A stretch of 64,000 nt of DNA, taken from NCBI RefSeq assembly GCF_900258045.1, contig NZ_OGVD01000004.1, forward strand, positions 186,001 to 250,000, given 5' to 3'. The DNA is from Sphingorhabdus sp. EL138. GTDB lineage: Bacteria; Pseudomonadota; Alphaproteobacteria; Sphingomonadales; Sphingomonadaceae. Under the pieces are notes generated by a model. It made no database searches. It saw only the letters and a program-made list of their open reading frames with translations, and had not been told where the DNA came from. The translations under genes and the position numbers were made by a program. This document shows, piece by piece, positions 1 through 64,000 of the stretch (positions are counted from its first letter, which is position 1; each line of letters starts with the position of its first letter).

Positions 1-638
1 CAAAGATCGACCCGCTGCAGGAGCTGAATGCCGACAGTTTCGAAATCATTCAGGATGTTGACGATGCCGTGGTCGGCCCCGTCGCGCTGGCTTATGAAGA
101 TACCGTGCCGAGCCCGGTGCGCAGCGGCATCTCCAATTTTCTCAGCAATCTGGGCGAGCCGATTGTTTTCCTGAACTATCTGCTGCAGCTCAAACCCGGC
201 AAGGCGATGGAAACACTGGGCCGCTTCACCATCAACTCGACCATCGGGATTGGCGGGCTGGTGGATGTTGCTAAAAAACCGCCGTTCAACCTGCCCAAGC
301 GTAATAACGGCTTTGCCAATACGCTGGGCTATTATGGTGTGGAGCCGGGGCCGTTTCTTTTTCTGCCGCTGATCGGGCCGACGACGGTTCGCGATCTGTT
401 TGGGCGTGTGGTCGATCTGTCGGTCCTGCCGGTCGGGGTCGGAAAGCCGTTTAACGAGCTGGTCTATACTCTCCCGGCGGGGATTATCACCTCGCTCGAT
501 ACGCGCGCCGAGCAGGACGAGCAGTTCAGGAAGCTGCGCGAAGCCGACGATCCCTATATCGCGACAAGAGAGCTTTACCTGAAACAGCGGCAGGCCGAAA
601 TTGACGCGCTGCGCGGGAAAGAACCCGAAGACAAATAG
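1..638 (+). CDS. mlaA: MlaA (VacJ) family outer-membrane lipoprotein, 5' end missing
   Basis: This is the C-terminal part of an MlaA/VacJ-family lipoprotein. The open frame enters from the window edge (first full codon at base 3) and runs to a TAG at 636-638, so the signal peptide and lipobox lie outside. Family knowledge: MlaA sits in the outer membrane and extracts mislocalised phospholipids for retrograde transport by the Mla pathway. Family signatures visible here include the FLNYLLQ-like stretch, RFTINSTIGIGG, LGYYGVEPGPFLFLPLIGPT and the following VRDLFGRVVD. The charged tail, with KLREADDPY and ending in EPEDK, fits the family C-terminus. A GTG at 69 could be read as a start, but coding similarity continues upstream, so it is internal. 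Confidence 0.93.
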   Translation, partial: KIDPLQELNADSFEIIQDVDDAVVGPVALAYEDTVPSPVRSGISNFLSNLGEPIVFLNYLLQLKPGKAMETLGRFTINSTIGIGGLVDVAKKPPFNLPKRNNGFANTLGYYGVEPGPFLFLPLIGPTTVRDLFGRVVDLSVLPVGVGKPFNELVYTLPAGIITSLDTRAEQDEQFRKLREADDPYIATRELYLKQRQAEIDALRGKEPEDK

Positions 639-770
639 GACGCCGATGGCCGGATCCTGCTGCGGGTCCGGCCGCTTTCCGAACAGTCTCCCGCCCGATA
701 TTTGACCTGGATCAAAGCGATCCCGGTGCGTCGCTGCCACCATGCTGTCCGACATGGAAGGAGATGCGAT

Positions 771-887
771 ATGTCGGAGCATATGATGCAGTGGCCGGTG
801 CTGCTATTCATCGGGATGGTGGCCTTTTTCGGTCTGGGTCTGATCTACGGGACCATCGCCGAAACGCTGAATGAACGAAGAGAATAG
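771..887 (+). CDS. small single-pass membrane protein (38 aa)
   Basis: A 38-residue ORF starts at ATG 771, preceded by a good Shine-Dalgarno (AAGGAG at about 758-763). A longer reading from 702 has no such site and no plausible N-terminus. The product has a short polar N-terminus, one hydrophobic helix (about residues 8-29, rich in L, F, G, I) and a charged tail ending LNERRE, so it is probably a single-pass inner-membrane microprotein. It is followed directly by a hairpin terminator at 894-917. No family was recognised and no function is proposed. The strong ribosome site and terminator are the main evidence that it is real. Confidence 0.6.
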   Translation: MSEHMMQWPVLLFIGMVAFFGLGLIYGTIAETLNERRE

Positions 888-893
888 AAAACG

Positions 894-917
894 GCCCCTG
901 TCGAAATGGGGCTTTTT
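894..917 (+). terminator. Rho-independent terminator after the 38-aa membrane protein
   Basis: A five-base-pair GC stem (GCCCC 894-898 with GGGGC 908-912) has a nine-base loop and is followed by five T residues (913-917). It sits 6 bases after the stop codon of the small ORF. Confidence 0.65.
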
Positions 918-1011
918 GAAATCGGTCAGGATGGGGCTTGTTCAAGCCAGCCTCCGGTAATTCGCGCCACGGCCCATTTACTTTTCACAAAACCGTCATG
1001 AAACTGTCTTG

Positions 1012-1626
1012 ATGTTTACACTGAGACATGAACTGGCGATCTACACCGCTGCCGGGCTTGGGATCCTGGCGCTGGCCGCCGTGTCAGTGGACTTTCGTCA
1101 CGGGCCCTTTTTCAAGGAGGATGGCGTTGTCGAAATGACGGCGGCGCTGCTGTTTCTGGCAGCCTTGGTGATCGGTGTTCATCGCCGACTGTTTCGCACC
1201 TGGATGGGGCTTGCCTTTTGCGCGCTCGCCTTGCTCGCCTGTTTGAGCGAGATCAGTTTCGGCGCCCGTTTTCTCGACTTCACCATGCCCGCAATGGCGG
1301 GCGGCGGCGAGCTGGACGGGGCGCAGGATCTGGTGATGCTCGCCTATCGGGCAGCCGCCGGGGAAGGTTTCCTGCTGCTGGCCGCGGGGCTGGCTGTGAT
1401 CCTGTCGGTGCTGGTTTTGATACTGGCCTGGCGCAGCGGACATCTGGCGCAGGTAGTAGCATGGTTCAATGCTGATGATGGCCGGTCCACGCTGGCTATT
1501 GGCCTGGCTGTTATTGGTCTGGCGGTGATCCTCGATGTGATGGAGGCCGTTCGCTTCGCAGAAGAAACGCTGGAGCTTTTTGGTGCCGCACTGTTTGTCA
1601 CAGCGGCTTTGCGTCTCGACCGATAA
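1012..1626 (+). CDS. multi-pass inner-membrane protein, function unknown
   Basis: A 204-residue hydrophobic protein. TTG at 1009 and ATG at 1012 are adjacent; ATG is preferred. About five or six transmembrane segments can be seen, around residues 10-28, 40-58, 65-83, 118-142 and 162-180, plus a weak one near the C-terminus. Two short polar regions are notable: VDFRHGPFFKEDGVVEM after the first helix and FNADDGRSTL before the fifth. The first resembles a loop seen in small membrane proteins annotated only as hypothetical. No catalytic motif is apparent. The gene stands alone between the upstream terminator and the gap before 1859. Confidence 0.7.
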   Translation: MFTLRHELAIYTAAGLGILALAAVSVDFRHGPFFKEDGVVEMTAALLFLAALVIGVHRRLFRTWMGLAFCALALLACLSEISFGARFLDFTMPAMAGGGELDGAQDLVMLAYRAAAGEGFLLLAAGLAVILSVLVLILAWRSGHLAQVVAWFNADDGRSTLAIGLAVIGLAVILDVMEAVRFAEETLELFGAALFVTAALRLDR

Positions 1627-1858
1627 TGTAATCAGGGTCTCGCCCTTACCAAACAGAAAAACAGAAATAGAACCAATATGAGTCTATTTCGGTTCGTCTT
1701 ACAATCGGGTGTCGGCGCAAAACTGCCATTTGATCGGACTATAGCGATAGGGCCGTTCGTGCTTGCCAAACCAGACTTCTTGATCTTACGTGAATTTACC
1801 CCATTATGAGTCATTCCGGGGTTAACAAGGGGCAATCCACAATGCTAAATTATTGGTT

Positions 1859-2437
1859 ATGTTAGAAAAATATTCTCGCTTCGTCACTCTGGCCACCGCA
1901 GTGCTGGCCATGACCGTCTCACCAGTTTTTGCACAGGCAACCAATCCGCCATCGGCAAAAGAAGAGCTCGTTCGACCGGATATTCCATCGCGCGAGCACT
2001 ATCCCGATGCGGGGCAGGCTTTCGGGATGACCTGGTATTATAACAATGATTACGACAGCCCGTTTGTTGCCTTTCAGGTTCCGGAAACCGACAATCAGCT
2101 ATGGACAATGTCTTGCCGCAAGCAAAAAGACGGAAGCGTGCGCATTGCCAATATGATTATCGCCACGCCGAAAGAGCTGGTCGCAGAAGATCGTTTTGGG
2201 TTCACGATCAGGGTTGATGATCGTCGGTCGATCGGCGTGCTGGCACGGATGTTGCCGGCCAATATTGAGGGCGAAGATTATCACATGCCGCAATTTTATC
2301 TGCCAGCCAGTCATGCGCTTTTTCCAGCGCTAGCCAAGGGCAATCGGGCCTATGTAAATCTGAATGGCAACAAGTTCAGCTTGCACCTTAATGGATCCGG
2401 TGATGCGCTGACCAAATTTCTAAAGGCGTGCCAATAA
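1859..2437 (+). CDS. exported protein of unknown function
   Basis: A 192-residue protein starts at ATG 1859; a TTG two codons upstream is less likely. The N-terminus is a clear Sec signal peptide (a hydrophobic run ending SPVFAQA, cleavage near residue 25), so the mature protein is periplasmic or secreted. The mature part is soluble-looking, with two cysteines (in the TMSCRK context and at the very end, LKAC) that could form a disulfide. The closing GSGDALTKFLKAC resembles the end of several small exported alphaproteobacterial proteins, but I cannot assign a family. It is monocistronic by spacing, with 232 bases upstream and 124 downstream. Confidence 0.75.
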   Translation: MLEKYSRFVTLATAVLAMTVSPVFAQATNPPSAKEELVRPDIPSREHYPDAGQAFGMTWYYNNDYDSPFVAFQVPETDNQLWTMSCRKQKDGSVRIANMIIATPKELVAEDRFGFTIRVDDRRSIGVLARMLPANIEGEDYHMPQFYLPASHALFPALAKGNRAYVNLNGNKFSLHLNGSGDALTKFLKACQ

Positions 2438-2561
2438 TCAACCATTGGTCGCAGCTGAAAAACCGGCTGGCGACAATTGTAGAGGATGAATAGTCCTGTT
2501 GGGTTTTGTTCATATTTCTCCCGTTATTTCTGACAATCAGACATAACGAAGGGAGTTTGAC

Positions 2562-2954
2562 ATGAAAAAAACGATTCTAAGCCTAACCGCCGCGGCGCTG
2601 TTTTTGCCTGTTACACCAGCACTAGCTGATGCGGGTGGCTATACTGATCATGGTGGCCCTGTCGCCGGTTTCTATCGGGTCAGTGATGATGACTGGGACG
2701 ATGATGATGACGATCGCTATTACAAGCCCCGCCGGTTGAAACGCGGGGATCGCTACTGGCGTGGCCGTGACGGGCGCTATTATTGCAAGCGCAAGGACGG
2801 CACGACAGGACTGATTATTGGTGGCGCCGTCGGGGCGCTACTTGGCCGGGAAATTGATGGTGGTCGGGACCGGACGGTTGGAACTGTGCTTGGTGCTGCC
2901 GGTGGTGCGCTTCTGGGCCGGGAGATTGATCGCGGAAAATTGCGCTGCCGTTAA
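2562..2954 (+). CDS. exported glycine-zipper 2TM protein with an acidic linker
   Basis: A 130-residue protein with a Shine-Dalgarno (GAAGGGAG) just before ATG 2562. Residues 1-22 are a signal peptide ending ALADA. An unusual aspartate run follows (DDDWDDDDDDRYY, about residues 42-54), then a basic stretch, then two glycine-zipper units (IIGGAVGALLGREIDGG and VLGAAGGALLGREIDRG) near the C-terminus. Glycine-zipper 2TM proteins related to the rickettsial 17-kDa antigen are small envelope proteins whose zippers pack helices in membranes. Two cysteines are present (RYYCKRK and the penultimate LRCR). A hairpin at 3002-3029 follows. It is a distant relative of the protein at 4878-5306 in the zipper region only. 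Confidence 0.85.
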   Translation: MKKTILSLTAAALFLPVTPALADAGGYTDHGGPVAGFYRVSDDDWDDDDDDRYYKPRRLKRGDRYWRGRDGRYYCKRKDGTTGLIIGGAVGALLGREIDGGRDRTVGTVLGAAGGALLGREIDRGKLRCR

Positions 2955-3001
2955 ATGATCGGGCTGTGGCATTTGCTTGAGCCCGTACATGAAATGAAGA
3001 A

Positions 3002-3029
3002 CCCGGTCCTGATGGTCTTCAGGGCTGGG
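3002..3029. terminator. hairpin between convergent genes, probably a bidirectional terminator
   Basis: An 11-base-pair stem (3002-3012 with 3019-3029, two G-T wobbles, six-base loop) lies between the plus-strand gene ending at 2954 and the minus-strand microprotein ending at 3059. Both flanks are T-rich in their own direction (CTTTCATTT on plus, TTCTTCATTT on minus), so it may end transcription both ways. Confidence 0.55.
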
Positions 3030-3058
3030 CTTTCATTTGGGGGAAAGGGAAGGGGGAT

Positions 3059-3178
3059 TTAGATGATCAGGGATGCGGCATTTTGTGTGGCGGGGACAAT
3101 GCTGGCGCCAACAAAAAGAGCAGAAGAGATGAGGGCGGCGATGGCGGCTGTGATTTGGGCAGTGAAATTACGGGGCAT
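3059..3178 (-). CDS. microprotein paralogue 3 of 3 (39 aa)
   Basis: A 39-residue ORF with ATG at 3178 and TAA at 3059-3061. AAAGGA lies about 10 bases before the start. It begins MPRNFTAQITAAIAALISSA and ends in ATQNAASLII. It is clearly related to the next two upstream ORFs: each has a short polar start with an aromatic/asparagine/glutamine patch, an alanine-rich hydrophobic helix, and a VGAS/SASVGPA-like element followed by QNxxS. The helix could be a signal peptide, possibly with cleavage near the SIVPA region, or a single membrane span. No characterised family was recognised. It is most divergent of the three, consistent with older duplication or relaxed constraint. Confidence 0.7.
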   Translation of the reverse strand: MPRNFTAQITAAIAALISSALFVGASIVPATQNAASLII

Positions 3179-3215
3179 GATGAAGTCCTTTGGGGTTTGA
3201 GAGCCGGTCGCCTGA

Positions 3216-3335
3216 TCAGATAATCAGGGACGTGGCATTTTGGGCGGCTGGACCGACGCTGGCGCTCATCATTACTGCTGCAGAGAATAGAGCGGCAAAG
3301 GCGGCGAGAACCTGGTTTTGAACGTTGGTGGTCAT
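3216..3335 (-). CDS. microprotein paralogue 2 of 3 (39 aa)
   Basis: A 39-residue ORF with ATG at 3335 and TGA at 3216-3218. AAAAGGA lies about 10 bases upstream. The protein starts MTTNVQNQVLAAFAALFSAA and ends in GPAAQNATSLII. It is very close to paralogue 1: the stretches NQVxAAFAALFSAAV and SASVGPA are shared almost exactly. The gap to paralogue 3 is 37 bases and to paralogue 1 is 32 bases, so the three genes probably share one transcript. A predicted signal or membrane helix makes up most of the protein. The function is unknown. Confidence 0.75.
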   Translation of the reverse strand: MTTNVQNQVLAAFAALFSAAVMMSASVGPAAQNATSLII

Positions 3336-3367
3336 GATGAATTTTCCTTTTGAATTCCGGTTAGAGA

Positions 3368-3490
3368 TTAAGCGATGAATGAAGCGGTGTTTTGAACGGC
3401 TGGGCCAACGCTGGCGCTGATCAGGACAGCTGCGGAGAACAGAGCGGCGAAAGCGGCAACAACTTGGTTTTGTATATTTACGTTCGACAT
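3368..3490 (-). CDS. microprotein paralogue 1 of 3 (40 aa)
   Basis: A 40-residue ORF with ATG at 3490 and TAA at 3368-3370. AGAAGGA lies 8 to 14 bases before the ATG. The same frame stays open up to 3694, but that extension has no ribosome site, is AT-rich and is not shared with the two paralogues, so 3490 is preferred. The protein begins MSNVNIQNQVVAAFAALFSA and ends in GPAVQNTASFIA. It is the first gene of the tandem set on the minus strand. The common core is an amphipathic start, an alanine/phenylalanine helix, then SASVGPA and a QNxxS tail. No function can be stated. Confidence 0.78.
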   Translation of the reverse strand: MSNVNIQNQVVAAFAALFSAAVLISASVGPAVQNTASFIA

Positions 3491-3840
3491 TTTAAATTCC
3501 TTCTGGGCTAAATTTGGTTTTTCGCGGTTGTGTTTGCGAAGATGTCCATAGCATTGCATAGGGCGTGCCAGTTTTGATAAACTTATATAATACAATAGGT
3601 TATGCTTATTTTTCATTATTAAGAGTTTTCTTGAAAACCAATAAATGGGAAAATAAGCCAATAAATGGTTTTCTCTTTTGGGAAATGTCACCAATCAGCC
3701 TGTTCAGGATCTTGCTGTTGTTGCAAGCACAGGAACGGTCCGGATTTACTCGTGTAAAACCGGAGGATATTCCCACAGGATGGGTTTAAGGCAGTTTGCA
3801 GGTTTCGCCTGGCGGCTGGTGCTATGAAACTGCGATTGCT
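3491..3840. other. AT-rich gene-free gap upstream of the microprotein cluster
   Basis: No convincing gene lies here. Bases about 3570-3680 are visibly AT-rich compared with the flanks and include the stretch TATATAATACAATA, which would suit a promoter for the minus-strand microproteins. The 11-mer CCAATAAATGG occurs twice, inside a GAAAACC/GGTTTTC inverted repeat (3633-3639 and 3667-3673). A 74-codon plus-strand frame (3565-3789) has no ribosome site and odd composition and is not called. Confidence 0.4.
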
Positions 3841-4617
3841 TTAGTAGGGCGCTGTTCCGCCGTCGACGCTCAGTGCTGCACCGGTAATCCCGGCACCAGC
3901 ATCAGAGGCAAGCAGCAATGCCATCGCAGCGACTTCCTCCACCGTGTTCGGTCGTTTAAGCGCGCTTTCTTGAGAAAACATGTCGATCATTTCCTCGAAT
4001 GTCATGCCGAGGCCTTCGGCAGTGGTCGGCCCGTTATCGAGAATGAGATCGGTCAGTACCAGGCCAGGACAGATAGAATTGACGGTAATGCCCATTGTGC
4101 CCACTTCCTGGGCCACCGCCTTGGTCATGCCGTTTATGCCGTGCTTGGCGATCGTATATGGCGCGAAAGTTGGCTTGCCCATCTTGCCTTCGGTCGAACT
4201 GATATTGATGACGCGACCGGATTGCTGAGCGATCATGGGCTTTAGCGCCCGGCGGGTTGCCCAGAATGTCGCGTAGATATTCCACTTCATCGCTTCATCA
4301 AAGGCCTCATCGGTCAGATCGACGAGCGGAGCAAGATCACCAGCACCGCCGGCATTGTTGACGAGAATATCGACCGTACCGAAATTTGCGACCGTCTGGT
4401 CCACAAAATCCTCAACTGACTCTTGCTGCATGACATCGCCAGCGATGAAAATGGCGCGATCACCGACGTTCAGTTCTTCGATAACCTTTGCGCCCTTTTC
4501 AGGATTACGGGCAAATAACGCGACATTTGCGCCCTCCGCCAGAAAGACCTCCGCTATGCCGCGTCCTATACCCGCAGTGCCGCCCGTAATAGCGGCAGTT
4601 TTGCCTTTCAGTTGCAT
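3841..4617 (-). CDS. SDR-family NAD(P)-dependent oxidoreductase
   Basis: A 258-residue classical short-chain dehydrogenase/reductase. The N-terminal Rossmann glycine motif TGGTAGIG is at about residues 11-18, the NNAG motif at about 87-90, and the catalytic Ser-Tyr-Lys triad follows in ISSTEG...YTIAKHG (about 140-160). The C-terminal SVDGGTAPY is typical of 3-oxoacyl-ACP reductase and BadH-like hydroxyacyl-CoA dehydrogenases. GDV in the cofactor region (IAGDV) fits the class. The likely reaction is reversible oxidation of a hydroxyl group on an acyl or alicyclic substrate; the sequence does not fix the substrate. It is cytosolic, monocistronic and transcribed away from the plus-strand gene at 4878. 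Confidence 0.9.
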   Translation of the reverse strand: MQLKGKTAAITGGTAGIGRGIAEVFLAEGANVALFARNPEKGAKVIEELNVGDRAIFIAGDVMQQESVEDFVDQTVANFGTVDILVNNAGGAGDLAPLVDLTDEAFDEAMKWNIYATFWATRRALKPMIAQQSGRVINISSTEGKMGKPTFAPYTIAKHGINGMTKAVAQEVGTMGITVNSICPGLVLTDLILDNGPTTAEGLGMTFEEMIDMFSQESALKRPNTVEEVAAMALLLASDAGAGITGAALSVDGGTAPY

Positions 4618-4877
4618 GACCTTCTCCCAAAATTTCTTGCCATCTAGTTATCGGTGGAAGGCGGTAGCAGCAATCATTCAAAAGGTTAGGAGCGAAAAAT
4701 AGGACACTCAAGACATTGGTAGATAAGCGAAACTTTTAATATGTTCATAAAAATCGCGTTGAATATGAACCTCAGATAAAACCAACATTCAGCAAGCGGT
4801 CAATCCACTTCACCTAGAACCAATCTCGTCGGGCATCAAACGAGTCGGATCACGACAATCCTTTTGGAGTAGAAGCA

Positions 4878-5306
4878 ATGATCAACAAGGTTTTAGGAAC
4901 ACTCGCCATCACCACCGCTGCTATTTCGGCGATGGCCTTTGCAACGCCCGCTGAAGCGCGTGGTGGTTATTATCAAGGCTATAACGACGGCTATTATCAG
5001 CATGTTGGTGATGACCGCCGCTATTATCGTCGTGGCGATTATTACCGGGATGACCGTTATTATGACCGCCGGGATCGTCGTGCTTATCGTGAAAAGCGTC
5101 GTTATTATCGCGACAAGCGTCGTTATCGCAATGATCGTCGTCGTTATCGCGGATGTGATCGCGGCACGGGCGGCACCATAATCGGTGCTATTGCTGGCGG
5201 ACTGCTGGGCAATGAAGTGGCTGGCCGCGGTAGCAAGACCGAAGGCACGATCATTGGCGGTGCAGTTGGTGCGCTTGCCGGTCGGGCGATTGATCGCAAC
5301 TGCTGA
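4878..5306 (+). CDS. exported glycine-zipper protein with a Tyr/Arg-rich linker
   Basis: A 142-residue protein with GGAGTAGAAGCA before ATG 4878. A signal peptide ends in TPAEA (cleavage near residue 27). Residues about 30-93 are almost entirely tyrosine, arginine and aspartate, in a loose RRYYR/DDRYYDRR pattern. Two glycine-zipper units follow (TIIGAIAGGLLGNEVAGRG and TIIGGAVGALAGRAIDRN), ending with Cys. It belongs to the glycine-zipper 2TM / 17-kDa surface antigen group, found at the cell envelope. The basic aromatic linker could bind peptidoglycan, nucleic acid or LPS; that is a guess. Two hairpins follow at 5333-5424. It differs from the acidic-linker protein at 2562-2954. Confidence 0.85.
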   Translation: MINKVLGTLAITTAAISAMAFATPAEARGGYYQGYNDGYYQHVGDDRRYYRRGDYYRDDRYYDRRDRRAYREKRRYYRDKRRYRNDRRRYRGCDRGTGGTIIGAIAGGLLGNEVAGRGSKTEGTIIGGAVGALAGRAIDRNC

Positions 5307-5332
5307 TGGGATCGCATGGAGATTGAAGATAA

Positions 5333-5365
5333 GCCCTCTGTATTCTGTCTTTGAATACAGAGGGC
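5333..5365. terminator. 13-bp perfect hairpin downstream of the Tyr/Arg-rich protein
   Basis: GCCCTCTGTATTC (5333-5345) pairs perfectly with 5353-5365 across a seven-base loop. No clear T tract follows, so it may be an mRNA 3'-end stabiliser working with the terminator at 5396. Confidence 0.5.
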
Positions 5366-5395
5366 CTATATTCCTCGCGTCGCGTATCGAGGAAA

Positions 5396-5431
5396 GGGGA
5401 CCGTGGTCGTAAGCTCCGGTCCCCGTTTCTT
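5396..5431 (+). terminator. Rho-independent terminator
   Basis: An eight-base-pair stem, GGGGACCG (5396-5403) with CGGTCCCC (5417-5424), is followed by GTTTCTTT. It lies just before the end of the convergent cytochrome operon (stop at 5451). Confidence 0.6.
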
Positions 5432-5450
5432 TGTCAGTCTATCCGATGTA

Positions 5451-8400
5451 TCACCGGCGCGCCAGCATTGGCGGTACAGGGCCGATCCAGTCCGATAAAT
5501 CAACCTCGTCCTTCACGAAATAGGGCTTGCCCTTGCTGTTGAGATAAAAGCGCTGCATTTCACTGCGGGTAAATGGCCGGGAGCCTAGCCGACCAAACAC
5601 GGCCATCTGTCCACCGGTTTCATCCACTGCCCGGTCACGATCCAGTCCTTTGGACAAGGCCAATGCGGGTTTGGGGGTACGGGCAAAGGCAATTAGTTCC
5701 GGCATCGGCGGCGGTGAAAAACCATAATAGTTCGGCTGGCTGTCTGGAGAAGTCAGCTGAATGACTTTCAGACCATTGCGGCCGTCGGCGACATAGGCAA
5801 ACAGAGTGGCATTGGTGGAACCGACAATGACGTCTTCTGCGTCATTCATCTGGCCGCCAAATGTTTCCTTGCGATAGATAACTGGTGCTTCCGGTTTGGT
5901 GATATTGGCAATCACCAAACCTTCGTCTTTTGCCGCGATGTAAGCATAGGTGCGGGCCAGATAGAGACGGCGTGCATTGTTGAGTGGGATTGTCCCGGAC
6001 TCTACCGGAACCGGCTTTTCCATATCTGTCACATTGAACAGCTTCACACCATCAGCATCGGTTACCCAAAGATAGCGGAACTGCAAGGCTGACGCCCGGG
6101 CATCTGTCATCGGCATGGTGATGACATGGCGGGGTTTCAACGGATCGTTGAGGTCAATGACAACCAGCCCACTCGCGGCGGTGATGTAGACATAATGACC
6201 GGCCAATGTGATATGCTTGGCGCCGTTCAAGACCCCGTCCGCATTCCAGGTAACGGCGCGCTTGAAGAAATTGTTGCGGAACTCGCCGTCGGCCAGCGTA
6301 TTGATGTCCACGAGAATTAAACCTTCTTCGCTGTCGGTAACAACGGCATAATTATAAATCGGATGGAACGCCTGTTCCTCATTAATCTCGCGGAGCTCGG
6401 CCGTGTTGCGTTCCGGTGCAACTGGCTGGTTGGTCGACAATGCCATGCAGGTCGCGTTTTTCGTGTCGACATGGGTGTCATGACCCAGGGAAGAGAAGGG
6501 GGCCTTGACGATCCGTTCGGAAAAACCCTTGTTGCCGATCGAGGCAACGTCATAGGCGCGGAACCCGCCTTTACCCTCTGCGACAAACATATATTCACCG
6601 CGCAGCTGCAAGCAGCGGACGCTGTCCCCGGTGCCCTGAACCACATTGGCAAATTCTTCCAGAGCTTTGGTCTCGCCAGACAGATTGGCATCGAGCCGCT
6701 CGCCGCGCACCCAGTTGATGAGTTCGCGCCCATTATCTTCCACATGCATCCGCCAATAATCGGGATACGCATATTTTTGCAGATAGGAACCGATGACTGC
6801 TTGGGGTTCATCCCATTCTGTCACACGTACCGCTTCAAAGCCCTTGTCCATGCCTACCCAGGCATGCAGGCCAACAAAGTTCACGAAGTTTGTACCCTGC
6901 AAAAGCAGCTGAGACATGATGGCATTATTGTCATTGGCTTCGCTCAAGTGACAATCGGAACATTGCTTGGTCTCGGTCTTGCGAACGGTGTGCGGGAAGT
7001 GTGGTGCAAAGGCTTGGCTGGAGAAACCGATGGCCGATATGGGCGGCTGCTGCACATAGATGCGTTCACGGTTGATATTGGTTGAGGAGAGCACCAGCGC
7101 CGAGGTTGACCGTACCGGTGCGATAATGCTCCCCTTGGTCGTCTGGTGACGGCCAAGCTGGAACATCTGATCACGGGCGACCTGCGGGTTATAGGTGGCG
7201 TAGTTACGTGTGGTGCCGCCTTCATATTTGTGGCTTTCCGTTTGCCAGTTGGCTTCAATCGGCAAATGGCAGCCGCCACAACTGGTCGTCCAGCTCAAGT
7301 GACAGGTGAAGCACACCATATTTTCATCTTTATGGGCCCGATCAGCAGCGGGTACGCCAGTACCAAAACTGTATTTCCCTGTCTCGGCGCCGGTCCTGGA
7401 CATCAGCTTGGCGCGTGCCGATTTCAGGTTAAAGTCAGGATGCGAACGGTCAACGCTGTCTTTGACCAGACTGACCCGCCAGCTGAGGTCTGGGTCCACG
7501 ATGGAACGCTGGATCAACACACGCTTGCCATTGGCATCCTGCATCCATTCAAAGCGGCGCTGACCATCCGCATTGCGCAGCAGGTTCAAGTTCTTGCCCT
7601 TCGGCCGCGCCGCCAGATTGGATGTCATCAATGTCGGATATTCATCGGCCGTACCATGGCAGTCTTTGCAGTTTATCTCCACCGCATTGGCGACCTCGCC
7701 ATAGATCAGACCATTGCCATGGCTGTCCTGGGCGAAATGACAATCCGCGCATTGCATGCCGACTTCGGCATGGATACTCATCATGTGGACGGACTTGCCA
7801 GGGTTGATCCCGGGTTCGACGAATTTTTCTTCGTCCTCGCGGCGGAATTTTTCAGGATCATCATTGTCGACAATATCGCCATCTTCGTCGAGCAGATTGC
7901 CATCGCGATCGCGTTTCAATATGGCGCGGAAATTCCAGCCATGACCGTGATAGTCAGCAAATTGTGTGTCCTTGGCTTCGCTGTTGAGATCATAGACATT
8001 GCGCAGGAAATCAAGCTCGCCCCAAAGACCTTTGGGTGAAGCGGCTTCTGGATTGCGGTCGAGGATCTTGCGCACTTCTTCGGCATCAGGATATTTCTGC
8101 TGTTTATAAGTTTTCTGATATTCCTCATCACTCATGCCCTCGGGCCGCGGCGTGGTATTGTTCGGACCGGGCCACATCAGCGGGGCATCGGACTCATAGT
8201 CCCACATCGTATAGCCGAGGAAGCTGTTCAGGAAGATATTGGGCTGGTGCATGTGACAGTTCATGCACTGGGCAGTTGGAATGGCGCGGGTGAAGGCATG
8301 CTGGATAGGATGTCCTTTTTCCCGTTTCGCCGGGTCTATGTCGGTGCTGTGATCATTGCCATGTCCGTCATCATGGCCGCCCTTCTTGCTATAGGAAGCG

Positions 8401-9578
8401 TCATAGGTCCCAAATTTGCCGACGCGGTGCTCACCCTCTTTCAGGTTACGGATCGTTGGATCTTTGGTTTGCGTCTGTCCGTCGCGGCCATATTTGGCCC
8501 AGATCAGGCTGTGGCGCGGCTCGCGGTCATTGGCATAGACCACATGGCAACTGGCGCAGCCGGACTGGCGATAGTCACCGGGCTGGTCATTAGTGCCCAT
8601 GAACCACGTGAACGGATCGTTCAGCCGGGTCTTGTGAATATTCAGAGCCGGAATGGCAACGCGCAGCCCTGTGCCGGGACCGCGGTTGGATTGTTTCAGG
8701 TCCGGACGGCCCGGTTCCTCCAGTCGCTGAATGATTCCGCCAATGTTTGGCAAGCCGATTTCAGGGAATTGCGTATTGATATTGCGTCCGCCGCGTTCAA
8801 ACACGCGGAAAACATCACCGGGCGGTATCGTGTGCCAAGTGGGCAGGGGATAGAGAATGGGCAACGCGCCACGTTTCTTCTGTTCGTCCGTTACCGTGCC
8901 ATGTGGATTTCCTGGGGACTTGATCGTCGCGGGCAGGCCTTTGCGGGTATAGGCTTCACCGAAGACATAATTTTTAAACGGCACGATACCGTTATTATAA
9001 GCCGCGCCGCCCCAGAGCATAGCTCCGGTTGCCATCAGGGATCGCTCAGACGCTTCGATAATTTCCATATGGCAAGCACCACAGGATTCCCGCGCGACGC
9101 GGTAATCTGACGGGTTGACGAAGCGGACAAATTCAGGGGATTCCTTATTCAGCAATGTGTAGCTGCGCTTCGGATTGGCGGACGAAGGCCAGTGCCAGCT
9201 CTCGGGATATTTGGGGAGGACATGCGCTTTTTTCAGCGCATGCATATATTGCGGGCTTTTCTTGCCCCATGCATTGTCGCCGGTAACGCTAGCGTCGCCG
9301 CCGTGACAGTCGACGCAGCCGAGCACCACAGCAGGCGTCTCGTGCATCGTTTTCTGGTCGCTGTCGGTATGGCAGGAAACACAGCCGGTGCTTTTTGTGT
9401 TTGCAGCATCCCATGTCTGGTTCTGCGGCGCTGGTGGTGTGAACGTATAGTCAATCTTCTGAGGTTTCTCTTTTCCTGCGGCAAGTAGCGCTGGTGTTCC
9501 TGCAACGCTCAGTCCAGCGATGCCGAGTCCAGCGATGAAGAAACGCTTATATCGGGAGAGAAGATTGAGAGACCGCAT
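5451..9578 (-). CDS. decahaem c-type cytochrome fused to an LVIVD-type beta-propeller
   Basis: A 1375-residue exported protein. The start chosen is ATG 9578, one base after the upstream stop; the frame extends to 9683 but only within the previous gene. A Sec signal (RYKRFF then a hydrophobic helix, ending LLAAG) is followed by ten CXXCH haem motifs between residue 66 (CVSCH) and about 875 (CSDCH): CVSCH, CVDCH, CGACH, CASCH, CMNCH, CADCH, CKDCH, CFTCH, CGGCH, CSDCH. A His/Asp-rich stretch (GGHDDGHGNDHSTD) and an acidic DRDGN/DEDGD loop resembling calcium sites lie between haems. Residues about 985-1310 form repeated blades with LVIVD-like motifs (GLILVDINTL, GLVVIDLNDP, GVKLFNVTD, GLVIANITKP, GLKVIQLTSP). 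It is the last gene of a four-gene operon with a beta-barrel. Electron transfer at or across the outer membrane is inferred. The redox partner is unknown. Confidence 0.9.
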   Translation of the reverse strand: MRSLNLLSRYKRFFIAGLGIAGLSVAGTPALLAAGKEKPQKIDYTFTPPAPQNQTWDAANTKSTGCVSCHTDSDQKTMHETPAVVLGCVDCHGGDASVTGDNAWGKKSPQYMHALKKAHVLPKYPESWHWPSSANPKRSYTLLNKESPEFVRFVNPSDYRVARESCGACHMEIIEASERSLMATGAMLWGGAAYNNGIVPFKNYVFGEAYTRKGLPATIKSPGNPHGTVTDEQKKRGALPILYPLPTWHTIPPGDVFRVFERGGRNINTQFPEIGLPNIGGIIQRLEEPGRPDLKQSNRGPGTGLRVAIPALNIHKTRLNDPFTWFMGTNDQPGDYRQSGCASCHVVYANDREPRHSLIWAKYGRDGQTQTKDPTIRNLKEGEHRVGKFGTYDASYSKKGGHDDGHGNDHSTDIDPAKREKGHPIQHAFTRAIPTAQCMNCHMHQPNIFLNSFLGYTMWDYESDAPLMWPGPNNTTPRPEGMSDEEYQKTYKQQKYPDAEEVRKILDRNPEAASPKGLWGELDFLRNVYDLNSEAKDTQFADYHGHGWNFRAILKRDRDGNLLDEDGDIVDNDDPEKFRREDEEKFVEPGINPGKSVHMMSIHAEVGMQCADCHFAQDSHGNGLIYGEVANAVEINCKDCHGTADEYPTLMTSNLAARPKGKNLNLLRNADGQRRFEWMQDANGKRVLIQRSIVDPDLSWRVSLVKDSVDRSHPDFNLKSARAKLMSRTGAETGKYSFGTGVPAADRAHKDENMVCFTCHLSWTTSCGGCHLPIEANWQTESHKYEGGTTRNYATYNPQVARDQMFQLGRHQTTKGSIIAPVRSTSALVLSSTNINRERIYVQQPPISAIGFSSQAFAPHFPHTVRKTETKQCSDCHLSEANDNNAIMSQLLLQGTNFVNFVGLHAWVGMDKGFEAVRVTEWDEPQAVIGSYLQKYAYPDYWRMHVEDNGRELINWVRGERLDANLSGETKALEEFANVVQGTGDSVRCLQLRGEYMFVAEGKGGFRAYDVASIGNKGFSERIVKAPFSSLGHDTHVDTKNATCMALSTNQPVAPERNTAELREINEEQAFHPIYNYAVVTDSEEGLILVDINTLADGEFRNNFFKRAVTWNADGVLNGAKHITLAGHYVYITAASGLVVIDLNDPLKPRHVITMPMTDARASALQFRYLWVTDADGVKLFNVTDMEKPVPVESGTIPLNNARRLYLARTYAYIAAKDEGLVIANITKPEAPVIYRKETFGGQMNDAEDVIVGSTNATLFAYVADGRNGLKVIQLTSPDSQPNYYGFSPPPMPELIAFARTPKPALALSKGLDRDRAVDETGGQMAVFGRLGSRPFTRSEMQRFYLNSKGKPYFVKDEVDLSDWIGPVPPMLARR

Positions 9579-9579
9579 A

Positions 9580-11688
9580 TCAGAAAGCCAGTATCGCGTT
9601 GAAGAGAATGGAATAATGGAAATCGCGCTTATCGGTTTGATCGAACAAGTCTTCAAAGCCTTTGCCGGGGAGCAGCGCCGCACCCGATAAGCGGAAAACT
9701 AAGTTCTGGTTGGCGTTGGGACGATAAATGGCTGCCGCTGACAAATCCCAGCCGATATCTTTAGGTATCGAGCCCTCGACACGCAGCGCTTCAAGGCTTT
9801 CCGTCTTGTGGAACCAAAGATGATTGGCATTGGCCGACAAACGAAAATCCGGCGTCAGGTCGGCATCAACGCCAACGCCCGCCAAAATCGTACCGGGGTT
9901 GTTGAAATTGCTCTGCCCCTGCTCCTTGGAAGACCGCAAGGAATTGAGGATACCGTTCCGGCCATTGATGCTGATTGCACGCCCGCCGCCTGCAAACGGG
10001 ATGGTCTGCCGGATCCAGTAACTGGTATCAGCACCGGCAAAAATCGGGTTTTCAAAAATGGCATCAAACCCGGCTTCCGTATTATTATAGGGATTGCCGT
10101 CTCCACTGGCGAACAGGCCGGATGCCCGAAAGCGTAGGAAGTCGACATCATAGCTTGCTTCCGCCGCCGCGAAATAGGCAGCGATTTTGGCCGGTTCGCT
10201 GGTGAATATGCTGTTGCGATCTTCGCCGAAAGCACCATAAATCTGCCCGGTCACGTTAATTCGTCCGATCCGGCCATCCACCGCATAGCCGGGATAAACA
10301 ACATCGTAGGCGCGGCCGCGCAAGTCGCCGATCAGGGCAGGGCGAACCGGAAAACCATTGTCGTCAATCTCGATATCGTTCTTTTCGCGGTTCATATTAT
10401 AGGTGACGCTGAACTGGCTGGTCAGGCCGACAAAAGGTAAATCCTGACGATAGAGATTGGCGAAGAAAATATAGCTTTCGCGCGGCGTTTGGGTGATATC
10501 ATTGAGGCCGCTGTTCGTGTCTTTTTCCAGCTGCACGAAGGCGCCAAGATTATATTGGATGCGGTTATTGTCACGCGTGCCGAACAGGCGGAAACCGAGT
10601 TGATTATCCTGAAACAGGAAGCCGCGGAAATCGGCCTGCATCGGCTGGATACCGATACGGAAGCTGTCAAAGTCATAACGCGCGGAAGTGTTACGGATAT
10701 GATAGTCGAAAAACGCTTCCTGCACGCCGACAAACCAGTCGGTGCGGTTGGAGGTTTTTGAAGGTTCGACAAACAGCACGCGGCGTTCGGGAACATTCAC
10801 ATGGTTGATCTGCGTAGCAAGCGTCAGGCGGTACTCCACATCAGGTGGTTTGTAGGCAGTTGAGCCTTTGATCAGCGCGAAACCAGTGATGAAGGTTTGG
10901 GCGTAGACTTCGGAACCGGAGCGGCCGAAAACATCAATGCTATTGTCCCGCTCGGTTGTTTGCACACCGACCGGGATTGGGAAGCTGCGCGGCTCGATGA
11001 CGGTGTCCGATATCGCGTTGACGACAAAGAACCAGTCATCGCCCTTCAGAAAGGACGGCTTTTTGTCCGCCGGGATCGGCTTGTCGCCTTTCAATACATT
11101 TTGCGCATATGGGTTGGACGTATTGCTGCAATTATTCTTCAGTGCGCCGAATACTTTATAGATCGACTGATCACCGCCTTTTTGCGGGCATAGGGTTTGC
11201 AATATCCGCCAGCGGTCGGGGACGGGAAATTCATCGGTCGGAAATGCTTCTGGCGGCGGCGCACTAACTGCGCCGGGATTATTCTGGGTAATGCGGTCTG
11301 GCAGTTCCTTGGGCACGCCGGGACGACGGCGACCATCGATTAACGCCTCATCGGCTTCCAAGCCGTCAAAATCCATTTCCAATTGTTCTGGCTGGGCGGC
11401 CTCGGGTTCTACGATTGCGGGATCTGTAGCTGGTGGTTCAGCCGTTTCGGCTGCGGCTTCTTCTTCGGGATCGGGTCCGCCGACGGCCATCAAGCCAGCG
11501 CCTGCATCTATTTCAGCAAGGTCAAAATCCGAATTCTCGACACGTATCCAATCAAACTGCTCGCTTGCCAGCAAAGCTGTGAGCGAGCTTTCCATTTCTT
11601 CAATGGAGAGGCGCTGAGCTTCCATCTGTTCGGCTTGACCCGACATCACCGTCATAATCGGCAGGAAAGAGGAGGATAATGCAGGCAC
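9580..11688 (-). CDS. outer-membrane beta-barrel protein of the cytochrome operon
   Basis: A 702-residue protein reading from GTG 11688 (ATG codons at residues 12 and 15 are alternatives). The start lies 5 bases after the upstream stop. A weak signal-like N-terminus is followed by an acidic/proline/alanine-rich segment (about residues 70-145), then a Cys-containing region (TLCPQKGG and NNCSN). The rest has many alternating amphipathic strands, such as YRLTLATQINHV, FRLFGTRDN and YNLGAFVQLE. It ends in SILFNAILAF with the terminal phenylalanine used as an outer-membrane barrel signal. I see no TonB plug and no haem motif. Its place between a haem-binding lipoprotein and a decahaem cytochrome suggests a porin-like sheath for a trans-outer-membrane electron conduit. 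MtrB homology is not evident by eye. Confidence 0.8.
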   Translation of the reverse strand: MPALSSSFLPIMTVMSGQAEQMEAQRLSIEEMESSLTALLASEQFDWIRVENSDFDLAEIDAGAGLMAVGGPDPEEEAAAETAEPPATDPAIVEPEAAQPEQLEMDFDGLEADEALIDGRRRPGVPKELPDRITQNNPGAVSAPPPEAFPTDEFPVPDRWRILQTLCPQKGGDQSIYKVFGALKNNCSNTSNPYAQNVLKGDKPIPADKKPSFLKGDDWFFVVNAISDTVIEPRSFPIPVGVQTTERDNSIDVFGRSGSEVYAQTFITGFALIKGSTAYKPPDVEYRLTLATQINHVNVPERRVLFVEPSKTSNRTDWFVGVQEAFFDYHIRNTSARYDFDSFRIGIQPMQADFRGFLFQDNQLGFRLFGTRDNNRIQYNLGAFVQLEKDTNSGLNDITQTPRESYIFFANLYRQDLPFVGLTSQFSVTYNMNREKNDIEIDDNGFPVRPALIGDLRGRAYDVVYPGYAVDGRIGRINVTGQIYGAFGEDRNSIFTSEPAKIAAYFAAAEASYDVDFLRFRASGLFASGDGNPYNNTEAGFDAIFENPIFAGADTSYWIRQTIPFAGGGRAISINGRNGILNSLRSSKEQGQSNFNNPGTILAGVGVDADLTPDFRLSANANHLWFHKTESLEALRVEGSIPKDIGWDLSAAAIYRPNANQNLVFRLSGAALLPGKGFEDLFDQTDKRDFHYSILFNAILAF

Positions 11689-11693
11689 TTTCT

Positions 11694-13694
11694 TTACAGT
11701 CCCTCGCAGACATTTTGGTCATCGGTGTCGAGAAACGGCGCAAACGGACAGTTTACATAGCGTAAACGGACCTGTGCATCGCCAAGATCAACCACGACAT
11801 TGTCGGCGCGAATGGCTTTTGGCGCATTGCCAATGCCACCTACCCGCAGCCCGGCATTGTGCAGGCCAAGAAAGCTGATCATATCATCCTGGTCGATGCC
11901 ATCTCCGGATACGCCGAGGCCGCCGACAAGCTGGTCACCACGATAGATCGGAACGCTGCCCGGGAAAATCTGGATGCCATTTTCAAGACGGTTCTGCCCT
12001 GCCGCGGCATCCGGCGTGTTGGTGCAGCGTTCCCCTGTGTCGGTTGCCGAAACGCCGGAAATGAAATTGAGATGGCCAGCAATATTACCGATGGTGAGCG
12101 CGACTTGCAGTCCGGTTGCAAATGGATTGAACTGGTCAATCGGTCGCGACAAGGGGCCATTGGGCCGCCCCAACTCGCCATCAGGGAAATAGGGGCGGGC
12201 CAGGTTGCCGCCGGACCGGTCGGCAAAGGCCACGGTTCCGGTGAGGGCGTTAGGATCATTTAAAAACGTACGCACGCGTCCAACAAAGGCAGCGACATCA
12301 CCATCCGGATTACCCAAAAGGTCGGCCGCAGCAACACTGTTCGAAAAGAAGGACGCCGTTCGCGCTTTTTGTAACGATACATCGGTGCCGAAAATCGGTG
12401 CGTCGGGAGAACGGACAATGCCCAAAATCTCGCCATGAGTATCAACAATGGAAATTGAAACTTGTGCGCGGCTGTCCAATGGTTGCCGGATTTGCGCGCG
12501 AGCACGGCTCATGACGATAAAGGACTCTTCCAAAATTGCCCGGGTTTCTGCGGCCGTGAGCGGGGTTGCAACACTGGCACCGTCGGTTCCGGCTCGAATT
12601 GGAAAGCGATTGGTGCCGGTGCCGTCGGTCAAAACAAAGGCATCGCGGTTCTGAAACTCTGCGGCCGTTGATGCGCGGATGCCGGAACTTTCTGTGCCAT
12701 AAGCCGAACCAGCGACGATGGTTCCATCGCTATAGCCAGTCACCGGGACCAGATTACCAGATGTACCGTTAATTGCGGCAAAATTACTTTGCAGCGGTGA
12801 GAGATCATCAACCACCATGTCACTGAAACGCAGCGACGTTCCGTCAACGGATATCCGGTTTGCAGTTATCGAAGCGGAGGGAGCAAAGCCCTGTATACCG
12901 GCCAGTGCTATTGCCTCTTCATCGTCGACATCGGTGTCGAGAATATTTGGGTCAAAGCCATAATCGCCATCGCCCATCACACCAATGGCACCGACCACGA
13001 CACCGTTTTTGTAAAGTGGCAGGCCGCCCGGGTCCGCGGCAAGACCGATAGGAGAGCGTTTCGGGCCAATCAGCGCGCTGACTCCTCCGCCCGCACTGAA
13101 GCGCTGGTTCAGGTCGGAGCAGGGAAGTTGGCTGAATTGAACGCCAAACAACGGGCCACTTTCAAGGCCTGCGGTCGTTGGTGCTGGCGGAAAATGTTCC
13201 TGTACAATCTGGCTTGCTGTTCGGGTAGAAAAGGCATTTCCGGAACTCGACAGATAAGCGCCCGTGACGGCCTTGGCAATGGCCGCGGCTTCGGCCGGGA
13301 AAACCACACCCTGTGCGTCCATAGGTGTGGGATTGGGGCCTGTGGACGTCGATATGCTGGTAGTAGCCGTTGCGGCCGCGCCGTTCATACGAAAAACGGC
13401 CAGTACGTTGCCGACCCGATCGGTAACGGCGATAACCGAAGGCAGGTTGCGCGCAGTTGCTTCTCCGACGGCTTGCGCAATGATGGTTTGCACATCCGTA
13501 ACGCTAAGCGATTCTTGGGCAGGAGGCGTAAATGCTCCACCGTTGCCATCAATTGGTGTTGGCGTTGGCGTGGGGGCAGGAGCTGGTGCAGGGGCTGGGT
13601 CTCCGCCAAAATCATTGCTGCCACCACCGCCACCGCAAGAGGTCAGGATCAAGGCAGCTGCCGAAATTGCAGTAGTGAAACGGATGTTCCGCAT
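11694..13694 (-). CDS. lipoprotein with two HbpS/GlcG-like (haem-degrading family) domains
   Basis: A 666-residue lipoprotein. The lipobox LTSC gives Cys20 as the lipidated residue, followed by a Gly-rich and a PAPAPAPTPTPTP linker (about residues 37-50). Two domains of the GlcG/HbpS type (PF03928) are seen: one starting near residue 64 (VQTIIAQAVGEATARN, then VIAVTDRVGNVLAVFR) and one near residue 385 (ARAILEESF-like, then VSISIVDTHGEILGIVR). HbpS proteins bind haem or metal and occur in redox sensing. Here the protein is envelope-anchored and sits in a cytochrome operon. ATG 13694 shares one base with the preceding TAA (TAATG), so translation is coupled. Outer-membrane location is inferred from the lack of an Asp at +2 (it is Gly). 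Confidence 0.85.
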   Translation of the reverse strand: MRNIRFTTAISAAALILTSCGGGGGSNDFGGDPAPAPAPAPTPTPTPIDGNGGAFTPPAQESLSVTDVQTIIAQAVGEATARNLPSVIAVTDRVGNVLAVFRMNGAAATATTSISTSTGPNPTPMDAQGVVFPAEAAAIAKAVTGAYLSSSGNAFSTRTASQIVQEHFPPAPTTAGLESGPLFGVQFSQLPCSDLNQRFSAGGGVSALIGPKRSPIGLAADPGGLPLYKNGVVVGAIGVMGDGDYGFDPNILDTDVDDEEAIALAGIQGFAPSASITANRISVDGTSLRFSDMVVDDLSPLQSNFAAINGTSGNLVPVTGYSDGTIVAGSAYGTESSGIRASTAAEFQNRDAFVLTDGTGTNRFPIRAGTDGASVATPLTAAETRAILEESFIVMSRARAQIRQPLDSRAQVSISIVDTHGEILGIVRSPDAPIFGTDVSLQKARTASFFSNSVAAADLLGNPDGDVAAFVGRVRTFLNDPNALTGTVAFADRSGGNLARPYFPDGELGRPNGPLSRPIDQFNPFATGLQVALTIGNIAGHLNFISGVSATDTGERCTNTPDAAAGQNRLENGIQIFPGSVPIYRGDQLVGGLGVSGDGIDQDDMISFLGLHNAGLRVGGIGNAPKAIRADNVVVDLGDAQVRLRYVNCPFAPFLDTDDQNVCEGL

Positions 13695-15100
13695 TATCGT
13701 AATGCCCTTATCGTTCTCACCGCACTGCCGAGCGCACGGCGGAATTGCAGCGGTTTATAGCTATTGGGATCATCGACAGCCTTATAGGCCACGTTGATCT
13801 GGCCGCGCAGGCTGGAGGCAGCAGACTCGCTGACCTGACCACCGTTCACCAATCCATTGAGCAACGTATCGATTGCCATCACGGCTTGTACGCTGCCTTC
13901 ATAATCGGTGAAGCGCGGCGAGATTGCCTGTCCGGCGATGGTTTCCATGATCTGGAAGGTCTGATTTCGGCCAAAGCTGGCGCGAGAGAAGCGATCCGCC
14001 AAAGCCCGCGCGGTCTGACGCAGTCTGGCAGCAGCCTGGACAGCCGGTCCGCGGCCTTGGGTCATCGCCGCGTGGAAAGCCTTGGATCGGGATTCGAACT
14101 GCTCCGCCATATCCGGAGCTGCGACTTTAATGGCCGCACTCAGCATGATCATGTTTTCATCATTATAAGGCGGCATGCCCTCTGGAATGGGGCGACCGGG
14201 ATTGTTGACGGACGTCGGACGTGCCGATGCTTCGTCATAGATGCGGCGGTGGCAGCTGTGACAATCGTAGAAATAGAATTCGGGGAAAATGCCTTCTTGT
14301 GCCAAGGCAGGTTTTGAAAAGAGGCTCAGTGAACGTTCTAATGCCATCGATTGTCCGACGGCCCAAAAACGCACTGCGTTAGTCTTTCCCTTGCGCCGGA
14401 TGTAATCGACATCTTCGTCATGATGCTGCTGCAGGGTGGAGAAGAGGTCGAGTTCAAAGGAAATGCGGGGATGCCCCGCGGCCATGATCCGGTGATCGAC
14501 AAACTGACCGCTTTTTGCGCTGCCAAAGTGACAATCAAGGCAATTGTCAGCGCGAACTTTGGGGTTGTCCAGCGGTTTCAATCCGAGCGAAACATTGCGG
14601 GCATGGTTGGCGCCAACGGCATAATGGGCCGAAAGCCAGCCGGAAGATGGGCCATGGCAGGCTTCACAGCCAACACCGTCGCTAAGCTGGAAGCGGGGGC
14701 CTTTTTTTGCTGCTGGTGTACTGTGACATCCAAGGCATTGCCGGGACGAGGATGCATCTTTTATCCCAAGCCGCTTGGCCATCGCAATGCTGCGGGGTTC
14801 GCGTAGCACACGAAAGGCGCGGCTATGGGCACCGCCCGGGGTGGACTCTTCCTGCCAGCGCATCAATTCGTCCTGCCGCACCACTTCGCCATCGGCTTCC
14901 TGGCGCCCATGGCATGTTGTGCCGCCGCAAGATGCGACACCCATGTGGGTCCCGCTCGCCAAATCCTGGGCAGCTTCAACCGGTGCCGGTGTTGCGATAG
15001 AAGATATGAACAGAGCTGCGCCAGCAAGCGCAAAACAGAATAGACTAGCGGCCAGCACGGACCAGCTACGTCTCCACGACAGATTCTTCCCCATTTGCAT
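13694..15100 (-). CDS. five-haem c-type cytochrome (cytochrome c554-like)
   Basis: A 468-residue protein and first gene of the operon. The N-terminus has basic residues and a long hydrophobic helix (about 15-36), either a signal peptide or an anchor. Haem sites: an atypical CGGTTCH (CX4CH, Cys58-His64), then CLGCH, CEACH, CLDCH and CHSCH. The pattern DGVGCEACHGP and the order of sites resemble the cytochrome c554/c-prime family of multihaem proteins. A helical, haem-free C-terminal region follows (about residues 310-468). The expected role is to pass electrons from the inner membrane or periplasm to the decahaem partner. ATG 15100 has a second in-frame ATG two codons later. An inverted repeat sits just upstream at 15111-15128. 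Confidence 0.88.
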   Translation of the reverse strand: MQMGKNLSWRRSWSVLAASLFCFALAGAALFISSIATPAPVEAAQDLASGTHMGVASCGGTTCHGRQEADGEVVRQDELMRWQEESTPGGAHSRAFRVLREPRSIAMAKRLGIKDASSSRQCLGCHSTPAAKKGPRFQLSDGVGCEACHGPSSGWLSAHYAVGANHARNVSLGLKPLDNPKVRADNCLDCHFGSAKSGQFVDHRIMAAGHPRISFELDLFSTLQQHHDEDVDYIRRKGKTNAVRFWAVGQSMALERSLSLFSKPALAQEGIFPEFYFYDCHSCHRRIYDEASARPTSVNNPGRPIPEGMPPYNDENMIMLSAAIKVAAPDMAEQFESRSKAFHAAMTQGRGPAVQAAARLRQTARALADRFSRASFGRNQTFQIMETIAGQAISPRFTDYEGSVQAVMAIDTLLNGLVNGGQVSESAASSLRGQINVAYKAVDDPNSYKPLQFRRALGSAVRTIRALR

Positions 15101-15110
15101 CGTTGCTTTT

Positions 15111-15128
15111 CCTGATCCGGAGATCAGG
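15111..15128. promoter_or_regulatory. inverted repeat upstream of the cytochrome operon
   Basis: CCTGATC (15111-15117) and GATCAGG (15122-15128) are perfect inverted arms around CGGA, 11 bases before the ATG at 15100. The spacing does not fit an FNR box (TTGAT-N4-ATCAA). It could be a leader hairpin or an operator for an unidentified repressor. Confidence 0.35.
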
Positions 15129-15241
15129 CCCCTCTGTAAGCTCGACGCGACCCAAGTCGTTAACTATGTAATACGCCCTCTATTATGCTTCATTGAAACC
15201 TCAATGCAACGGTAAAAAGCCTCGAATATGGCGGTATTTCT

Positions 15242-15255
15242 ATGACTTGCATCAC
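15242..15255. promoter_or_regulatory. weak CRP/FNR-superfamily-like site
   Basis: ATGA-CTTGCA-TCAC matches GTGA-N6-TCAC at seven of eight positions, about 148 bases upstream of the cytochrome operon start. It is short and imperfect, and is listed mainly because two exact versions occur elsewhere in the window. Confidence 0.25.
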
Positions 15256-15352
15256 TTTTTTTGCTTTACCCACCATACAAACGTTGCCGATTTACCACTT
15301 TTGGTACTTTGATTGCCAGCCCGTCAATTCTGCTGCGATCTGATTCGATAGA

Positions 15353-16789
15353 CTAGACTTTCCGCCGGATGACCAGATTGCGAATTTCCGTCATGTCCTC
15401 CATTGCGAACCTGATACCTTCCCGTCCAAGCCCGCTATCCTTGACACCGCCATAAGGCATATTGTCGACGCGATAGGATGATACGTCATTGATCACCACA
15501 CCACCGACATCAAGCCGGTCCCAGGCATCTAGAGTCTTGAACAGATCACGGGTAAAGATACCTGCCTGCAGCCCGAATTTGCTGTCGTTCACTTCGTCCA
15601 GTGCTGCATTGAAATCGCTGAATTTTGAGAGCAGTGCCAATGGTCCAAAAGCTTCTTCGCGATTGGCCGCAGCATTGCGATCTACATTTTCCAGCAGAGT
15701 TGCCTCTAGCATATTGCCGGTTCGGTTGCCGCCGCAAAGTAACGTAGCACCGCCAGCAATGGCTTCATCAATCCAGCCGTGCAAACGTTTGGCTTCGCCT
15801 TCGGAAATCATCGGACCGATGAAGGTGTCACGGTCTTTGGGATCACCGGCAATAAGGGTTTTGGTTCTAGCGACAAGCATGTCCTTGAAAGTGTTGTAGA
15901 CAGATTCATGGATTATGATCCGCTGCACACCGATGCAGCTTTGACCCGACTGATAGAACGCGCCGAAAATGATCCGCTCAAGGGCATCATCTAAGTCAGC
16001 ATCATGATCGACAATGACCGCAGCATTGCCGCCCAGTTCTAGGATGACGGGTTTCTTGCCCGCCTTAGCTTTGAGATCCCAGCCCACACCAGGAGAGCCG
16101 GTAAAGGACAGCAGCTTCAGGCGTTCATCCACTGTGAACAGGTCTGCGCCGTCACGGCTAGCCGGCAAGATCGAAAAAGCGCCTTTGGGTAAATCGGTCT
16201 CGGCGAGAACCTCACCCATGATGATGGCACCCAGCGGCGTTTTTGATGCCGGCTTCATGACAAAAGGGCAGCCCACAGCAATAGCTGGTGCAATTTTATG
16301 TGCCGCCAAATTCAGCGGAAAGTTAAAAGGTGAAATAAAGCTGCACGGTCCAATCGGCACGCGCTTCCACATACCTTGATAGCCTTTGGCGCGCTCGGAA
16401 ATGTCCAGCGGCTGGACTTCCCCATAGTTACGGACCGCCTCCTCGGCGGCTATCCGGAATGTATCGATCAGCCGACCGACTTCCCCTTCGGCATCCTTGA
16501 TGGGTTTGCCTGCTTCAACACAAAGCGAATAAGCAAGTTCATCAAACCGTTCCTGAAAACGGGTGACGCAGTGCTGCAGCACATTTTGCCGTTCATAGCT
16601 CGCCATGCGCGCCATGGGTTCGGCGGCTTTGACTGCTCCGGCAATGGCTTCTTCAATAACATCCGGTGTCGCCAGCGCTGTCCGGAAAGCGACCTCGTTG
16701 GTAAACTTGTCCGTGACTTCCAGATCGGTATTCGGCTGGGCGGCTACGTTATTGAGATAAAGCGGATAAACGTCTTTGAGTTTTGTCAT
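15353..16789 (-). CDS. NAD(P)-dependent aldehyde dehydrogenase
   Basis: A 478-residue member of the aldehyde dehydrogenase superfamily, cytosolic. Catalytic Cys lies in YQSGQSCIGVQR (about residue 288) and the general-base Glu in VILELGGN (about residue 254). The FTGSPGVG cofactor loop and the PFNFPLNLAAHK / MKPASKTPLG signatures are present. Oxidation of an aldehyde to an acid with NAD(P)+ is expected. The substrate is not defined by sequence. The subgroup looks like the glyceraldehyde-3-phosphate (GapN)/lactaldehyde-type branch. The upstream ThDP enzyme ends 11 bases before this start, so the two are probably co-transcribed and metabolically linked. Confidence 0.92.
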   Translation of the reverse strand: MTKLKDVYPLYLNNVAAQPNTDLEVTDKFTNEVAFRTALATPDVIEEAIAGAVKAAEPMARMASYERQNVLQHCVTRFQERFDELAYSLCVEAGKPIKDAEGEVGRLIDTFRIAAEEAVRNYGEVQPLDISERAKGYQGMWKRVPIGPCSFISPFNFPLNLAAHKIAPAIAVGCPFVMKPASKTPLGAIIMGEVLAETDLPKGAFSILPASRDGADLFTVDERLKLLSFTGSPGVGWDLKAKAGKKPVILELGGNAAVIVDHDADLDDALERIIFGAFYQSGQSCIGVQRIIIHESVYNTFKDMLVARTKTLIAGDPKDRDTFIGPMISEGEAKRLHGWIDEAIAGGATLLCGGNRTGNMLEATLLENVDRNAAANREEAFGPLALLSKFSDFNAALDEVNDSKFGLQAGIFTRDLFKTLDAWDRLDVGGVVINDVSSYRVDNMPYGGVKDSGLGREGIRFAMEDMTEIRNLVIRRKV

Positions 16790-16800
16790 GGGCTATCCTC

Positions 16801-18447
16801 TTAAATCTTCGCGCTGAGTTCCTTGATCTCATTGTTGAGGATACGGTCATTATCCGAATAGTCCACCGGACAATCGATCAGATGCACGCCTTCGCTGTTC
16901 AGGCATTTGTCGATCGTTTCCTGCAAATTTTTCGCGCTGGTGATCCGGTGACCATGGGCGCCATAGCTTTCGGCATATTTAACAAAATCCGGATTGTCAT
17001 AGGTCAGGCCCCAATCCTTGAAGCCCATATTGGCCTGCTTCCAGCGAATCATACCATAGCTGCTGTCATTCAGAATCAGCACGGTGATATTGAGCTTCAG
17101 CCGAACCGCTGTTTCCATCTCCTGACTGTTCATCATAAAGCCGCCATCGCCGCAAATTGCCATTACTTTGCGATCAGGATAGACCATCGCCGATGCCATG
17201 GCCGACGGCAGGCCGGCGCCCATGGTTGCCAGAGCGTTATCAAGCAACACGGTGTTCGCCTGACGAGCTTTGTAGTTGCGCGCAAACCAGATTTTATAAA
17301 CGCCATTGTCGAGGCAGATTATACCATCGGCAGGCATTTGTTCGCGAATGACCTTCACAAGATGCGGTGGATAAATCGGGCAACGCATGTCGTCGTCCAT
17401 CGTTGCCGTATGCTCTTCTTCAGCCGCCCGTGCTTTGTACATGTGATCAAAATTCCAAGAGCCGGAAGGAACAATATCTTCCTTCATCTGCCAAATGGCG
17501 TTGCCAATGTCGCCAATAACTTCGATTTGTGGGAAATAGACCGGGTCAACTTCCGCTGTGTTCATTGAGACGTGAATAACTTCGGTGCCGCCGTCTTTCA
17601 TGAAGAAAGGCGGTTTCTCGATTACGTCATGGCCAACATTGATGATCAGGTCGGCGGATTCAATCGCGCTATGCACGAAATCATTTGCGGACAAAGCGGC
17701 ACAGCCCATAAATTCCTTATTTGTTTCATCGACCACGCCTTTACCCAATTGCGTTGTGACAAAGGGAATGCCGGTTTTCTCGATAAACTGGGTCAGCATC
17801 CGGCCGGTGGTGGTGCGGTTGGCTCCGCCGCCAATAACGAGGATGGGAGACTTAGCGCTCTCAATCTTTTTGGTTGCTGCGCGCACCGCTTTGGCTTCGG
17901 CAATCGGACGGCGCGAGAGGCTGGGTTTGATCGGAACCGAATCGGTCTGCTCGTCCGCGACATCTTCTGGAAACTCGATATGGGACGCGCCGGGTTTTTC
18001 TTCCTCGGCCAAACGGATCGCTTCACGCACACGGCTAGGGATATTGTCGGCCGAGGCAAGTTGATGTGTGAACTTTGTAATCGGCCCCATCATGTCGACG
18101 ACATCGAGAATCTGGAAACGGCCTTGCTTGGATTTCTTGATCGGTTTCTGGCCGGTTACCATCAGGATCGGCATGCCGCCAAGCTGTGCATAGGCGGCTG
18201 CGGTAACCAGATTGGTCGCACCGGGGCCGAGAGTTGCCATGCAAACCCCGGTTTTACCTGTATGCCGAGCATAGGTAGCAGCCATGAAGCCAGCGCCTTG
18301 TTCATGCCGGGTCAGGATCAATTCAATTTTCTTGGAGCGGGACAGGCTGTCCAGCATGTCGAGATTTTCTTCGCCGGGAACGCCGAAAAGATATTCTACG
18401 CCTTCATTTTCAAGACATTGGACGAATAAATCAGATGCTTTGGTCAT
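16801..18447 (-). CDS. acetolactate-synthase-like ThDP-dependent enzyme
   Basis: A 548-residue ThDP enzyme with the full acetolactate synthase large-subunit architecture: N-terminal PYR domain with GVPGEENLDML (activating Glu near residue 51), central Rossmann-like domain (PILVIGGGANRT), and C-terminal PP domain with GDGGFMMNSQEMETA and NDSSYGMIRWKQ for Mg-ThDP. The family condenses pyruvate with a 2-oxo acid or decarboxylates oxo acids. No regulatory small subunit (IlvN) is adjacent, so a catabolic acetolactate synthase or another 2-oxo-acid carboligase/decarboxylase is possible. The partner aldehyde dehydrogenase 11 bases downstream would suit a reaction releasing an aldehyde. Confidence 0.88.
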   Translation of the reverse strand: MTKASDLFVQCLENEGVEYLFGVPGEENLDMLDSLSRSKKIELILTRHEQGAGFMAATYARHTGKTGVCMATLGPGATNLVTAAAYAQLGGMPILMVTGQKPIKKSKQGRFQILDVVDMMGPITKFTHQLASADNIPSRVREAIRLAEEEKPGASHIEFPEDVADEQTDSVPIKPSLSRRPIAEAKAVRAATKKIESAKSPILVIGGGANRTTTGRMLTQFIEKTGIPFVTTQLGKGVVDETNKEFMGCAALSANDFVHSAIESADLIINVGHDVIEKPPFFMKDGGTEVIHVSMNTAEVDPVYFPQIEVIGDIGNAIWQMKEDIVPSGSWNFDHMYKARAAEEEHTATMDDDMRCPIYPPHLVKVIREQMPADGIICLDNGVYKIWFARNYKARQANTVLLDNALATMGAGLPSAMASAMVYPDRKVMAICGDGGFMMNSQEMETAVRLKLNITVLILNDSSYGMIRWKQANMGFKDWGLTYDNPDFVKYAESYGAHGHRITSAKNLQETIDKCLNSEGVHLIDCPVDYSDNDRILNNEIKELSAKI

Positions 18448-18614
18448 GTGGGTCCTTCCCTGATCGGCATGATCAGTATTTGCTCAAGATTATGGCAACG
18501 ACCCCGGAATGATTTTCCCCCTCCAGAAAAAGACTCATTCCTACCCCTATGCTGTTGGTTGATAAGTCAAATTTTTATGTAAGTCACGTATCAATCGAAA
18601 ATTTAATAAACAGC

Positions 18615-19577
18615 TCAATAACCGCGATCAAGATCGGCCACTGCGATCATATCATCGCCCTCCCGATAGCGTACCAGATTTTCGACAAAACGGGCGGCAG
18701 CGCGTTGAAACATGCGGGTTTGGGCGACACCGGAAACGTGCATCGTGATGAAGCAGTTATCTGCTGTCCACAACGGATCACCTTTCGGCAGCGGTTCAGG
18801 ATCGGTGACATCCAGCATCGCGCCACCGATGACCTTGTCGTTCAGCGCCTCTACCAGCGCCGGTTGATCTACCAGTGACCCGCGTGCGACATTGATTAGC
18901 CAGGCTGACGGTTTCATCGCGGCAAATTCATCCGCGCCTAGCAGTTTCTGCGTTTCTGTGGTCGCAGGCGCGGAGACGATTACCCAGTCAAACTCCCCGA
19001 GCCGAGCCTGCCAGTCACCGGTGCCGATAACTTCTGTTCCCAATCCGGCGGGATCATCACTGGCGGTTCTTCGGACGGCGGTGACATCCATTTCGAAACC
19101 AGACAGTTTTTTCGCAACCTGCTGGCCGATACCGCCATAACCGATGATCAGGGCTTTGCCGTCCGTCAGTTCAGCGGTGCCCGGTGCCTGTTCGGGCCAT
19201 TCCTGCTGATCCTGAAGTTCCAGCAATTTGTCGGTCCGTTTGGCCGCGGACAACATGCCCATGACCACAAATTCGGCGATGGGGGAGCTGTTCAATCCTG
19301 CCCCGTTGGTAACAACCGTGCCCTGCTGTTTGAGTTGATCGAGCGGAAAATGCTCAACCCCGGCATAGATGCTGTTGAGCCATTTCAAGTTGGTCGCCGC
19401 ACCTAGTACCTGCGCCATCTTTTCCTTGTCATACATGTCGAACCAGCCGATTTCGGCATGCGGTGCAATCTCCATGGCTTCCTCGGTACTGGTGAACCAG
19501 GTAACATCAAGATCACCACAATGAGGTTCGACCAGGGGACGAACGAGAGACGCCATAGCAGCTATTGGTTTGCTCAT
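18615..19577 (-). CDS. D-2-hydroxyacid dehydrogenase family protein
   Basis: A 320-residue NAD-dependent dehydrogenase of the D-isomer-specific 2-hydroxyacid family. The cofactor motif GYGGIG (about residues 143-148), catalytic Arg in NVARGSLVDQ, Glu in DVTDPEPLPKGDPLW and His in MHVSGVAQ are all present. It likely interconverts a 2-oxo acid and a D-2-hydroxy acid; the GHRPR/hydroxypyruvate-reductase-like subgroup is plausible. ATG 19577 overlaps the cysS stop in an ATGA arrangement, with GGAGC upstream. An ATG at 19592 (five codons earlier) is less well placed. Co-transcription with cysS is expected. Confidence 0.88.
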   Translation of the reverse strand: MSKPIAAMASLVRPLVEPHCGDLDVTWFTSTEEAMEIAPHAEIGWFDMYDKEKMAQVLGAATNLKWLNSIYAGVEHFPLDQLKQQGTVVTNGAGLNSSPIAEFVVMGMLSAAKRTDKLLELQDQQEWPEQAPGTAELTDGKALIIGYGGIGQQVAKKLSGFEMDVTAVRRTASDDPAGLGTEVIGTGDWQARLGEFDWVIVSAPATTETQKLLGADEFAAMKPSAWLINVARGSLVDQPALVEALNDKVIGGAMLDVTDPEPLPKGDPLWTADNCFITMHVSGVAQTRMFQRAAARFVENLVRYREGDDMIAVADLDRGY

Positions 19578-21043
19578 ATCGAAATGCTCCATTCCCAGCG
19601 TAGCGGATCGCCATCCATCAGTTCCACACCCTGCGCCGTCAGTTCATCGCGGATTGCATCGGCTGCTGCAAAATCCTTTTCCGCCTTGGCCTGTTGTCGC
19701 AGGTCCAGTTGCCGTTCTATCTCTTCTTCAGAAATTGCCACCTGTTCCGGTTTAACACGCAAATTTTCTCGCGTTAGCGTTTCTAGTTGCAGACCAAATA
19801 TAGCATCCATCTCTTTCAGCAGCTCAAACCGCTGGTGGGCGTTGATTTTTTTCAATCCCAAAAGTTCCTCGAGCAACGGAATAGCTTTGGCGCTGTTCAA
19901 ATCATCTGCCATTGCAGCCCATAGTTGGTCACGCAGTTCCGTAACTTTTGGGTGCTCACGATCATTGGCGGCTGAGGCATCAGTTTTTTCAAGGCGAGTT
20001 TTTAGGTTCTCGACACCGATGATCATGCGTTTCAACCTTGTCAGTGCCGCAACCAGATTGTCCCAGGTAAATTCCAGCTCGCTACGATAATGGGCCTGCA
20101 AACACATCAAACGGTAGGCGAGGGGATGAATACCCTTGTCGATCAGGACCTGCAGTCGCAAGAAGTCGCCGCTTGATTTCGACATTTTCCCGGCACGGTC
20201 GATCAGGAAGTTGTTGTGCATCCAGATATTTGCGCCACTATGTTCGGAACAGTTGTGGGCCTGGTTCTGGGCAATTTCATTGGGATGGTGAATTTCACGG
20301 TGATCAATACCGCCGGTATGAATGTCAAAAGTCTCACCCAGATATTTCATGCTCATCTGCGAACATTCCAGATGCCATCCCGGAGCACCTTTGCCCCATG
20401 GACTATCCCATTCCATCTGACGGGTTTCTCCGGCGGGTGTCTTGCGCCAAATTGCAAAATCCTGTGGATGCCGTTTGCCTTCAACCGTTTCGATGCGACC
20501 TTCTACATCGTCGCTTTGAGTGCCCGCTAACCGACCATAGTCCGGCACAGTGCTGGTATCAAAATACAGACCGCTTTCCAGTTCGTAGCAGTGTTTGTCG
20601 GCAATGCCTTTTGCAAAGTCGATCATCTCTTCCACATGATCGGTGGCAATGGACCATTTAGCCGGCTGGCGAATGTTTAACCGTTCAATGTCCCACCAGT
20701 AAGCATCGGTGTAATATTTGGCGATATCCCATGCTGATTTTCCTGATGATGCAGCCGCCTTTTCCATCTTGTCATCACCGACATCAGCGTCGGAGGTCAA
20801 ATGACCGACATCGGTGATGTTGATGATATGCGTCAGTTTTAGGCCGGTGGCGCTTAAGGTTCGGCCCAATAGATCCGCAAAAATATAGGCACGCATATTT
20901 CCGATATGCTGATAGTTGTAGACTGTCGGCCCACAGGTATAGACGCGGGCTTCGCCTTCATGAACCGGCGTAAACGGTTCGAGCTCGCGGGTGAGGCTGT
21001 TGAACAGCTTCAAGGTATGGTTGGTAGTGTCATTCATATCCAC
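19574..21043 (-). CDS. cysS: cysteinyl-tRNA synthetase
   Basis: A 489-residue class I aminoacyl-tRNA synthetase that charges tRNA-Cys. The HIGH-box variant HIGNMRAYIFADLLGR lies near residue 41, the zinc ligand in YTCGPTVYNYQ near residue 30, and the second signature KMSKSSGDFL near residue 282. The C-terminal helical part includes QAKAEKDFAAADAIRDEL, typical of CysRS. The length is normal. It starts 39 bases after the giant exoprotein gene ends and overlaps the dehydrogenase at its 3' end. It is essential and could be read both from its own promoter and by read-through from the secretion operon. Confidence 0.97.
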   Translation of the reverse strand: MDMNDTTNHTLKLFNSLTRELEPFTPVHEGEARVYTCGPTVYNYQHIGNMRAYIFADLLGRTLSATGLKLTHIINITDVGHLTSDADVGDDKMEKAAASSGKSAWDIAKYYTDAYWWDIERLNIRQPAKWSIATDHVEEMIDFAKGIADKHCYELESGLYFDTSTVPDYGRLAGTQSDDVEGRIETVEGKRHPQDFAIWRKTPAGETRQMEWDSPWGKGAPGWHLECSQMSMKYLGETFDIHTGGIDHREIHHPNEIAQNQAHNCSEHSGANIWMHNNFLIDRAGKMSKSSGDFLRLQVLIDKGIHPLAYRLMCLQAHYRSELEFTWDNLVAALTRLKRMIIGVENLKTRLEKTDASAANDREHPKVTELRDQLWAAMADDLNSAKAIPLLEELLGLKKINAHQRFELLKEMDAIFGLQLETLTRENLRVKPEQVAISEEEIERQLDLRQQAKAEKDFAAADAIRDELTAQGVELMDGDPLRWEWSISI

Positions 21044-21082
21044 CGCCTAGTGGTTTGGGATATAAAAGGTCAACCGGTCAAT

Positions 21083-24000
21083 TCACTCGGCAGGTTCAAG
21101 CGCGTTTTCTTCCTCCGGACCGCCCTGACCACAATTTTCATCACCTTCAGCGCATTCGGTATTTTCTTCTTCCCCGGCCGCTCCGTCGGTAACCCACAGA
21201 TCGTCGTTGCCCGCTCCGGTTACCGGCTCATCAATCAACGGATCATCGATATATTCTTCATTTTCCTTGATCTCGATGAGATTGGTCTCAAACGGATCGC
21301 TGACAACCGAACCATCTTCCATTGGCGTTACCTCTTCTTCGATCACATCCCTTACAGGATCATCAATTTCTGGCTCTGGTGTTGGGGTCGGAGTAGGTGT
21401 GGGTGTCGGAGGTGGAGGGGCACCACAGCTAGCTGGATCAAGGATGACACAGCCATTTATGGTCGAAAAGTCATCAAAGGTGACGGCGACATCTGTCTCC
21501 AACAATCCGTCTATCCCGGTTCGTCCACTAACAATGCCATTGATCACGATATTGGCGTTACTCCCGGCGCTGAGGCCATTGATGGTGAGTGTATCCACCG
21601 TGAAACCACGGCGTTCATCAAAAGACACGCCAGGAACGGTATTTTGTATGAACAGGTCACCATCGACAACAAATTCTGCAATACCTCCACGGATCAGCCC
21701 GTCGTTGATGTTCAGGCCATCACTATTCTCCAGCCTCAGATCGACGGCACTAACATCCAGCCCGGCGATATCGGCAAAGGCCTGATCTGTCATGGCGTAG
21801 ATATTCTGGGCGGTCAGGGTCATCAACCCGATCCCGCCGAAGCCACCATTGGCGTCGGTAATCTGAATCAGTCCGCCATTGGCGTTGATTCTCAGATCGT
21901 CCAACGACGTCATGTTCAGGGTTGTACCAGCGGATGCGTTGGTGACGTTGAGATTGCCATCAACCCGCGTCGATTGACCGGAATCAATGGTTAGCGTTCC
22001 GGAGAAACCGATATTGGCGTTCTGCGGCCCACTCACATTGCTACCGGTTTGGACGGTCAGATCCTGAATGATGAGATCGGGCGTCGTGTTGCCGGTTGCT
22101 CCGACAAAGATCGTCAGATCCTGATTGGACTGAATACGAGAGAATTCGAAATTATCGAGTGTGTAGCCGCCAAGATCGGTTGCGCCGCCCAAAAGCACTT
22201 GATTGATACCATTGCTCTCAATGAAAATATCATTGGTCTGTTCAAACTCACCCAATTGACCGGTGGAACCGATATTAATATCCGCGGACGAGACGTCGAT
22301 TGTCGTCCCGGTGGCGAGAGCCTGAATGTCCACCAGATTGCCTGCGGTGATCGTCAGGGCGTTGGCAGCATTGACAGTATCATTAATCGCAACGTCGATG
22401 GCTGCCGTGATATCAATATTACCATTGGCACTAACAACCGCCTGACTACTGATCCCGGCAGGCGACGTTCCAGCACCGCTGGGGATGATGATTAACTCGT
22501 TCAATTCCGCACTACCCGCCAGGCTGGTGAGCAGAATGTTACCTGTTGCATTGGCATCATCGACTACGAGATTGCCTCTGGCAACAATGTCTATGTTCCC
22601 GGCATTAGCGGTAGCAATGACTCTCATCGCCCCGTCGGACCGGAGGAACACATTATTGCCGCTTGCTCTCAGAGTATTGTCAACCAGCGCGTTGTTTCGA
22701 ACAGCAACATCGCCGTCGGAAGACAGCAGCACGGCCGAACCACCGATCAGCTCTCCAATTTCAACGCCCAAATCAGCATCAAAATTGCTGTTAAAGGCTT
22801 CTGCGCGTGTGACATCGATAAGCCCATCAACAAATACCCGGAGTGAACTGGCAGCGACGGTTTCAGCCGTAAAGTTACCATCGGCCCGGACACTGATAAA
22901 GGAATCGGATGTTACATTGCCAAACATAACGGAACCGAGCGCCCGCAAGTCCAGTCCAGAAGGTATTTTGCTGGTCACATCAACATCACCGAAAATGATG
23001 TCGCCCGAGGCGAAGAAATCCCCGGTGCGCGAAATATCCAGATCGCCGCCGATATTGATGTCGCCGTCCAGAGCGCGGATACGCAAACCTTCGGTAAACC
23101 GGATGTCACCATTGTCGCCCGTATCAGCACCGCCCAATGTAACCGAATTGCCCTCCAGGAATGTTTCGTTGCCCGAAATAACATTGCCAATAGATAGACT
23201 ACCTGTGCCTACAACTCTGACGGTTGTACCGGCGGCCAGCACATCACCGGTAATATCGCTGCCGCTGAGATCGAGCATGTTACCGGCATCCACTGATCCG
23301 AAGTCAATGAAATCGCCAGAAGATAGTGTTATGTCGACACCAGCATCGATGTTTCCGACGGTTATATCGCCGCCATTGATATCAATATTCTGTGCACCAG
23401 ATGTGGATCCCAGGAAGATCGATCCCGGCGCGTCCAAAATTATGTTGCTGTCAGGAACATTGATCTGATCAAAGCTGAAATCACCACCGGCGTCATAATT
23501 CACGTCACCGGCGCCGACAGTCAATATGCCAACATTCATGCTATCAGGAACGGAGTAAAACCCTTCCAGGACATCGCCGCGGTCCTCGACCGTGGTCAGT
23601 TCACCACCCGTGTCGATGGCGGCCGCCGAGATGCTGCCGCCGACAGTAATGCCAATATCGTTGCCGCTGTTAAGTGAACCCGAACCAAGCAGGCTACCTG
23701 CCGCATCAATGCCCAGAAAATCGCTGGTCAGTTCGGCATCGCGCAGGTCCACATCACCTTCGGTGCTGTTCACAAATATTACATCACTGGCAATGAAACG
23801 TGACGGAACGCCGTTGGCACCCATCACAATATCACGGCGGGTAGATACGAGTATGCTGTTGGCGATAATATCACCATTCTCGATGATCGCCTGGATTGGA
23901 ACGCCAGCCTGACCGATTTGAACGATATTGTCAGCTGCCAGAGCGCCAAGGCATAAATTGCCCTCCACGCAGCCCGCGCTCAGCAGGCCATTATCATCAG

Positions 24001-27000
24001 ACTGGCCATTAATGGCTATCATAGCGTTGGAAGGCGCATTGTTGATGTCAGCGCTGATCGAGCCTGCGGAAATCGTGCCGCCCAAGCCATCTATGGCATT
24101 TGCCGTCATCACAACTGCAAAATCATTGGCATTGATGTTACCGGCGGCAATGATCGAAGCAATCGGGGTTTGCGGTGTACTCAGCAGAGGAATTCCCATG
24201 CCAATATCACCAGCCAGCAATAGCAGGTTATTTTCGCTCAAAAACGGGATAGAGGGGTCCACCGTTTCCACAGGATCGTTGGCTGCGGCGATACTTGCAC
24301 CGGATTGAACGATTATGTCGTCCCCGGTACGCACCAAAAGAAGATTGTCGGAAACAAGATTTGTGCCGGTCTGGAAGACTGCATTGCCCCCCGATTCAAT
24401 CCGAACGGCACCGGATGACGAAATGTCTCCTGCGAATGTTGCGTTAAAGAGCGGATCAAATTGCGGGAAGCTTGGATCTTCGTTGCTTCCGGCCCGGACA
24501 TAAATGCCATTCGAGACCAATATACCGGTACTGAAAACAGAAGTCTCTGCCGGCCCGGTTACAGAGGCATTGTTAAGCATAACATTTTGCCCGGCGGAAA
24601 GATCAATATTGTCGAAAGCCCTTAGGTCGGCGGCCGACGCATTGGCCTCTGCGCGAATGGTGATCGCTGCATCCGAATTAATAATGGACCCCGTCATGGC
24701 ATCAAAGTCGCTTTGCGCCCGCGCGTCAAAGCTGTCGGCAACGTCAATAGATGTTGTTGCGGGCACTGTGTTATTTGTGTGGGAAACGAGAATGGACGCG
24801 CCGCTCAGAACATCCATCAAGCCGCCAACCACCAGTTGGCCGCTCCCATCATAAGCAAATTCAGCATTTCCGGCCACGTCGACAAAGACGTCACCTGTGA
24901 CTGTGATTGGCCCGCTATTTCCAGACATGAAGAACCCACTGGCTGGGGCTGCTCCCGCCAGCGCTTCAGCGGTCAGGGACGCAAGGGTGATCAAACCGGC
25001 TGGATCGGTTGACGTGTCTATGATTTCAATACGGCCGCCAATACCACTTGGGAAGCCACTGTCACCGGAGTTAAACCCGTTTGCGACCATGTTGACATTG
25101 CCCAGAGTTATAATGCCCGGGCTGCCTTCTTGTACTTCTATTGCTGATGTACCGCCTGCACCCATACCGCCAATACCGGCTGCACCACCTGTACCGTTGA
25201 AAGTACCGCCGGCTGCACCGGCGTCGCCGCCAAAGCCAGCTGCGGTAATAGTAACGTCATTACCGGTCAGTGAGCCGCCTTGAGCGAGCAAGCGCGCAGT
25301 CCCGCCGGTTCCCTGGCCAGCATCACCACCATCTCCTGAAGCAGCGCTATAGGAGTAGCCACCAGTCCCGCCCTGTCCACCGGTCCCGGTGCTGGATAGC
25401 GTGAAGGGCGCACCGCCGTTGACCTCATAGTTGGCGCCGGTACGAACGGCAATTTCGACCGTGCCACCTGTGGCCGAGCCGCCGTTCCCACCATCGCCGC
25501 CATCGGCGAGAAATTCGTCAAAGCCGCCGCCTCCGGTGCCGCCGAAAGCATCGCTATTGGTGACTGGTGATCCGCCGATAGTGGTCAACATTCCGCCAGC
25601 GCCAACGATTTCCAACCGAGCGACGCCGCCTTGGGCATCGCCGCCATTTCCGCCATTTCCGCCAATACCGTCGCTTCTGCCGCCGGTTCCACCGGTTCCG
25701 TTGGACAAGATTGTCGGTTGGTTGAGCTGCACCGCCACATTATTGATATTCAGCGTGGAAACACCGCCGATACCATCGCCCGCGTTACCGCCGGTCAGAC
25801 CTTCACCGCCATCACCACCTGTTCCGCTGCTGTCGATTATATAAACCGGATTGGTGGCGTCATCCTGATTCAGGTTTATGGTTGCAAGGCCACCGGTACC
25901 TGTACCGCCATCGCCGCCGCTTGCGGCTGCCTCTCCAACGGTAACTCCTCTGCTATCGCCGCCATCGCTGCCGATACCCAGCGACTGAACGGTCAACTGG
26001 TTGAAGCTGATGGTGCCGGTCGTGTTGTTGAATGTTGCGCTACCGCCTGTCCCGCTGCCGCCATTTCCGCCAGCACCGCCAGGGATATCCATTCCGTTAA
26101 TGTTATCTGAGTCAGCCGAGCCGCCTTCGCCGCCATAGCCGTCGGTGCTGACAAGCACTTCCTGGGCATTGACGACTGAAGTGCCGTCCAGGTTGAAAGT
26201 TGCTGTCCCGCCGATGCCGGCACCGCCGTCGCCGCCGCCTGTGCCACGACCCCTGCCGCCATCGCCCCTGATCGACGTGAAGGAGGTGAAGCGAACCGCA
26301 TTACCTAATGCATCCACCCTGATCTGGTTGACGTTCAGTGTTCCTGATGTGGCATTGAAGGTAGCATTGCCACCGATACCCATTCCGCCATTGCCGCCAT
26401 TATTGCCATTGTCGCTATCGCCAAAGCCGCCGTCTCCGCCGAGCCCGCTTGCGGTAATCGTCAAGCTATTAACGGTGGCATTGCTGCCATCGAGGTTGAC
26501 GATGACATCGCCACCCGTTCCGGTGCCACCTGATCCGGCAGTACTGCCGACATTGTCGCCACCCGGTCCGCCAGAGCCGTCGCTGCTGACTGAAATGTCA
26601 TCGGCGACAAATGTACCGTTTAAAAGATCGATCGTTGTTGTTCCGCCTATACCGGAGCCACCATCGCCTTTGGGAAATCCTCCAAATCCCGCCTCCTCAT
26701 CAAAAAAAACCCTGCCGTCAGTGCTGAATGAAAGATCAGTCAGTGTCATGGAGGCCGCATCACCGTCCACCAACAGTCTGATCGTTCCGCCAATTCCGTT
26801 TCCAAGATCTGCGTCGCCCAGACCATTTGCCGATGCGCTAAGGCGTCCAGTGAAGTTGATCGACGAATTATCTGCAGAGATCAGTATGTTGCCGCCGCGT
26901 CCGTTTACAGCAGTTGGCGAGGCGGGGCCAGAAAAGTCAAATATTTGGGCATTTGCAAAAAGGTCTCCATTTCGACCGGTCAGAACGCCGCTATTGCGAG

Positions 27001-29383
27001 AAATAACATTGATGTTCCCGCCGGACAGGGTTGTGCCGTCATCAAAGCTGCTCGTGGCGAATAACTGCAGGGTATCAAAACTGACCGTGCTGCCATCGGC
27101 AATCAGATCAATCGAGCCTTCAATATCGGCAAAGATTCCTCCAGCGACCAGCAGTCCGGTACCTGCACCCGTACCAGTGCCGACCGCCGATATGGTGGAA
27201 GAGGGGGTAGCAGCATCACCAACCTGTTTGTCGCTGGTGCCGGTGCTCAGGTTTATATTGTTATTAATCGTCAAAGACGTGCCGGCACCGCTGACCGAAA
27301 TATTGGCCATTGGCCGATTGGCGATTCCATTTACAATTTCACCGGCCGCATTAACGGATTCCCTGCTTTCCGCAGAGGATGTGGAAGACAGCGAATTAAA
27401 TGTGTGATCTCCCCCGGTGATGGCAATATTTACATTACCTGCAATGCCGTCATTACTCTGGCTTACGGTTCCGTCACTGCCACTCGTGGCGCGCGCGTCG
27501 GTATTGATGGAGATGTCGCCGGCAGCCATCGTCCCGCCTTGCAGATTGAGGGAAAAGTTACCCGCAATACCGTCGTTGCCGACGCTGCCCACGCCATTAC
27601 CACCCATTTTTCCGCTGCCGGTACTTCTGGCTTCTGTATCGAATGTGACAGCACCTAAAAGGCTTATACTGCTGGTGTTATCAGCAAGATTCACGGTGAT
27701 ATTGCCGCCTTGGGAAAGACCGTTAAATTCTTCCCCTTTGCCGCCCTGTGCGTCGGTTAAGAACTCCGATGAACCGCCAACCTGTAAACGGCCACCGTTT
27801 GATACGTTGACGGAGATGTCGCCGCCAATCGCGTCCTCACCAATTCCGGTTCCTCCGTTGTTACGGACCGTAAAGAAATCGTCGGCCCCCATTGCACCTG
27901 TATCGACGATAAGATTTCCGCCTATATCAATCTCGCCGATACCGTCGGGGCTTGTCGGATCGTTAATGGCAACAAGGTTTATTGCCCCACCATTCGCCGC
28001 AGAACCGGCGCGCAGATTCGCATTGCCGGCAACACGGAAAACACCGCCTTCATCAGCCCCGATGTTAATTTCCGTGCCCGCAGTAAGATCGAGATCATAA
28101 CGGTCACCGGATGCGGCGCTTTGAATATCGATGCCGGTACTTGTCGATATTCCATTAATGGCACCGCTTGCGGTCGCGGACACGTCTGCCGAAAAATCAC
28201 CGCCTGTAAACTCTATATTGCCCGCTAAATTAGTGACCGGGTTGTCGGCGACCACCACTTGTGCGTTGCTGGTGGGCCCTTGCACAGAAACATCATATCC
28301 GGCGCTCAGGACGACCTGGCCATTGATTATACTCGCCGTTGCTGCGGGTCGATATCCGACTTGCCCGCCGACCAGCATTGTAATTGCGGCATTTTTGGGC
28401 ACAGCAACCATGTAGATGGCCTGCGCATCACGGTTTGCCTCATTGACAAACATTGTGGTTGGATCGTCGTCTATGGGTATGGAGGAATCGCCGGTGGTCG
28501 TTCCTGTGTGAACAATACCGTTGCCATTGGTGGTCCCCACCGTGACGGTGATATCGAATAACCCATTGTTGATCGTCAGATCGGCTTGCTCGGCAGCGAC
28601 ATAGGCGGCTGAGCCAGCGACGTCGACAGTGCCGCCCTGAACGACACGAGGTGCGACAAGGGCCACATAGTCGCTAACATTTGAAAATGCGGTATTGGCA
28701 TTGATGGTCGCTGAATCGGCGATGCTGACGACCGAGGAACTATTCGCGACTCCGTTGAAGCGGATTTCACCCGTGGGACCGAACAGACCGCCGGTGGTAT
28801 CGATATCATTGGCGGTCAGAACCAGACTACCGACGTTAAAGGCGGATCCGGCACCAGCGATAATGCCGCCGGGGCTATAGAACCATGCACTGCCACCCTG
28901 AGTGCCGTTCACGCGAGTATTTACTGTGCCGTTAAACTGGATCGGACGAAATTCGCCTGCCAAGCTGGGTGTCGGCAAGATGCGGTTCAGGACCGTAAAA
29001 TCTGTTGCATTGTTGAACGTAATGGACCTCATCGACGGGAGAATGTCGATTGGCGTGTTGGTCGTGTCCAACGTGGCGGTATCGAGAGGTGCCCAATTGA
29101 TAATCGCTTCAGAGCCGGAAATAAAAACATTGTCGGTATTGGGCCCAGGTGACCAGCTGTCGCCAGGGTTAAAGGTGGGTGTGGCCTGAAAGGAACGATT
29201 GGGATCAAGGGCCTGAGCCTGGGCCGTTTGTCCCAAAGTTGCCAGGGCCACAGCGGCGGCGGTGAAAGATCCGCCAGCGAGCAGTTTGAGCTTGCTGATC
29301 GCGGATCTGTTTTTATCCATAGCGTTGCCGGTTTTCCGACTGTTTTTTGTCGTCTCTGTCATCATCTTGCCTCTGGTCATCAT
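21083..29383 (-). CDS. giant filamentous-haemagglutinin-type TpsA exoprotein
   Basis: A 2766-residue secreted protein of two-partner secretion type. An extended signal peptide (two upstream Met, basic N-region, cleavage near residue 58, TAQAQA) is followed by a TPS-type domain (about 59-290) with WFYSPGGIIAGAGSAFNVG, the counterpart of the NPNGI region in FHA/HMW1. Then come glycine-rich beta-helix-like repeats (GGDGGxGxGG, about residues 880-1430) and long repetitive Asn/Asp/Val beta-solenoid segments (GNIDA, GDITVGNIDAG). Near the C-terminus lies a PTPTPTP linker and an acidic tail. Cysteines occur only as local pairs, the last being ECAEGDENC. It is 16 bases after its TpsB partner, with GAGGCGG before ATG 29383. 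It is likely an adhesin or biofilm matrix protein. Confidence 0.9.
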   Translation of the reverse strand: MMTRGKMMTETTKNSRKTGNAMDKNRSAISKLKLLAGGSFTAAAVALATLGQTAQAQALDPNRSFQATPTFNPGDSWSPGPNTDNVFISGSEAIINWAPLDTATLDTTNTPIDILPSMRSITFNNATDFTVLNRILPTPSLAGEFRPIQFNGTVNTRVNGTQGGSAWFYSPGGIIAGAGSAFNVGSLVLTANDIDTTGGLFGPTGEIRFNGVANSSSVVSIADSATINANTAFSNVSDYVALVAPRVVQGGTVDVAGSAAYVAAEQADLTINNGLFDITVTVGTTNGNGIVHTGTTTGDSSIPIDDDPTTMFVNEANRDAQAIYMVAVPKNAAITMLVGGQVGYRPAATASIINGQVVLSAGYDVSVQGPTSNAQVVVADNPVTNLAGNIEFTGGDFSADVSATASGAINGISTSTGIDIQSAASGDRYDLDLTAGTEINIGADEGGVFRVAGNANLRAGSAANGGAINLVAINDPTSPDGIGEIDIGGNLIVDTGAMGADDFFTVRNNGGTGIGEDAIGGDISVNVSNGGRLQVGGSSEFLTDAQGGKGEEFNGLSQGGNITVNLADNTSSISLLGAVTFDTEARSTGSGKMGGNGVGSVGNDGIAGNFSLNLQGGTMAAGDISINTDARATSGSDGTVSQSNDGIAGNVNIAITGGDHTFNSLSSTSSAESRESVNAAGEIVNGIANRPMANISVSGAGTSLTINNNINLSTGTSDKQVGDAATPSSTISAVGTGTGAGTGLLVAGGIFADIEGSIDLIADGSTVSFDTLQLFATSSFDDGTTLSGGNINVISRNSGVLTGRNGDLFANAQIFDFSGPASPTAVNGRGGNILISADNSSINFTGRLSASANGLGDADLGNGIGGTIRLLVDGDAASMTLTDLSFSTDGRVFFDEEAGFGGFPKGDGGSGIGGTTTIDLLNGTFVADDISVSSDGSGGPGGDNVGSTAGSGGTGTGGDVIVNLDGSNATVNSLTITASGLGGDGGFGDSDNGNNGGNGGMGIGGNATFNATSGTLNVNQIRVDALGNAVRFTSFTSIRGDGGRGRGTGGGDGGAGIGGTATFNLDGTSVVNAQEVLVSTDGYGGEGGSADSDNINGMDIPGGAGGNGGSGTGGSATFNNTTGTISFNQLTVQSLGIGSDGGDSRGVTVGEAAASGGDGGTGTGGLATINLNQDDATNPVYIIDSSGTGGDGGEGLTGGNAGDGIGGVSTLNINNVAVQLNQPTILSNGTGGTGGRSDGIGGNGGNGGDAQGGVARLEIVGAGGMLTTIGGSPVTNSDAFGGTGGGGFDEFLADGGDGGNGGSATGGTVEIAVRTGANYEVNGGAPFTLSSTGTGGQGGTGGYSYSAASGDGGDAGQGTGGTARLLAQGGSLTGNDVTITAAGFGGDAGAAGGTFNGTGGAAGIGGMGAGGTSAIEVQEGSPGIITLGNVNMVANGFNSGDSGFPSGIGGRIEIIDTSTDPAGLITLASLTAEALAGAAPASGFFMSGNSGPITVTGDVFVDVAGNAEFAYDGSGQLVVGGLMDVLSGASILVSHTNNTVPATTSIDVADSFDARAQSDFDAMTGSIINSDAAITIRAEANASAADLRAFDNIDLSAGQNVMLNNASVTGPAETSVFSTGILVSNGIYVRAGSNEDPSFPQFDPLFNATFAGDISSSGAVRIESGGNAVFQTGTNLVSDNLLLVRTGDDIIVQSGASIAAANDPVETVDPSIPFLSENNLLLLAGDIGMGIPLLSTPQTPIASIIAAGNINANDFAVVMTANAIDGLGGTISAGSISADINNAPSNAMIAINGQSDDNGLLSAGCVEGNLCLGALAADNIVQIGQAGVPIQAIIENGDIIANSILVSTRRDIVMGANGVPSRFIASDVIFVNSTEGDVDLRDAELTSDFLGIDAAGSLLGSGSLNSGNDIGITVGGSISAAAIDTGGELTTVEDRGDVLEGFYSVPDSMNVGILTVGAGDVNYDAGGDFSFDQINVPDSNIILDAPGSIFLGSTSGAQNIDINGGDITVGNIDAGVDITLSSGDFIDFGSVDAGNMLDLSGSDITGDVLAAGTTVRVVGTGSLSIGNVISGNETFLEGNSVTLGGADTGDNGDIRFTEGLRIRALDGDINIGGDLDISRTGDFFASGDIIFGDVDVTSKIPSGLDLRALGSVMFGNVTSDSFISVRADGNFTAETVAASSLRVFVDGLIDVTRAEAFNSNFDADLGVEIGELIGGSAVLLSSDGDVAVRNNALVDNTLRASGNNVFLRSDGAMRVIATANAGNIDIVARGNLVVDDANATGNILLTSLAGSAELNELIIIPSGAGTSPAGISSQAVVSANGNIDITAAIDVAINDTVNAANALTITAGNLVDIQALATGTTIDVSSADINIGSTGQLGEFEQTNDIFIESNGINQVLLGGATDLGGYTLDNFEFSRIQSNQDLTIFVGATGNTTPDLIIQDLTVQTGSNVSGPQNANIGFSGTLTIDSGQSTRVDGNLNVTNASAGTTLNMTSLDDLRINANGGLIQITDANGGFGGIGLMTLTAQNIYAMTDQAFADIAGLDVSAVDLRLENSDGLNINDGLIRGGIAEFVVDGDLFIQNTVPGVSFDERRGFTVDTLTINGLSAGSNANIVINGIVSGRTGIDGLLETDVAVTFDDFSTINGCVILDPASCGAPPPPTPTPTPTPTPEPEIDDPVRDVIEEEVTPMEDGSVVSDPFETNLIEIKENEEYIDDPLIDEPVTGAGNDDLWVTDGAAGEEENTECAEGDENCGQGGPEEENALEPAE

Positions 29384-29399
29384 TCGCCGCCTCTATTGC

Positions 29400-31190
29400 C
29401 TATCGCGACCACGGTGCGAGCTGCACCGTCAGCGTCATCAACGCCCGGGCGCTGTCCCGCCGGGTTTCGAAAGGTCCGCTTTTCAGTGGCACCACGGCCA
29501 TCACGTCCAGACTGGCCTGCCGACCAATGGTTGCGCGAATACCGCCGCCAGCGGAGTAAATTTTTTGGGGATCACCCGGGAGGTTTTTGTTCCACACTCC
29601 CATGAGATCGAAATAGACATAGGGTTGCCAGGCAATGCCATCCGGAGAATCGGGGATGAGCGAGCCATAGCTGACCTCCGTCTGCAGACCGTAACCGCTG
29701 TCGCCGATAATCGTTCCCGGATCATAGCCACGACCGGTTGTGTAATTGCCGCCCGAAATTTCTTCATAAGAAAACAGCGCATCGGGTGAATATTGGAACC
29801 GCGGCTTCAGCGTGAATGCCAATAACGGGGTAGGGCGATAATCCAGTTTTACCTGTCCTCTGACAACAAAAGCGGTTGGATCGCCATCAGCACGGGTGGG
29901 AATTACGGTTTCTCCGATACAACGAACAAAGGCTGGTCCGCAGCCCTTGCTGGCACCCAATATGCCAAGACCCTGGCGCAGCTCCAGAGAACCAGCCATG
30001 CCCCATTTGGGTTCAAAGGCCGAATAACCGCCGCGACCGGACAAGCTGCCGGGCTCAATCGCATTATAGTCCAGACGGGCATAAGCGATGCTCAGGTCAT
30101 CTTCATTCGTTCGCGTACCCAGAATATCCGTCTTCTGGTCAATATGTTCAAAACCCACGGTCCCGAACAAATTATGGGATTGTTTGCGGATGAAGGGATA
30201 GGTCGCATAAATGCCAGCGACCAAAGTTTCCGATTCAATATCGAAATTGCCCGCCAGTTCCGGGTCCGTCCAAGCATAGGTGAAATTACCGCCAAAACGC
30301 AGACCTTCACCGCCGACACGAAATTCATGACCCACTTGCAGGACTTGCTGTTCACTGAAATCAGCGGTTGAAAAAGCGCTGATCGTTGTTTCATCGCCGA
30401 GTCCGGTAATCCCGTTAAACCGTGCGCGCAGCAATCCGCCAAACCGGCCGACCTGTTTCGATCCGAAATTCTGGATATTCGCATCCACATAAACCGGTGT
30501 GCGAACCACATTAAACTCGCCAATCACGTCTCCGGGGCGCCCGTCGGTGGCGGACGTTACCGGCCGTAAGGAAAGCCGCACATCCAGTCCCGGAATATCG
30601 CGCGCGAGCAGGAGATAGCGTTCCGCAACATCAATATTGAAAACCGGTTCGTTGGTCAGCCGGTCAATATATTGTTTCAGCAGTTTCTCTGAAGATCCGG
30701 CATCGCCGCGCACCTGCACTGATGTCATCCGTGCAAGCAGAACGTCAAATTTGACGGTGCCGCTTTCGATGGTCTGGGGAGGAACCTGTACAGCTGCTAG
30801 ATAGCCGGCGCCGCGCAATATGGTTGCGGCCCGATCACGGATTTCACAGACCACGGCAACCGGTACTTCCTGACCTATATAGCCCGAATAAGCTGACTTC
30901 AATATTGAGCTATCGACAACGCCAAGGCCGTCAAATTCGACCGCCTGCAAGGAGAATTTGACATCGGCAAATTCAGGATTGGCAAGCGGACAGGCGGATC
31001 GCTCGACACCGCCTTCGACGGTCAGAGCTTGTGCCTGGCCTTTTTCGGCTTCTCCCAGCAGTCCACGCTGGATTTCTTCCCTTGTGGGCGCTGCGACTGC
31101 CGATTGCGCCCAGGCAGCACCATGGGTCGACAGAATTGCCGGTATTGAGATCAGCAAAGTCAGTTTTTTTGAAGCGCGCGCTCGCGACAT
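29400..31190 (-). CDS. TpsB outer-membrane transporter (ShlB/FhaC/HecB family)
   Basis: A 596-residue Omp85-superfamily transporter that exports the TpsA encoded directly downstream. A signal peptide ends AAWAQ (about residue 28). POTRA-type repeats cover about residues 75-230 (YLAAVQVPPQTIESGTVKFD is a POTRA2-like strand). The C-terminal half is a 16-strand-type barrel with the conserved L6 motif as GRGYDPGTIIGDSGYG (about residue 487). Two cysteine pairs (SACPL and VVCEI; GCGPAFVRC) may form disulfides. FhaC-like proteins recognise the TPS domain in the periplasm and thread the protein outward without ATP. A short palindrome lies in its leader at 31233-31245. Confidence 0.92.
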   Translation of the reverse strand: MSRARASKKLTLLISIPAILSTHGAAWAQSAVAAPTREEIQRGLLGEAEKGQAQALTVEGGVERSACPLANPEFADVKFSLQAVEFDGLGVVDSSILKSAYSGYIGQEVPVAVVCEIRDRAATILRGAGYLAAVQVPPQTIESGTVKFDVLLARMTSVQVRGDAGSSEKLLKQYIDRLTNEPVFNIDVAERYLLLARDIPGLDVRLSLRPVTSATDGRPGDVIGEFNVVRTPVYVDANIQNFGSKQVGRFGGLLRARFNGITGLGDETTISAFSTADFSEQQVLQVGHEFRVGGEGLRFGGNFTYAWTDPELAGNFDIESETLVAGIYATYPFIRKQSHNLFGTVGFEHIDQKTDILGTRTNEDDLSIAYARLDYNAIEPGSLSGRGGYSAFEPKWGMAGSLELRQGLGILGASKGCGPAFVRCIGETVIPTRADGDPTAFVVRGQVKLDYRPTPLLAFTLKPRFQYSPDALFSYEEISGGNYTTGRGYDPGTIIGDSGYGLQTEVSYGSLIPDSPDGIAWQPYVYFDLMGVWNKNLPGDPQKIYSAGGGIRATIGRQASLDVMAVVPLKSGPFETRRDSARALMTLTVQLAPWSR

Positions 31191-31294
31191 ATTTTTCCCC
31201 GTTTTTCAGTATTTCCTGCGCGACCCCCTTGGAAATACCGTATTTTCACCTCACGCCCTGACCCTCACCTCGGGGCGTAAGATGTTCTTCCCTG

Positions 31295-32098
31295 TTAACT
31301 TGCGTCCTGATTGTCCGAAGAACCGTCATCAAGTGTTTCGACCAGCAGATCGAGCTGGCTCTGACAACCATTGGCAATCAATGCCGCGGCCGCGTCGTCC
31401 AGATTTTGTGGTGCCTCGTTCAGCATCACAAAATTAACCTCAACCGATTTGTCGACATTGGACCCAATCAACCTGTAGCTGGCACCATTTTCCAGCGGCG
31501 CCTTGGCTCTTGGCCATCGTTTCAGCGGATTGCCCTTACGCCATGCCACTTCGGTCACCGTACCATTGGCTGGTTCAACAATGCTGGCAGTGGCGGACCC
31601 GGTATAGTCCGGGCGCCATAACACCAATGCTTCGGCATCGGCTACGCAAAATTTGCCGCCTTTGGTAACGTCCAGAAACCACAGATTCGGGTTTTTCGGT
31701 GCAACACTGGTTACACCGACGCCCGCGCTGCGGACCGCTCCGGTTCTGGCCCGGCTGCTTCCGCGATTATTGATGAAGCTGGCAAGGCGCGTCGAGCTGC
31801 TGGACTGCGTACGCGCCCTGTTGCCGAGCGAAAATGTTCCAGGGCCTTTCAGCACCCGGGTGCCGCCCTTGCCAAGTATGGTGACTCTATCCAGATCCTT
31901 CAGTGTGACTTTTGTACCGTTGGCAAGTTTTTTACCGGCGGGATAGGATTTGGCAGATGGCCCGGTTGAACGAACAACCATATTTTGTGCCACTGCAGCG
32001 CCGCTGACACCGACGAGCAATATTGCTCCCAATGCCGCCTTGCCCATGTTGCGTACGAGTTTGCCAGATTTAGCTGTTTTACATTCAACCGAGTGCAT
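31295..32098 (-). CDS. periplasmic FecR-domain protein
   Basis: A 267-residue protein with ATG at 32098, supported by GGAGAG seven bases upstream; an ATG four codons earlier has no clear site. The start overlaps the end of the cyclase gene by 14 bases. The N-terminus has basic residues then a hydrophobic segment ending AAVAQ, a signal peptide with a long N-region. A FecR-like beta-rich domain (about residues 44-110: VTLKDLDRVTILGKGGTRV, FSLGNRA) follows. A second part (WFLDVTKGGKFCV, about 145-230) resembles segments of FecR proteins in CHAT/TPS gene neighbourhoods. No sigma factor gene is adjacent, so classical FecIR signalling is not supported. It ends in an acidic/serine-rich tail. Confidence 0.85.
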   Translation of the reverse strand: MHSVECKTAKSGKLVRNMGKAALGAILLVGVSGAAVAQNMVVRSTGPSAKSYPAGKKLANGTKVTLKDLDRVTILGKGGTRVLKGPGTFSLGNRARTQSSSSTRLASFINNRGSSRARTGAVRSAGVGVTSVAPKNPNLWFLDVTKGGKFCVADAEALVLWRPDYTGSATASIVEPANGTVTEVAWRKGNPLKRWPRAKAPLENGASYRLIGSNVDKSVEVNFVMLNEAPQNLDDAAAALIANGCQSQLDLLVETLDDGSSDNQDAS

Positions 32099-34139
32099 AG
32101 CTCTCTCCATTTTTCGTTTTTTCCAGTCGTTTCAGCAAATTGGCCAAGCCTAAATCTTCGCCATATCGCTTCATCATAGCATCAAGTGCCTGAATATAAG
32201 CATTATCACCTTTTTGATGGGCTCCTATGACGGCTGTCACTGCCGCCCGGTCTTTTTCTTCCCAATCGGGAACGGGTTCAAACACTTCTACGGGGGTGGA
32301 CCGTCCGCGCAGGGTTATCTTGCCCATCGGCCGGTACCAGTCGAGCCCCGTGCGTTCCATCGCTTCCTTGCTGACCAGCACTTTGGTTTCCAGGGGCTTG
32401 TTGGCCGCTTCCAAACGTGCGGCGGTATTCATTGCATCGCCAAGTGCGGTGTACTGGATCCTGCCTTCACCGCCGAAATTTCCGACAATCGCATCGCCAT
32501 AATGCATTCCGACGCGCGTACGGCCAATTGGAGGCACCCCCTCGGGCACGTTTTTCCTGAATTCTTCGCCGGCTTGATAAAGAGCATAGGCGGCCTTGGC
32601 AGCGCGCTCCCCATCGTCGGGCAGAGCAAGCGGTGCGCCCCAGAAACATACCAGCGCATCTCCGACAAACTTGTCGATCGTACCGCCATATTCCAGGGCG
32701 ACATCGCTGAGCCGGTCGAGATAGTCATTCAGCAGCGTGGCGACCATTTCAGGCTCGATGGCGTGGCTGAGTTTGGTAAAACCTTCCAGATCCGTGAAAA
32801 CCGCAAATATCTGACGTTTCTCACCATGAAGAGCCAGCTTCTCGGGATCGCGTAATATTTCTCCGGCGATCGATTTGGGCAGATACTTACCCAGCGCACT
32901 TTGCGCAAAAGCACGCTGTTTGGAATTGATCGTTCGCGCTGCCGCGCTGACGGAAGCATAGCCGAACAGCCAACCCAAACCCCAGCCAAAGGCCGGCAGG
33001 CTGAGCGTATCGACACCGATATTCTGCAGGACAAAAGGAAAAATCAGGAAGAACGCAAACTGGCCGATCAATATACCGGCAACTTTTCCCGCATTGCCCA
33101 TGATCAGCGCAGAAAGCCCGCCACAGATCGCGACAATCAGGGCTGCCACCCACAGTGTCCAGGCCGGTATCGGGGCCGGGATATCGTCATTCAGCAGCTG
33201 TGCGAGCATATGAGCATGGACTTCCAGTCCGATCATTTTGCCATCCTCGCTTTGCAGATCCGTGATTGAACCAATTGGCGTTTCGAACCGATCACGATCA
33301 ACAAAGTCACCACCGATCAACACATGTTTGCCCGCAATGAAAGATTGCAGCATTTCTGCCGTTGCCGGATCGGCAAAACTTTCTATCGGGAATTTGTCGA
33401 ACACCGGCATGTCCGGACTTGCCGGAACAAGATAACGGATAGCCCCTTCATTCGCGGCAAATTTGGGATTTGGCCCGGTCAGAGCCATGGCCATAAACGG
33501 CGGGGCGTCGGCTTTCTGGGGTGTCCAGCGTCTCTGGACGCCGTCGCTGTCGGTGTTCAGCCGGATGCTGGTCGGTTTCAGGTTATCACCTTCGACCTCG
33601 CTCAGGAATGATTTGAGGAATTCATGTTCTGCAAAGCCAATTTCGGGATTATATTTGGGATCGGCATAAGCCAGAAATGTCGGGGTCCGGATTTGCTTGA
33701 ACGTCGAGACTAGCAACGGGTCGTCATCCTGCGGCATGGTGAACAGAATATCGATGCCGATGGATTTGGGGTTGGCTGCGTCAATCGCTTCCAATGACTG
33801 TGCAAGAATTGTCCGGTCGACCGGGGAGCGCTGGCCCGTGAGTTTCAGGGTGTCCTCGTTGTACACGATCATTACGACCCGGTCTTCTTTCTCCACCTCT
33901 GGAGCGAAGACGGAAACCCGCATGTCATAGAGTGCGCGTTCGGCGTCCTGGATCAGCGGTGTCGTCCAGCTGAAGCGTGCCATCAAGAGGGCGAGTATCA
34001 GGAACAGGATCGTCGAGCCAAGGCGGATCGGACCCAGCTGGTCAAACAGGCGCCGTAACGATTGTAAAATCCCCCGGGCCTCTGCCTTGACATCGCGGTT
34101 GTTTGACACCGGGTCGTTATGGCTATCGGAACCCGTCAT
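32085..34139 (-). CDS. CHASE2-domain adenylate cyclase
   Basis: A 684-residue membrane enzyme. An N-terminal helix (about residues 42-62) precedes a periplasmic CHASE2 sensor (about 65-330, with SIGIDILF and GKHVLIGGDFVDRD). Three transmembrane helices (about 340-410) connect to a cytoplasmic class III cyclase domain (about 455-640). Catalytic features are complete: metal Asp in FTDLEGFTKLS and DKFVGDALV, adenine-selecting Lys in the same DKFVGD, Asp in YTALGDAMNTAARLE, and the transition-state Asn/Arg in that motif. cAMP synthesis from ATP in response to a periplasmic signal is the expected role. Its ATG overlaps the CHAT stop by one base (TAATG) and its end overlaps the FecR gene, so it is translationally coupled on both sides. 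Confidence 0.93.
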   Translation of the reverse strand: MTGSDSHNDPVSNNRDVKAEARGILQSLRRLFDQLGPIRLGSTILFLILALLMARFSWTTPLIQDAERALYDMRVSVFAPEVEKEDRVVMIVYNEDTLKLTGQRSPVDRTILAQSLEAIDAANPKSIGIDILFTMPQDDDPLLVSTFKQIRTPTFLAYADPKYNPEIGFAEHEFLKSFLSEVEGDNLKPTSIRLNTDSDGVQRRWTPQKADAPPFMAMALTGPNPKFAANEGAIRYLVPASPDMPVFDKFPIESFADPATAEMLQSFIAGKHVLIGGDFVDRDRFETPIGSITDLQSEDGKMIGLEVHAHMLAQLLNDDIPAPIPAWTLWVAALIVAICGGLSALIMGNAGKVAGILIGQFAFFLIFPFVLQNIGVDTLSLPAFGWGLGWLFGYASVSAAARTINSKQRAFAQSALGKYLPKSIAGEILRDPEKLALHGEKRQIFAVFTDLEGFTKLSHAIEPEMVATLLNDYLDRLSDVALEYGGTIDKFVGDALVCFWGAPLALPDDGERAAKAAYALYQAGEEFRKNVPEGVPPIGRTRVGMHYGDAIVGNFGGEGRIQYTALGDAMNTAARLEAANKPLETKVLVSKEAMERTGLDWYRPMGKITLRGRSTPVEVFEPVPDWEEKDRAAVTAVIGAHQKGDNAYIQALDAMMKRYGEDLGLANLLKRLEKTKNGESYALG

Positions 34140-37100
34140 TATTTCAAGATGGAAGCCGATGATGTTGTGGTTGCTGCATTTGCGGTCTGATTATCCGGCA
34201 AAAACGGCCTTGATCCGTCACCGATAATGGCAAAGCCGGACCAGTAATAAGGATGCGACGTTATCGGATCATCCATGAGTTTTTTTTGTGAAACACGCAG
34301 TGCCGTCGCGATCGATTGTCCTTTGCCGTCCTCGAACAAGCCGCCAATCAGGCGCTCGGTTGCCTTGAAATCGTCAGGCGCGGGCCAATGACTGGCCAAC
34401 ACCGAACGGCTACCGGCACCAATGAATGACCGGACCAGACCATCCAGCGCGGTGCCTCCGCCACTGCTGACACCTGCTTCGCGTGTGGCGCGGATGCTGG
34501 CCTTGCCGGCTGTGTCGCAGGCTGAAAGAATGACAATGTCAGCATCCAGCTTCAGATCGAATATCTCGTCAAAAGCCAAGAGCCCGTCAGATCCCTTGCC
34601 ACCAAAAGATGTCAGCAAAGCCGGTTTTGCCGGGCAAGATGGCCGCGGAGCGGTGACCAACCCGTGGGTAGCGAAGTGAAGAATGCGATATTCGGAAATA
34701 TCGGGTTTTGCCAAAATTTGGTCATCGGAAAAAGCTGTGCCGGTAAGTACTTCGGAGCCATTCTGACCAATTATCGAGCGTGCCTGGTAAAGTTCCGCGT
34801 CCGAAATGGGCTTGTTCCATTCATCGAGAGCCCAGTTGCAACTGGCATCAAGGCCTTTAGCTGACGCTCGAACGCCGCCTATTCGGGTATTGGCCAGAAC
34901 CGGCTGATTGCTGCCGAGGCCAAGATACTGCCGGGATGCACCGGAAATTGGGGCCTTGCGTGCTTCGGTAAAACCGCGTGCGGAAACCGCAGTGCTGACA
35001 TTGATATCGCCGCCCAGCCACCGAACGCCGGTATAGTCGAACGGATCGCCATCTGGCTGCTCGATCCGCTCCAGATATTGTGAGACGGAATTGTCATCAG
35101 CGACCAGCAAATTGATCGGCAGGCGCAGCATCGCTCCATCTGGTTCAAAGATCAGATGACTTTTTGATGCCAGTCGCTGTGCCATGGGATCCAAAAGTGC
35201 TTTGTAGAGTTTTCGGGACGTTTCTATGTCAAATGGATAAGTGACATATTGTCCATTTTCAAAAACGGAGATGGAGGCACGCAAAAGGTCTACTTGCTGA
35301 TCCAGTGCACTGGCACTCAAGGCCGATTTATAGGCGGTGGCAAACTCTTGATCTGCGTAGAGCATGAATATGTCATCGCCGACAATCGCCATGCGTAGAT
35401 AGGCTTCAGAAGGTGTCATAGATGCCCGCAAATCGGTGAGGCTGATAGAGCTTCCCGCAACAGCACGATATTGTGGAAATTGCGACAGGCTGACAATGGT
35501 GAGCTGCTGGCTTCGCTCCAGTTCCTCTATCTCAGCAGCCAGATCGGCACGGCGTCGCCGTGTTCCTGCATTTTGTTCCACCTTGCCCAAAGCGGTGAAG
35601 CGCATGCGCAGTCTTTCGATGCTGCGGTCAAGATTGTTGGATTGCCGAAACAGACGCGCTGCTTCGTCGGTGCCGCCGCTAAGCTCTCGGGATAACGCCG
35701 CCTGAGTTTCGGCAACACCAGGCCGGACCAGAACCTGAGCGGCTTTGAAGAACTCTGCTGCAGAATCCGGATCATCGCTCATCAGCTTGAAATAGGGGCC
35801 AAGCTGATTGGCAATACCCGTGATCGCGCTGCGCTTGCCCAGCGAACTGTCGACGACTTCGCGATATAATTGCCGTGCTTCATCTTGTTTGTTGCGGCGC
35901 AATAAATAGCTGGCCAGCTTTGCTTTGGCGGCATTGACGGCGCGGGTCTCGGGATACTGCAGTTCCACCAGCTCCAGAGCATTGCGCAGAAGCTGCTCCG
36001 CATTGCCAAATTCGCCCTCTGCTTCGGAGATCAGGGCCAGTTCCGACAATATCTGTGTCCGCAGCCGCGTGATGGAGGTGACCCGTCCGTCGCGAACCGC
36101 AACGGCCCGGTTATAGGCGGTGGTCAGCGAACGCTGAGCGGTATCGGCATCTCCCTTGATGCGCTGGGCCGTGCCAATCAACTGCAGGGCCTGCGCATCA
36201 ATAATCTCCGCGCGCTCCTGCTGGGTCAGTTTCAGATCATCATTGAAACCGAGTAAACTGGATGCCTTGCTGTCACTGTTCAACCGGGTTGCGATGGGCG
36301 CCGTGATGGTGAGGTTGGAAATCAGTGCATCTTGCTGCGTTTCCAACGCTTTGACGGGCAGATTTATGCGATCGACTGCCTCTTCATAACGCCCCTGATT
36401 CAGCAGATGTATACCTTCAAAATTACGCAGTAATTTCTGGTTCACGACATTGTCCGATATCACTGATCGGGCTTGTTCAAACAATTCGTCTGCTTCTGCA
36501 AATTCGCCAAGGTTCGATTTTTGCAGGGCGCGATTGATATAATATTCTTCGGGATTGATATCCTGATCATCCAAACCGGCGGTGCGCTGTTGCAAGGTCT
36601 CAAAAAACGCCGCAGCTTCGGCATAATTGCCGCTCAGATTACGGCGATAACCCTCTGCCAGGGCCAGTTCGGGCTTTAGTGTTAGCGCCTGTACCCTTGC
36701 AAACGCGAAAGGATCTTCGATAGAAGTCGATGCAACGTCGATCCGGCCTTTGATAATCTTGTCCGCCATGACAGATTTTAGCGTCAAAAGCGTTGCGCTG
36801 TCATAAACCGTCAGGCCCTCTGCGACATAAGTAACATTACCGCGCTCTTCCCGGAATATTGAATAGCTGACCGGTTCGTCGGAAAGTTTGCAGATATTCC
36901 GGCTGATGCCGTCGACGCTATCTTGCGCTGCGTCCTGGCCGCAGGTGATCGAATCTTTGCGAGATTTGGCGAGGCGGGTAAGGACATTGTCTTCCGGTGC
37001 ACGAAAAGCATAGACGTTACCGACCGGACGCGCGGAATCGCGGCAGACGACCGCCCAAGTGCGGTCAAAAATGCTTCGCTTTGCTTTATTTTCAAGGCTT

Positions 37101-37264
37101 CTGTCCTGAACTTGGCAAAGTGTCCCGTCGCCTGAACCAATAGGGAAACTGTCGCGCAGTGCCACGGGCATGCCTTGCGCGTGAGCAACGGATGATGTTG
37201 CAGCCAGTGTCAATGCCGGAAGCAATGCCAGTATAGGCAAGCGAAAATCTCTCGGACGGATCAT
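34139..37264 (-). CDS. exported TPR-CHAT domain protein (caspase-like protease fold)
   Basis: A 1041-residue protein. ATG 37264 is chosen because GGGGA lies seven bases upstream and a signal peptide then begins cleanly (basic MIRPRDFR, hydrophobic helix, cleavage after SVAHAQ near residue 30). The middle (about residues 190-560) is a long run of TPR-like helical hairpins. The C-terminus (about 700-1020) is a CHAT domain: catalytic His in ILHFATHG and Cys in VILSACDTAG, with ASHWPAPDD and YYWSGFAIIGDG typical of the family. CHAT domains are separase/caspase-related cysteine peptidases. The signal peptide puts this one in the periplasm, which is unlike the cytosolic effector CHATs of type III CRISPR (Craspase). 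It is the first gene of the secretion operon. Confidence 0.9.
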   Translation of the reverse strand: MIRPRDFRLPILALLPALTLAATSSVAHAQGMPVALRDSFPIGSGDGTLCQVQDRSLENKAKRSIFDRTWAVVCRDSARPVGNVYAFRAPEDNVLTRLAKSRKDSITCGQDAAQDSVDGISRNICKLSDEPVSYSIFREERGNVTYVAEGLTVYDSATLLTLKSVMADKIIKGRIDVASTSIEDPFAFARVQALTLKPELALAEGYRRNLSGNYAEAAAFFETLQQRTAGLDDQDINPEEYYINRALQKSNLGEFAEADELFEQARSVISDNVVNQKLLRNFEGIHLLNQGRYEEAVDRINLPVKALETQQDALISNLTITAPIATRLNSDSKASSLLGFNDDLKLTQQERAEIIDAQALQLIGTAQRIKGDADTAQRSLTTAYNRAVAVRDGRVTSITRLRTQILSELALISEAEGEFGNAEQLLRNALELVELQYPETRAVNAAKAKLASYLLRRNKQDEARQLYREVVDSSLGKRSAITGIANQLGPYFKLMSDDPDSAAEFFKAAQVLVRPGVAETQAALSRELSGGTDEAARLFRQSNNLDRSIERLRMRFTALGKVEQNAGTRRRRADLAAEIEELERSQQLTIVSLSQFPQYRAVAGSSISLTDLRASMTPSEAYLRMAIVGDDIFMLYADQEFATAYKSALSASALDQQVDLLRASISVFENGQYVTYPFDIETSRKLYKALLDPMAQRLASKSHLIFEPDGAMLRLPINLLVADDNSVSQYLERIEQPDGDPFDYTGVRWLGGDINVSTAVSARGFTEARKAPISGASRQYLGLGSNQPVLANTRIGGVRASAKGLDASCNWALDEWNKPISDAELYQARSIIGQNGSEVLTGTAFSDDQILAKPDISEYRILHFATHGLVTAPRPSCPAKPALLTSFGGKGSDGLLAFDEIFDLKLDADIVILSACDTAGKASIRATREAGVSSGGGTALDGLVRSFIGAGSRSVLASHWPAPDDFKATERLIGGLFEDGKGQSIATALRVSQKKLMDDPITSHPYYWSGFAIIGDGSRPFLPDNQTANAATTTSSASILK

Positions 37265-37405
37265 ATATTCCCCACAATACCCCAAGAAGGCTTATCCATG
37301 AAGGCTAAGCTATTCTATTGCGACCCGAAAATTCCCTCATGAATATCCATAAGCGAATTTTCCGATTCTGGTATAGTAATTTATCGACACAGCCGGTCAG
37401 AAAGG

Positions 37406-37419
37406 GTGACGATCGTCAC
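37406..37419. promoter_or_regulatory. CRP/FNR-superfamily-like palindrome upstream of the CHAT/cyclase operon
   Basis: GTGACGATCGTCAC is a perfect 14-base palindrome and matches the CRP-type core GTGA-N6-TCAC exactly. Its centre is about 148 bases before the CHAT start at 37264 and about 58 bases beyond the nitroreductase stop. Flanking CAGAAA and TTTCTG extend it as a bulged hairpin, but no T tract follows in either direction. Confidence 0.45.
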
Positions 37420-37470
37420 TTTCTGAGACAGTTTAGAAAATAATCTTTTTTATTCAGATGTTTAGATATT

Positions 37471-38142
37471 TTAAAATCCAACAAATTTTACATTTTCGGA
37501 CAGGGGAACCCGCGGTACGTCGAAATTGTTAATGGGCGCATCCGGATCACGATATCCGATGGCCATTCCACAAAAGAAAATGTGGTCATCGTCAATGCCG
37601 AGCAGCTCGCGCATATAAGTTCCATACATCGCCCAGATTTCCTGCGGGCAACTGTCCAGACCTTCTTCGCGAAGGAGCAGCATCACGGTTTGCAGCCACA
37701 TGCCCATATCTGACCATTGCGGCGGCCCCATATATTTGCGGGTATAGGTGAACAGCTGCACTGGTGCGCCAAAACTGTCCCAGTTGGCCATCATCTGCTT
37801 GATCCGCGCGCCACCATCTTCGCGGGGAATTTTCAGAGAGTCGAACATCGCCTTGCCGATGCCCTTGCGCTGATCTTCGTAGCGCCCTTCCAGATCTTTG
37901 GGGTAGATGTCATATTCCATATTCTCACCGGCTGGCGCCGTCGGAACTTTGGCCTTGATGGCATCTGCAATCCGCGTCAGCTCATCGCCACCGACAACAA
38001 TGGCATTCCATGGCTGGGTGTTGCCGCCTGATGGTGAGCGGGCTGCGGTTTCCAGGATTTTCTGGAGTGTTTTCTGATCAACGGGCTTGTCGAGAAACTG
38101 GCGGACGGAACGGCGGGATTTAACAGCTTCGGTTACGTTCAT
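37471..38142 (-). CDS. nitroreductase family protein
   Basis: A 223-residue FMN-dependent nitroreductase-family enzyme. The N-terminal [13 protein letters not shown] (about residues 9-21) and the [12 protein letters not shown] motif (about 35-46) bind FMN phosphate and isoalloxazine. The C-terminal half contains [16 protein letters not shown], also standard. The family reduces nitro groups, quinones or flavins with NAD(P)H in the cytosol. Its ATG overlaps the cobT stop (ATGA), so it is co-expressed with cobaltochelatase genes. A BluB-like role in making the lower cobalamin ligand would fit the setting, but the sequence reads as a general nitroreductase and I do not claim BluB. Confidence 0.9.
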
Positions 38143-39977
38143 TTTGTTTCCTCGTCAAAAAGTCCGGCCAGTTGTTCGACCATAGTGCCGCCCAGCTGCT
38201 CCGCATCCATGATGGTGACAGCGCGCTTGTAATAGCGGGTCACGTCGTGGCCGATGCCGATCGCAACTAGCTGCACCGGCGAGCGGCTCTCAATCCAGTC
38301 GATGACTTTGCGAAGATGATTTTCCAGATAGGCACCATGGTTCACTGAAAGGGTTGAATCATCCACCGGCGCGCCATCGGAAATGACCATCAATATCCGA
38401 CGTTCTTCGGGCCGTCCGATCAGGCGATTATGCGCCCAGAGCAATGCCTCGCCGTCGATATTTTCTTTGAGTAACCCTTCGCGCATCATCAGGCCAAGAT
38501 TTTTGCGGGCCCGCCGCCACGGTTCATCTGCCTGTTTGTAGATGATGTGGCGCAGGTCGTTGAGCCTACCGGGATTGGCCGGACGATCCGCCGCCAGCCA
38601 GCTTTCGCGGCACTGACCGCCTTTCCATGCACGAGTGGTGAAGCCGAGAATCTCGGTTTTGACTCCGCAACGTTCGAGTGTGCGGGCCATGATATCGGCG
38701 CTAATCGCGGCGATGCTGATCGGCCGGCCGCGCATCGAACCGCTATTGTCGATCAGCAGCGTGACGACGGTATCGCGGAAATCGGTCTCGCGTTCGACCT
38801 TGTAGGACAGGCTGTGCGCCGGATTGCTGACCACGCGGGCGAGGCGGGCGGCATCCAGCATGCCTTCTTCCTGATCAAAATCCCAGCTGCGGTTCTGCTG
38901 CGCCATCAGACGGCGTTGCAAGCGATTGGCAAGCTTGGTGACCGCGCCCTGTAAATTGGTCAGTTGCTGGTCAAGAAACGCGCGCAGTCGGGTAAGCTCT
39001 TCTTCATCGCACAATTCGGTTGCGCTGATGATCTCGTCATATTTTTCGGTCCACGGCGCATAGTCAAAGCCGGGCGGCAGGTCGGACATCGGGCGATTGG
39101 GGCGGACCGGCATCATGCCATCATCACCGGCATCGCCCATTTCCTCTTCCGAGCCTTCTTCCATTTCTTCGGCGTTTAGCTCGCTTTCGCTATCCTGCGC
39201 ATCATCCTCGGACTGTTCGGAGCGCATGTCCTGCTGCCCCTGATCGCCAGTGGCTTCATCATCGGCGCCATCATCGTCCTGATCATCGCTGTCTTCATCA
39301 GAATCGTCGTCATTGTCGTCGGCGTCTGAAGTTTCATCGTCGCTGTTGATGAGGTCGAGATGTTCCAGTAACTGCGTGGAAAGTTTGGCAAAGCTCTCCT
39401 GATCATCGAGCGTGAGATTTAGACCATCGAGATCGGCACCTGCGCCTTCCTCAATCCACTCGCGCAGCATCTCGACACCCTTCAACGTCGATTCCGGCGG
39501 CGCTTCGCCGGTCAGCTTTTCGCGGGCAAGCAAGGCGAGTGCCGTCGAGATCGGCACTTCATCGCGATTCTGCGCGCGGGAGATCGGATCCGAGCGCATG
39601 CGCATTTCCAGCGCCGCATCAAGGTTCCCGTTCACGCCCTTCATATTACGCGATCCCAGCGCATCGGTCCGCACCTGTTCCAGAGCATCAAAACATGCCC
39701 GGGCAACGGCCTCTTGCGGCGCATTTTTGCGGTGACGGCCTTCGTCATGATAGCGCAGTTTCAGCGCGAAGCTGTCGGCAAAACCGCGTGCCTGGGCGAC
39801 CTGATCGGGTGGAAGATCGCGTGCCGGCATCGGCACCTTGAGATGTTGCCCGGATTGCGAAGGTGCTTCTGCGGTGTAAGCCAACTCCACTTCCGGTTCA
39901 TGCGACATGGCGCGCGCAGCACCGCCGAGCACGTCTTTCAGATCATCAAGTTTGGAACGGTCAGCCATAGAAGACAA
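38139..39977 (-). CDS. cobT: cobaltochelatase subunit CobT
   Basis: A 612-residue CobT of the aerobic cobaltochelatase CobNST, which inserts cobalt into hydrogenobyrinate a,c-diamide during cobalamin synthesis. The long central acidic segment (about residues 210-290, dominated by D, E, S) is characteristic, as is the C-terminal von Willebrand A domain with the MIDAS motif [11 protein letters not shown] (about residue 412) and later DGAPVDDST. CobT partners the AAA+ subunit CobS, encoded at 42298-43287 in the same direction. The catalytic CobN is not in the window. The start is ATG 39977. Confidence 0.96.
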
Positions 39978-40049
39978 CAGCCATAAGCGGAAACTTAAGG
40001 GGAATCAAAGGTCTAAATTCCACCTTTTTGGTAGGGATAGCGTTGCTTC

Positions 40050-42170
40050 TTAACGATCCGTAGCGGCAGGTGTCTCTTCGCGCCGACTTTCGATGGCCAT
40101 ACCATCATTATCAAGACGCAGATCAAGGGGAATACCGCCAACCTCGGTGGAGATTGAAACGCCGTCTTCACCGTTGATCCGGATTTCGGAGTCGCCAAGA
40201 TCGATCGGCACATCCTGCAAATCGTCAATATCTGGCAAATCCAATGGTTTGATCGGTCCATCAGGATCCGGTTTGCGGACCGGTTTCGGATATCTCGCCG
40301 GACCAACGCCTTGTACTGCCTGGCGCATGAAGTCACGCCAGATGCGTGCGGGAACACCGCCGCCGCTTACGCCTTTAAGCGGGGTATTGTCGTCATTGCC
40401 AACCCACACGCCGACGACCAGATCGCCTGCATAACCGACAAACAGGGCATCGCGATTTTTCTGACTGGTACCGGTTTTGCCGTAATTGGGAATGGACAGC
40501 TGGGCATTGCGGCCTGTGCCTTCGTTGACCGCCGTGCGCAACATGTCTTCCATCCGCTCATGGGTGTTATTGCCATAACGCCCCGGCCAGTCGAACAGCC
40601 ATTCTGCCCAGCTTTGTTCCTTCTTTTCGAAGGCATAAGGTTTGATCGGCCAACTGTTGCTGGCCACGCCGGCATATGCGGCGGTCAACTCCAAAAGCGT
40701 CATCGTTGATGTGCCGAGCGCCAGACTGGGATCATCCTCCGCCAGTTTTGACGTGACGCCGAGATTTCTGGCTTCGCGAATAACCGCTTTGTCGCCAACT
40801 TGGCCGAATAGGCGCACCGCCGCGACATTGCTGGACTTGGCAAACGCCTCTTTCAGCGTAATTTCGCCGCGATATTTATCTCCGGCATTTTTTGGCAAAT
40901 AGCCGCCTTTAGTGATCGGACTGTCATCGACCATGTCATCTGGCCGTATATCGGCGCGCAATGCCGCAAGCCAGACGAACAGCTTGAAGGTCGACCCCGG
41001 CTGGCGTTTCGCCTGTGTCACCCGGTTAAAGGCGGATTCCTTATAGTCACGCCCACCAATCATCGCTACCACCTCACCGTCTGGCCGCATCGCCACCAGC
41101 GCAACCTGCGCTTTGCCGAGCGGCGCGCGGCTAACGACATTGTTGGCAATTTTCTGCAGCCGGGAGTCCAGCGTCGTGGTCAGCGTCAGCTTGCTATAGC
41201 TCATTTCCGACAGTGCTCTGGCCCGTGGCATCGCCCAGTCGGCAAAATAAGTGCCCGTGGGAACGGTGTTTTTGGCCCGCACATCCAGCACCGGATTGGG
41301 TAGGCTATCGGCCTCTTTCTGGTGCAGAAAACCGGCCGCCACCATCGCTGATTTAACCAGCTTCGCCCGCTTGGCAGCAAGGTCGGGGTTGCGGGTCGGC
41401 GCAAGGCGGGAAGGGGCCTGCACCAGCCCGGCCAGCATGATCGCCTGTTCCGGTTTCAGGTTTTCCGGCTTGCGATAATAGTAATGCAGCGAAGCGGCGC
41501 GCAGACCGTAGACATTGTCACCAAAATAGACGTTGGACAGATAACGCTCAAGGATTTCATCTTTCGACAAGCGTGCTTCCATCCAGAAAGCGATCAGCAT
41601 TTCGCGAGCCTTGCGGGTCAGGCTGCGCTCTGGTGTGAGGAAGGTAAGCTTGGCGAGCTGCTGCGTAATCGTGCTGCCGCCCTGTGTCATGCCGCTGCCA
41701 GTGGCATTGCTCCATGCCGCACGCGCAAGGCCGCGCGGGTCGACGCCCCAATGAGAATAGAACCGCCGGTCTTCGATCGCGAGAAAGGCATTGACGACAT
41801 GATCGGGCAGTTCTGCGACCTGTACCGGCTCATCTACAATGGCGCCGTTGCGCGCAATCGGCTGGCCATCAGAGGTGAGCAGGGTAATCTGCGGCGGTGC
41901 GATCGGTTGCAGGGATTTTGACAATGGTGCCGTAATCGCTAGCCAGGCAATCAGCAATATGAAGAGAAACAGAACCGCCGCCAGCCCGCGACTGAACCAC
42001 CACCATTTGCCGCGCGGTTTTTTAAGCGGGGCAAGCGGTTCGTCCTGCAAATGCGGGGGCAGGGCATCGCCATAAGGTTCGTAAAAGACGGTTTCCACGG
42101 CCGCTTTGCGGCCAAAAGGCCAATACCATCGCCGGCGTGGCGCATCAGGGTGGGATGTCTTATCCAGCAT
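40050..42170 (-). CDS. class A penicillin-binding protein (PBP1A-type)
   Basis: A 706-residue bifunctional peptidoglycan synthase anchored by one transmembrane helix (about residues 58-82) with a basic, Trp-rich cytoplasmic N-terminus. The glycosyltransferase 51 domain has EDRRFYSHWGVD and GGSTITQQLAKL (about 133-175). The transpeptidase domain has SxxK as PGSTFK (about 395), SxN as KSSNVA (about 450) and KTGT (about 573). An acidic, low-complexity C-terminal tail follows the transpeptidase. It polymerises glycan strands and cross-links peptides in the periplasm. It lies between cobT and cobS, apparently as an insertion into an otherwise metabolic gene pair. Confidence 0.95.
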   Translation of the reverse strand: MLDKTSHPDAPRRRWYWPFGRKAAVETVFYEPYGDALPPHLQDEPLAPLKKPRGKWWWFSRGLAAVLFLFILLIAWLAITAPLSKSLQPIAPPQITLLTSDGQPIARNGAIVDEPVQVAELPDHVVNAFLAIEDRRFYSHWGVDPRGLARAAWSNATGSGMTQGGSTITQQLAKLTFLTPERSLTRKAREMLIAFWMEARLSKDEILERYLSNVYFGDNVYGLRAASLHYYYRKPENLKPEQAIMLAGLVQAPSRLAPTRNPDLAAKRAKLVKSAMVAAGFLHQKEADSLPNPVLDVRAKNTVPTGTYFADWAMPRARALSEMSYSKLTLTTTLDSRLQKIANNVVSRAPLGKAQVALVAMRPDGEVVAMIGGRDYKESAFNRVTQAKRQPGSTFKLFVWLAALRADIRPDDMVDDSPITKGGYLPKNAGDKYRGEITLKEAFAKSSNVAAVRLFGQVGDKAVIREARNLGVTSKLAEDDPSLALGTSTMTLLELTAAYAGVASNSWPIKPYAFEKKEQSWAEWLFDWPGRYGNNTHERMEDMLRTAVNEGTGRNAQLSIPNYGKTGTSQKNRDALFVGYAGDLVVGVWVGNDDNTPLKGVSGGGVPARIWRDFMRQAVQGVGPARYPKPVRKPDPDGPIKPLDLPDIDDLQDVPIDLGDSEIRINGEDGVSISTEVGGIPLDLRLDNDGMAIESRREETPAATDR

Positions 42171-42178
42171 TACTTACT

Positions 42179-42196
42179 GTATTACACTAGTAACAC
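42179..42196. promoter_or_regulatory. interrupted palindrome before the PBP gene
   Basis: GTATTAC (42179-42185) and GTAACAC (42190-42196) form seven-base arms with one mismatch around four bases. The element starts 8 bases upstream of the ATG at 42170, where it could be an operator or leader hairpin. No regulator is proposed. Confidence 0.25.
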
Positions 42197-42297
42197 ACAA
42201 AATGCGAGAAACAATTTCGGACAACCATGATCAGCCCTCCTCGTGAACCGAAGAGACCTATATGTTCATCAGTGAGTGAACCCGAAATGAAGCGGAT

Positions 42298-43287
42298 TTA
42301 CGCTCCAACCACACTTTCCGGCAGATCTTCACCAAAGACGCGCTGATAATATTCCGCGACCAGCATCCGTTCTGCTTCGTCGCATTTGTTGAGGAAGCTC
42401 AGGCGGAAGGCGAAGCCGACATTGTTGAATATCGCCGCATTCTGGGCCCAGCTGATCACGGTCCGCGGGCTCATCACGGTGGATATATCTCCGTTGACGA
42501 AACCCTGACGCGACAGGTCGGCGACCTTGATCATATTCTCAACGGTTTTGTCATCCGTGTCGGGAACCTTGGACAGGATGACCTGCGCCTCGGTCGCGGC
42601 TGGCAGATAGTTGAGCGTCACAACAATGTTCCAGCGGTCCATCTGACCCTGGTTGATCTGCTGCGTGCCATGATAAAGCCCGCTGGTATCGCCGAGACCT
42701 ACCGTGTTGGCCGTGGCGAACAGGCGGAAATTCGGGTTCGGGCGAATGACACGGTTCTGATCGAGCAGGGTCAATTTACCCTCGGCCTCCAGCACGCGCT
42801 GGATCACGAACATCACGTCGGGACGACCGGCATCATATTCGTCAAAAACCAGAGCGGTTGGCGTCTGCAACGCCCATGGCAGCAGACCTTCACGGAATTC
42901 GGTAACCTGCTGACCATCTTTCAGAACAATCGCGTCACGGCCGACAAGATCGATACGGCTGATATGCGCGTCGAGGTTGATGCGGATACACGGCCAGTTG
43001 AGCCGCGCTGCGACCTGTTCAATATGCGTCGATTTACCCGTGCCGTGGAAACCCTGAACCATCACCCGGCGGTTAAAGGCAAAGCCAGCGAGGATCGCGG
43101 CAGTTGTGTCCTGATCAAACACATAGGATGGATCAAGGTCAGGAACGCGCTCGTCCTTTTCGCTAAAGGCCGGGATTTGCATGTCCAGATCAATGCCAAA
43201 CATCTCCCGTGCATCAACGGTCTGATCCGGAGCCGCCAAAACAGTTTCGCCGCTGCCGCTGGGATGGGTATTTGGTATATCAGTCAT
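42298..43287 (-). CDS. cobS: cobaltochelatase subunit CobS
   Basis: A 329-residue AAA+ ATPase, the CobS component of aerobic cobaltochelatase. The Walker A motif [12 protein letters not shown] lies near residue 79, Walker B as [12 protein letters not shown] near 146, and the sensor region with [13 protein letters not shown] near 189. The N-terminal [21 protein letters not shown] is a strong CobS signature. CobS forms a ring with CobT and drives CobN by ATP hydrolysis. It is 53 bases downstream of the J-domain gene, in the bolA / J-domain / cobS order common in alphaproteobacteria. Confidence 0.97.
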
Positions 43288-43340
43288 GTCTGTCCTTTGA
43301 AAACTCGGGCCTCAATATGAAATGCAAAAAGCCAGAGCCA

Positions 43341-43982
43341 CTATCTAAAATCCGGTGATTCCTTAAGCTGCGTATAGGCCGCGATCACATTTGCCAACTG
43401 TTTCTCATGACTTCTGTTGCCGCCATTGCGGTCGGGATGATATTTGCGGACCAGCTCCGAATAGCGTCTGCGAATTTCGCCGCGCTCTGCATCCTCGCCA
43501 AGCCCTAGCGTCTTTAGTGCCTTGCGGTCGCCAGCGCTGATCGCGCGTCCTGGTGTTTGGGGCCTTGAAACACTGGCAGCAAATCTTGCACCAATTGCAT
43601 CCAGTGGATCGGTAAAATCACTCCATGCCGGTGCATCGCTTGGTCCGGTTTGATAGATTCGCCGGCTGCTATCCCAACCGCGGATCGGATGCTGCGCCTC
43701 AAAAATCTGTTCCTGATCCATGCCATCGAAATAATCATAGCCCTGATTAAATTCACGGACATGATCAAGGCACAGCCAGCGATATTCGCCGGGGCCGTCA
43801 TAACTGTGCCGGGCGCCGTAAACAGAGGGTGCACGAAACTCGCCATCTTCTTCACACCCTTCAATCGCGCAGGTCCGCCCTTCGCTTTCCACACGACCAT
43901 GAAAACGATTGGGTTTCTTTTTTTGAGGATCGGAGGAAGGCAAAAGGTTATCCGGTTGTTGAGGCGAGAAGGCGGTTCGCAA
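43341..43982 (-). CDS. DnaJ-like (J-domain) protein
   Basis: A 213-residue cytosolic protein with a C-terminal J domain (about residues 152-211), containing the invariant HPD in RKYHPDRNGG. This is reversed from classical DnaJ, where the J domain is N-terminal. The N-terminal part has a CAIEGCEEDGEFRAP stretch with two Cys and WLCLDHVREFNQGYDYFDGM, characteristic of the alphaproteobacterial J-domain protein next to bolA and cobS. It would stimulate an Hsp70 ATPase on an unknown client. The start is read as TTG 43982, since no ATG fits; it leaves 28 bases to the divergent bolA start. Confidence 0.85.
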   Translation of the reverse strand: MRTAFSPQQPDNLLPSSDPQKKKPNRFHGRVESEGRTCAIEGCEEDGEFRAPSVYGARHSYDGPGEYRWLCLDHVREFNQGYDYFDGMDQEQIFEAQHPIRGWDSSRRIYQTGPSDAPAWSDFTDPLDAIGARFAASVSRPQTPGRAISAGDRKALKTLGLGEDAERGEIRRRYSELVRKYHPDRNGGNRSHEKQLANVIAAYTQLKESPDFR

Positions 43983-44010
43983 ATGCTGGTAAGCCTTCTA
44001 TATAGGCACG

Positions 44011-44295
44011 ATGGAAACAGAATCAAAAGGGCCAGTGGCCGCAGAAATTGAAAAGCGGCTGATGGAAGCGCTTGCGCCCACTTCGCTGAATGTCATCAAC
44101 GACAGCGCGATCCACCGCGGTCACGCCGGTGATGACGGCAGCGGAGAGTCGCATTTCACGGTGGAAATCACTTGCGAGGCCTTTGAAGGGCAGTCGCGGC
44201 TCAACCGGCAGCGGATGGTGAACAAGGCGCTGGGCGATCTGATGCACGACAAGGTGCATGCCATGGCGATCAAGGCAAAGGCGCCGGGCGAGTGA
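44011..44295 (+). CDS. bolA: BolA family protein
   Basis: A 94-residue BolA-type protein with the class II KH-like fold. Visible signatures are the N-terminal IEKRLMEALAPTSLNVIND, the His-containing SAIHRGHAG loop, and the C-terminal RLNRQRMVNKALGDLM...HAMAIKAK with the invariant histidine. BolA proteins pair with monothiol glutaredoxins to bind a [2Fe-2S] cluster and act in iron homeostasis and stress. The gene is divergent from the J-domain gene and overlaps the cupin gene by four bases (GTGA), so the two are coupled. Confidence 0.95.
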   Translation: METESKGPVAAEIEKRLMEALAPTSLNVINDSAIHRGHAGDDGSGESHFTVEITCEAFEGQSRLNRQRMVNKALGDLMHDKVHAMAIKAKAPGE

Positions 44296-44672
44296 GTGAC
44301 AAAGCCACTCCGAGCAAGGTTAATCTGAAAAAAGCTTTTGCAAGTTTCTCCGATCACTGGTCGCCGAAGATCGCCGGCGATATCAACGACGCGCAAGTGA
44401 AACTGGCAAAGTTTGAAGGCAAGTTTGACTGGCATCATCATGACAATGAAGACGAGCTGTTTCTCGTCATCGCCGGAACCATGCGCATGGGCTTGCGCAC
44501 CGGCGATGTCGATGTCGGGCCGGGTGAGTTCATCATCATCCCGCGCGGGGTGGAGCATCGTCCCGAGGGTCTGGATGGCGAATGCCATGTGTTATTGCTC
44601 GAACCCAAGACGATAGTGAATACGGGCAACGTCGTGACCGAGAAGACCGTGACAGAGTTGGATCGGTTATAG
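44292..44672 (+). CDS. cupin-domain protein
   Basis: A 126-residue single-domain cupin, starting with GTG 44292 inside the bolA stop. Cupin motif 1 is WHHHDNEDELFLVIAGTMRM (about residues 39-58) with three consecutive histidines and a Glu as likely metal ligands. Motif 2 is PGEFIIIPRGVEHRPEG (about 73-89). Small cupins of this kind bind a metal and may be isomerases, dioxygenases or sugar binders. The sequence gives no substrate. Coupling to bolA suggests a stress or metal role, by context only. Confidence 0.88.
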   Translation: MSDKATPSKVNLKKAFASFSDHWSPKIAGDINDAQVKLAKFEGKFDWHHHDNEDELFLVIAGTMRMGLRTGDVDVGPGEFIIIPRGVEHRPEGLDGECHVLLLEPKTIVNTGNVVTEKTVTELDRL

Positions 44673-44692
44673 GCAGCGGAAATGGTCGGATT

Positions 44693-45748
44693 CTAAGAGG
44701 CTCCCAACCATTTGACCCATGCGCCATGCGCATGGGCTTCCCCAAGCTTGACCGGCTCGCTGCCATCAGGCCAGTGCCGAACGATTAATTCATGGCGATA
44801 GGTTTCGCGATTGGCTTCCAATGACAGCCAGGCCAGCGGTCGCTCTGCGGTGGCTCGGGTTCCGGCTTCTTCCATCGCCTGCTTGATCCGATCACGCCCT
44901 GCTTTGGGGATATATTGCCAGACGATGGAATGGACCAGCACCCGCGTAACGCCCGCTGTCTGCGGTCTGGCCAGCTGTTCGATCATCCAGTCGTCGGCGC
45001 TTGCGCCTTCCAGGTTGGGTGGCCGATCGTTGACCATCTCTATGGCGGTCTTCATCCGTTCGAAGCGCACGGTATGTTCGGGCCAGATATAGGCCGTAAG
45101 CCGGCGGGCTTGCGCCGGATCAGCGAGATCAACCGGGGCAATGTCACAGCCGCGAAGCGACTCAAAGGTAAAGGGTGCGTCGGGTGGCGGCGCTCCTTCC
45201 CAATCGGGCATAAAGGAAAGGGATGCATCCTCAGGACCAACAGAAACCCCACCTAGTGTATAGTGATAGCGATCGATCATCAGATTGAGGCCGGCACTGG
45301 ACCCTATTTCCAGCAGTTCATAGCGCGGGGGCAATCCTTGATCGGTCAGCCAAAGCAGGCCGGCGATGTAAGAGGAAGACCGCCCCGCCTCATTGGTCTG
45401 TGGGGGAGAGTCGAGCCACGGCAGCAAGGCCGCCTCGTCTGTCTCTATCGTGGCGGCAATGATCTGCTCGGCATCCTTGGCGGCTTGTTCGGCGCCCTCG
45501 TAAATGGCGGAGAGCTGGCCATGCTGACCTGCCAGATGCAGTGCGTGAAAGCCGCCAGCGACCCGCAAGGGCAGGGCGTCGGCCAGCGGATTGCCTTCCC
45601 ATCCAAGCACTTGGCGGCCCAATTCGGTGCTTTCGTCCAGAGCCCCGATAATCGCCTCTACCATGCGGCCGGTAATCGGTGCGCCATTGGAACGGCAATA
45701 TTCAATCTGGTTTGTGAAGGCGTCCTGTATCTTTTGCTGGTTAGACAT
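44693..45748 (-). CDS. DUF2332 family protein
   Basis: A 351-residue protein of the DUF2332 family, read from ATG 45748 (MSNQQKIQDAF). The frame is open to 45925, but that extension lies antisense within hisG and lacks a start signal. Family features are the N-terminal FTNQIEYCRSNGAPITGRMV, the PRYELLEIGSSAGLNLMIDRY block (about residue 145; resembles a methyltransferase-like G-loop, with ELLEIGSSAGLN), and VLVHSIVWQYIP near residue 270. The function of the family is not established. It lies convergent with the cupin gene (20-base gap) and divergent from hisG (40-base gap). Confidence 0.88.
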   Translation of the reverse strand: MSNQQKIQDAFTNQIEYCRSNGAPITGRMVEAIIGALDESTELGRQVLGWEGNPLADALPLRVAGGFHALHLAGQHGQLSAIYEGAEQAAKDAEQIIAATIETDEAALLPWLDSPPQTNEAGRSSSYIAGLLWLTDQGLPPRYELLEIGSSAGLNLMIDRYHYTLGGVSVGPEDASLSFMPDWEGAPPPDAPFTFESLRGCDIAPVDLADPAQARRLTAYIWPEHTVRFERMKTAIEMVNDRPPNLEGASADDWMIEQLARPQTAGVTRVLVHSIVWQYIPKAGRDRIKQAMEEAGTRATAERPLAWLSLEANRETYRHELIVRHWPDGSEPVKLGEAHAHGAWVKWLGAS

Positions 45749-45788
45749 ATTGCCCTTTCCGGTATGAGGCCCTAATGCGTCGGCTTCT

Positions 45789-46439
45789 ATGACCACACCC
45801 CTTATCTTTGCAATCCCCAAGGGACGAATTCTCGACGAGGCCTTGCCGATGCTGGCCAAGGTCGGCATCGAACCTGCACCGGAATTTTTCGACAAGGCTA
45901 ACCGCAGCCTGATGTTCGGCACCAATCAGGCGCATGTCTCGATCATCCGGGTGCGCGCCTTTGATGTGGCGACTTTTGTCGCCCATGGCGCGGCGCAAAT
46001 CGGTATTGTCGGATCGGATGTGGTTGAGGAATTCAACTATAGCGAGCTTTATGCGCCGGTTGATCTCGGCATTGGTCGCTGCCGCCTCTCGGTAGCGCAA
46101 CCGAAGGACGATGCCGATCAGATCGGCAATATCTCGCATATCCGGGTCGCCACCAAATATCCGAATCTGACCAGCCGCCATTTTGAGGCGCAGGGCATTC
46201 AGGCGGAATGCGTCAAGCTGAACGGGGCGATGGAATTGGCGCCATCGCTTGGCCTGTCGCGACATATTGTCGATCTGGTCGAATCCGGTAGCACTCTGAA
46301 AGCCAATAATCTTGTCGAGACCGACAGGATTATTGATATCTCTGCGCGGTTGGTGGTCAATCGAGCCGCTTTCAAGATGCGCAGCGAAGAGTTGACAGGA
46401 CTGGTCCAGAAATTCCGCGAGCTGGTGGGGCAGGTCTGA
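45789..46439 (+). CDS. hisG: ATP phosphoribosyltransferase, short form
   Basis: A 216-residue HisG catalysing the first step of histidine synthesis (ATP plus PRPP to phosphoribosyl-ATP). Signatures include [17 protein letters not shown] at the N-terminus, [11 protein letters not shown] near residue 75, and the PRPP-binding [14 protein letters not shown] near residue 162. The protein is the short form without the C-terminal regulatory domain. Family knowledge: short HisG needs the HisZ subunit for activity and feedback control; hisZ is not in this window. Its stop and the hisD start share a base (TGATG), so the pair is coupled. Confidence 0.96.
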
Positions 46440-47737
46440 TGGCTTTGCGGCTTTCGACATCCGATAGCGGCTTTGCTGAAGCGTTTGACGCACTCGTTAA
46501 TGCCCGGCGTGAAGCAGATGCTGATGTGTCAGCGGACGTCGTTGCGATCATCAAAGACGTGCGGGCCCATGGCGACGAAGCGCTATCCCGGCTGACACAG
46601 AAATTTGACGGGCATGACTTGGACTTTACTGGCTGGCAAATATCTCAGCTGGAATGTGAAGCAGCGCTGGAAGGTCTTGATCCCAACTTGCGGATCGCAC
46701 TGGAACTGGCCGCCATACGGATCCGTGATTATCACGAGGGGCAAAAGCCCGATAACCGCGACTATCGCGATGATGCCGGAGTCCGCATCGGTGCGCGCTG
46801 GAATGCCGTTGAGCGGGCGGGTATCTATATCCCCGGCGGTCGAGCGGCCTATCCGTCTTCGGTTTTGATGAACGCCATACCGGCCAAGGTGGCCGGCGCG
46901 GATCGCGTCATCATGGTTACGCCAACGCCGGGTGGTGAGATAAATCCACTGGTTCTAGCCGCCGCCCAAATTGCCGGCGTCGATGAGATATGGAGAATCG
47001 GCGGCGCGCAGGCGGTTGCGGCGTTGGCCTTTGGTACCGACAAGATCGCTCCTGTCGATGTCATCACCGGTCCCGGCAATGCGTGGGTCGCAGAGGCTAA
47101 ACGTCAGGTCTATGGCGTGGTTGGCATTGATATGGTCGCGGGGCCATCGGAAATCTTAGTGGTGGCCGATGGTAAGAACGACCCGGACTGGATTGCGGCT
47201 GACTTGCTGTCACAGGCAGAGCATGATCCAACCAGCCAATCGATCTTGTTTACCGATGATGCTGCGTTTGCCGATGCCGTTGCCGCGCGTATCGATGCGC
47301 AGCTAACAGAACTGGCGACAAGCAAAACAGCGACACAAAGCTGGGCTGATAATGGCGCGATCATCCTGGTCGATCGGTTGGAGAAAGCCATGCCGCTGGT
47401 TGATCGTCTCGCTGCCGAGCATCTCGAGCTGGCGTGCGATGATCCGCAGGCGCTATTCAACAAGGTCCGTCATGCGGGTTCCGTATTCTTGGGCCGCCAT
47501 ACACCGGAAGCGGTTGGCGACTATGTTGCCGGTCCCAACCATGTGCTACCAACCGGACGACGTGCGCGTTTCTCATCCGGGCTGTCCGTGACCGATTTCA
47601 TGAAACGGACCAGCTTTCTGGAATGCGATGAGGCGGCGCTTGGAAAAATTGGCCCGGCGGCCGTTGCCCTCGCCGAAGCAGAAGGTTTGCCTGCCCATGC
47701 CGCCAGCGTGCAAAAGCGGCTGGACAGGCGTCGATAA
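46439..47737 (+). CDS. hisD: histidinol dehydrogenase
   Basis: A 432-residue HisD catalysing the last two oxidations of histidine synthesis (L-histidinol to L-histidine, two NAD+, Zn-dependent). Signatures include RAGIYIPGGRAAYPSSVLMN (about residues 120-139), IDMVAGPSEILVVAD, the LLSQAEHDPTSQ motif (Zn ligands Gln/His near residue 260), and AAEHLELACDDP with VGDYVAGPNHVLPTGRRAR in the C-terminal half. The length is standard. It follows hisG with a one-base overlap and is followed after 20 bases by a DUF1993 gene. Confidence 0.97.
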   Translation: MALRLSTSDSGFAEAFDALVNARREADADVSADVVAIIKDVRAHGDEALSRLTQKFDGHDLDFTGWQISQLECEAALEGLDPNLRIALELAAIRIRDYHEGQKPDNRDYRDDAGVRIGARWNAVERAGIYIPGGRAAYPSSVLMNAIPAKVAGADRVIMVTPTPGGEINPLVLAAAQIAGVDEIWRIGGAQAVAALAFGTDKIAPVDVITGPGNAWVAEAKRQVYGVVGIDMVAGPSEILVVADGKNDPDWIAADLLSQAEHDPTSQSILFTDDAAFADAVAARIDAQLTELATSKTATQSWADNGAIILVDRLEKAMPLVDRLAAEHLELACDDPQALFNKVRHAGSVFLGRHTPEAVGDYVAGPNHVLPTGRRARFSSGLSVTDFMKRTSFLECDEAALGKIGPAAVALAEAEGLPAHAASVQKRLDRRR

Positions 47738-47757
47738 TCAACAGAAAGACCGAGCCT

Positions 47758-48285
47758 ATGAACATTTCATTATATGACGCCGTTATTCCGTCACAGCTTC
47801 AGATTATTGCGGCCGTTCGCGGGCTGGTCGATAAGGCAAAAGCACATTGTGAAGAGGGCGGTACTGCTGCCGAAGACATTATCGGTGCCCGGCTGATTGA
47901 AGACATGCAGCCCTTTTCCTATCAGGTGAAATGTTGTCGCGAGCATTCGCTAGGCGCAATAGAGGCCGCGCGGGAAGGCGTGTTTACACCGAGCTTGGCG
48001 CCACCGCCGGACAGCTGGGAGGGGCTTTACGAAAAGCTCGATGAAGCGAAGGCCGGGCTTGAAAAGGTTGACGAAGCAGAGATGGCCGGTTTTGTTGGGC
48101 AACCAATGGAATTTCGTTTCAGGGAAACCGTCATGCCATTCACTGTCGAAAATTTCCTGCTCAGTTTCGCGCAGCCCAATTTTTACTTCCACGCAACCAC
48201 GGCCTATGATCTACTCCGTGAACGTGGCTTCAAGATTGGCAAAATGGATTTCGTGGGTATGCCGCGAATGAAGCGGCCAGCATGA
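47758..48285 (+). CDS. DUF1993 family protein (DinB-like fold)
   Basis: A 175-residue cytosolic protein matching DUF1993. Family-like elements are IIGARLIEDMQPFSYQVKCC (about residues 41-60), MPFTVENFLLSFAQPNFYFH (about 123-142) and TTAYDLLRERGFKIGKMDF. The latter two are the diagnostic C-terminal block. The fold is related to the DinB four-helix bundle; the cellular role is unknown. It lies between hisD and nusB, and overlaps nusB by four bases (ATGA), so it belongs to this transcription unit. Confidence 0.88.
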   Translation: MNISLYDAVIPSQLQIIAAVRGLVDKAKAHCEEGGTAAEDIIGARLIEDMQPFSYQVKCCREHSLGAIEAAREGVFTPSLAPPPDSWEGLYEKLDEAKAGLEKVDEAEMAGFVGQPMEFRFRETVMPFTVENFLLSFAQPNFYFHATTAYDLLRERGFKIGKMDFVGMPRMKRPA

Positions 48286-48731
48286 CCGCAAAATCAAACA
48301 CCCGATCCACTGCCCGCCTTGCTGCGGTCCAGGCTTTGTTCCAGCATGAAATGGAAAAGACACCCGTACCGCGCCTGCTGAAAGAATTTCATGATCACCG
48401 GCTTGGCGCTGAAATTGAGGATGCCCAATATCGCCCGGTAGAGGTCGATTTTTTTGATGATCTCGTCGTTGGAGTGTCCGAAAAACGCGATGAAATTGAT
48501 GCGCTCATCGCTGAAAAACTGGCATCCGGCTGGTCTATGGGGCGGCTCGACAAAACTATGTTGCAAATTCTGCGCGCCGGGGCCTTTGAATTGATGGCAC
48601 GGGACGATGTCCCGACGGGGACGGTAATCAGTGAATATGTGGACGTCGCACATGCCTTTTTTGACAAAAAGGACAGCGGGTTCATCAATGGATTGCTGGA
48701 CGCAATAGCGAAGCAGGTTCGGGGCGGCTGA
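48282..48731 (+). CDS. nusB: transcription antitermination factor NusB
   Basis: A 149-residue NusB, an all-helical RNA-binding protein that works with NusE (S10) at boxA in rRNA antitermination. Recognisable blocks are ARLAAVQALFQHEME near the N-terminus (about residues 10-24), RLDKTMLQILRAGAFELM (about 87-104) and VPTGTVISEYVDVAHAFFDKKDSGFINGLLD, the hallmark C-terminal element. The length is typical. It is coupled upstream to the DUF1993 gene. The usual alphaproteobacterial partner thiL follows 91 bases later. Confidence 0.96.
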   Translation: MTAKSNTRSTARLAAVQALFQHEMEKTPVPRLLKEFHDHRLGAEIEDAQYRPVEVDFFDDLVVGVSEKRDEIDALIAEKLASGWSMGRLDKTMLQILRAGAFELMARDDVPTGTVISEYVDVAHAFFDKKDSGFINGLLDAIAKQVRGG

Positions 48732-48822
48732 GGGGCTGACATCAACGCGATTCTGCTTGGCAGGGGAGTGTGAGTGTTGGTAATAGATGTGGGGCACATC
48801 TTCTTTTTGAAGGGGGCCTCGA

Positions 48823-49758
48823 TTGACCGAATTAGATTTTATTGACCAGTTGAAAGCACTGGCGACCCATCCCGCGGCTCGCGGTCTGGCTGATGATGCG
48901 GCGGTATTGCCTTTTGGTCGGCACAAGCTCGTCATAACCCATGACATGATGGTCGAGGATGTCCATTTTTTGCCAAATGCCGATCCTACCGATATCGCGT
49001 GGAAGCTCGTGGCCGTGAACTTGTCTGATCTGGCCGCCAAAGGCGCGAAGCCGCTGGGCATATTGATGGGATATTGCCAGACGGGTGACGACGCATGGGA
49101 TGCCGCTTTCGTTCGCGGACTGAAAGAGGCGATTGGCCATTTCTGTGTGCCGTTACTGGGTGGTGATACCGTGTCGGCGGGACCGAATGGCAAGCGGACC
49201 CTCGGCCTGACCGCTTTGGGCGAAGCAAAAGGGCATATCATTCCCGCTCGCTGCGGTGCCGCGCCGGGGCACAGCATCTATGTCACAGGTGAAATCGGGG
49301 ATGCATGGGCAGGGCTGCAGATAGCTCTTGGCAAGGCACATGCTGCGGACATAGAGACCTCTGCTGCTCTGTTGAAGGCGCATAACCGCCCGCAACCAAA
49401 ACTGGATGATGGCAGGGCGTTGTCGTCTTTGGTCAGTACAATGATGGATGTTTCAGATGGTTTGCTGCTGGATGCCTCGCGGATAGCCAAGGCCAGCGGT
49501 GTCAATCTGGAGATTGATCTCGACCAGGTTCCTTTGTCGGTGCCGTTCAAGACCCTGTTTGGTGAAGGGGAAGATGCCAGAATGAGTGCCGCCACCGGCG
49601 GTGATGATTATCAATTGCTGCTAACCGCCAGTCCGGAAACTGTTTTGCCGATAAATGTAACCCGTATTGGCCAGTGTCGACCCGGATCCGGTGTGTCTCT
49701 GGTGCAGAAAGGGGAACGGATTGGTTTGCCGGAACCACTTGGGTTCGTACACGCCTGA
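48823..49758 (+). CDS. thiL: thiamine-monophosphate kinase
   Basis: A 311-residue ThiL that phosphorylates thiamine monophosphate to the diphosphate cofactor, a PurM/HypE-type fold. Signatures are GLADDAAVLPFG (about residues 21-32), HDMMVEDVHFL (about 41-51), WKLVAVNLSDLAAKGAKPLG (about 61-80), LLGGDTVSAGP and MMDVSDGLLLDASR. The start is TTG 48823, with AAGGGGG just upstream; no ATG occurs before the conserved N-terminus. This is the normal nusB-thiL order. A short GC hairpin at 49865-49882, before hppA, might weakly terminate it. Confidence 0.95.
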   Translation: MTELDFIDQLKALATHPAARGLADDAAVLPFGRHKLVITHDMMVEDVHFLPNADPTDIAWKLVAVNLSDLAAKGAKPLGILMGYCQTGDDAWDAAFVRGLKEAIGHFCVPLLGGDTVSAGPNGKRTLGLTALGEAKGHIIPARCGAAPGHSIYVTGEIGDAWAGLQIALGKAHAADIETSAALLKAHNRPQPKLDDGRALSSLVSTMMDVSDGLLLDASRIAKASGVNLEIDLDQVPLSVPFKTLFGEGEDARMSAATGGDDYQLLLTASPETVLPINVTRIGQCRPGSGVSLVQKGERIGLPEPLGFVHA

Positions 49759-49917
49759 TCGTTTGCAATATCGATCAATGGAAGGCCTATCTGAAATACC
49801 AAGGAATGCCCGCAAAATCAGGGGTTGCGCCATGCGCTTCACGCTTTATAAGTTGCCGCGATCTCGCCCCAATTCAGGGGCGTTTCACGATAAAGGTCTA
49901 GGGGGAGAAGAACAGCA

Positions 49918-52035
49918 ATGACTGTTGTCACCATTTCAATAATATGCGGTTTAATTGCCGTTTTATATGGGTTTATTACAAGCCGCCAGGTGCTGAGTGC
50001 ACCGGCTGGCAATGAAAAGATGCAGGACATTGCTGCGGCCATTCAGGAAGGTGCGCAAGCCTATCTGAACCGTCAATATCGCGCGATCGGTATTGTGGGG
50101 GTTGTGGTTGCGGTTATCGTCTTCCTGTTCCTTGGTCCGATTTCGACGGTCGGTTTCCTGGTTGGTGCCATTCTTTCTGGCGTAGCGGGCTATATTGGTA
50201 TGAACATCTCCGTTCGCGCCAATGTCCGCACGGCGCAGGGCGCTAGCGAAAGCCTGCAAACTGGTCTGACCGTTGCGTTCCGCGCTGGCGCGGTTACCGG
50301 TATGCTGGTTGCTGGACTCGCGCTTCTTGCTATTTCGATCTTCTTCTGGGTGCTCACCACGCAGATGGGCCTCGAAGCCAAGAGCCGGACAGTGATTGAT
50401 TCTCTTGTGGCTCTGGCTTTTGGCGCTTCGCTGATTTCGATCTTCGCACGTCTGGGCGGGGGTATCTTTACTAAAGCTGCTGATGTTGGTGCCGATCTGG
50501 TCGGTAAGGTTGAAGCCGGTATCCCGGAAGATGATCCACGTAATCCAGCTACTATCGCTGATAATGTTGGCGACAATGTCGGTGACTGTGCAGGCATGGC
50601 AGCTGACCTGTTTGAAACCTATGTTGTGACCGTTGGCGCGACTATGGTTCTGCTGGCTCTTCTGTTTGGCGATCTGGTTGGCGACACAATGCTCAACAGC
50701 CTTATGGCGCTGCCGCTCATTGTTGGCGGTGTTTGCATCATCACATCCATTATCGGTACCTATATGGTCCGTTTGGGCAATGGCACCAATATCATGGGCG
50801 CTTTGTATAAAGGCTTCATCACCACTGCTGTCCTGTCTATCCCGGCCATCTATTATGTGACGATGCGCACCGTGGGTGACATGAATGCCATTATCGGTCA
50901 GGGCCTTGATGGCACTGGCGGATTCACTGGCATGGCCCTGTTCTGGTCGATGATGGTTGGTCTGGCTGTAACCGGTTTGATCATCTGGATCACCGAATAT
51001 TATACCGGTACAGAATATCGTCCGGTGCGTTCGATCGCCAAGTCTTCGGAAACAGGTCACGGTACCAACGTGATCCAGGGGCTTGCCATTTCGATGGAAG
51101 CAACCGCATTGCCGACGCTGGTCATCGTGGTTGGTATCGTCGTGGCGTTCCAGCTGGCGGGGCTTATTGGTCTTGCCTTTGCTGCTACATCTATGCTGGC
51201 ACTGGCGGGTATGGTTGTCGCTCTGGACGCTTATGGCCCGGTAACCGATAATGCTGGCGGTATCGCCGAAATGTCCGGTCTGGATGAAAGCGTTCGGGAC
51301 AAGACCGATGCTCTGGATGCTGTGGGTAACACCACCAAGGCTGTCACCAAAGGCTACGCCATTGGTTCTGCCGGTCTGGCGGCACTGGTCCTGTTCTCGG
51401 CATACACGGCTGACCTCAAGGAGTTCTTCCCGGATCTGCAAGTCAGCTTCAGTCTCGAAAATCCATATGTGATTGTCGGTTTGTTGCTCGGCGCGCTATT
51501 GCCTTATCTCTTCGGAGCCATGGGCATGACCGCTGTGGGCCGTGCTGCCGGTGACGTTGTTGTCGATGTCCGCGATCAGTTCGCTAATGACAAAGGCATC
51601 ATGGATGGCACATCGCGTCCAAACTATGCCCGTACGGTTGACCTTGTAACCAAGGCGGCGATCAAGGAAATGATCCTGCCATCGCTGCTTCCGGTGCTGG
51701 CACCGATTGTGGTTTATTTCGTGGTGACTGCAGTATCAGATCAGGCCAACGGCTTTGCGGCGCTTGGCGCATTGCTCCTCGGGGTGATCGTCTCCGGTTT
51801 GTTCGTTGCCCTGTCAATGACAGCAGGCGGCGGCGCATGGGATAATGCAAAGAAGTATATCGAAGACGGCAATCATGGCGGCAAGGGCAGTGAAGCCCAT
51901 AAAGCGGCTGTGACGGGCGATACGGTGGGTGATCCATATAAGGATACCGCGGGCCCAGCCGTGAACCCGATGATCAAAATCACCAATATTGTTGCCCTGT
52001 TGCTGCTCGCAGCACTGGCGCATGGAATGGCGTAA
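49918..52035 (+). CDS. hppA: membrane-bound proton-translocating pyrophosphatase, K+-independent type
   Basis: A 705-residue H+-pumping inorganic pyrophosphatase with about 16 transmembrane helices. It couples PPi hydrolysis to ion export. Catalytic motifs are intact: [11 protein letters not shown] (the D-X7-K-X-E motif, near residue 190), [19 protein letters not shown] (near 222) and a C-terminal [20 protein letters not shown]. The segment [10 protein letters not shown] (near 468) carries the Lys that distinguishes K+-independent H+-PPases from K+-dependent ones, which have Ala there. GGGGGAGAAG precedes ATG 49918, and a strong terminator follows at 52074-52105. It saves energy from PPi released by biosynthesis. 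Confidence 0.96.
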
Positions 52036-52073
52036 AGCCTACCTCAATATTGGCCGACATATTGGTCTAAAAG

Positions 52074-52105
52074 ACCCCGCTGGAAGCAATTTCGGCGGGG
52101 TTTTT
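52074..52105 (+). terminator. Rho-independent terminator of hppA
   Basis: ACCCCGC (52074-52080) pairs with GCGGGGT (52095-52101) around a 14-base loop, followed directly by TTTT and CTTT. It lies 38 bases after the hppA stop. Confidence 0.85.
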
Positions 52106-52205
52106 CTTTGACCGCTTTTCGACGGAGTTACCAAAATGCTGTCGTTAATCGGTTATTACCCTATTTTTGCTACTAAATTGTCCAAGTTATTGAGGGCAAT
52201 TCAAT

Positions 52206-53423
52206 ATGGATGCAGGCGGGTTTCAGACCCAAAATGATGAAGCGGTTCACTTCGAAACCGCGGACCGTGTGTGTCTGACCAGTTCGGCTTCGACCGAGCT
52301 TGTTTCGATTGCGACGATCGACGAGCGTCTATTGAATTCCTGGCAGAAGCTAGCCCGCAATGCGGCCGAACCCAACAGCTTTTACGAACCCTGGTTGCTC
52401 GGACCGGCCGTCCAGCATTTCAACACCCATCCGGAGCTCAGTTTGTTCCTTTTCTGGGCTGGCCTGCCGCATAAGTCCGATCTGCTTGGATTGTTGCCGG
52501 TGGGACCTTGTCGGCAACTTGGCCGCTGGCCCGTACCTTTTGTCCAGAACTGGACCCATCATAACAGCTTTCTCGGCACGCCACTGGTGCGCAGCGGGTT
52601 TGAAAACCAGTTCTGGACCGCGTTGTTCAAGGATCTGGATGACAAGAACTGGCCGGGCTTTCTGCATATCAGAGATCTGACTGTGGGCGGACCGCTTGAT
52701 CAGGCCTTGCGCGCTGTTTGCGCGCGGCAGCAGCGACGCTGCGATCTCGTGCATAGCGAAGCGCGGGCATTTCTGAAGAGCGACCTGGAAGCCGAGACCT
52801 ATTATACCGAAACGGTCAGATCGAAGAAGCGCAAGGAATTGCGCCGCCAGGCCAAGCGGTTGAGCGAGATGGGTGATCTGTCATTTACGCATCATGCGGA
52901 TGATGCCGGGCTAGAGATATGGATTGCAGATTTCCTCAAGCTGGAGCGGGAAAGCTGGAAGGGGCAAGAGGGGTCTGCCCTCGATTGTTCGGACGATACA
53001 CGCGGTTTCTTTACCGACACCCTGACCGGCGCAGCCAGTGCCGGCCAACTCGAACGTCACGACCTGCGATTGAACGGAAAGCCGCTGGCGATGCTGGTGA
53101 ACTTCTGTTCCGCACCGGGCAGCTTTTCCTTCAAGACTGCCTTTGATGACGCCTATGCCCGCTTTTCCCCCGGCGTGTTGCTACAACGGGAGAATCTGAA
53201 TATCCTCGAAAGACCGGATATCGACTGGATGGATAGCTGCGCGGCGCAGGACCATCCAATGATCGACAGTTTGTGGTCGGGACGCCGCCATATCGGGCGC
53301 TTTTCCATCGAACTGAAGGGGCTTTCCCGAAACGCCATATTTCGGGGTGTGCGTTTTGGAGAGGACTTGATGGCCCAGATAAAAGGCCGTGAAATTGTCG
53401 ATATCATGCAGGTGCAACAATGA
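52206..53423 (+). CDS. GNAT-fold acetyltransferase of the BcsL/CelD type
   Basis: A 405-residue protein resembling the BcsL/CelD (FemAB-like) acyltransferase family. The conserved C-terminal block runs from KKRKELRRQAKRLSEMG (about residue 205) through FLKLERESWKGQEG (about 245) to LNGKPLAMLVNFCSAPGSFS and FSPGVLLQRENL (about 285-330). Members transfer acyl or aminoacyl groups in exopolysaccharide, cell-envelope or lipid modification. No signal peptide is seen, so it is cytosolic or peripheral. The gene overlaps the next one by four bases (ATGA), so the two products are made together and probably act on one pathway. Confidence 0.8.
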   Translation: MDAGGFQTQNDEAVHFETADRVCLTSSASTELVSIATIDERLLNSWQKLARNAAEPNSFYEPWLLGPAVQHFNTHPELSLFLFWAGLPHKSDLLGLLPVGPCRQLGRWPVPFVQNWTHHNSFLGTPLVRSGFENQFWTALFKDLDDKNWPGFLHIRDLTVGGPLDQALRAVCARQQRRCDLVHSEARAFLKSDLEAETYYTETVRSKKRKELRRQAKRLSEMGDLSFTHHADDAGLEIWIADFLKLERESWKGQEGSALDCSDDTRGFFTDTLTGAASAGQLERHDLRLNGKPLAMLVNFCSAPGSFSFKTAFDDAYARFSPGVLLQRENLNILERPDIDWMDSCAAQDHPMIDSLWSGRRHIGRFSIELKGLSRNAIFRGVRFGEDLMAQIKGREIVDIMQVQQ

Positions 53424-54295
53424 ACCAGATTTTGGGAAAAGACGCTTTCAGCAAACCTGTTTTTGGCGAGAAAATGCGTCAGCAATTTGCGGATTGTTAT
53501 CCTGAACAGCCGCAGTTGCTCGATCACGACATGTCAACAAATGCTCTGCTTTCACTGGACGCCCTGGCCAAACTGGGAACGGCGCTTCCCAAAGCCAGCG
53601 TCGAGTATAATCCCGGCGACCTGCCGGTGGGCATAGATCCGAACGATGTTCCTGATAACGGCATGTCAATTGCGGATACGATTTTGATGATTGAGAACTC
53701 GGCAAGCTGGGCGGTTCTTAAAAATATCGAGCAAGTGCCGGAATATGAGGCGCTGCTGCTTTCCTTGCTGGCCGAGATCAAGCCGATCCTGGAGAGTAAA
53801 ACCGGCAAGATGTTGCGGCCGCAAGGTTTCATCTTTGTCTCGTCTCCGAACGCCATGACACCGTATCATTTCGATCCGGAGCATAACATCCTGCTGCAAT
53901 TGCGCGGCGAGAAGACAATGACTGTCTATCCGGCCGGTGATGAGAGATTTGCTCCGGCAACGGCTCACGAATCCTATCACACCGGCGGGCCCCGTAATCT
54001 GGTGTGGGAAGAGCAGTTTACAGAGGCAGGTAAAGCCTTTCATTTGGCACCTGGCAAAGCTATTTTCGTACCGGTGATGGCGCCGCATTTCGTCAGAAAC
54101 GGATCGCGGCCTAGCATATCCCTGTCGATCACTTGGCGTTCCGACTGGAGCTTTGCCGAGGCTGATGCCCATGCATTCAACCATATGTTGCGCGGTTGGG
54201 GTCTGAACCCGAAAGCCCCCGGCCGGTTCCCTGAACGGAACAGCGCGAAGGCCATAAGCTGGCGTGCCTTGCGAAAACTGCATCTGGTGAAATAA
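53420..54295 (+). CDS. JmjC/cupin-like 2-oxoglutarate oxygenase-type protein
   Basis: A 291-residue protein whose C-terminal half is a cupin-like/JmjC fold. PYHFDPEHNILLQLRGEKTM (about residues 147-166) carries the His-X-Asp pair, and FVPVMAPHFVRNG (about 213-225) the distal His of a 2-His-1-carboxylate Fe(II) site. An Asp-rich upstream region (GIDPNDVPDNGMSIADTI) and a Trp/Arg-rich tail flank it. Bacterial proteins of this type hydroxylate proteins, lipids or small molecules, but this one has no known substrate. It is coupled to the acetyltransferase gene by ATGA overlap. A pairing for envelope or secondary-metabolite modification is inference. Confidence 0.78.
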   Translation: MNQILGKDAFSKPVFGEKMRQQFADCYPEQPQLLDHDMSTNALLSLDALAKLGTALPKASVEYNPGDLPVGIDPNDVPDNGMSIADTILMIENSASWAVLKNIEQVPEYEALLLSLLAEIKPILESKTGKMLRPQGFIFVSSPNAMTPYHFDPEHNILLQLRGEKTMTVYPAGDERFAPATAHESYHTGGPRNLVWEEQFTEAGKAFHLAPGKAIFVPVMAPHFVRNGSRPSISLSITWRSDWSFAEADAHAFNHMLRGWGLNPKAPGRFPERNSAKAISWRALRKLHLVK

Positions 54296-54321
54296 GCCAC
54301 TGCCGGTGGCAGACTTGCTGC

Positions 54322-54396
54322 GAAGTTGACAGTAGTTACACGGTCCCTTGGGGTGGCTTCCCCCGAGAAGTATTTTTCAAAGTTCACACAGATCAC
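54322..54396. repeat. direct repeat unit, copy 1
   Basis: A stretch of about 75 bases that begins GAAGTTGACAGTAGTTACAC and ends AAGTTCACACAGATCAC (54380-54396). It aligns with 54425-54498. The shared end is exact over 17 bases; the middle is diverged but keeps GTGG, TTCCC and a T/C-rich run at the same spacing. Confidence 0.7.
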
Positions 54397-54424
54397 GGGC
54401 CTCCATATAAGCAGGAGATCGAAC

Positions 54425-54498
54425 GAAGTTAACAAAGTGCACACGGTCTATTGCGGTGGTTTTCCCGTGAGGCTTTTCTTGAAGTTCACACAGATCAC
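54425..54498. repeat. direct repeat unit, copy 2
   Basis: The second copy of the 54322-54396 unit, with a period of about 102 bases. It begins GAAGTTAACAAAGTGCACAC and ends with the identical AAGTTCACACAGATCAC (54482-54498). A degenerate third end, AAAGTTCACACAATTCTCAC, starts near 54666. Confidence 0.7.
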
Positions 54499-54556
54499 AC
54501 CATTGCTAGTGGGATGGTTTTCAAGGAATAGTTCTACGAACAACCTGGATATGTGC

Positions 54557-54629
54557 GCTCCGCACTTGATGCGGAGCCTGGGATGGCTGTTACGTTCGTC
54601 TACTCTGGACTCCGCATCAAGTGCGGAGC
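54557..54629. repeat. paired inverted palindromic repeats (BIME/REP-like)
   Basis: A 19-base element (54558-54576) recurs as its exact reverse complement at 54610-54628. Each copy is itself a hairpin: CTCCGCA-CTTGA-TGCGGAG and CTCCGCA-TCAAG-TGCGGAG. The head-to-head arrangement with a 33-base centre resembles bacterial interspersed mosaic elements built from REP units. Confidence 0.8.
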
Positions 54630-54778
54630 ACAAGTCTCGGGTAAACTCCGCTATCGCTATAATTCAAAGTTCACACAATTCTCACCCTGTTGCGATCAGG
54701 TGCAAAACGCCGTCATATCAATATTCAAATCTGAGAAAGAGCCTTGGAAATATTACCACAGGCCCACGGCTGTAGGAA

Positions 54779-54810
54779 AGCGCCCCGCCAAATCTGCTTT
54801 GCGGGACGCT
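54779..54810 (-). terminator. terminator of the small membrane protein gene
   Basis: A ten-base-pair stem (54779-54788 with 54801-54810, one G-T wobble, 12-base loop) is followed on the minus strand by TTTCCT. It lies 33 bases past the stop at 54843. Confidence 0.65.
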
Positions 54811-54842
54811 CTCGATAAATACATAAGAAGCCAGAGTTTGAC

Positions 54843-55286
54843 CTAGGCCTCTTCCTCGTCGTCTTTCTTGCCGAAGAGAGTTGAATATATTCCAAGTAAA
54901 ACCAGCAAGCCGGCTGGGAATATGCCCCACATATGTTTCCATCTGGAAAAGCTATACCCTTCGGTCGGATCCGAACCCAATGTTTCCTTTAACCGGGACA
55001 ATTCCGCTTCATCGAGCGGCAGATATGAATAGCCGTCTTCGGTTTCAGTGTAGAGCACGAACGTCTCGGTTGTTTCCTTCGCCCATAGCGGAATGAACAA
55101 CAGGCTTGTTTCTTCATACATATAGCCGACATCGACATAGCTGCCTTCAATTTGATACTCGGCTGTATCCGGCAGATTTTCGACCAGCGCTATTTCTTGA
55201 CTCGTCGTTCCACGCTTCCGTGCTTCAGCTGGTTGCGAGACCGCCGCCATCACCAAAATCCCAATAATAACAGTAAGATATCGCAT
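54843..55286 (-). CDS. small exported membrane protein, function unknown
   Basis: A 147-residue protein read from ATG 55286, which has AAAAGGGGGG five bases upstream; the frame open to 55325 adds 13 residues without such a site. A signal peptide (MRYLTVIIGILVMAAVSQPA) gives a periplasmic part of about 85 residues, with strands such as YEETSLLFIPLWAKETTE and TFVLYTETEDGYSY. A transmembrane helix (about 117-137) and an acidic cytoplasmic tail (FGKKDDEEEA) follow. No family was recognised. It has its own terminator downstream and a CRP-like palindrome 57 bases upstream of the start, so it looks like a single regulated gene. Confidence 0.72.
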   Translation of the reverse strand: MRYLTVIIGILVMAAVSQPAEARKRGTTSQEIALVENLPDTAEYQIEGSYVDVGYMYEETSLLFIPLWAKETTETFVLYTETEDGYSYLPLDEAELSRLKETLGSDPTEGYSFSRWKHMWGIFPAGLLVLLGIYSTLFGKKDDEEEA

Positions 55287-55335
55287 ATTTCCCCCCTTTT
55301 GAAGCGGCGACGATAGCTCGTACATTGCCTGTGTA

Positions 55336-55351
55336 AGTGATGTACATCACA
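55336..55351. promoter_or_regulatory. CRP/FNR-superfamily-like site upstream of a small membrane protein gene
   Basis: AGTGATGTACATCACA contains the perfect 14-base palindrome GTGATGTACATCAC (55337-55350) and matches TGTGA-N6-TCACA at nine of ten positions. The centre is about 57 bases before the ATG at 55286, a normal position for an activator or repressor site. Confidence 0.5.
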
Positions 55352-55410
55352 GGGCAGATTTTTTTATTTCGGGATCACGACACGATGCCATGTTCGGCCA
55401 GATCGCTAAG

Positions 55411-57873
55411 CTAAAACCGCTTGCGAAAGCTCACTTCTATATAGCGCCCAATCGGATCAACGAAGCCGGGTTGATAGCGTAGCGGGACCAATCCGTCGTT
55501 ATTGCGAACATCCTGAATATCATCGAAGATGTTATCGATCCGAAAAGTGATCCGGCTGTCTTTGAGGAATTTGAATTTGTTGGTGAGGTTGCCAAGACTA
55601 TCCAGGTTCATGAATGCCCGAAGGTTGACCTTGGTCAGACCGGAAAAGCGCAAGTCGGAATCATCATTGCCACCAATTGCACGTGTAGCGGTTTGATGTT
55701 CGCCCTTTATGCGAAACCCGATCCCGTTTTTGAACCAGCCGCCGTTAAGCTCAAAAGCATGGCGCGCGGTGCCGCCAGAGGTGCTGGTTGCCGAACCATC
55801 TAGTAAATCCAGTTCTGGCACGCCCGGTCTTATCAATATCCGGTCTTTCAGCCGGACAGAATGATACACAGACAGGTCCCAAGTTCCTAGCAGCGGTTGG
55901 CCAGCGCCGCCGCGGCTTTGGTTCGCTGGACGTTTTGCTTTTGCCCCTGGTTTGGCCGCGCCTTGTGTTCCTCTCGCCCCGCCAATGCGGAGCCGTTTGC
56001 CGAACCGGAAACCATAGCGCAGGTTTTCGCTGCGGATGTCACTATAGGTAATCGTGCGTTGATCAATGCCAATCAGGCGCCCGCTATTGTCGCGCGTCAC
56101 ACGGTCTGGAAAAGCGGCTTCAATCTCCGGTGTGAGCAACGGAAAATTTGCCGCAACATCCCGGTTACTATTGCGGAAATATTCGACAAGAAAGCGCATG
56201 CCCTTAAACCAGCCAGGCCGATAGTTGACCGTCAGTTTGATGTCTCTGCGCCGAGATGCCGGAAGGACAGAATTACCTCCGGTGATGATATCGGCCAGGA
56301 CAGTTTCGTTATTGATAAAATCAAAAACCGTCACGCCCGGCGTCACAATCACGGGATTGACGAGTTGGCCTGCGGAGGGAGCCTTCTCATCACCGGTCAC
56401 TGACGCAATAATTGCCAGACTATTAAATGGTCGCCAGTTGAGACCGAAGCCAAATTCTACCAATCCGCCAAAATCCGAGACTTCACTATAACCAAGATCA
56501 CCGTTGATCGATAGTTTGCCGATGGCTTCTGTTACCGCGATGTTGTCGCCGGCCAGAGGTATCTGAAGATTGATACTGGTGTTCAAATTGCTGCGACCGA
56601 GTGTGCTGAGCGTTGTGACATCTCCAATGACGTTGCGACTATTTTGGCTCCGATCCCTGAATCCGCCGCGCCACGTAGCTCTAACCGGACCGGAGGGCAG
56701 ATATAGCAAAGTACCGGAAAGTGTTGCGATATTGGTGAATGATTGACTGACGGCGCGGGCCTGATTGGTGACGGGGGAAGAGAGTAATGGGCCGAAATCG
56801 CTGGCAAATGGGTCCGCAGTGCCACTATCAATCGCGGCCTGAAGTCCGGTCACATCTCCTGTAACGTCAGTCGCGGTGTTTGTCAGTATGCGGGAATAGT
56901 CAGCAGTGACCGACCAGTTCCAGCTCGATAGCGTTCCGTTCAACGATAGGCTGGCTTTAAGACTATCGGACGTCGTCTTGCTTTCGAGCGCGTCGAATTG
57001 CGTGAAATAACGGAACAGGCTTTCGTCATTCGGGGATACCGAGAAGGGGCTAGTCGCCGGTACATTCAATGTGGCGCTCGGTAGGCCCAGCAGCCGGTGT
57101 GTTTCATTGCGAGTATAGCTGCCGTTCAGCGAGACTGATATGTTTTGCCCGACGATAAAACTGTAATTTGTATTGAGTTCAATGGTCTCGGACGGTGCGG
57201 TTAACGAGCGGAAATCGCCCAAGTTTACGGCTTGGCCGGCCGCGTCCTGAATAATATCGCGCTCGCTTTCCGTAATGCCGGTTTTGTTCTGGTATTTCAG
57301 ATTGATACCAAGTCGCGTTCTTTTGTTGATCCGCGTAACATTCGCTTCCAGTTCGGTTTCAGCCTGATCTCCACGGACAGGAGTGCCATATTCTCCTTTT
57401 GTGATGAACCCGGTGAATTTCTCTTTCATGATGAAATTGATGACGCGTTGATCGGGGCGATAGCCATATTGCACAGCCAGTTCTTCGGGAAAGACCTGCA
57501 TCCTTTCAAGTGCTTCAGGCGGGTAGCTAAGAATATCACGCATTCCGGATACGCGCTCTCCATTGATCAGGACAATCGGTCCGCTATCGCCTCTTCCCCC
57601 ACCGGATTCTGTTTCAGAGGACAAGCTATCGAGCAATTCCCGTATCGATGATGCGCCATAGCCCTCGATATCTTCAGCCGTTAGCTCCACAATTGGTGGT
57701 ACATCGGTAATGACCGAACCGGGAAGCCGTTCGGCGTTGACGATTATATCGTCATTTTCGGCATGATTACCTGTCTTAGGTTCTTCAGAGTTTTGGGCCA
57801 GCAAAGCACTGTGATTGCAAATTGCCGCAACAATAATAACCCTGGCGACAAGATTGGGGGAAGCTCTGACCAT
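55411..57873 (-). CDS. TonB-dependent-receptor-type outer-membrane protein, copy 1
   Basis: An 820-residue outer-membrane protein read from ATG 57873, chosen because the signal peptide (MVRASPNLVARVIIVAAICN..., cleaved near LLAQ) then aligns with its paralogue's. The frame is open a further 72 bases. A plug domain has AERLPGSVITDVPP, INGERVSGMRDI and VINFIMKEKF (about residues 50-150). The remainder is a long beta-barrel, closing with RYIEVSFRKRF. It is a paralogue of the next upstream gene (58021-60567) over its whole length. Uptake of an unknown ligand by TonB energy is the expected role. No typical siderophore context genes flank it. Confidence 0.88.
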   Translation of the reverse strand: MVRASPNLVARVIIVAAICNHSALLAQNSEEPKTGNHAENDDIIVNAERLPGSVITDVPPIVELTAEDIEGYGASSIRELLDSLSSETESGGGRGDSGPIVLINGERVSGMRDILSYPPEALERMQVFPEELAVQYGYRPDQRVINFIMKEKFTGFITKGEYGTPVRGDQAETELEANVTRINKRTRLGINLKYQNKTGITESERDIIQDAAGQAVNLGDFRSLTAPSETIELNTNYSFIVGQNISVSLNGSYTRNETHRLLGLPSATLNVPATSPFSVSPNDESLFRYFTQFDALESKTTSDSLKASLSLNGTLSSWNWSVTADYSRILTNTATDVTGDVTGLQAAIDSGTADPFASDFGPLLSSPVTNQARAVSQSFTNIATLSGTLLYLPSGPVRATWRGGFRDRSQNSRNVIGDVTTLSTLGRSNLNTSINLQIPLAGDNIAVTEAIGKLSINGDLGYSEVSDFGGLVEFGFGLNWRPFNSLAIIASVTGDEKAPSAGQLVNPVIVTPGVTVFDFINNETVLADIITGGNSVLPASRRRDIKLTVNYRPGWFKGMRFLVEYFRNSNRDVAANFPLLTPEIEAAFPDRVTRDNSGRLIGIDQRTITYSDIRSENLRYGFRFGKRLRIGGARGTQGAAKPGAKAKRPANQSRGGAGQPLLGTWDLSVYHSVRLKDRILIRPGVPELDLLDGSATSTSGGTARHAFELNGGWFKNGIGFRIKGEHQTATRAIGGNDDSDLRFSGLTKVNLRAFMNLDSLGNLTNKFKFLKDSRITFRIDNIFDDIQDVRNNDGLVPLRYQPGFVDPIGRYIEVSFRKRF

Positions 57874-58020
57874 TGTAAGGCGGCTATCAGCGTCTGTGCC
57901 AGGATGATAGAAACTTGAGATGAAGCGATTTGACATTTTCGGCACCCAAAATGTCTGCGATCATCCGATGACAACGCATTTAGCAGGAGCCCGAATAGTC
58001 ACGAAGCTCAATTGGTAGCA

Positions 58021-60567
58021 TCAAAATCGCTTGCGAAAGCTAACCTCTATATAGCGGCCGACAGGATCGACGAAGCCGGGCTGATAGCTGAGTGGGACCA
58101 GTCCGTCGCTGTCCCGAACGTCCTGAATATCGTCGAAGACATTATCGATGCGAAGGGCGATCCGGCTGCCCGTGAGGAATTTGAACCGCTCGGTCAGAGT
58201 GCCGCGATCATCGAGATTGATGAAAGCGCGCAGGTTAAGCGTTGTCAGATCCGAGAACCGCAGATCGGAACTGGTAAGCCCACCATCCACGCGCGTGGCG
58301 GTCTGATGCTCAGCCTGGACCCGAAAACCTATGCCGTTGTTAAACCAGCGTCCTTGCAGTTCAAACTCGTGACGGGGCTGGCCGCCGGTCGATCCGATCG
58401 CAGAACCGCCGAGCAAGTCGAGTTCCTCAACGCCGGGCCGGATCAATATGCGCTCGTCGAGATGAACAGTGTGATAGGCCGATACGCGCCAACGACCGCC
58501 TCCACGCCTGCCGGGACGACCGCCGCGTGGCGGTCGGCTGGCCCTGTCGCCAGATTGCCCGGCTTCCGGTCGGCCCGCTTTGGGTCGTCCGTTGCCGGCT
58601 CTACTTTCTGGTGGCGGTCTATCGCCAGGAGGACTTCCATCACCGGCCTTTGGCCCACTGCCTGGGCCACGAGGTCCGCGCGCCCCGCGTCGCTGGCCAA
58701 AGCGTTTGGAAAACTCTAGGCCATATCGAATGCTTTCGCTGCGGACATTACTGTAATTGACCGGTCGCCGGTCGATGGCGATCAGGCGGCCGGTTTCATC
58801 ACGTGTAACGCGATCAGGGAAAGCCGCTTCGATTTCTTCGGTCAGCAACGGAAAGTCAGAGGCAACATTCTCGCTATTGTTGCGGATATATTCACCCAGA
58901 AACGTCATGTCATCCAACCATTCGGGACTGTAATTGACGGCCAGCTTGATATCCCGCCGTTTCTCGGCCGGCAGGTTCAGATTGCCACCAGTCGTAATGC
59001 TGGTCAGCACGGTTTCGCCATTGGTAAAATCAAAGGTGGTGACATTGGGTGTGATGATGACCGGATTACCGAGCTGCTGGATGGTCGGGGCGGCTTCTTC
59101 GCCAATGGCCGATGCTGTGAACACCAGCCCGTCAAAAGGTTCCCAGTTCAGGCCAAAACCGAATTCGACCAGGCCGCCGAAATCGGAAAGCTCGCTATAG
59201 CCCAAATTACCATTGATCGACAGTTCGCCAATGACTTCGGTCACGTCGATATTCTCGTTGGCAAGCGGGATATCGATATTAATACCGGCATTGAAATTAT
59301 CGCGCCCAAGACTGCTGAGCGTGGTCACGCTGTCGGTGGTATCCCGGCTGTCGAGATCCTGCCGGCTGTAACCGCCGCGCAAGGTCGTGATGGCCGAACC
59401 GGAAGGCAGGTTGATCAGCGTTCCGGACAGCGTGGCCAAGGACTCAAGTGTGTTGCTGACTGATCGTGCTTCATCGGTGGCCGGAGCGGACAGTAATGCG
59501 CCGAAGTCTGCGGCAAAAGGGTCTGCTGTGCCTGCGTCGGTAGCCGCCTGCAGTGCGCTGATATCGCCGCTATTGTCGGTCGTGGTTTCGGTTTCCTCTC
59601 GCGCATAGTCAGCGGTCAAGGACCAGCGCCAACCGGACGACGTACCGTTCAGTACCGCACCGCCCTGAAACGTGTTGGTCTCTACCGTTTTGCGTAGCGG
59701 CCCAAATTGGGTGAAATAGCGGAACAGGGTCTCGTCCGTGACTGACTGTGCAAACGGGCTTGTCGCCGGGATATCCAGCGTGCCACTGGCCAGCCCCAAA
59801 AGGGCGCGGGACTTGTCGTAAACATAGCCGCCGTTGAACGCCAATGACATGCCATTGGAAAAGGTATGGCTGTAATTGCCATTGAATTCGAGCGTATCTG
59901 TTGGTGCGCTTAATGTGCGGAAACGGCCAAGATTGACCAAATCACCGGCTTCGTCCTGAATGATGCCGCGCTCTGCCTCGGTAATTGCGGTCTGCGTTTC
60001 ATATTCGATATTCAGGTTCAACCGGCTGTTTTTGCCAATGCGGGTAAAAGTGGCCTCCAGCTCTGTCTTGCCCTGATCCCCACGGGTCGGCACACCATAT
60101 TCGGTCTCCGCGCCGAGCCCGGTATAGTCATCTTGCAGGATGAAGTTGATCACGCGTTCATCCGGTGCATAGCCATATTGCAGGGCCAGCTCTTCCGGAA
60201 ATACCTGAACGCTCTTTATCGCTTCCGGCGGCAAATCGCGGATATCACGGAAACCCGAGGTGCGCTGGCCATTTATCAGGACTATCGGCCGCCCGCTGCC
60301 GCGTCCGCGGTTGGAACTGGTTTGCGAGCTTAGCTCACCAAGCAGATCTTCAACAGAGGATACGCCATAGCTGGCAATATCGTCGGCATTGAGCTCCACA
60401 ATCGGCGGAACTTCGGTCATTACTGACCCGCGGAGACGTTCGGCAGTGACGACAATATCCTCGTTGTAGCTATCCTCGTCGTTTGTTTGGGCATGGACGG
60501 GAAAGGCATTCATGATGGAAAGGACCAATATGCTGGCCCCGAAAAACCGGAGGGAGTTTTGTATCAT
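58021..60567 (-). CDS. TonB-dependent-receptor-type outer-membrane protein, copy 2
   Basis: An 848-residue paralogue of the downstream gene. ATG 60567 starts a clean signal peptide (MIQNSLRFFGASILVLSIM..., cleaved near PVHAQ); the frame remains open to 60843 but those 92 residues look non-coding. The plug has TAERLRGSVMTEVPP, INGQRTSGFRDI and VINFILQDDY. The C-terminus again reads RYIEVSFRKRF. A striking insertion rich in Gly, Pro and Arg (about residues 655-725, starting RRGARGPRGPGSG) sits in the barrel half, where copy 1 has a shorter GAAKPGAKAKRP-type segment. The two genes form a tandem duplication 147 bases apart. Confidence 0.88.
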   Translation of the reverse strand: MIQNSLRFFGASILVLSIMNAFPVHAQTNDEDSYNEDIVVTAERLRGSVMTEVPPIVELNADDIASYGVSSVEDLLGELSSQTSSNRGRGSGRPIVLINGQRTSGFRDIRDLPPEAIKSVQVFPEELALQYGYAPDERVINFILQDDYTGLGAETEYGVPTRGDQGKTELEATFTRIGKNSRLNLNIEYETQTAITEAERGIIQDEAGDLVNLGRFRTLSAPTDTLEFNGNYSHTFSNGMSLAFNGGYVYDKSRALLGLASGTLDIPATSPFAQSVTDETLFRYFTQFGPLRKTVETNTFQGGAVLNGTSSGWRWSLTADYAREETETTTDNSGDISALQAATDAGTADPFAADFGALLSAPATDEARSVSNTLESLATLSGTLINLPSGSAITTLRGGYSRQDLDSRDTTDSVTTLSSLGRDNFNAGINIDIPLANENIDVTEVIGELSINGNLGYSELSDFGGLVEFGFGLNWEPFDGLVFTASAIGEEAAPTIQQLGNPVIITPNVTTFDFTNGETVLTSITTGGNLNLPAEKRRDIKLAVNYSPEWLDDMTFLGEYIRNNSENVASDFPLLTEEIEAAFPDRVTRDETGRLIAIDRRPVNYSNVRSESIRYGLEFSKRFGQRRGARGPRGPGSGPKAGDGSPPGDRPPPESRAGNGRPKAGRPEAGQSGDRASRPPRGGRPGRRGGGRWRVSAYHTVHLDERILIRPGVEELDLLGGSAIGSTGGQPRHEFELQGRWFNNGIGFRVQAEHQTATRVDGGLTSSDLRFSDLTTLNLRAFINLDDRGTLTERFKFLTGSRIALRIDNVFDDIQDVRDSDGLVPLSYQPGFVDPVGRYIEVSFRKRF

Positions 60568-60787
60568 GTGAAAGGCTCTAATAATGTCAGGCGTTGGGGA
60601 AACATGTCCAAAATGCCGTGGCACGGGGTCATGCTCAACCGAATGTTTGTAATAATTTGTCGCAAGCGCAGGGCGTCGCCAAATTTTACATTGCGCAGCA
60701 AATCCTTCCCTTTTGCGGTAATTGGGGTTATGGCGCACCGCAACACATCGAAAAACCCACGAATCAACAGGGATGAAGTAAAGCCGA

Positions 60788-61006
60788 ATGGCAAAAGAAG
60801 AACTATTAGAAATGAAGGGGATGATCCGCGAATTACTCCCCAACGCGATGTTCCGGGTCGAACTGGAAAATGGTCATGAGGTTCTTGGCCATACCGCCGG
60901 CAAGATGCGCAAAAACCGCATCCGTGTGCTGGTGGGCGATGAAGTGCTCGTTGAACTCACGCCTTATGACCTGACCAAAGGTCGTATCACCTATCGCTTC
61001 AAATAA
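60788..61006 (+). CDS. infA: translation initiation factor IF-1
   Basis: A 72-residue IF-1, the small S1-like OB-fold protein that binds the 30S A site during initiation. The full-length family sequence is recognisable: [20 protein letters not shown] at the start, [20 protein letters not shown] in the middle and [16 protein letters not shown] at the end. The length is exactly normal. It is divergent from the receptor gene at 58021-60567 (220 bases between starts) and followed 32 bases later by maf, a common alphaproteobacterial order. Confidence 0.98.
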
Positions 61007-61038
61007 GCGCGGGATGCTGCCGTGACGCGGCCACATAA

Positions 61039-61620
61039 ATGAAGTTGGTTCTGGCATCATCCAGCCCGCGCAGGCTGGAACTGCTCGGCCGTTTGGGCGT
61101 TAAGCCTGACCGGATCGCTTCTCCTGATATTGATGAAACGCCGTTAAAGGGTGAGCTGCCGCGTGACTATGTGCTGCGCATGGCTCGGGAAAAGGCGGCT
61201 GCCGTGGAACGCACGGACGATGAAGTCCTGATCGCTGGTGATACCATCGTTGCGGTGGGTCGGCGGATTTTGGGTAAAGCCGAGAACGAGGCTGAGCAGC
61301 GGCAATTTATGGAGCTTTTGGGCGGGCGGCGGCACCATACAATGTCAGCGGTCTGCGTGATTGCGGCGGACGGCACTGCCCGGACGAAATTGTCGGACAG
61401 CATCATCAAATTCAAGCGTTTCGAGAACAGCGAGATCAACGCCTATATCCAGTCCGGCGAAGGGCAGGGCAAAGCCGGCGGTTATGCCATTCAGGGCCTT
61501 GCCGAAGCCTTTGTGATTTCAATCAGCGGCAGTTTCAGCGGGATCATGGGCTTGCCGCTTTACGAGACACGCAATCTGCTGATTTCCTCGGGCTATCCGC
61601 TCAATCAAGATGACGCCTGA
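61039..61620 (+). CDS. maf: Maf family nucleoside-triphosphate pyrophosphatase
   Basis: A 193-residue Maf protein that hydrolyses non-canonical or specific NTPs (for example dTTP, UTP or 7-methyl-GTP, depending on subtype) to NMP. The N-terminal LASSSPRRLELL motif (about residues 4-15), the catalytic-region IAGDTIVAVG (about 66-75) and GGYAIQGLAEAFV with GSFSGIMGLPLYET are all present. The subtype is not assigned. It overlaps the RNase gene by 11 bases, so the two are co-translated. Confidence 0.95.
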   Translation: MKLVLASSSPRRLELLGRLGVKPDRIASPDIDETPLKGELPRDYVLRMAREKAAAVERTDDEVLIAGDTIVAVGRRILGKAENEAEQRQFMELLGGRRHHTMSAVCVIAADGTARTKLSDSIIKFKRFENSEINAYIQSGEGQGKAGGYAIQGLAEAFVISISGSFSGIMGLPLYETRNLLISSGYPLNQDDA

Positions 61621-62623
61621 TTTCCAGAATGGCTGGCTCTATGAAGCCGGTATCGGTGAAAACCGCGCTGCCCGAATCGTAGACGGCGAGCTAGTCGCGG
61701 TCCGGATCGAGCGTGAGCGGGCGGGTGCACGACGGGGCTCTGTGGTCGATGCGCAGTTTACAGAGCAATGGGTCGCTGGACGATCGGGTATTGTGTCGCT
61801 GGAAAGCGGCGAGCAATGCCTGTTGCAACCGCTGCCCAAAGGTCTGACCGAAGGTGCGACTATACGGATCGAAATTGTCCGGGAGGCGCTGGATGAGAAA
61901 GGCGGACAATCGAAACGGGCGAAGGCGAGACCGGCAGATGCTGGTAGCGCTCTAACGCAGGGTCCAAACCTCTTGGATATCATCGAAGCAACCGGTGAGG
62001 CGATCCGAAAGATTCAAGCGCACGAACCGGATATGCTGGCCAGCTTGGATTGGAACGAAGCGATGGAACAGGCAGAAACCGGCCGCATAGATTTTGACGG
62101 CGGCAGTCTGCTGATCTCCTTAACACCAGCGCTGACGGTCATTGACGTAGACGGTCCGCTCGTACCGCTTGAGTTAGCAAAACGCGCGGCCAAGCAGGTT
62201 GCGCTAGCGCTTACGCGGTTTGATATTGGTGGTTCAACCGGCGTCGATTTTCCGACCTTGCAAGCAAAAGCAGAGCGAACAGAAGTCTGCGCTATATTCG
62301 ATCAGCATATGACGGGCAATTGCGAACGGACGGCGATTAACGGTTTTGGCTTCATGCAAGTGGTCAGCCGCAAGACGGGCCCTTCGGTGCTGGAAATAGT
62401 GCAGGCGGATAAGGTGCTGAGTGCGACCCTCTCGCTATTGCGCCATGCGGAACGGACTCCGGGAACCGGTGCCATGCGGCTTGACGTACATCCGGCGGTC
62501 GCGGCGAAGCTCAAGCACAGGCAGGCGTGGCTGGATATGCTGTCACAACGCACCGGTCGTGGCGTTTCAATTGCGACAAAAGGCGATATCACCATAGCGG
62601 GCGGGCAAATCGCATCGGTTTAG
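61610..62623 (+). CDS. short RNase E/G-like protein
   Basis: A 337-residue homologue of the RNase E/G family. Two predicted metal-binding Asp contexts are kept: LTVIDVDGP (about residue 178) and STGVDFPTL (about 210). INGFGFMQVVSRKTGPSVLE corresponds to the family's FGLLEMSRQR/SPS region. The protein is shorter than classical RNase G (about 490) or RNase E: no S1 domain or Cys-pair zinc link is visible. Such shortened forms next to infA-maf are known in sphingomonads; the role in RNA processing is assumed from family, not shown. ATG 61610 lies inside the end of maf. Confidence 0.85.
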   Translation: MTPDFQNGWLYEAGIGENRAARIVDGELVAVRIERERAGARRGSVVDAQFTEQWVAGRSGIVSLESGEQCLLQPLPKGLTEGATIRIEIVREALDEKGGQSKRAKARPADAGSALTQGPNLLDIIEATGEAIRKIQAHEPDMLASLDWNEAMEQAETGRIDFDGGSLLISLTPALTVIDVDGPLVPLELAKRAAKQVALALTRFDIGGSTGVDFPTLQAKAERTEVCAIFDQHMTGNCERTAINGFGFMQVVSRKTGPSVLEIVQADKVLSATLSLLRHAERTPGTGAMRLDVHPAVAAKLKHRQAWLDMLSQRTGRGVSIATKGDITIAGGQIASV

Positions 62624-62669
62624 TCCGCTGCACTTGCATTTTCATGGCTCGCTCTGCACAAGCCGTTCC

Positions 62670-63302
62670 ATGACAGATATCATTCTCTATGACTATTGGC
62701 GCAGCTCCGCCAGCTACCGCGTGCGTATCGCGCTCAACCTAAAGGGCATTGCCTATAAATCGGTCACAAAAAATCTGCTCGACGACAGCACCAAACAGGC
62801 GGATTATATTGCGCGCAATCCGCAGGGTTTCATTCCGATGCTGCATATTGACGGCCACGATCTGACCCAGTCGCTGGCGATTATCGATTATCTTGATGCG
62901 ACAGTTCCGGAACCACCCATGGTATCGAGCGACCCGCTGGAACGCAGCCGGACGCTGGCGCAAGCGCTGGTAGTCGCGGCGGATATTCATCCGGTGAACA
63001 ATCTTCGGATCATGAAATATCTAAAAAACGAAATGGGTCAGGATAAGGAAGCGATCAACATCTGGTATCGCAATTGGGTGAGTGAGGGCTTTAAGGCGCT
63101 GGAAGTCATGGCACCGGAAAGCGGGTTTTTTGGCGGCGATGCACCCAATCTTGCCGATGTCTGTCTGGTCCCGCAAATGTATAATGGCCGCCGGTTTGAA
63201 ACCGATATGACGGCCTTTCCAAAACTCGTGCGGATTGATGCTGCATGCAATGAGCTGGCGGCGTTTCATAACGCAGCGCCCGAACAGGTGAAAACAGTCT
63301 AA
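62670..63302 (+). CDS. maiA: zeta-class glutathione S-transferase, maleylacetoacetate isomerase-like
   Basis: A 210-residue protein. ATG 62670 is chosen over an in-frame ATG at 62634 because MTDIILYDYWRSSASYRVRI is the conserved N-terminus. The protein has the thioredoxin-like domain with DHDLTQSLAIIDYLD-type glutathione contacts (about residues 60-80) and the helical C-terminal domain with GDAPNLADVCLVPQMYN. MaiA isomerises maleylacetoacetate to fumarylacetoacetate in Tyr/Phe breakdown. The usual active-site SSC is SSA here: the cysteine is replaced by Ala. The other genes of that pathway are not in the window. It shares one base with the receptor gene downstream. Confidence 0.88.
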   Translation: MTDIILYDYWRSSASYRVRIALNLKGIAYKSVTKNLLDDSTKQADYIARNPQGFIPMLHIDGHDLTQSLAIIDYLDATVPEPPMVSSDPLERSRTLAQALVVAADIHPVNNLRIMKYLKNEMGQDKEAINIWYRNWVSEGFKALEVMAPESGFFGGDAPNLADVCLVPQMYNGRRFETDMTAFPKLVRIDAACNELAAFHNAAPEQVKTV

Positions 63303-64000
63303 TGAAAAAAACTATTTTGGCGTTGCCGCTTCTGGCGACAATGGCGTTCGTGAGCTTTCCTGCTTGGGGGCAAGAGGCTGCAGATTCGACTGGAGCAGAC
63401 GATCCTCTTTGTTGTGTGATCTTTGGAGCGGATGCCTTTGTAATTACAGTTGATGGGTTAGCAGAACCTCAAGGAAACAATGTCTATTCAACGGTAACCG
63501 TCAAAGCTGCTGATCGATCCAGCATCGAGAACACACTGCGCACGGTTCCCGGTTTGCAGCAATTCCGCCGGTCCGATGCGCGCTCTGCCAATCCGACCAG
63601 CCAGGGGATTACGATACGTGGGTTGGGCGGTAACGCCTCGTCGCGCGCTGTCCTGTTGCTTGACGGTGTCCCGCAAGCCGATCCCTTTGGCGGTTGGGTA
63701 GCTTGGCCAGGCTATGACGCGCTCGCACTTGGTTCAGCCCGAATAACACGCGGTGGTGGCAGCGGCAGCGAGGGATCAGGTGCCATTGCAGGAACCGTTG
63801 AATTGTTTAGCCAGGATGTCGGCAATCTGATCGAATTGGGTGCAGCTTATGGCAGCCGTAATAGCGTTGATGCGGACCTGCTCTTTGGCCGTGAACTGGG
63901 GCAGGGACAGCTCACTATCTCGGCCAACTACGCACGTGGTGACGGCTTTACGCCGATTATTGAAAGCCAGCGCGGCGATGTTGACCGTCAGGCGGAATAT
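63302..64000 (+). CDS. TonB-dependent receptor, 3' end missing
   Basis: An open frame of 233 codons runs off the window. ATG 63302 overlaps the maiA stop (TAATG). A signal peptide (MKKTILALPLLATMAFVSFP, cleaved near AWGQ) precedes a plug domain with NTLRTVPGLQQFRRSDARS (about residues 82-100), TIRGLGGNASSRAVLLLDGV (about 107-126) and TRGGGSGSEGSGAIAGTV. The barrel starts near residue 180. A cysteine pair (DPLCCVIFG) lies between the signal peptide and the plug. Ligand unknown. The plug is of a more ordinary TonB receptor type than the tandem pair at 55411-60567. Confidence 0.88.
   Translation, partial: MKKTILALPLLATMAFVSFPAWGQEAADSTGADDPLCCVIFGADAFVITVDGLAEPQGNNVYSTVTVKAADRSSIENTLRTVPGLQQFRRSDARSANPTSQGITIRGLGGNASSRAVLLLDGVPQADPFGGWVAWPGYDALALGSARITRGGGSGSEGSGAIAGTVELFSQDVGNLIELGAAYGSRNSVDADLLFGRELGQGQLTISANYARGDGFTPIIESQRGDVDRQAEY

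Follow-up and report, generated by a model that had tools for sequence, protein, structure and literature searches.

A conserved barrel and multihaem cytochrome module in Sphingorhabdus sp. EL138, a candidate outer-membrane half of an envelope-spanning electron-transfer chain

Electron export at the outer membrane has been studied mainly in metal respirers; the Mtr system has a barrel of 26 strands, MtrB, and CymA as its inner-membrane partner. In eukaryotic ferric reductases and NADPH oxidases, electrons pass from NADPH to FAD, then to two b-haems on HX13H helices, and on to the far side of the membrane. The closest known relatives of the system described here are the putative PCC4 and PCC3 clusters (He et al., 2017; PMC5566968), the latter of which occurs in Alpha-, Beta- and Gammaproteobacteria, an Erythrobacter among them. 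In the sections drawn on here, that paper itself compares the motif of the inner-membrane protein (IMP) with ferric reductases and NADPH oxidases, assigns this kind of IMP to the quinone pool, and notes, in Leptothrix, a cytochrome-IMP cluster whose porin has 24 segments. Besides, the Geobacter extHIJKLMNOPQS operon includes a porin, ExtI, predicted to have 12 segments according to the parts of PMC5877670 used here. No cluster of the present make-up is described or named in the literature searched, nor in the parts covered of the MHCscan paper (PMC11475568), while supplementary Table 6 of PMC5566968 may contain this cluster type. The undecahaem cluster of 'Ca. Tenderia' was also considered; by term search, FHA, NHL, uetJ and porin do not occur in the main text of PMC5371394, and its passages offered no link.

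The locus lies in a 64,000-nucleotide stretch of DNA from Sphingorhabdus sp. EL138 (the window), where re-examination of the open reading frames recovered all four minus-strand genes of the initial annotation. They encode a pentahaem c-type cytochrome with a cytochrome c554-like haem part (13694-15100; 468 aa), a lipoprotein with HbpS/GlcG-like domains, read as two in tandem (11694-13694; 666 aa), an outer-membrane beta-barrel (9580-11688; 702 aa), and a ten-haem c-type cytochrome with a C-terminal LVIVD beta-propeller (5451-9578; 1375 aa). The spacing given before is borne out by the coordinates: the pentahaem and HbpS genes overlap by 1 base at 13694, the HbpS and barrel genes are 5 bases apart, and a 1-base gap separates the barrel from the ten-haem gene if ATG 9578, inside the longest ten-haem reading frame, is taken as the start of the latter; that longest frame begins with GTG at 9683 and overlaps the barrel gene. 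The five-haem and ten-haem counts, the HbpS-type lipoprotein, the propeller and the barrel ending in Phe, all called in the initial annotation, likewise stood, on the evidence set out below.

The pentahaem cytochrome carries four CXXCH motifs and one CX4CH at residue 58, its fifth haem depending on the latter; this set is kept in 57 of the 59 relatives found in 80 named loci. It matches Cytochrome_C554 in Pfam (40.6 bits), has cytochrome c554 as its nearest solved chain, and scores 19.3 bits against the MtrA/DmsE-type decahaem model TIGR03508, below the cut-off of 192.2. Its C-terminal part is devoid of haem motifs, and we propose that the protein is a periplasmic carrier. The lipoprotein matches PF03928 (HbpS-like) in four stretches (84.1 bits, cut-off 25) and shows by eye the lipobox LTSC, a lipobox-like site being picked up by a crude pattern in 45 of 63 relatives. 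Among solved chains, it is nearest to EfgA, a PduO-like adenosyltransferase and one further HbpS-like chain.

A motif scan of the ten-haem protein returned 10 CXXCH motifs, a count that is not due to chance because exactly 10 recur in 40/40 fetched relatives and in 80/80 named loci. Identity with the relatives compared is 54-97%, and at least 13 invariant histidines outside the motifs were aligned in the haem part, so that bis-His ligation would be possible. The LVIVD repeat is matched with 44.9 bits (Pfam cut-off 20.2). A model was built on the homologue from locus L144, omitting the first 22 residues of the aligned stretch (1200-residue limit); its propeller is well modelled and its haem part poorly (mean pLDDT 60 overall), and therefore no haem-haem distances are claimed. 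All 50 Foldseek matches listed for this model look like propellers by title, among them the surface lipoproteins BtuG2 and BT1954, and also AztD. Single-sequence and profile searches of solved structures gave no sequence match. Five weak matches (L127-L131; 764-857 aa, 10-12 haems) were set aside as a different family, the best aligned stretch covering 48-185 residues in four of them and 385 in L129. By eye, the window's protein has a signal peptide without a lipobox, and the crude pattern for lipobox-like sites gave no hit in 77 of 80 relatives. Judged from its sequence, the protein may be periplasmic; we propose that it acts as the terminal cytochrome at the outer membrane.

The barrel was modelled by AlphaFold2 from an alignment of 54 sequences as 18 strands (pTM 0.75). 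The barrel domain spans approximately residues 220-702, follows a poorly modelled N-terminal stretch, and has a long conserved loop joining strands 13 and 14. No Pfam or NCBIfam match was returned up to E = 1, and solved structures gave none by single-sequence or profile search; in Foldseek, the best solved matches of the model are AlgE and OprD/Occ porins. The wide, Mtr-like barrel of at least 20 strands that the initial annotation had expected does not fit these results, and MtrB_PioB (PF11854) is matched neither in the barrel nor anywhere in the window's genome. With the standard barrel formula, the lumen would be about 24 Å for 18 strands versus about 39 Å for 26, so that the barrel is too narrow for an MtrA-type wire and has no room for an MtrA-size haem protein, an outcome that the initial annotation had named as one of two that would count against its conduit.

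A second locus of the same genome (C1:1593-1598 kb), about 1.4 Mb from the window module, holds together the genes for a reductase, an IMP and an FHA-domain decahaem cytochrome. The reductase combines Pyr_redox (FAD), two cNMP domains and Fer4 (Fe-S), with Fer4_11 found in the reductase preceding the IMP both in locus L186 and in the window's genome. The sole CxxC pairs in eight reductases examined are the four Fe-S ones, so the redox disulphide of thioredoxin reductase is missing; five of the eight carry a GxGxxA...NRR stretch, which we take to mark NADPH preference. The IMP is a five-helix protein of di-haem-b type with two WX3HX13H motifs in 60/60 and SGxxG in 59/60 named loci, and these motifs are invariant in 16 aligned rows that include the window's genome. 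It has no match to the ferric reductase transmembrane domain (PF01794), only a sub-threshold one to cytochrome b561, and five weak matches of its profile in the PDB (E 0.075 and above) were judged to be chance. A single open frame (1120 and 1125 aa) spans both reductase and IMP in two congeneric genomes, which argues for joint action of the two proteins. The FHA-decahaem has an FHA-like domain and, by eye, a membrane segment; the copy of locus L140 scores 36.1 bits against TIGR03508, again below 192.2. FHA/PP2C genes adjoin some copies of the system. The absence of an MtrA-size decahaem, noted initially for the operon, therefore does not extend to the genome.

Conservation was surveyed in 199 family genomes and in 80 named Pseudomonadota loci. 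Barrel and ten-haem protein are present in the same 72 family genomes, on different contigs in one of them (G016), and the barrel accompanies the ten-haem protein in 78 of the 80 named loci; relatives thus did not carry the cytochromes consistently without the barrel, and the barrel-cytochrome unit suggested initially is conserved. The order HbpS-barrel-ten-haem on one strand is kept in all 69 named loci holding the three genes. Reductase, IMP, FHA-decahaem, HbpS, barrel and ten-haem follow one another in 53 of the 57 loci holding all six, and in 34 of the 42 holding all seven genes the pentahaem comes last; in four betaproteobacterial loci (L194, L202, L206, L210), the reductase is placed after the pentahaem. 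Where the upstream flank was long enough, HbpS was found in 62/64 loci, FHA-decahaem in 61/63, IMP in 60/62 and reductase in 57/60, the last three being absent from the flank of L187 and L196. A strong FHA-decahaem match (E <= 1e-78) occurs in 71 of the 72 family genomes with the module, the one miss being a 67%-complete genome, versus four weak matches (E 6.9e-12 to 2.7e-4) in the 127 without it. The distance between FHA-decahaem and ten-haem genes is at most 10 kb in 35 of these 71 genomes; in the other 36, the two are farther apart or on different contigs, so that the tracking of the module by the FHA-decahaem is not explained by linkage alone. Two 98%-complete genomes (G579 and G604) have reductase, IMP and FHA-decahaem and no ten-haem propeller protein, which indicates that the inner half can serve other partners. 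In a third genome (G710, 100% complete), the gene series is complete as far as the barrel, at which point the contig stops, and the ten-haem protein finds no match in this genome. Hosts include members of Sphingobium, Sphingopyxis, Steroidobacter, Haliea, Colwellia and Duganella, so that the initial restriction to a sphingomonad was too narrow. An upstream aldehyde dehydrogenase was rejected as a partner, being present in 11/20 sphingomonad loci, in 0/20 stretches of other alphaproteobacterial families and in L126 of another family; an upstream acetolactate-synthase-like gene was also set aside.

On balance, we slightly favour the view that the four genes form the outer-membrane half of an envelope-spanning electron-transfer chain, probably running outward from the cytoplasm. 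NAD(P)H would be oxidised in the cytoplasm by the thioredoxin-reductase-like FAD domain of the reductase, and, if all cofactors are loaded as the motifs predict, electrons would pass through its four [4Fe-4S] clusters to two b-type haems of the five-helix IMP. From there, they would reach the membrane-anchored FHA-decahaem, cross the periplasm by way of the pentahaem (13694-15100), and arrive at the ten-haem propeller protein (5451-9578), which may be held at the outer membrane by contacts with the 18-strand barrel and the HbpS lipoprotein. The acceptor could be a substrate outside the cell, or one let in through the barrel. Flow might be regulated by the cyclic-nucleotide domains of the reductase and by the FHA/PP2C genes beside some copies. 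The 18-stranded, AlgE-like barrel speaks against this view, as it offers no evident electron crossing of the outer membrane. Of the electron conduit inferred initially, the path is strengthened, as parts leading from the cytoplasm to the module are encoded in the genome, whereas an Mtr-like crossing is unsupported. We put forward tentatively, as a bolder proposal that we would not call probable, that hundreds of Pseudomonadota species possess a so far unnamed NADPH-driven, cNMP-gated export machine over both membranes, with a flavin/Fe-S/cytochrome b entry like that of ferric reductases and NADPH oxidases, 25 c-type haems, and a crossing by 18-strand barrel, HbpS lipoprotein and propeller decahaem that is unlike MtrB.

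The same parts could also be arranged as an Ext-like periplasmic reductase, in which the barrel would be a selective channel for a small substrate (oxyanion, metal or small oxidant) that the ten-haem protein, fed by the same inner half, reduces in the periplasm, no electron passing over the outer membrane. We consider this rather unlikely, though it accommodates the AlgE/OprD-like barrel and the rarity of lipobox-like sites in the ten-haem family. In NCBIfam, the ten-haem protein matches ExtM from the selenite/tellurite operon best, followed by ExtO and ExtN, and loss of the ExtI porin in Geobacter alters selenite/tellurite conversion and not Fe(III) citrate reduction, as stated in the parts of PMC5877670 used here. 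However, the ExtM match reaches 66.8 bits versus a cut-off of 800 with a best stretch of 50 residues, the ext gene list given there holds no counterpart of the HbpS lipoprotein or the propeller, and the propellers among the Foldseek matches listed include surface lipoproteins as well as AztD.

Electron uptake, the direction put forward for PCC3/PCC4, appears improbable to us. In this reading, a donor such as Fe(II) or Mn(II) would be oxidised at the surface, and its electrons would move in to quinone or NAD(P)+. The IMP motifs and the preceding Fe-S gene are those of PCC4, hypothesised for uptake in the PCC4 account of PMC5566968, and one member (L141) apparently stems from a biocathode sample. 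Nevertheless, a flavoprotein of thioredoxin-reductase type stands at the cytoplasmic end, so that inward flow to NAD(P)+ would presumably be energetically uphill. Many of the named hosts are aerobic heterotrophs not known as metal oxidisers. We regard as very improbable an Mtr-like conduit in which a haem protein inside a wide barrel hands electrons to a surface cytochrome. The conserved barrel-cytochrome unit and the MtrA-size decahaem encoded in the genome speak for it, as does the narrow pass of the ten-haem protein in Mtrc-MtrF_II-IV (PF22113; MtrC/MtrF domain II/IV), with 31.3 bits versus a cut-off of 30; FHA-type cytochromes pass this model as well (31.7 and 35.1 bits), so it is not specific. 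Against such a conduit stand the estimated lumen and the lack of any MtrB_PioB match in barrel or genome, and the FHA-decahaem, with its membrane segment and FHA-like domain, is unlikely to enter a barrel.

Should the outward chain function as its components imply, regulated and NAD(P)H-linked electron transfer to the outer membrane would be open to a broader range of bacteria and could bypass the quinone pool; it might serve iron acquisition, the reduction of metals or oxyanions, or redox balance. The analysis connects two separate loci within the window's genome and points to a possible cytoplasmic partner for the IMP type that He et al. tied to the quinone pool in the sections used here (PMC5566968). 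It also defines a set of genes that could be deleted in cultured strains.

In its make-up, the system resembles PCC4, as described in the parts of PMC5566968 consulted, in having a porin with several periplasmic multihaem cytochromes and an IMP with two WX3HX13H motifs and SGxxG, and PCC4 Subgroup II in the Fe-S (pfam13247) gene upstream of the IMP, both features being found here. Locus L244 (4-haem, cNMP/Fe-S, IMP, 10-haem) fits the PCC4 description and is distantly alike to the present system in all four proteins. PCC4 cytochromes have 4, 5 and 10 haems versus 4(+1), 10 and 10 here, and, compared by description, the FAD/NAD(P) domain, FHA domain, HbpS lipoprotein and propeller are unmentioned in those parts. 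PCC3, in the same source, likewise has a porin, proposed extracellular and periplasmic multihaem cytochromes, and an IMP of about 300 aa with the same motifs as the present one. It differs in its cytochromes (medians of 34 and 21 haems versus 10, 10 and 4(+1)), in low-complexity repeats with 22-39 aa per haem versus 10 haems in 1375 aa, and in porins of up to 42 predicted segments versus 18 modelled strands.

The ext operon, as listed in the parts of PMC5877670 used here, shares a porin, 12-, 10-, 5- and 4-haem cytochromes and a membrane cytochrome b, and the ten-haem protein has its best curated match in the operon's ExtM, far under the cut-off; the list lacks an HbpS lipoprotein, a propeller, FHA and an NAD(P)H reductase, and neither the Rieske protein ExtO nor the rhodanese ExtH was seen among the subset of conserved neighbours annotated here. 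MtrCAB, PioAB and MtoAB also join a barrel and multihaem cytochromes in one unit, but with another barrel family and strand number; the present ten-haem protein lacks a lipobox, and the inner half is a flavoprotein with a di-haem-b-type protein. From the eukaryotic ferric reductases and NADPH oxidases, the system differs by an IMP without Pfam FRD match, by added Fe-S clusters and c-type haems, and by separate genes in most loci. The likeness to them is functional and confined to the inner-membrane step, which would here be extended over a second membrane by c-type haems.

The initial annotation had read four minus-strand genes in the window as a candidate Mtr/Pcc-like electron conduit across the outer membrane, and the genes were confirmed as annotated: a pentahaem cytochrome (13694-15100), an HbpS lipoprotein (11694-13694), a barrel (9580-11688) and a ten-haem protein (5451-9578), the start of which most likely lies at 9578, one base past the barrel stop. 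Pfam searches assigned a cytochrome c554-type domain to the pentahaem protein (four CXXCH and one CX4CH motif), HbpS-like domains to the lipoprotein, and LVIVD repeats together with cytochrome c3/c7-type haem stretches to the ten-haem protein (ten CXXCH motifs), while the barrel had no Pfam match up to E = 1. Scripted open frames run from stop to stop, and signal peptides, lipoboxes and helices were judged by eye or by crude patterns; by eye, a clear signal peptide is absent from the barrel N-terminus (11620-11688, minus strand), a typical one being present in several relatives from other families. Upstream of the module, 15353-19592 (minus) encodes three enzymes: an aldehyde dehydrogenase, a TPP enzyme resembling acetolactate synthase (PRK08322, above cut-off) and a D-2-hydroxyacid dehydrogenase. 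Of 20 sphingomonad loci, 11 have the aldehyde dehydrogenase in the neighbourhood of the module. At 21083-29383 (minus) lies an unusually long open frame (2766 aa), and a small secreted-looking, Tyr/Arg-rich protein with a glycine-rich end is encoded on the opposite strand (4878-5306, plus), shortly beyond the 3' end of the ten-haem gene.

The barrel and the ten-haem protein each occur in 72 of the 199 genomes of the family, the same 72 by handle lists, and according to the place tables their genes share a contig in all of these except G016 (1/72). The ten-haem protein gave 35 matches in 385 genomes of the class (29 strong, E <= 1e-68; 6 weak). Across the phylum (398 genomes), a profile search at 1e-10 gave 15 matches, of which 11 were full length. 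A scan of GTDB contigs recovered at least 593 relatives among 594 candidate stretches; the best 80 of these, which are top matches to a gammaproteobacterial query and not a random sample, carry record titles of Alpha-, Beta- or Gammaproteobacteria or of unspecified Proteobacteria/Pseudomonadota. The ten-haem protein of the window shares 54-62% identity with these 80, while the pentahaem protein is far less conserved (29-37% in 58 of 59 matches). In a quick, midpoint-rooted tree of 101 ten-haem proteins, some forks of which are weak, one branch with support 100 splits off the 21 sphingomonad rows. The tree broadly tracks taxonomy, which suggests an old module passed on mostly by inheritance. 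Among 15 matching plasmid records, 13 are full copies (Sphingobium 12, Sphingopyxis 1), annotated as hypothetical or multiheme c-type cytochrome, and the remaining two, from Gloeothece, match in the propeller only. The pentahaem gene is spread across two frames at L107:12570-13984, possibly through a frameshift or assembly error. In the sphingomonad locus L099:3288-10462, the open frame of HbpS is separated from that of the barrel by about 2.6 kb, which sets it apart from the other mapped family loci. A separate multihaem family (764-857 aa, 10-12 haems; L128:2792-6680, also L127 and L129-L131) has a haem-bearing stretch in common with the ten-haem protein, and its L128 member adjoins a cytochrome that is NapC-like by eye.

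Three further genes recur on the same strand in the 80 loci, many of which are cut by contig ends (counts over eligible loci adjust only for the upstream flank): a reductase (62/80), an inner-membrane protein of about 290 aa (IMP, 60/80) and the FHA-decahaem (63/80), a decahaem cytochrome that begins with an FHA-like domain and, by eye, contains a hydrophobic segment; PP2C (26/80) and double FHA (22/80) genes are also found. The reductase (about 830 aa) combines a pyridine-nucleotide-disulphide-oxidoreductase-type FAD domain with two cyclic-nucleotide-binding domains and four Fe-S cysteine groups. The IMP has five hydrophobic helices by eye, and W77-H81-H95, W250-H254-H268 and S118-G119-G122 are invariant in 16/16 aligned rows. 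The order reductase-IMP-FHA-decahaem-HbpS-barrel-ten-haem holds in 53 of the 57 loci with all six genes; the four exceptions, all betaproteobacterial records, place the reductase after the pentahaem gene. In Parahaliea mediterranea (L140), all genes lie on a single strand and mostly overlap or abut: reductase (873-3359), IMP (3359-4237), FHA-decahaem (4153-5997), HbpS (5994-8018), barrel (7954-9936), ten-haem (9947-13741), pentahaem (13738-15039), PP2C (15036-16100) and double FHA (16116-17189). In the genome of the window, the reductase, IMP and FHA-decahaem genes adjoin one another at 1593-1598 kb of the contig numbering in which the window spans 186-250 kb. Of the 72 family genomes with the module, 71 also have the FHA-decahaem; according to the place tables, no more than 10 kb separates its gene from the ten-haem gene in 35 of them, and in 36 it is more distant or on another contig. 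In one other genus, two genomes that lack the ten-haem protein have the reductase and IMP fused in one open frame (L243:6844-10203 and L246:3046-6420); the fused frames adjoin a nine-CXXCH cytochrome, with an FHA domain found in L243.

Together these proteins would form a chain that starts at NAD(P)H in the cytoplasm and reaches the outer membrane by way of flavin, Fe-S centres, b-haems and 25 c-haems, with outward flow presumably favoured by potentials and membrane polarity. An AlphaFold2 model of the barrel (54 sequences) shows 18 long strands; the N-terminal stretch is poorly modelled, and strands 13 and 14 are joined by a conserved 72-residue loop of lower confidence. Foldseek ranked AlgE first (E 1.5e-16, TM by target 0.66) and OprD/Occ porins next, MtrB being absent among the 50 matches listed. 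A simple barrel formula gives a free width of about 24 Å for 18 strands and 39 Å for 26, so a thin haem-bearing segment might fit inside, while an MtrA-like protein probably would not. Electrons could instead be spent in the periplasm on a substrate that the barrel lets in, a reading favoured by the barrel width and by the lack of a lipobox in the ten-haem protein. Nevertheless, we lean towards electrons crossing the outer membrane via a barrel-ten-haem-HbpS complex, because the module is a conserved unit and HbpS has a surface-type leader: by pattern, 44 of 63 relatives carry Cys followed by three small residues, a leader linked with surface lipoproteins.

The IMP motifs found here are also described for the IMP of two putative clusters, PCC3 and PCC4, for which a link to the quinone pool was hypothesised; in PCC4 Subgroup II an Fe-S gene precedes the IMP (He et al., 2017, PMC5566968). 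A cluster at L244:2779-8495 (tetrahaem, cNMP/Fe-S protein, IMP, decahaem), preceded by a 481-aa open frame that gave no Pfam match, fits the description of PCC4 and is distantly alike to the system here. A printed description of the present system was not found in the open-access literature searched. As far as the available text goes, it is set apart by an FAD/NAD(P) domain, an FHA domain, the HbpS lipoprotein and the propeller, and by its numbers of haems. We regard it as a new porin-cytochrome variant with an inner half that appears to be kin of PCC4, and assign it to none of Mtr, PCC3, PCC4 and Ext.
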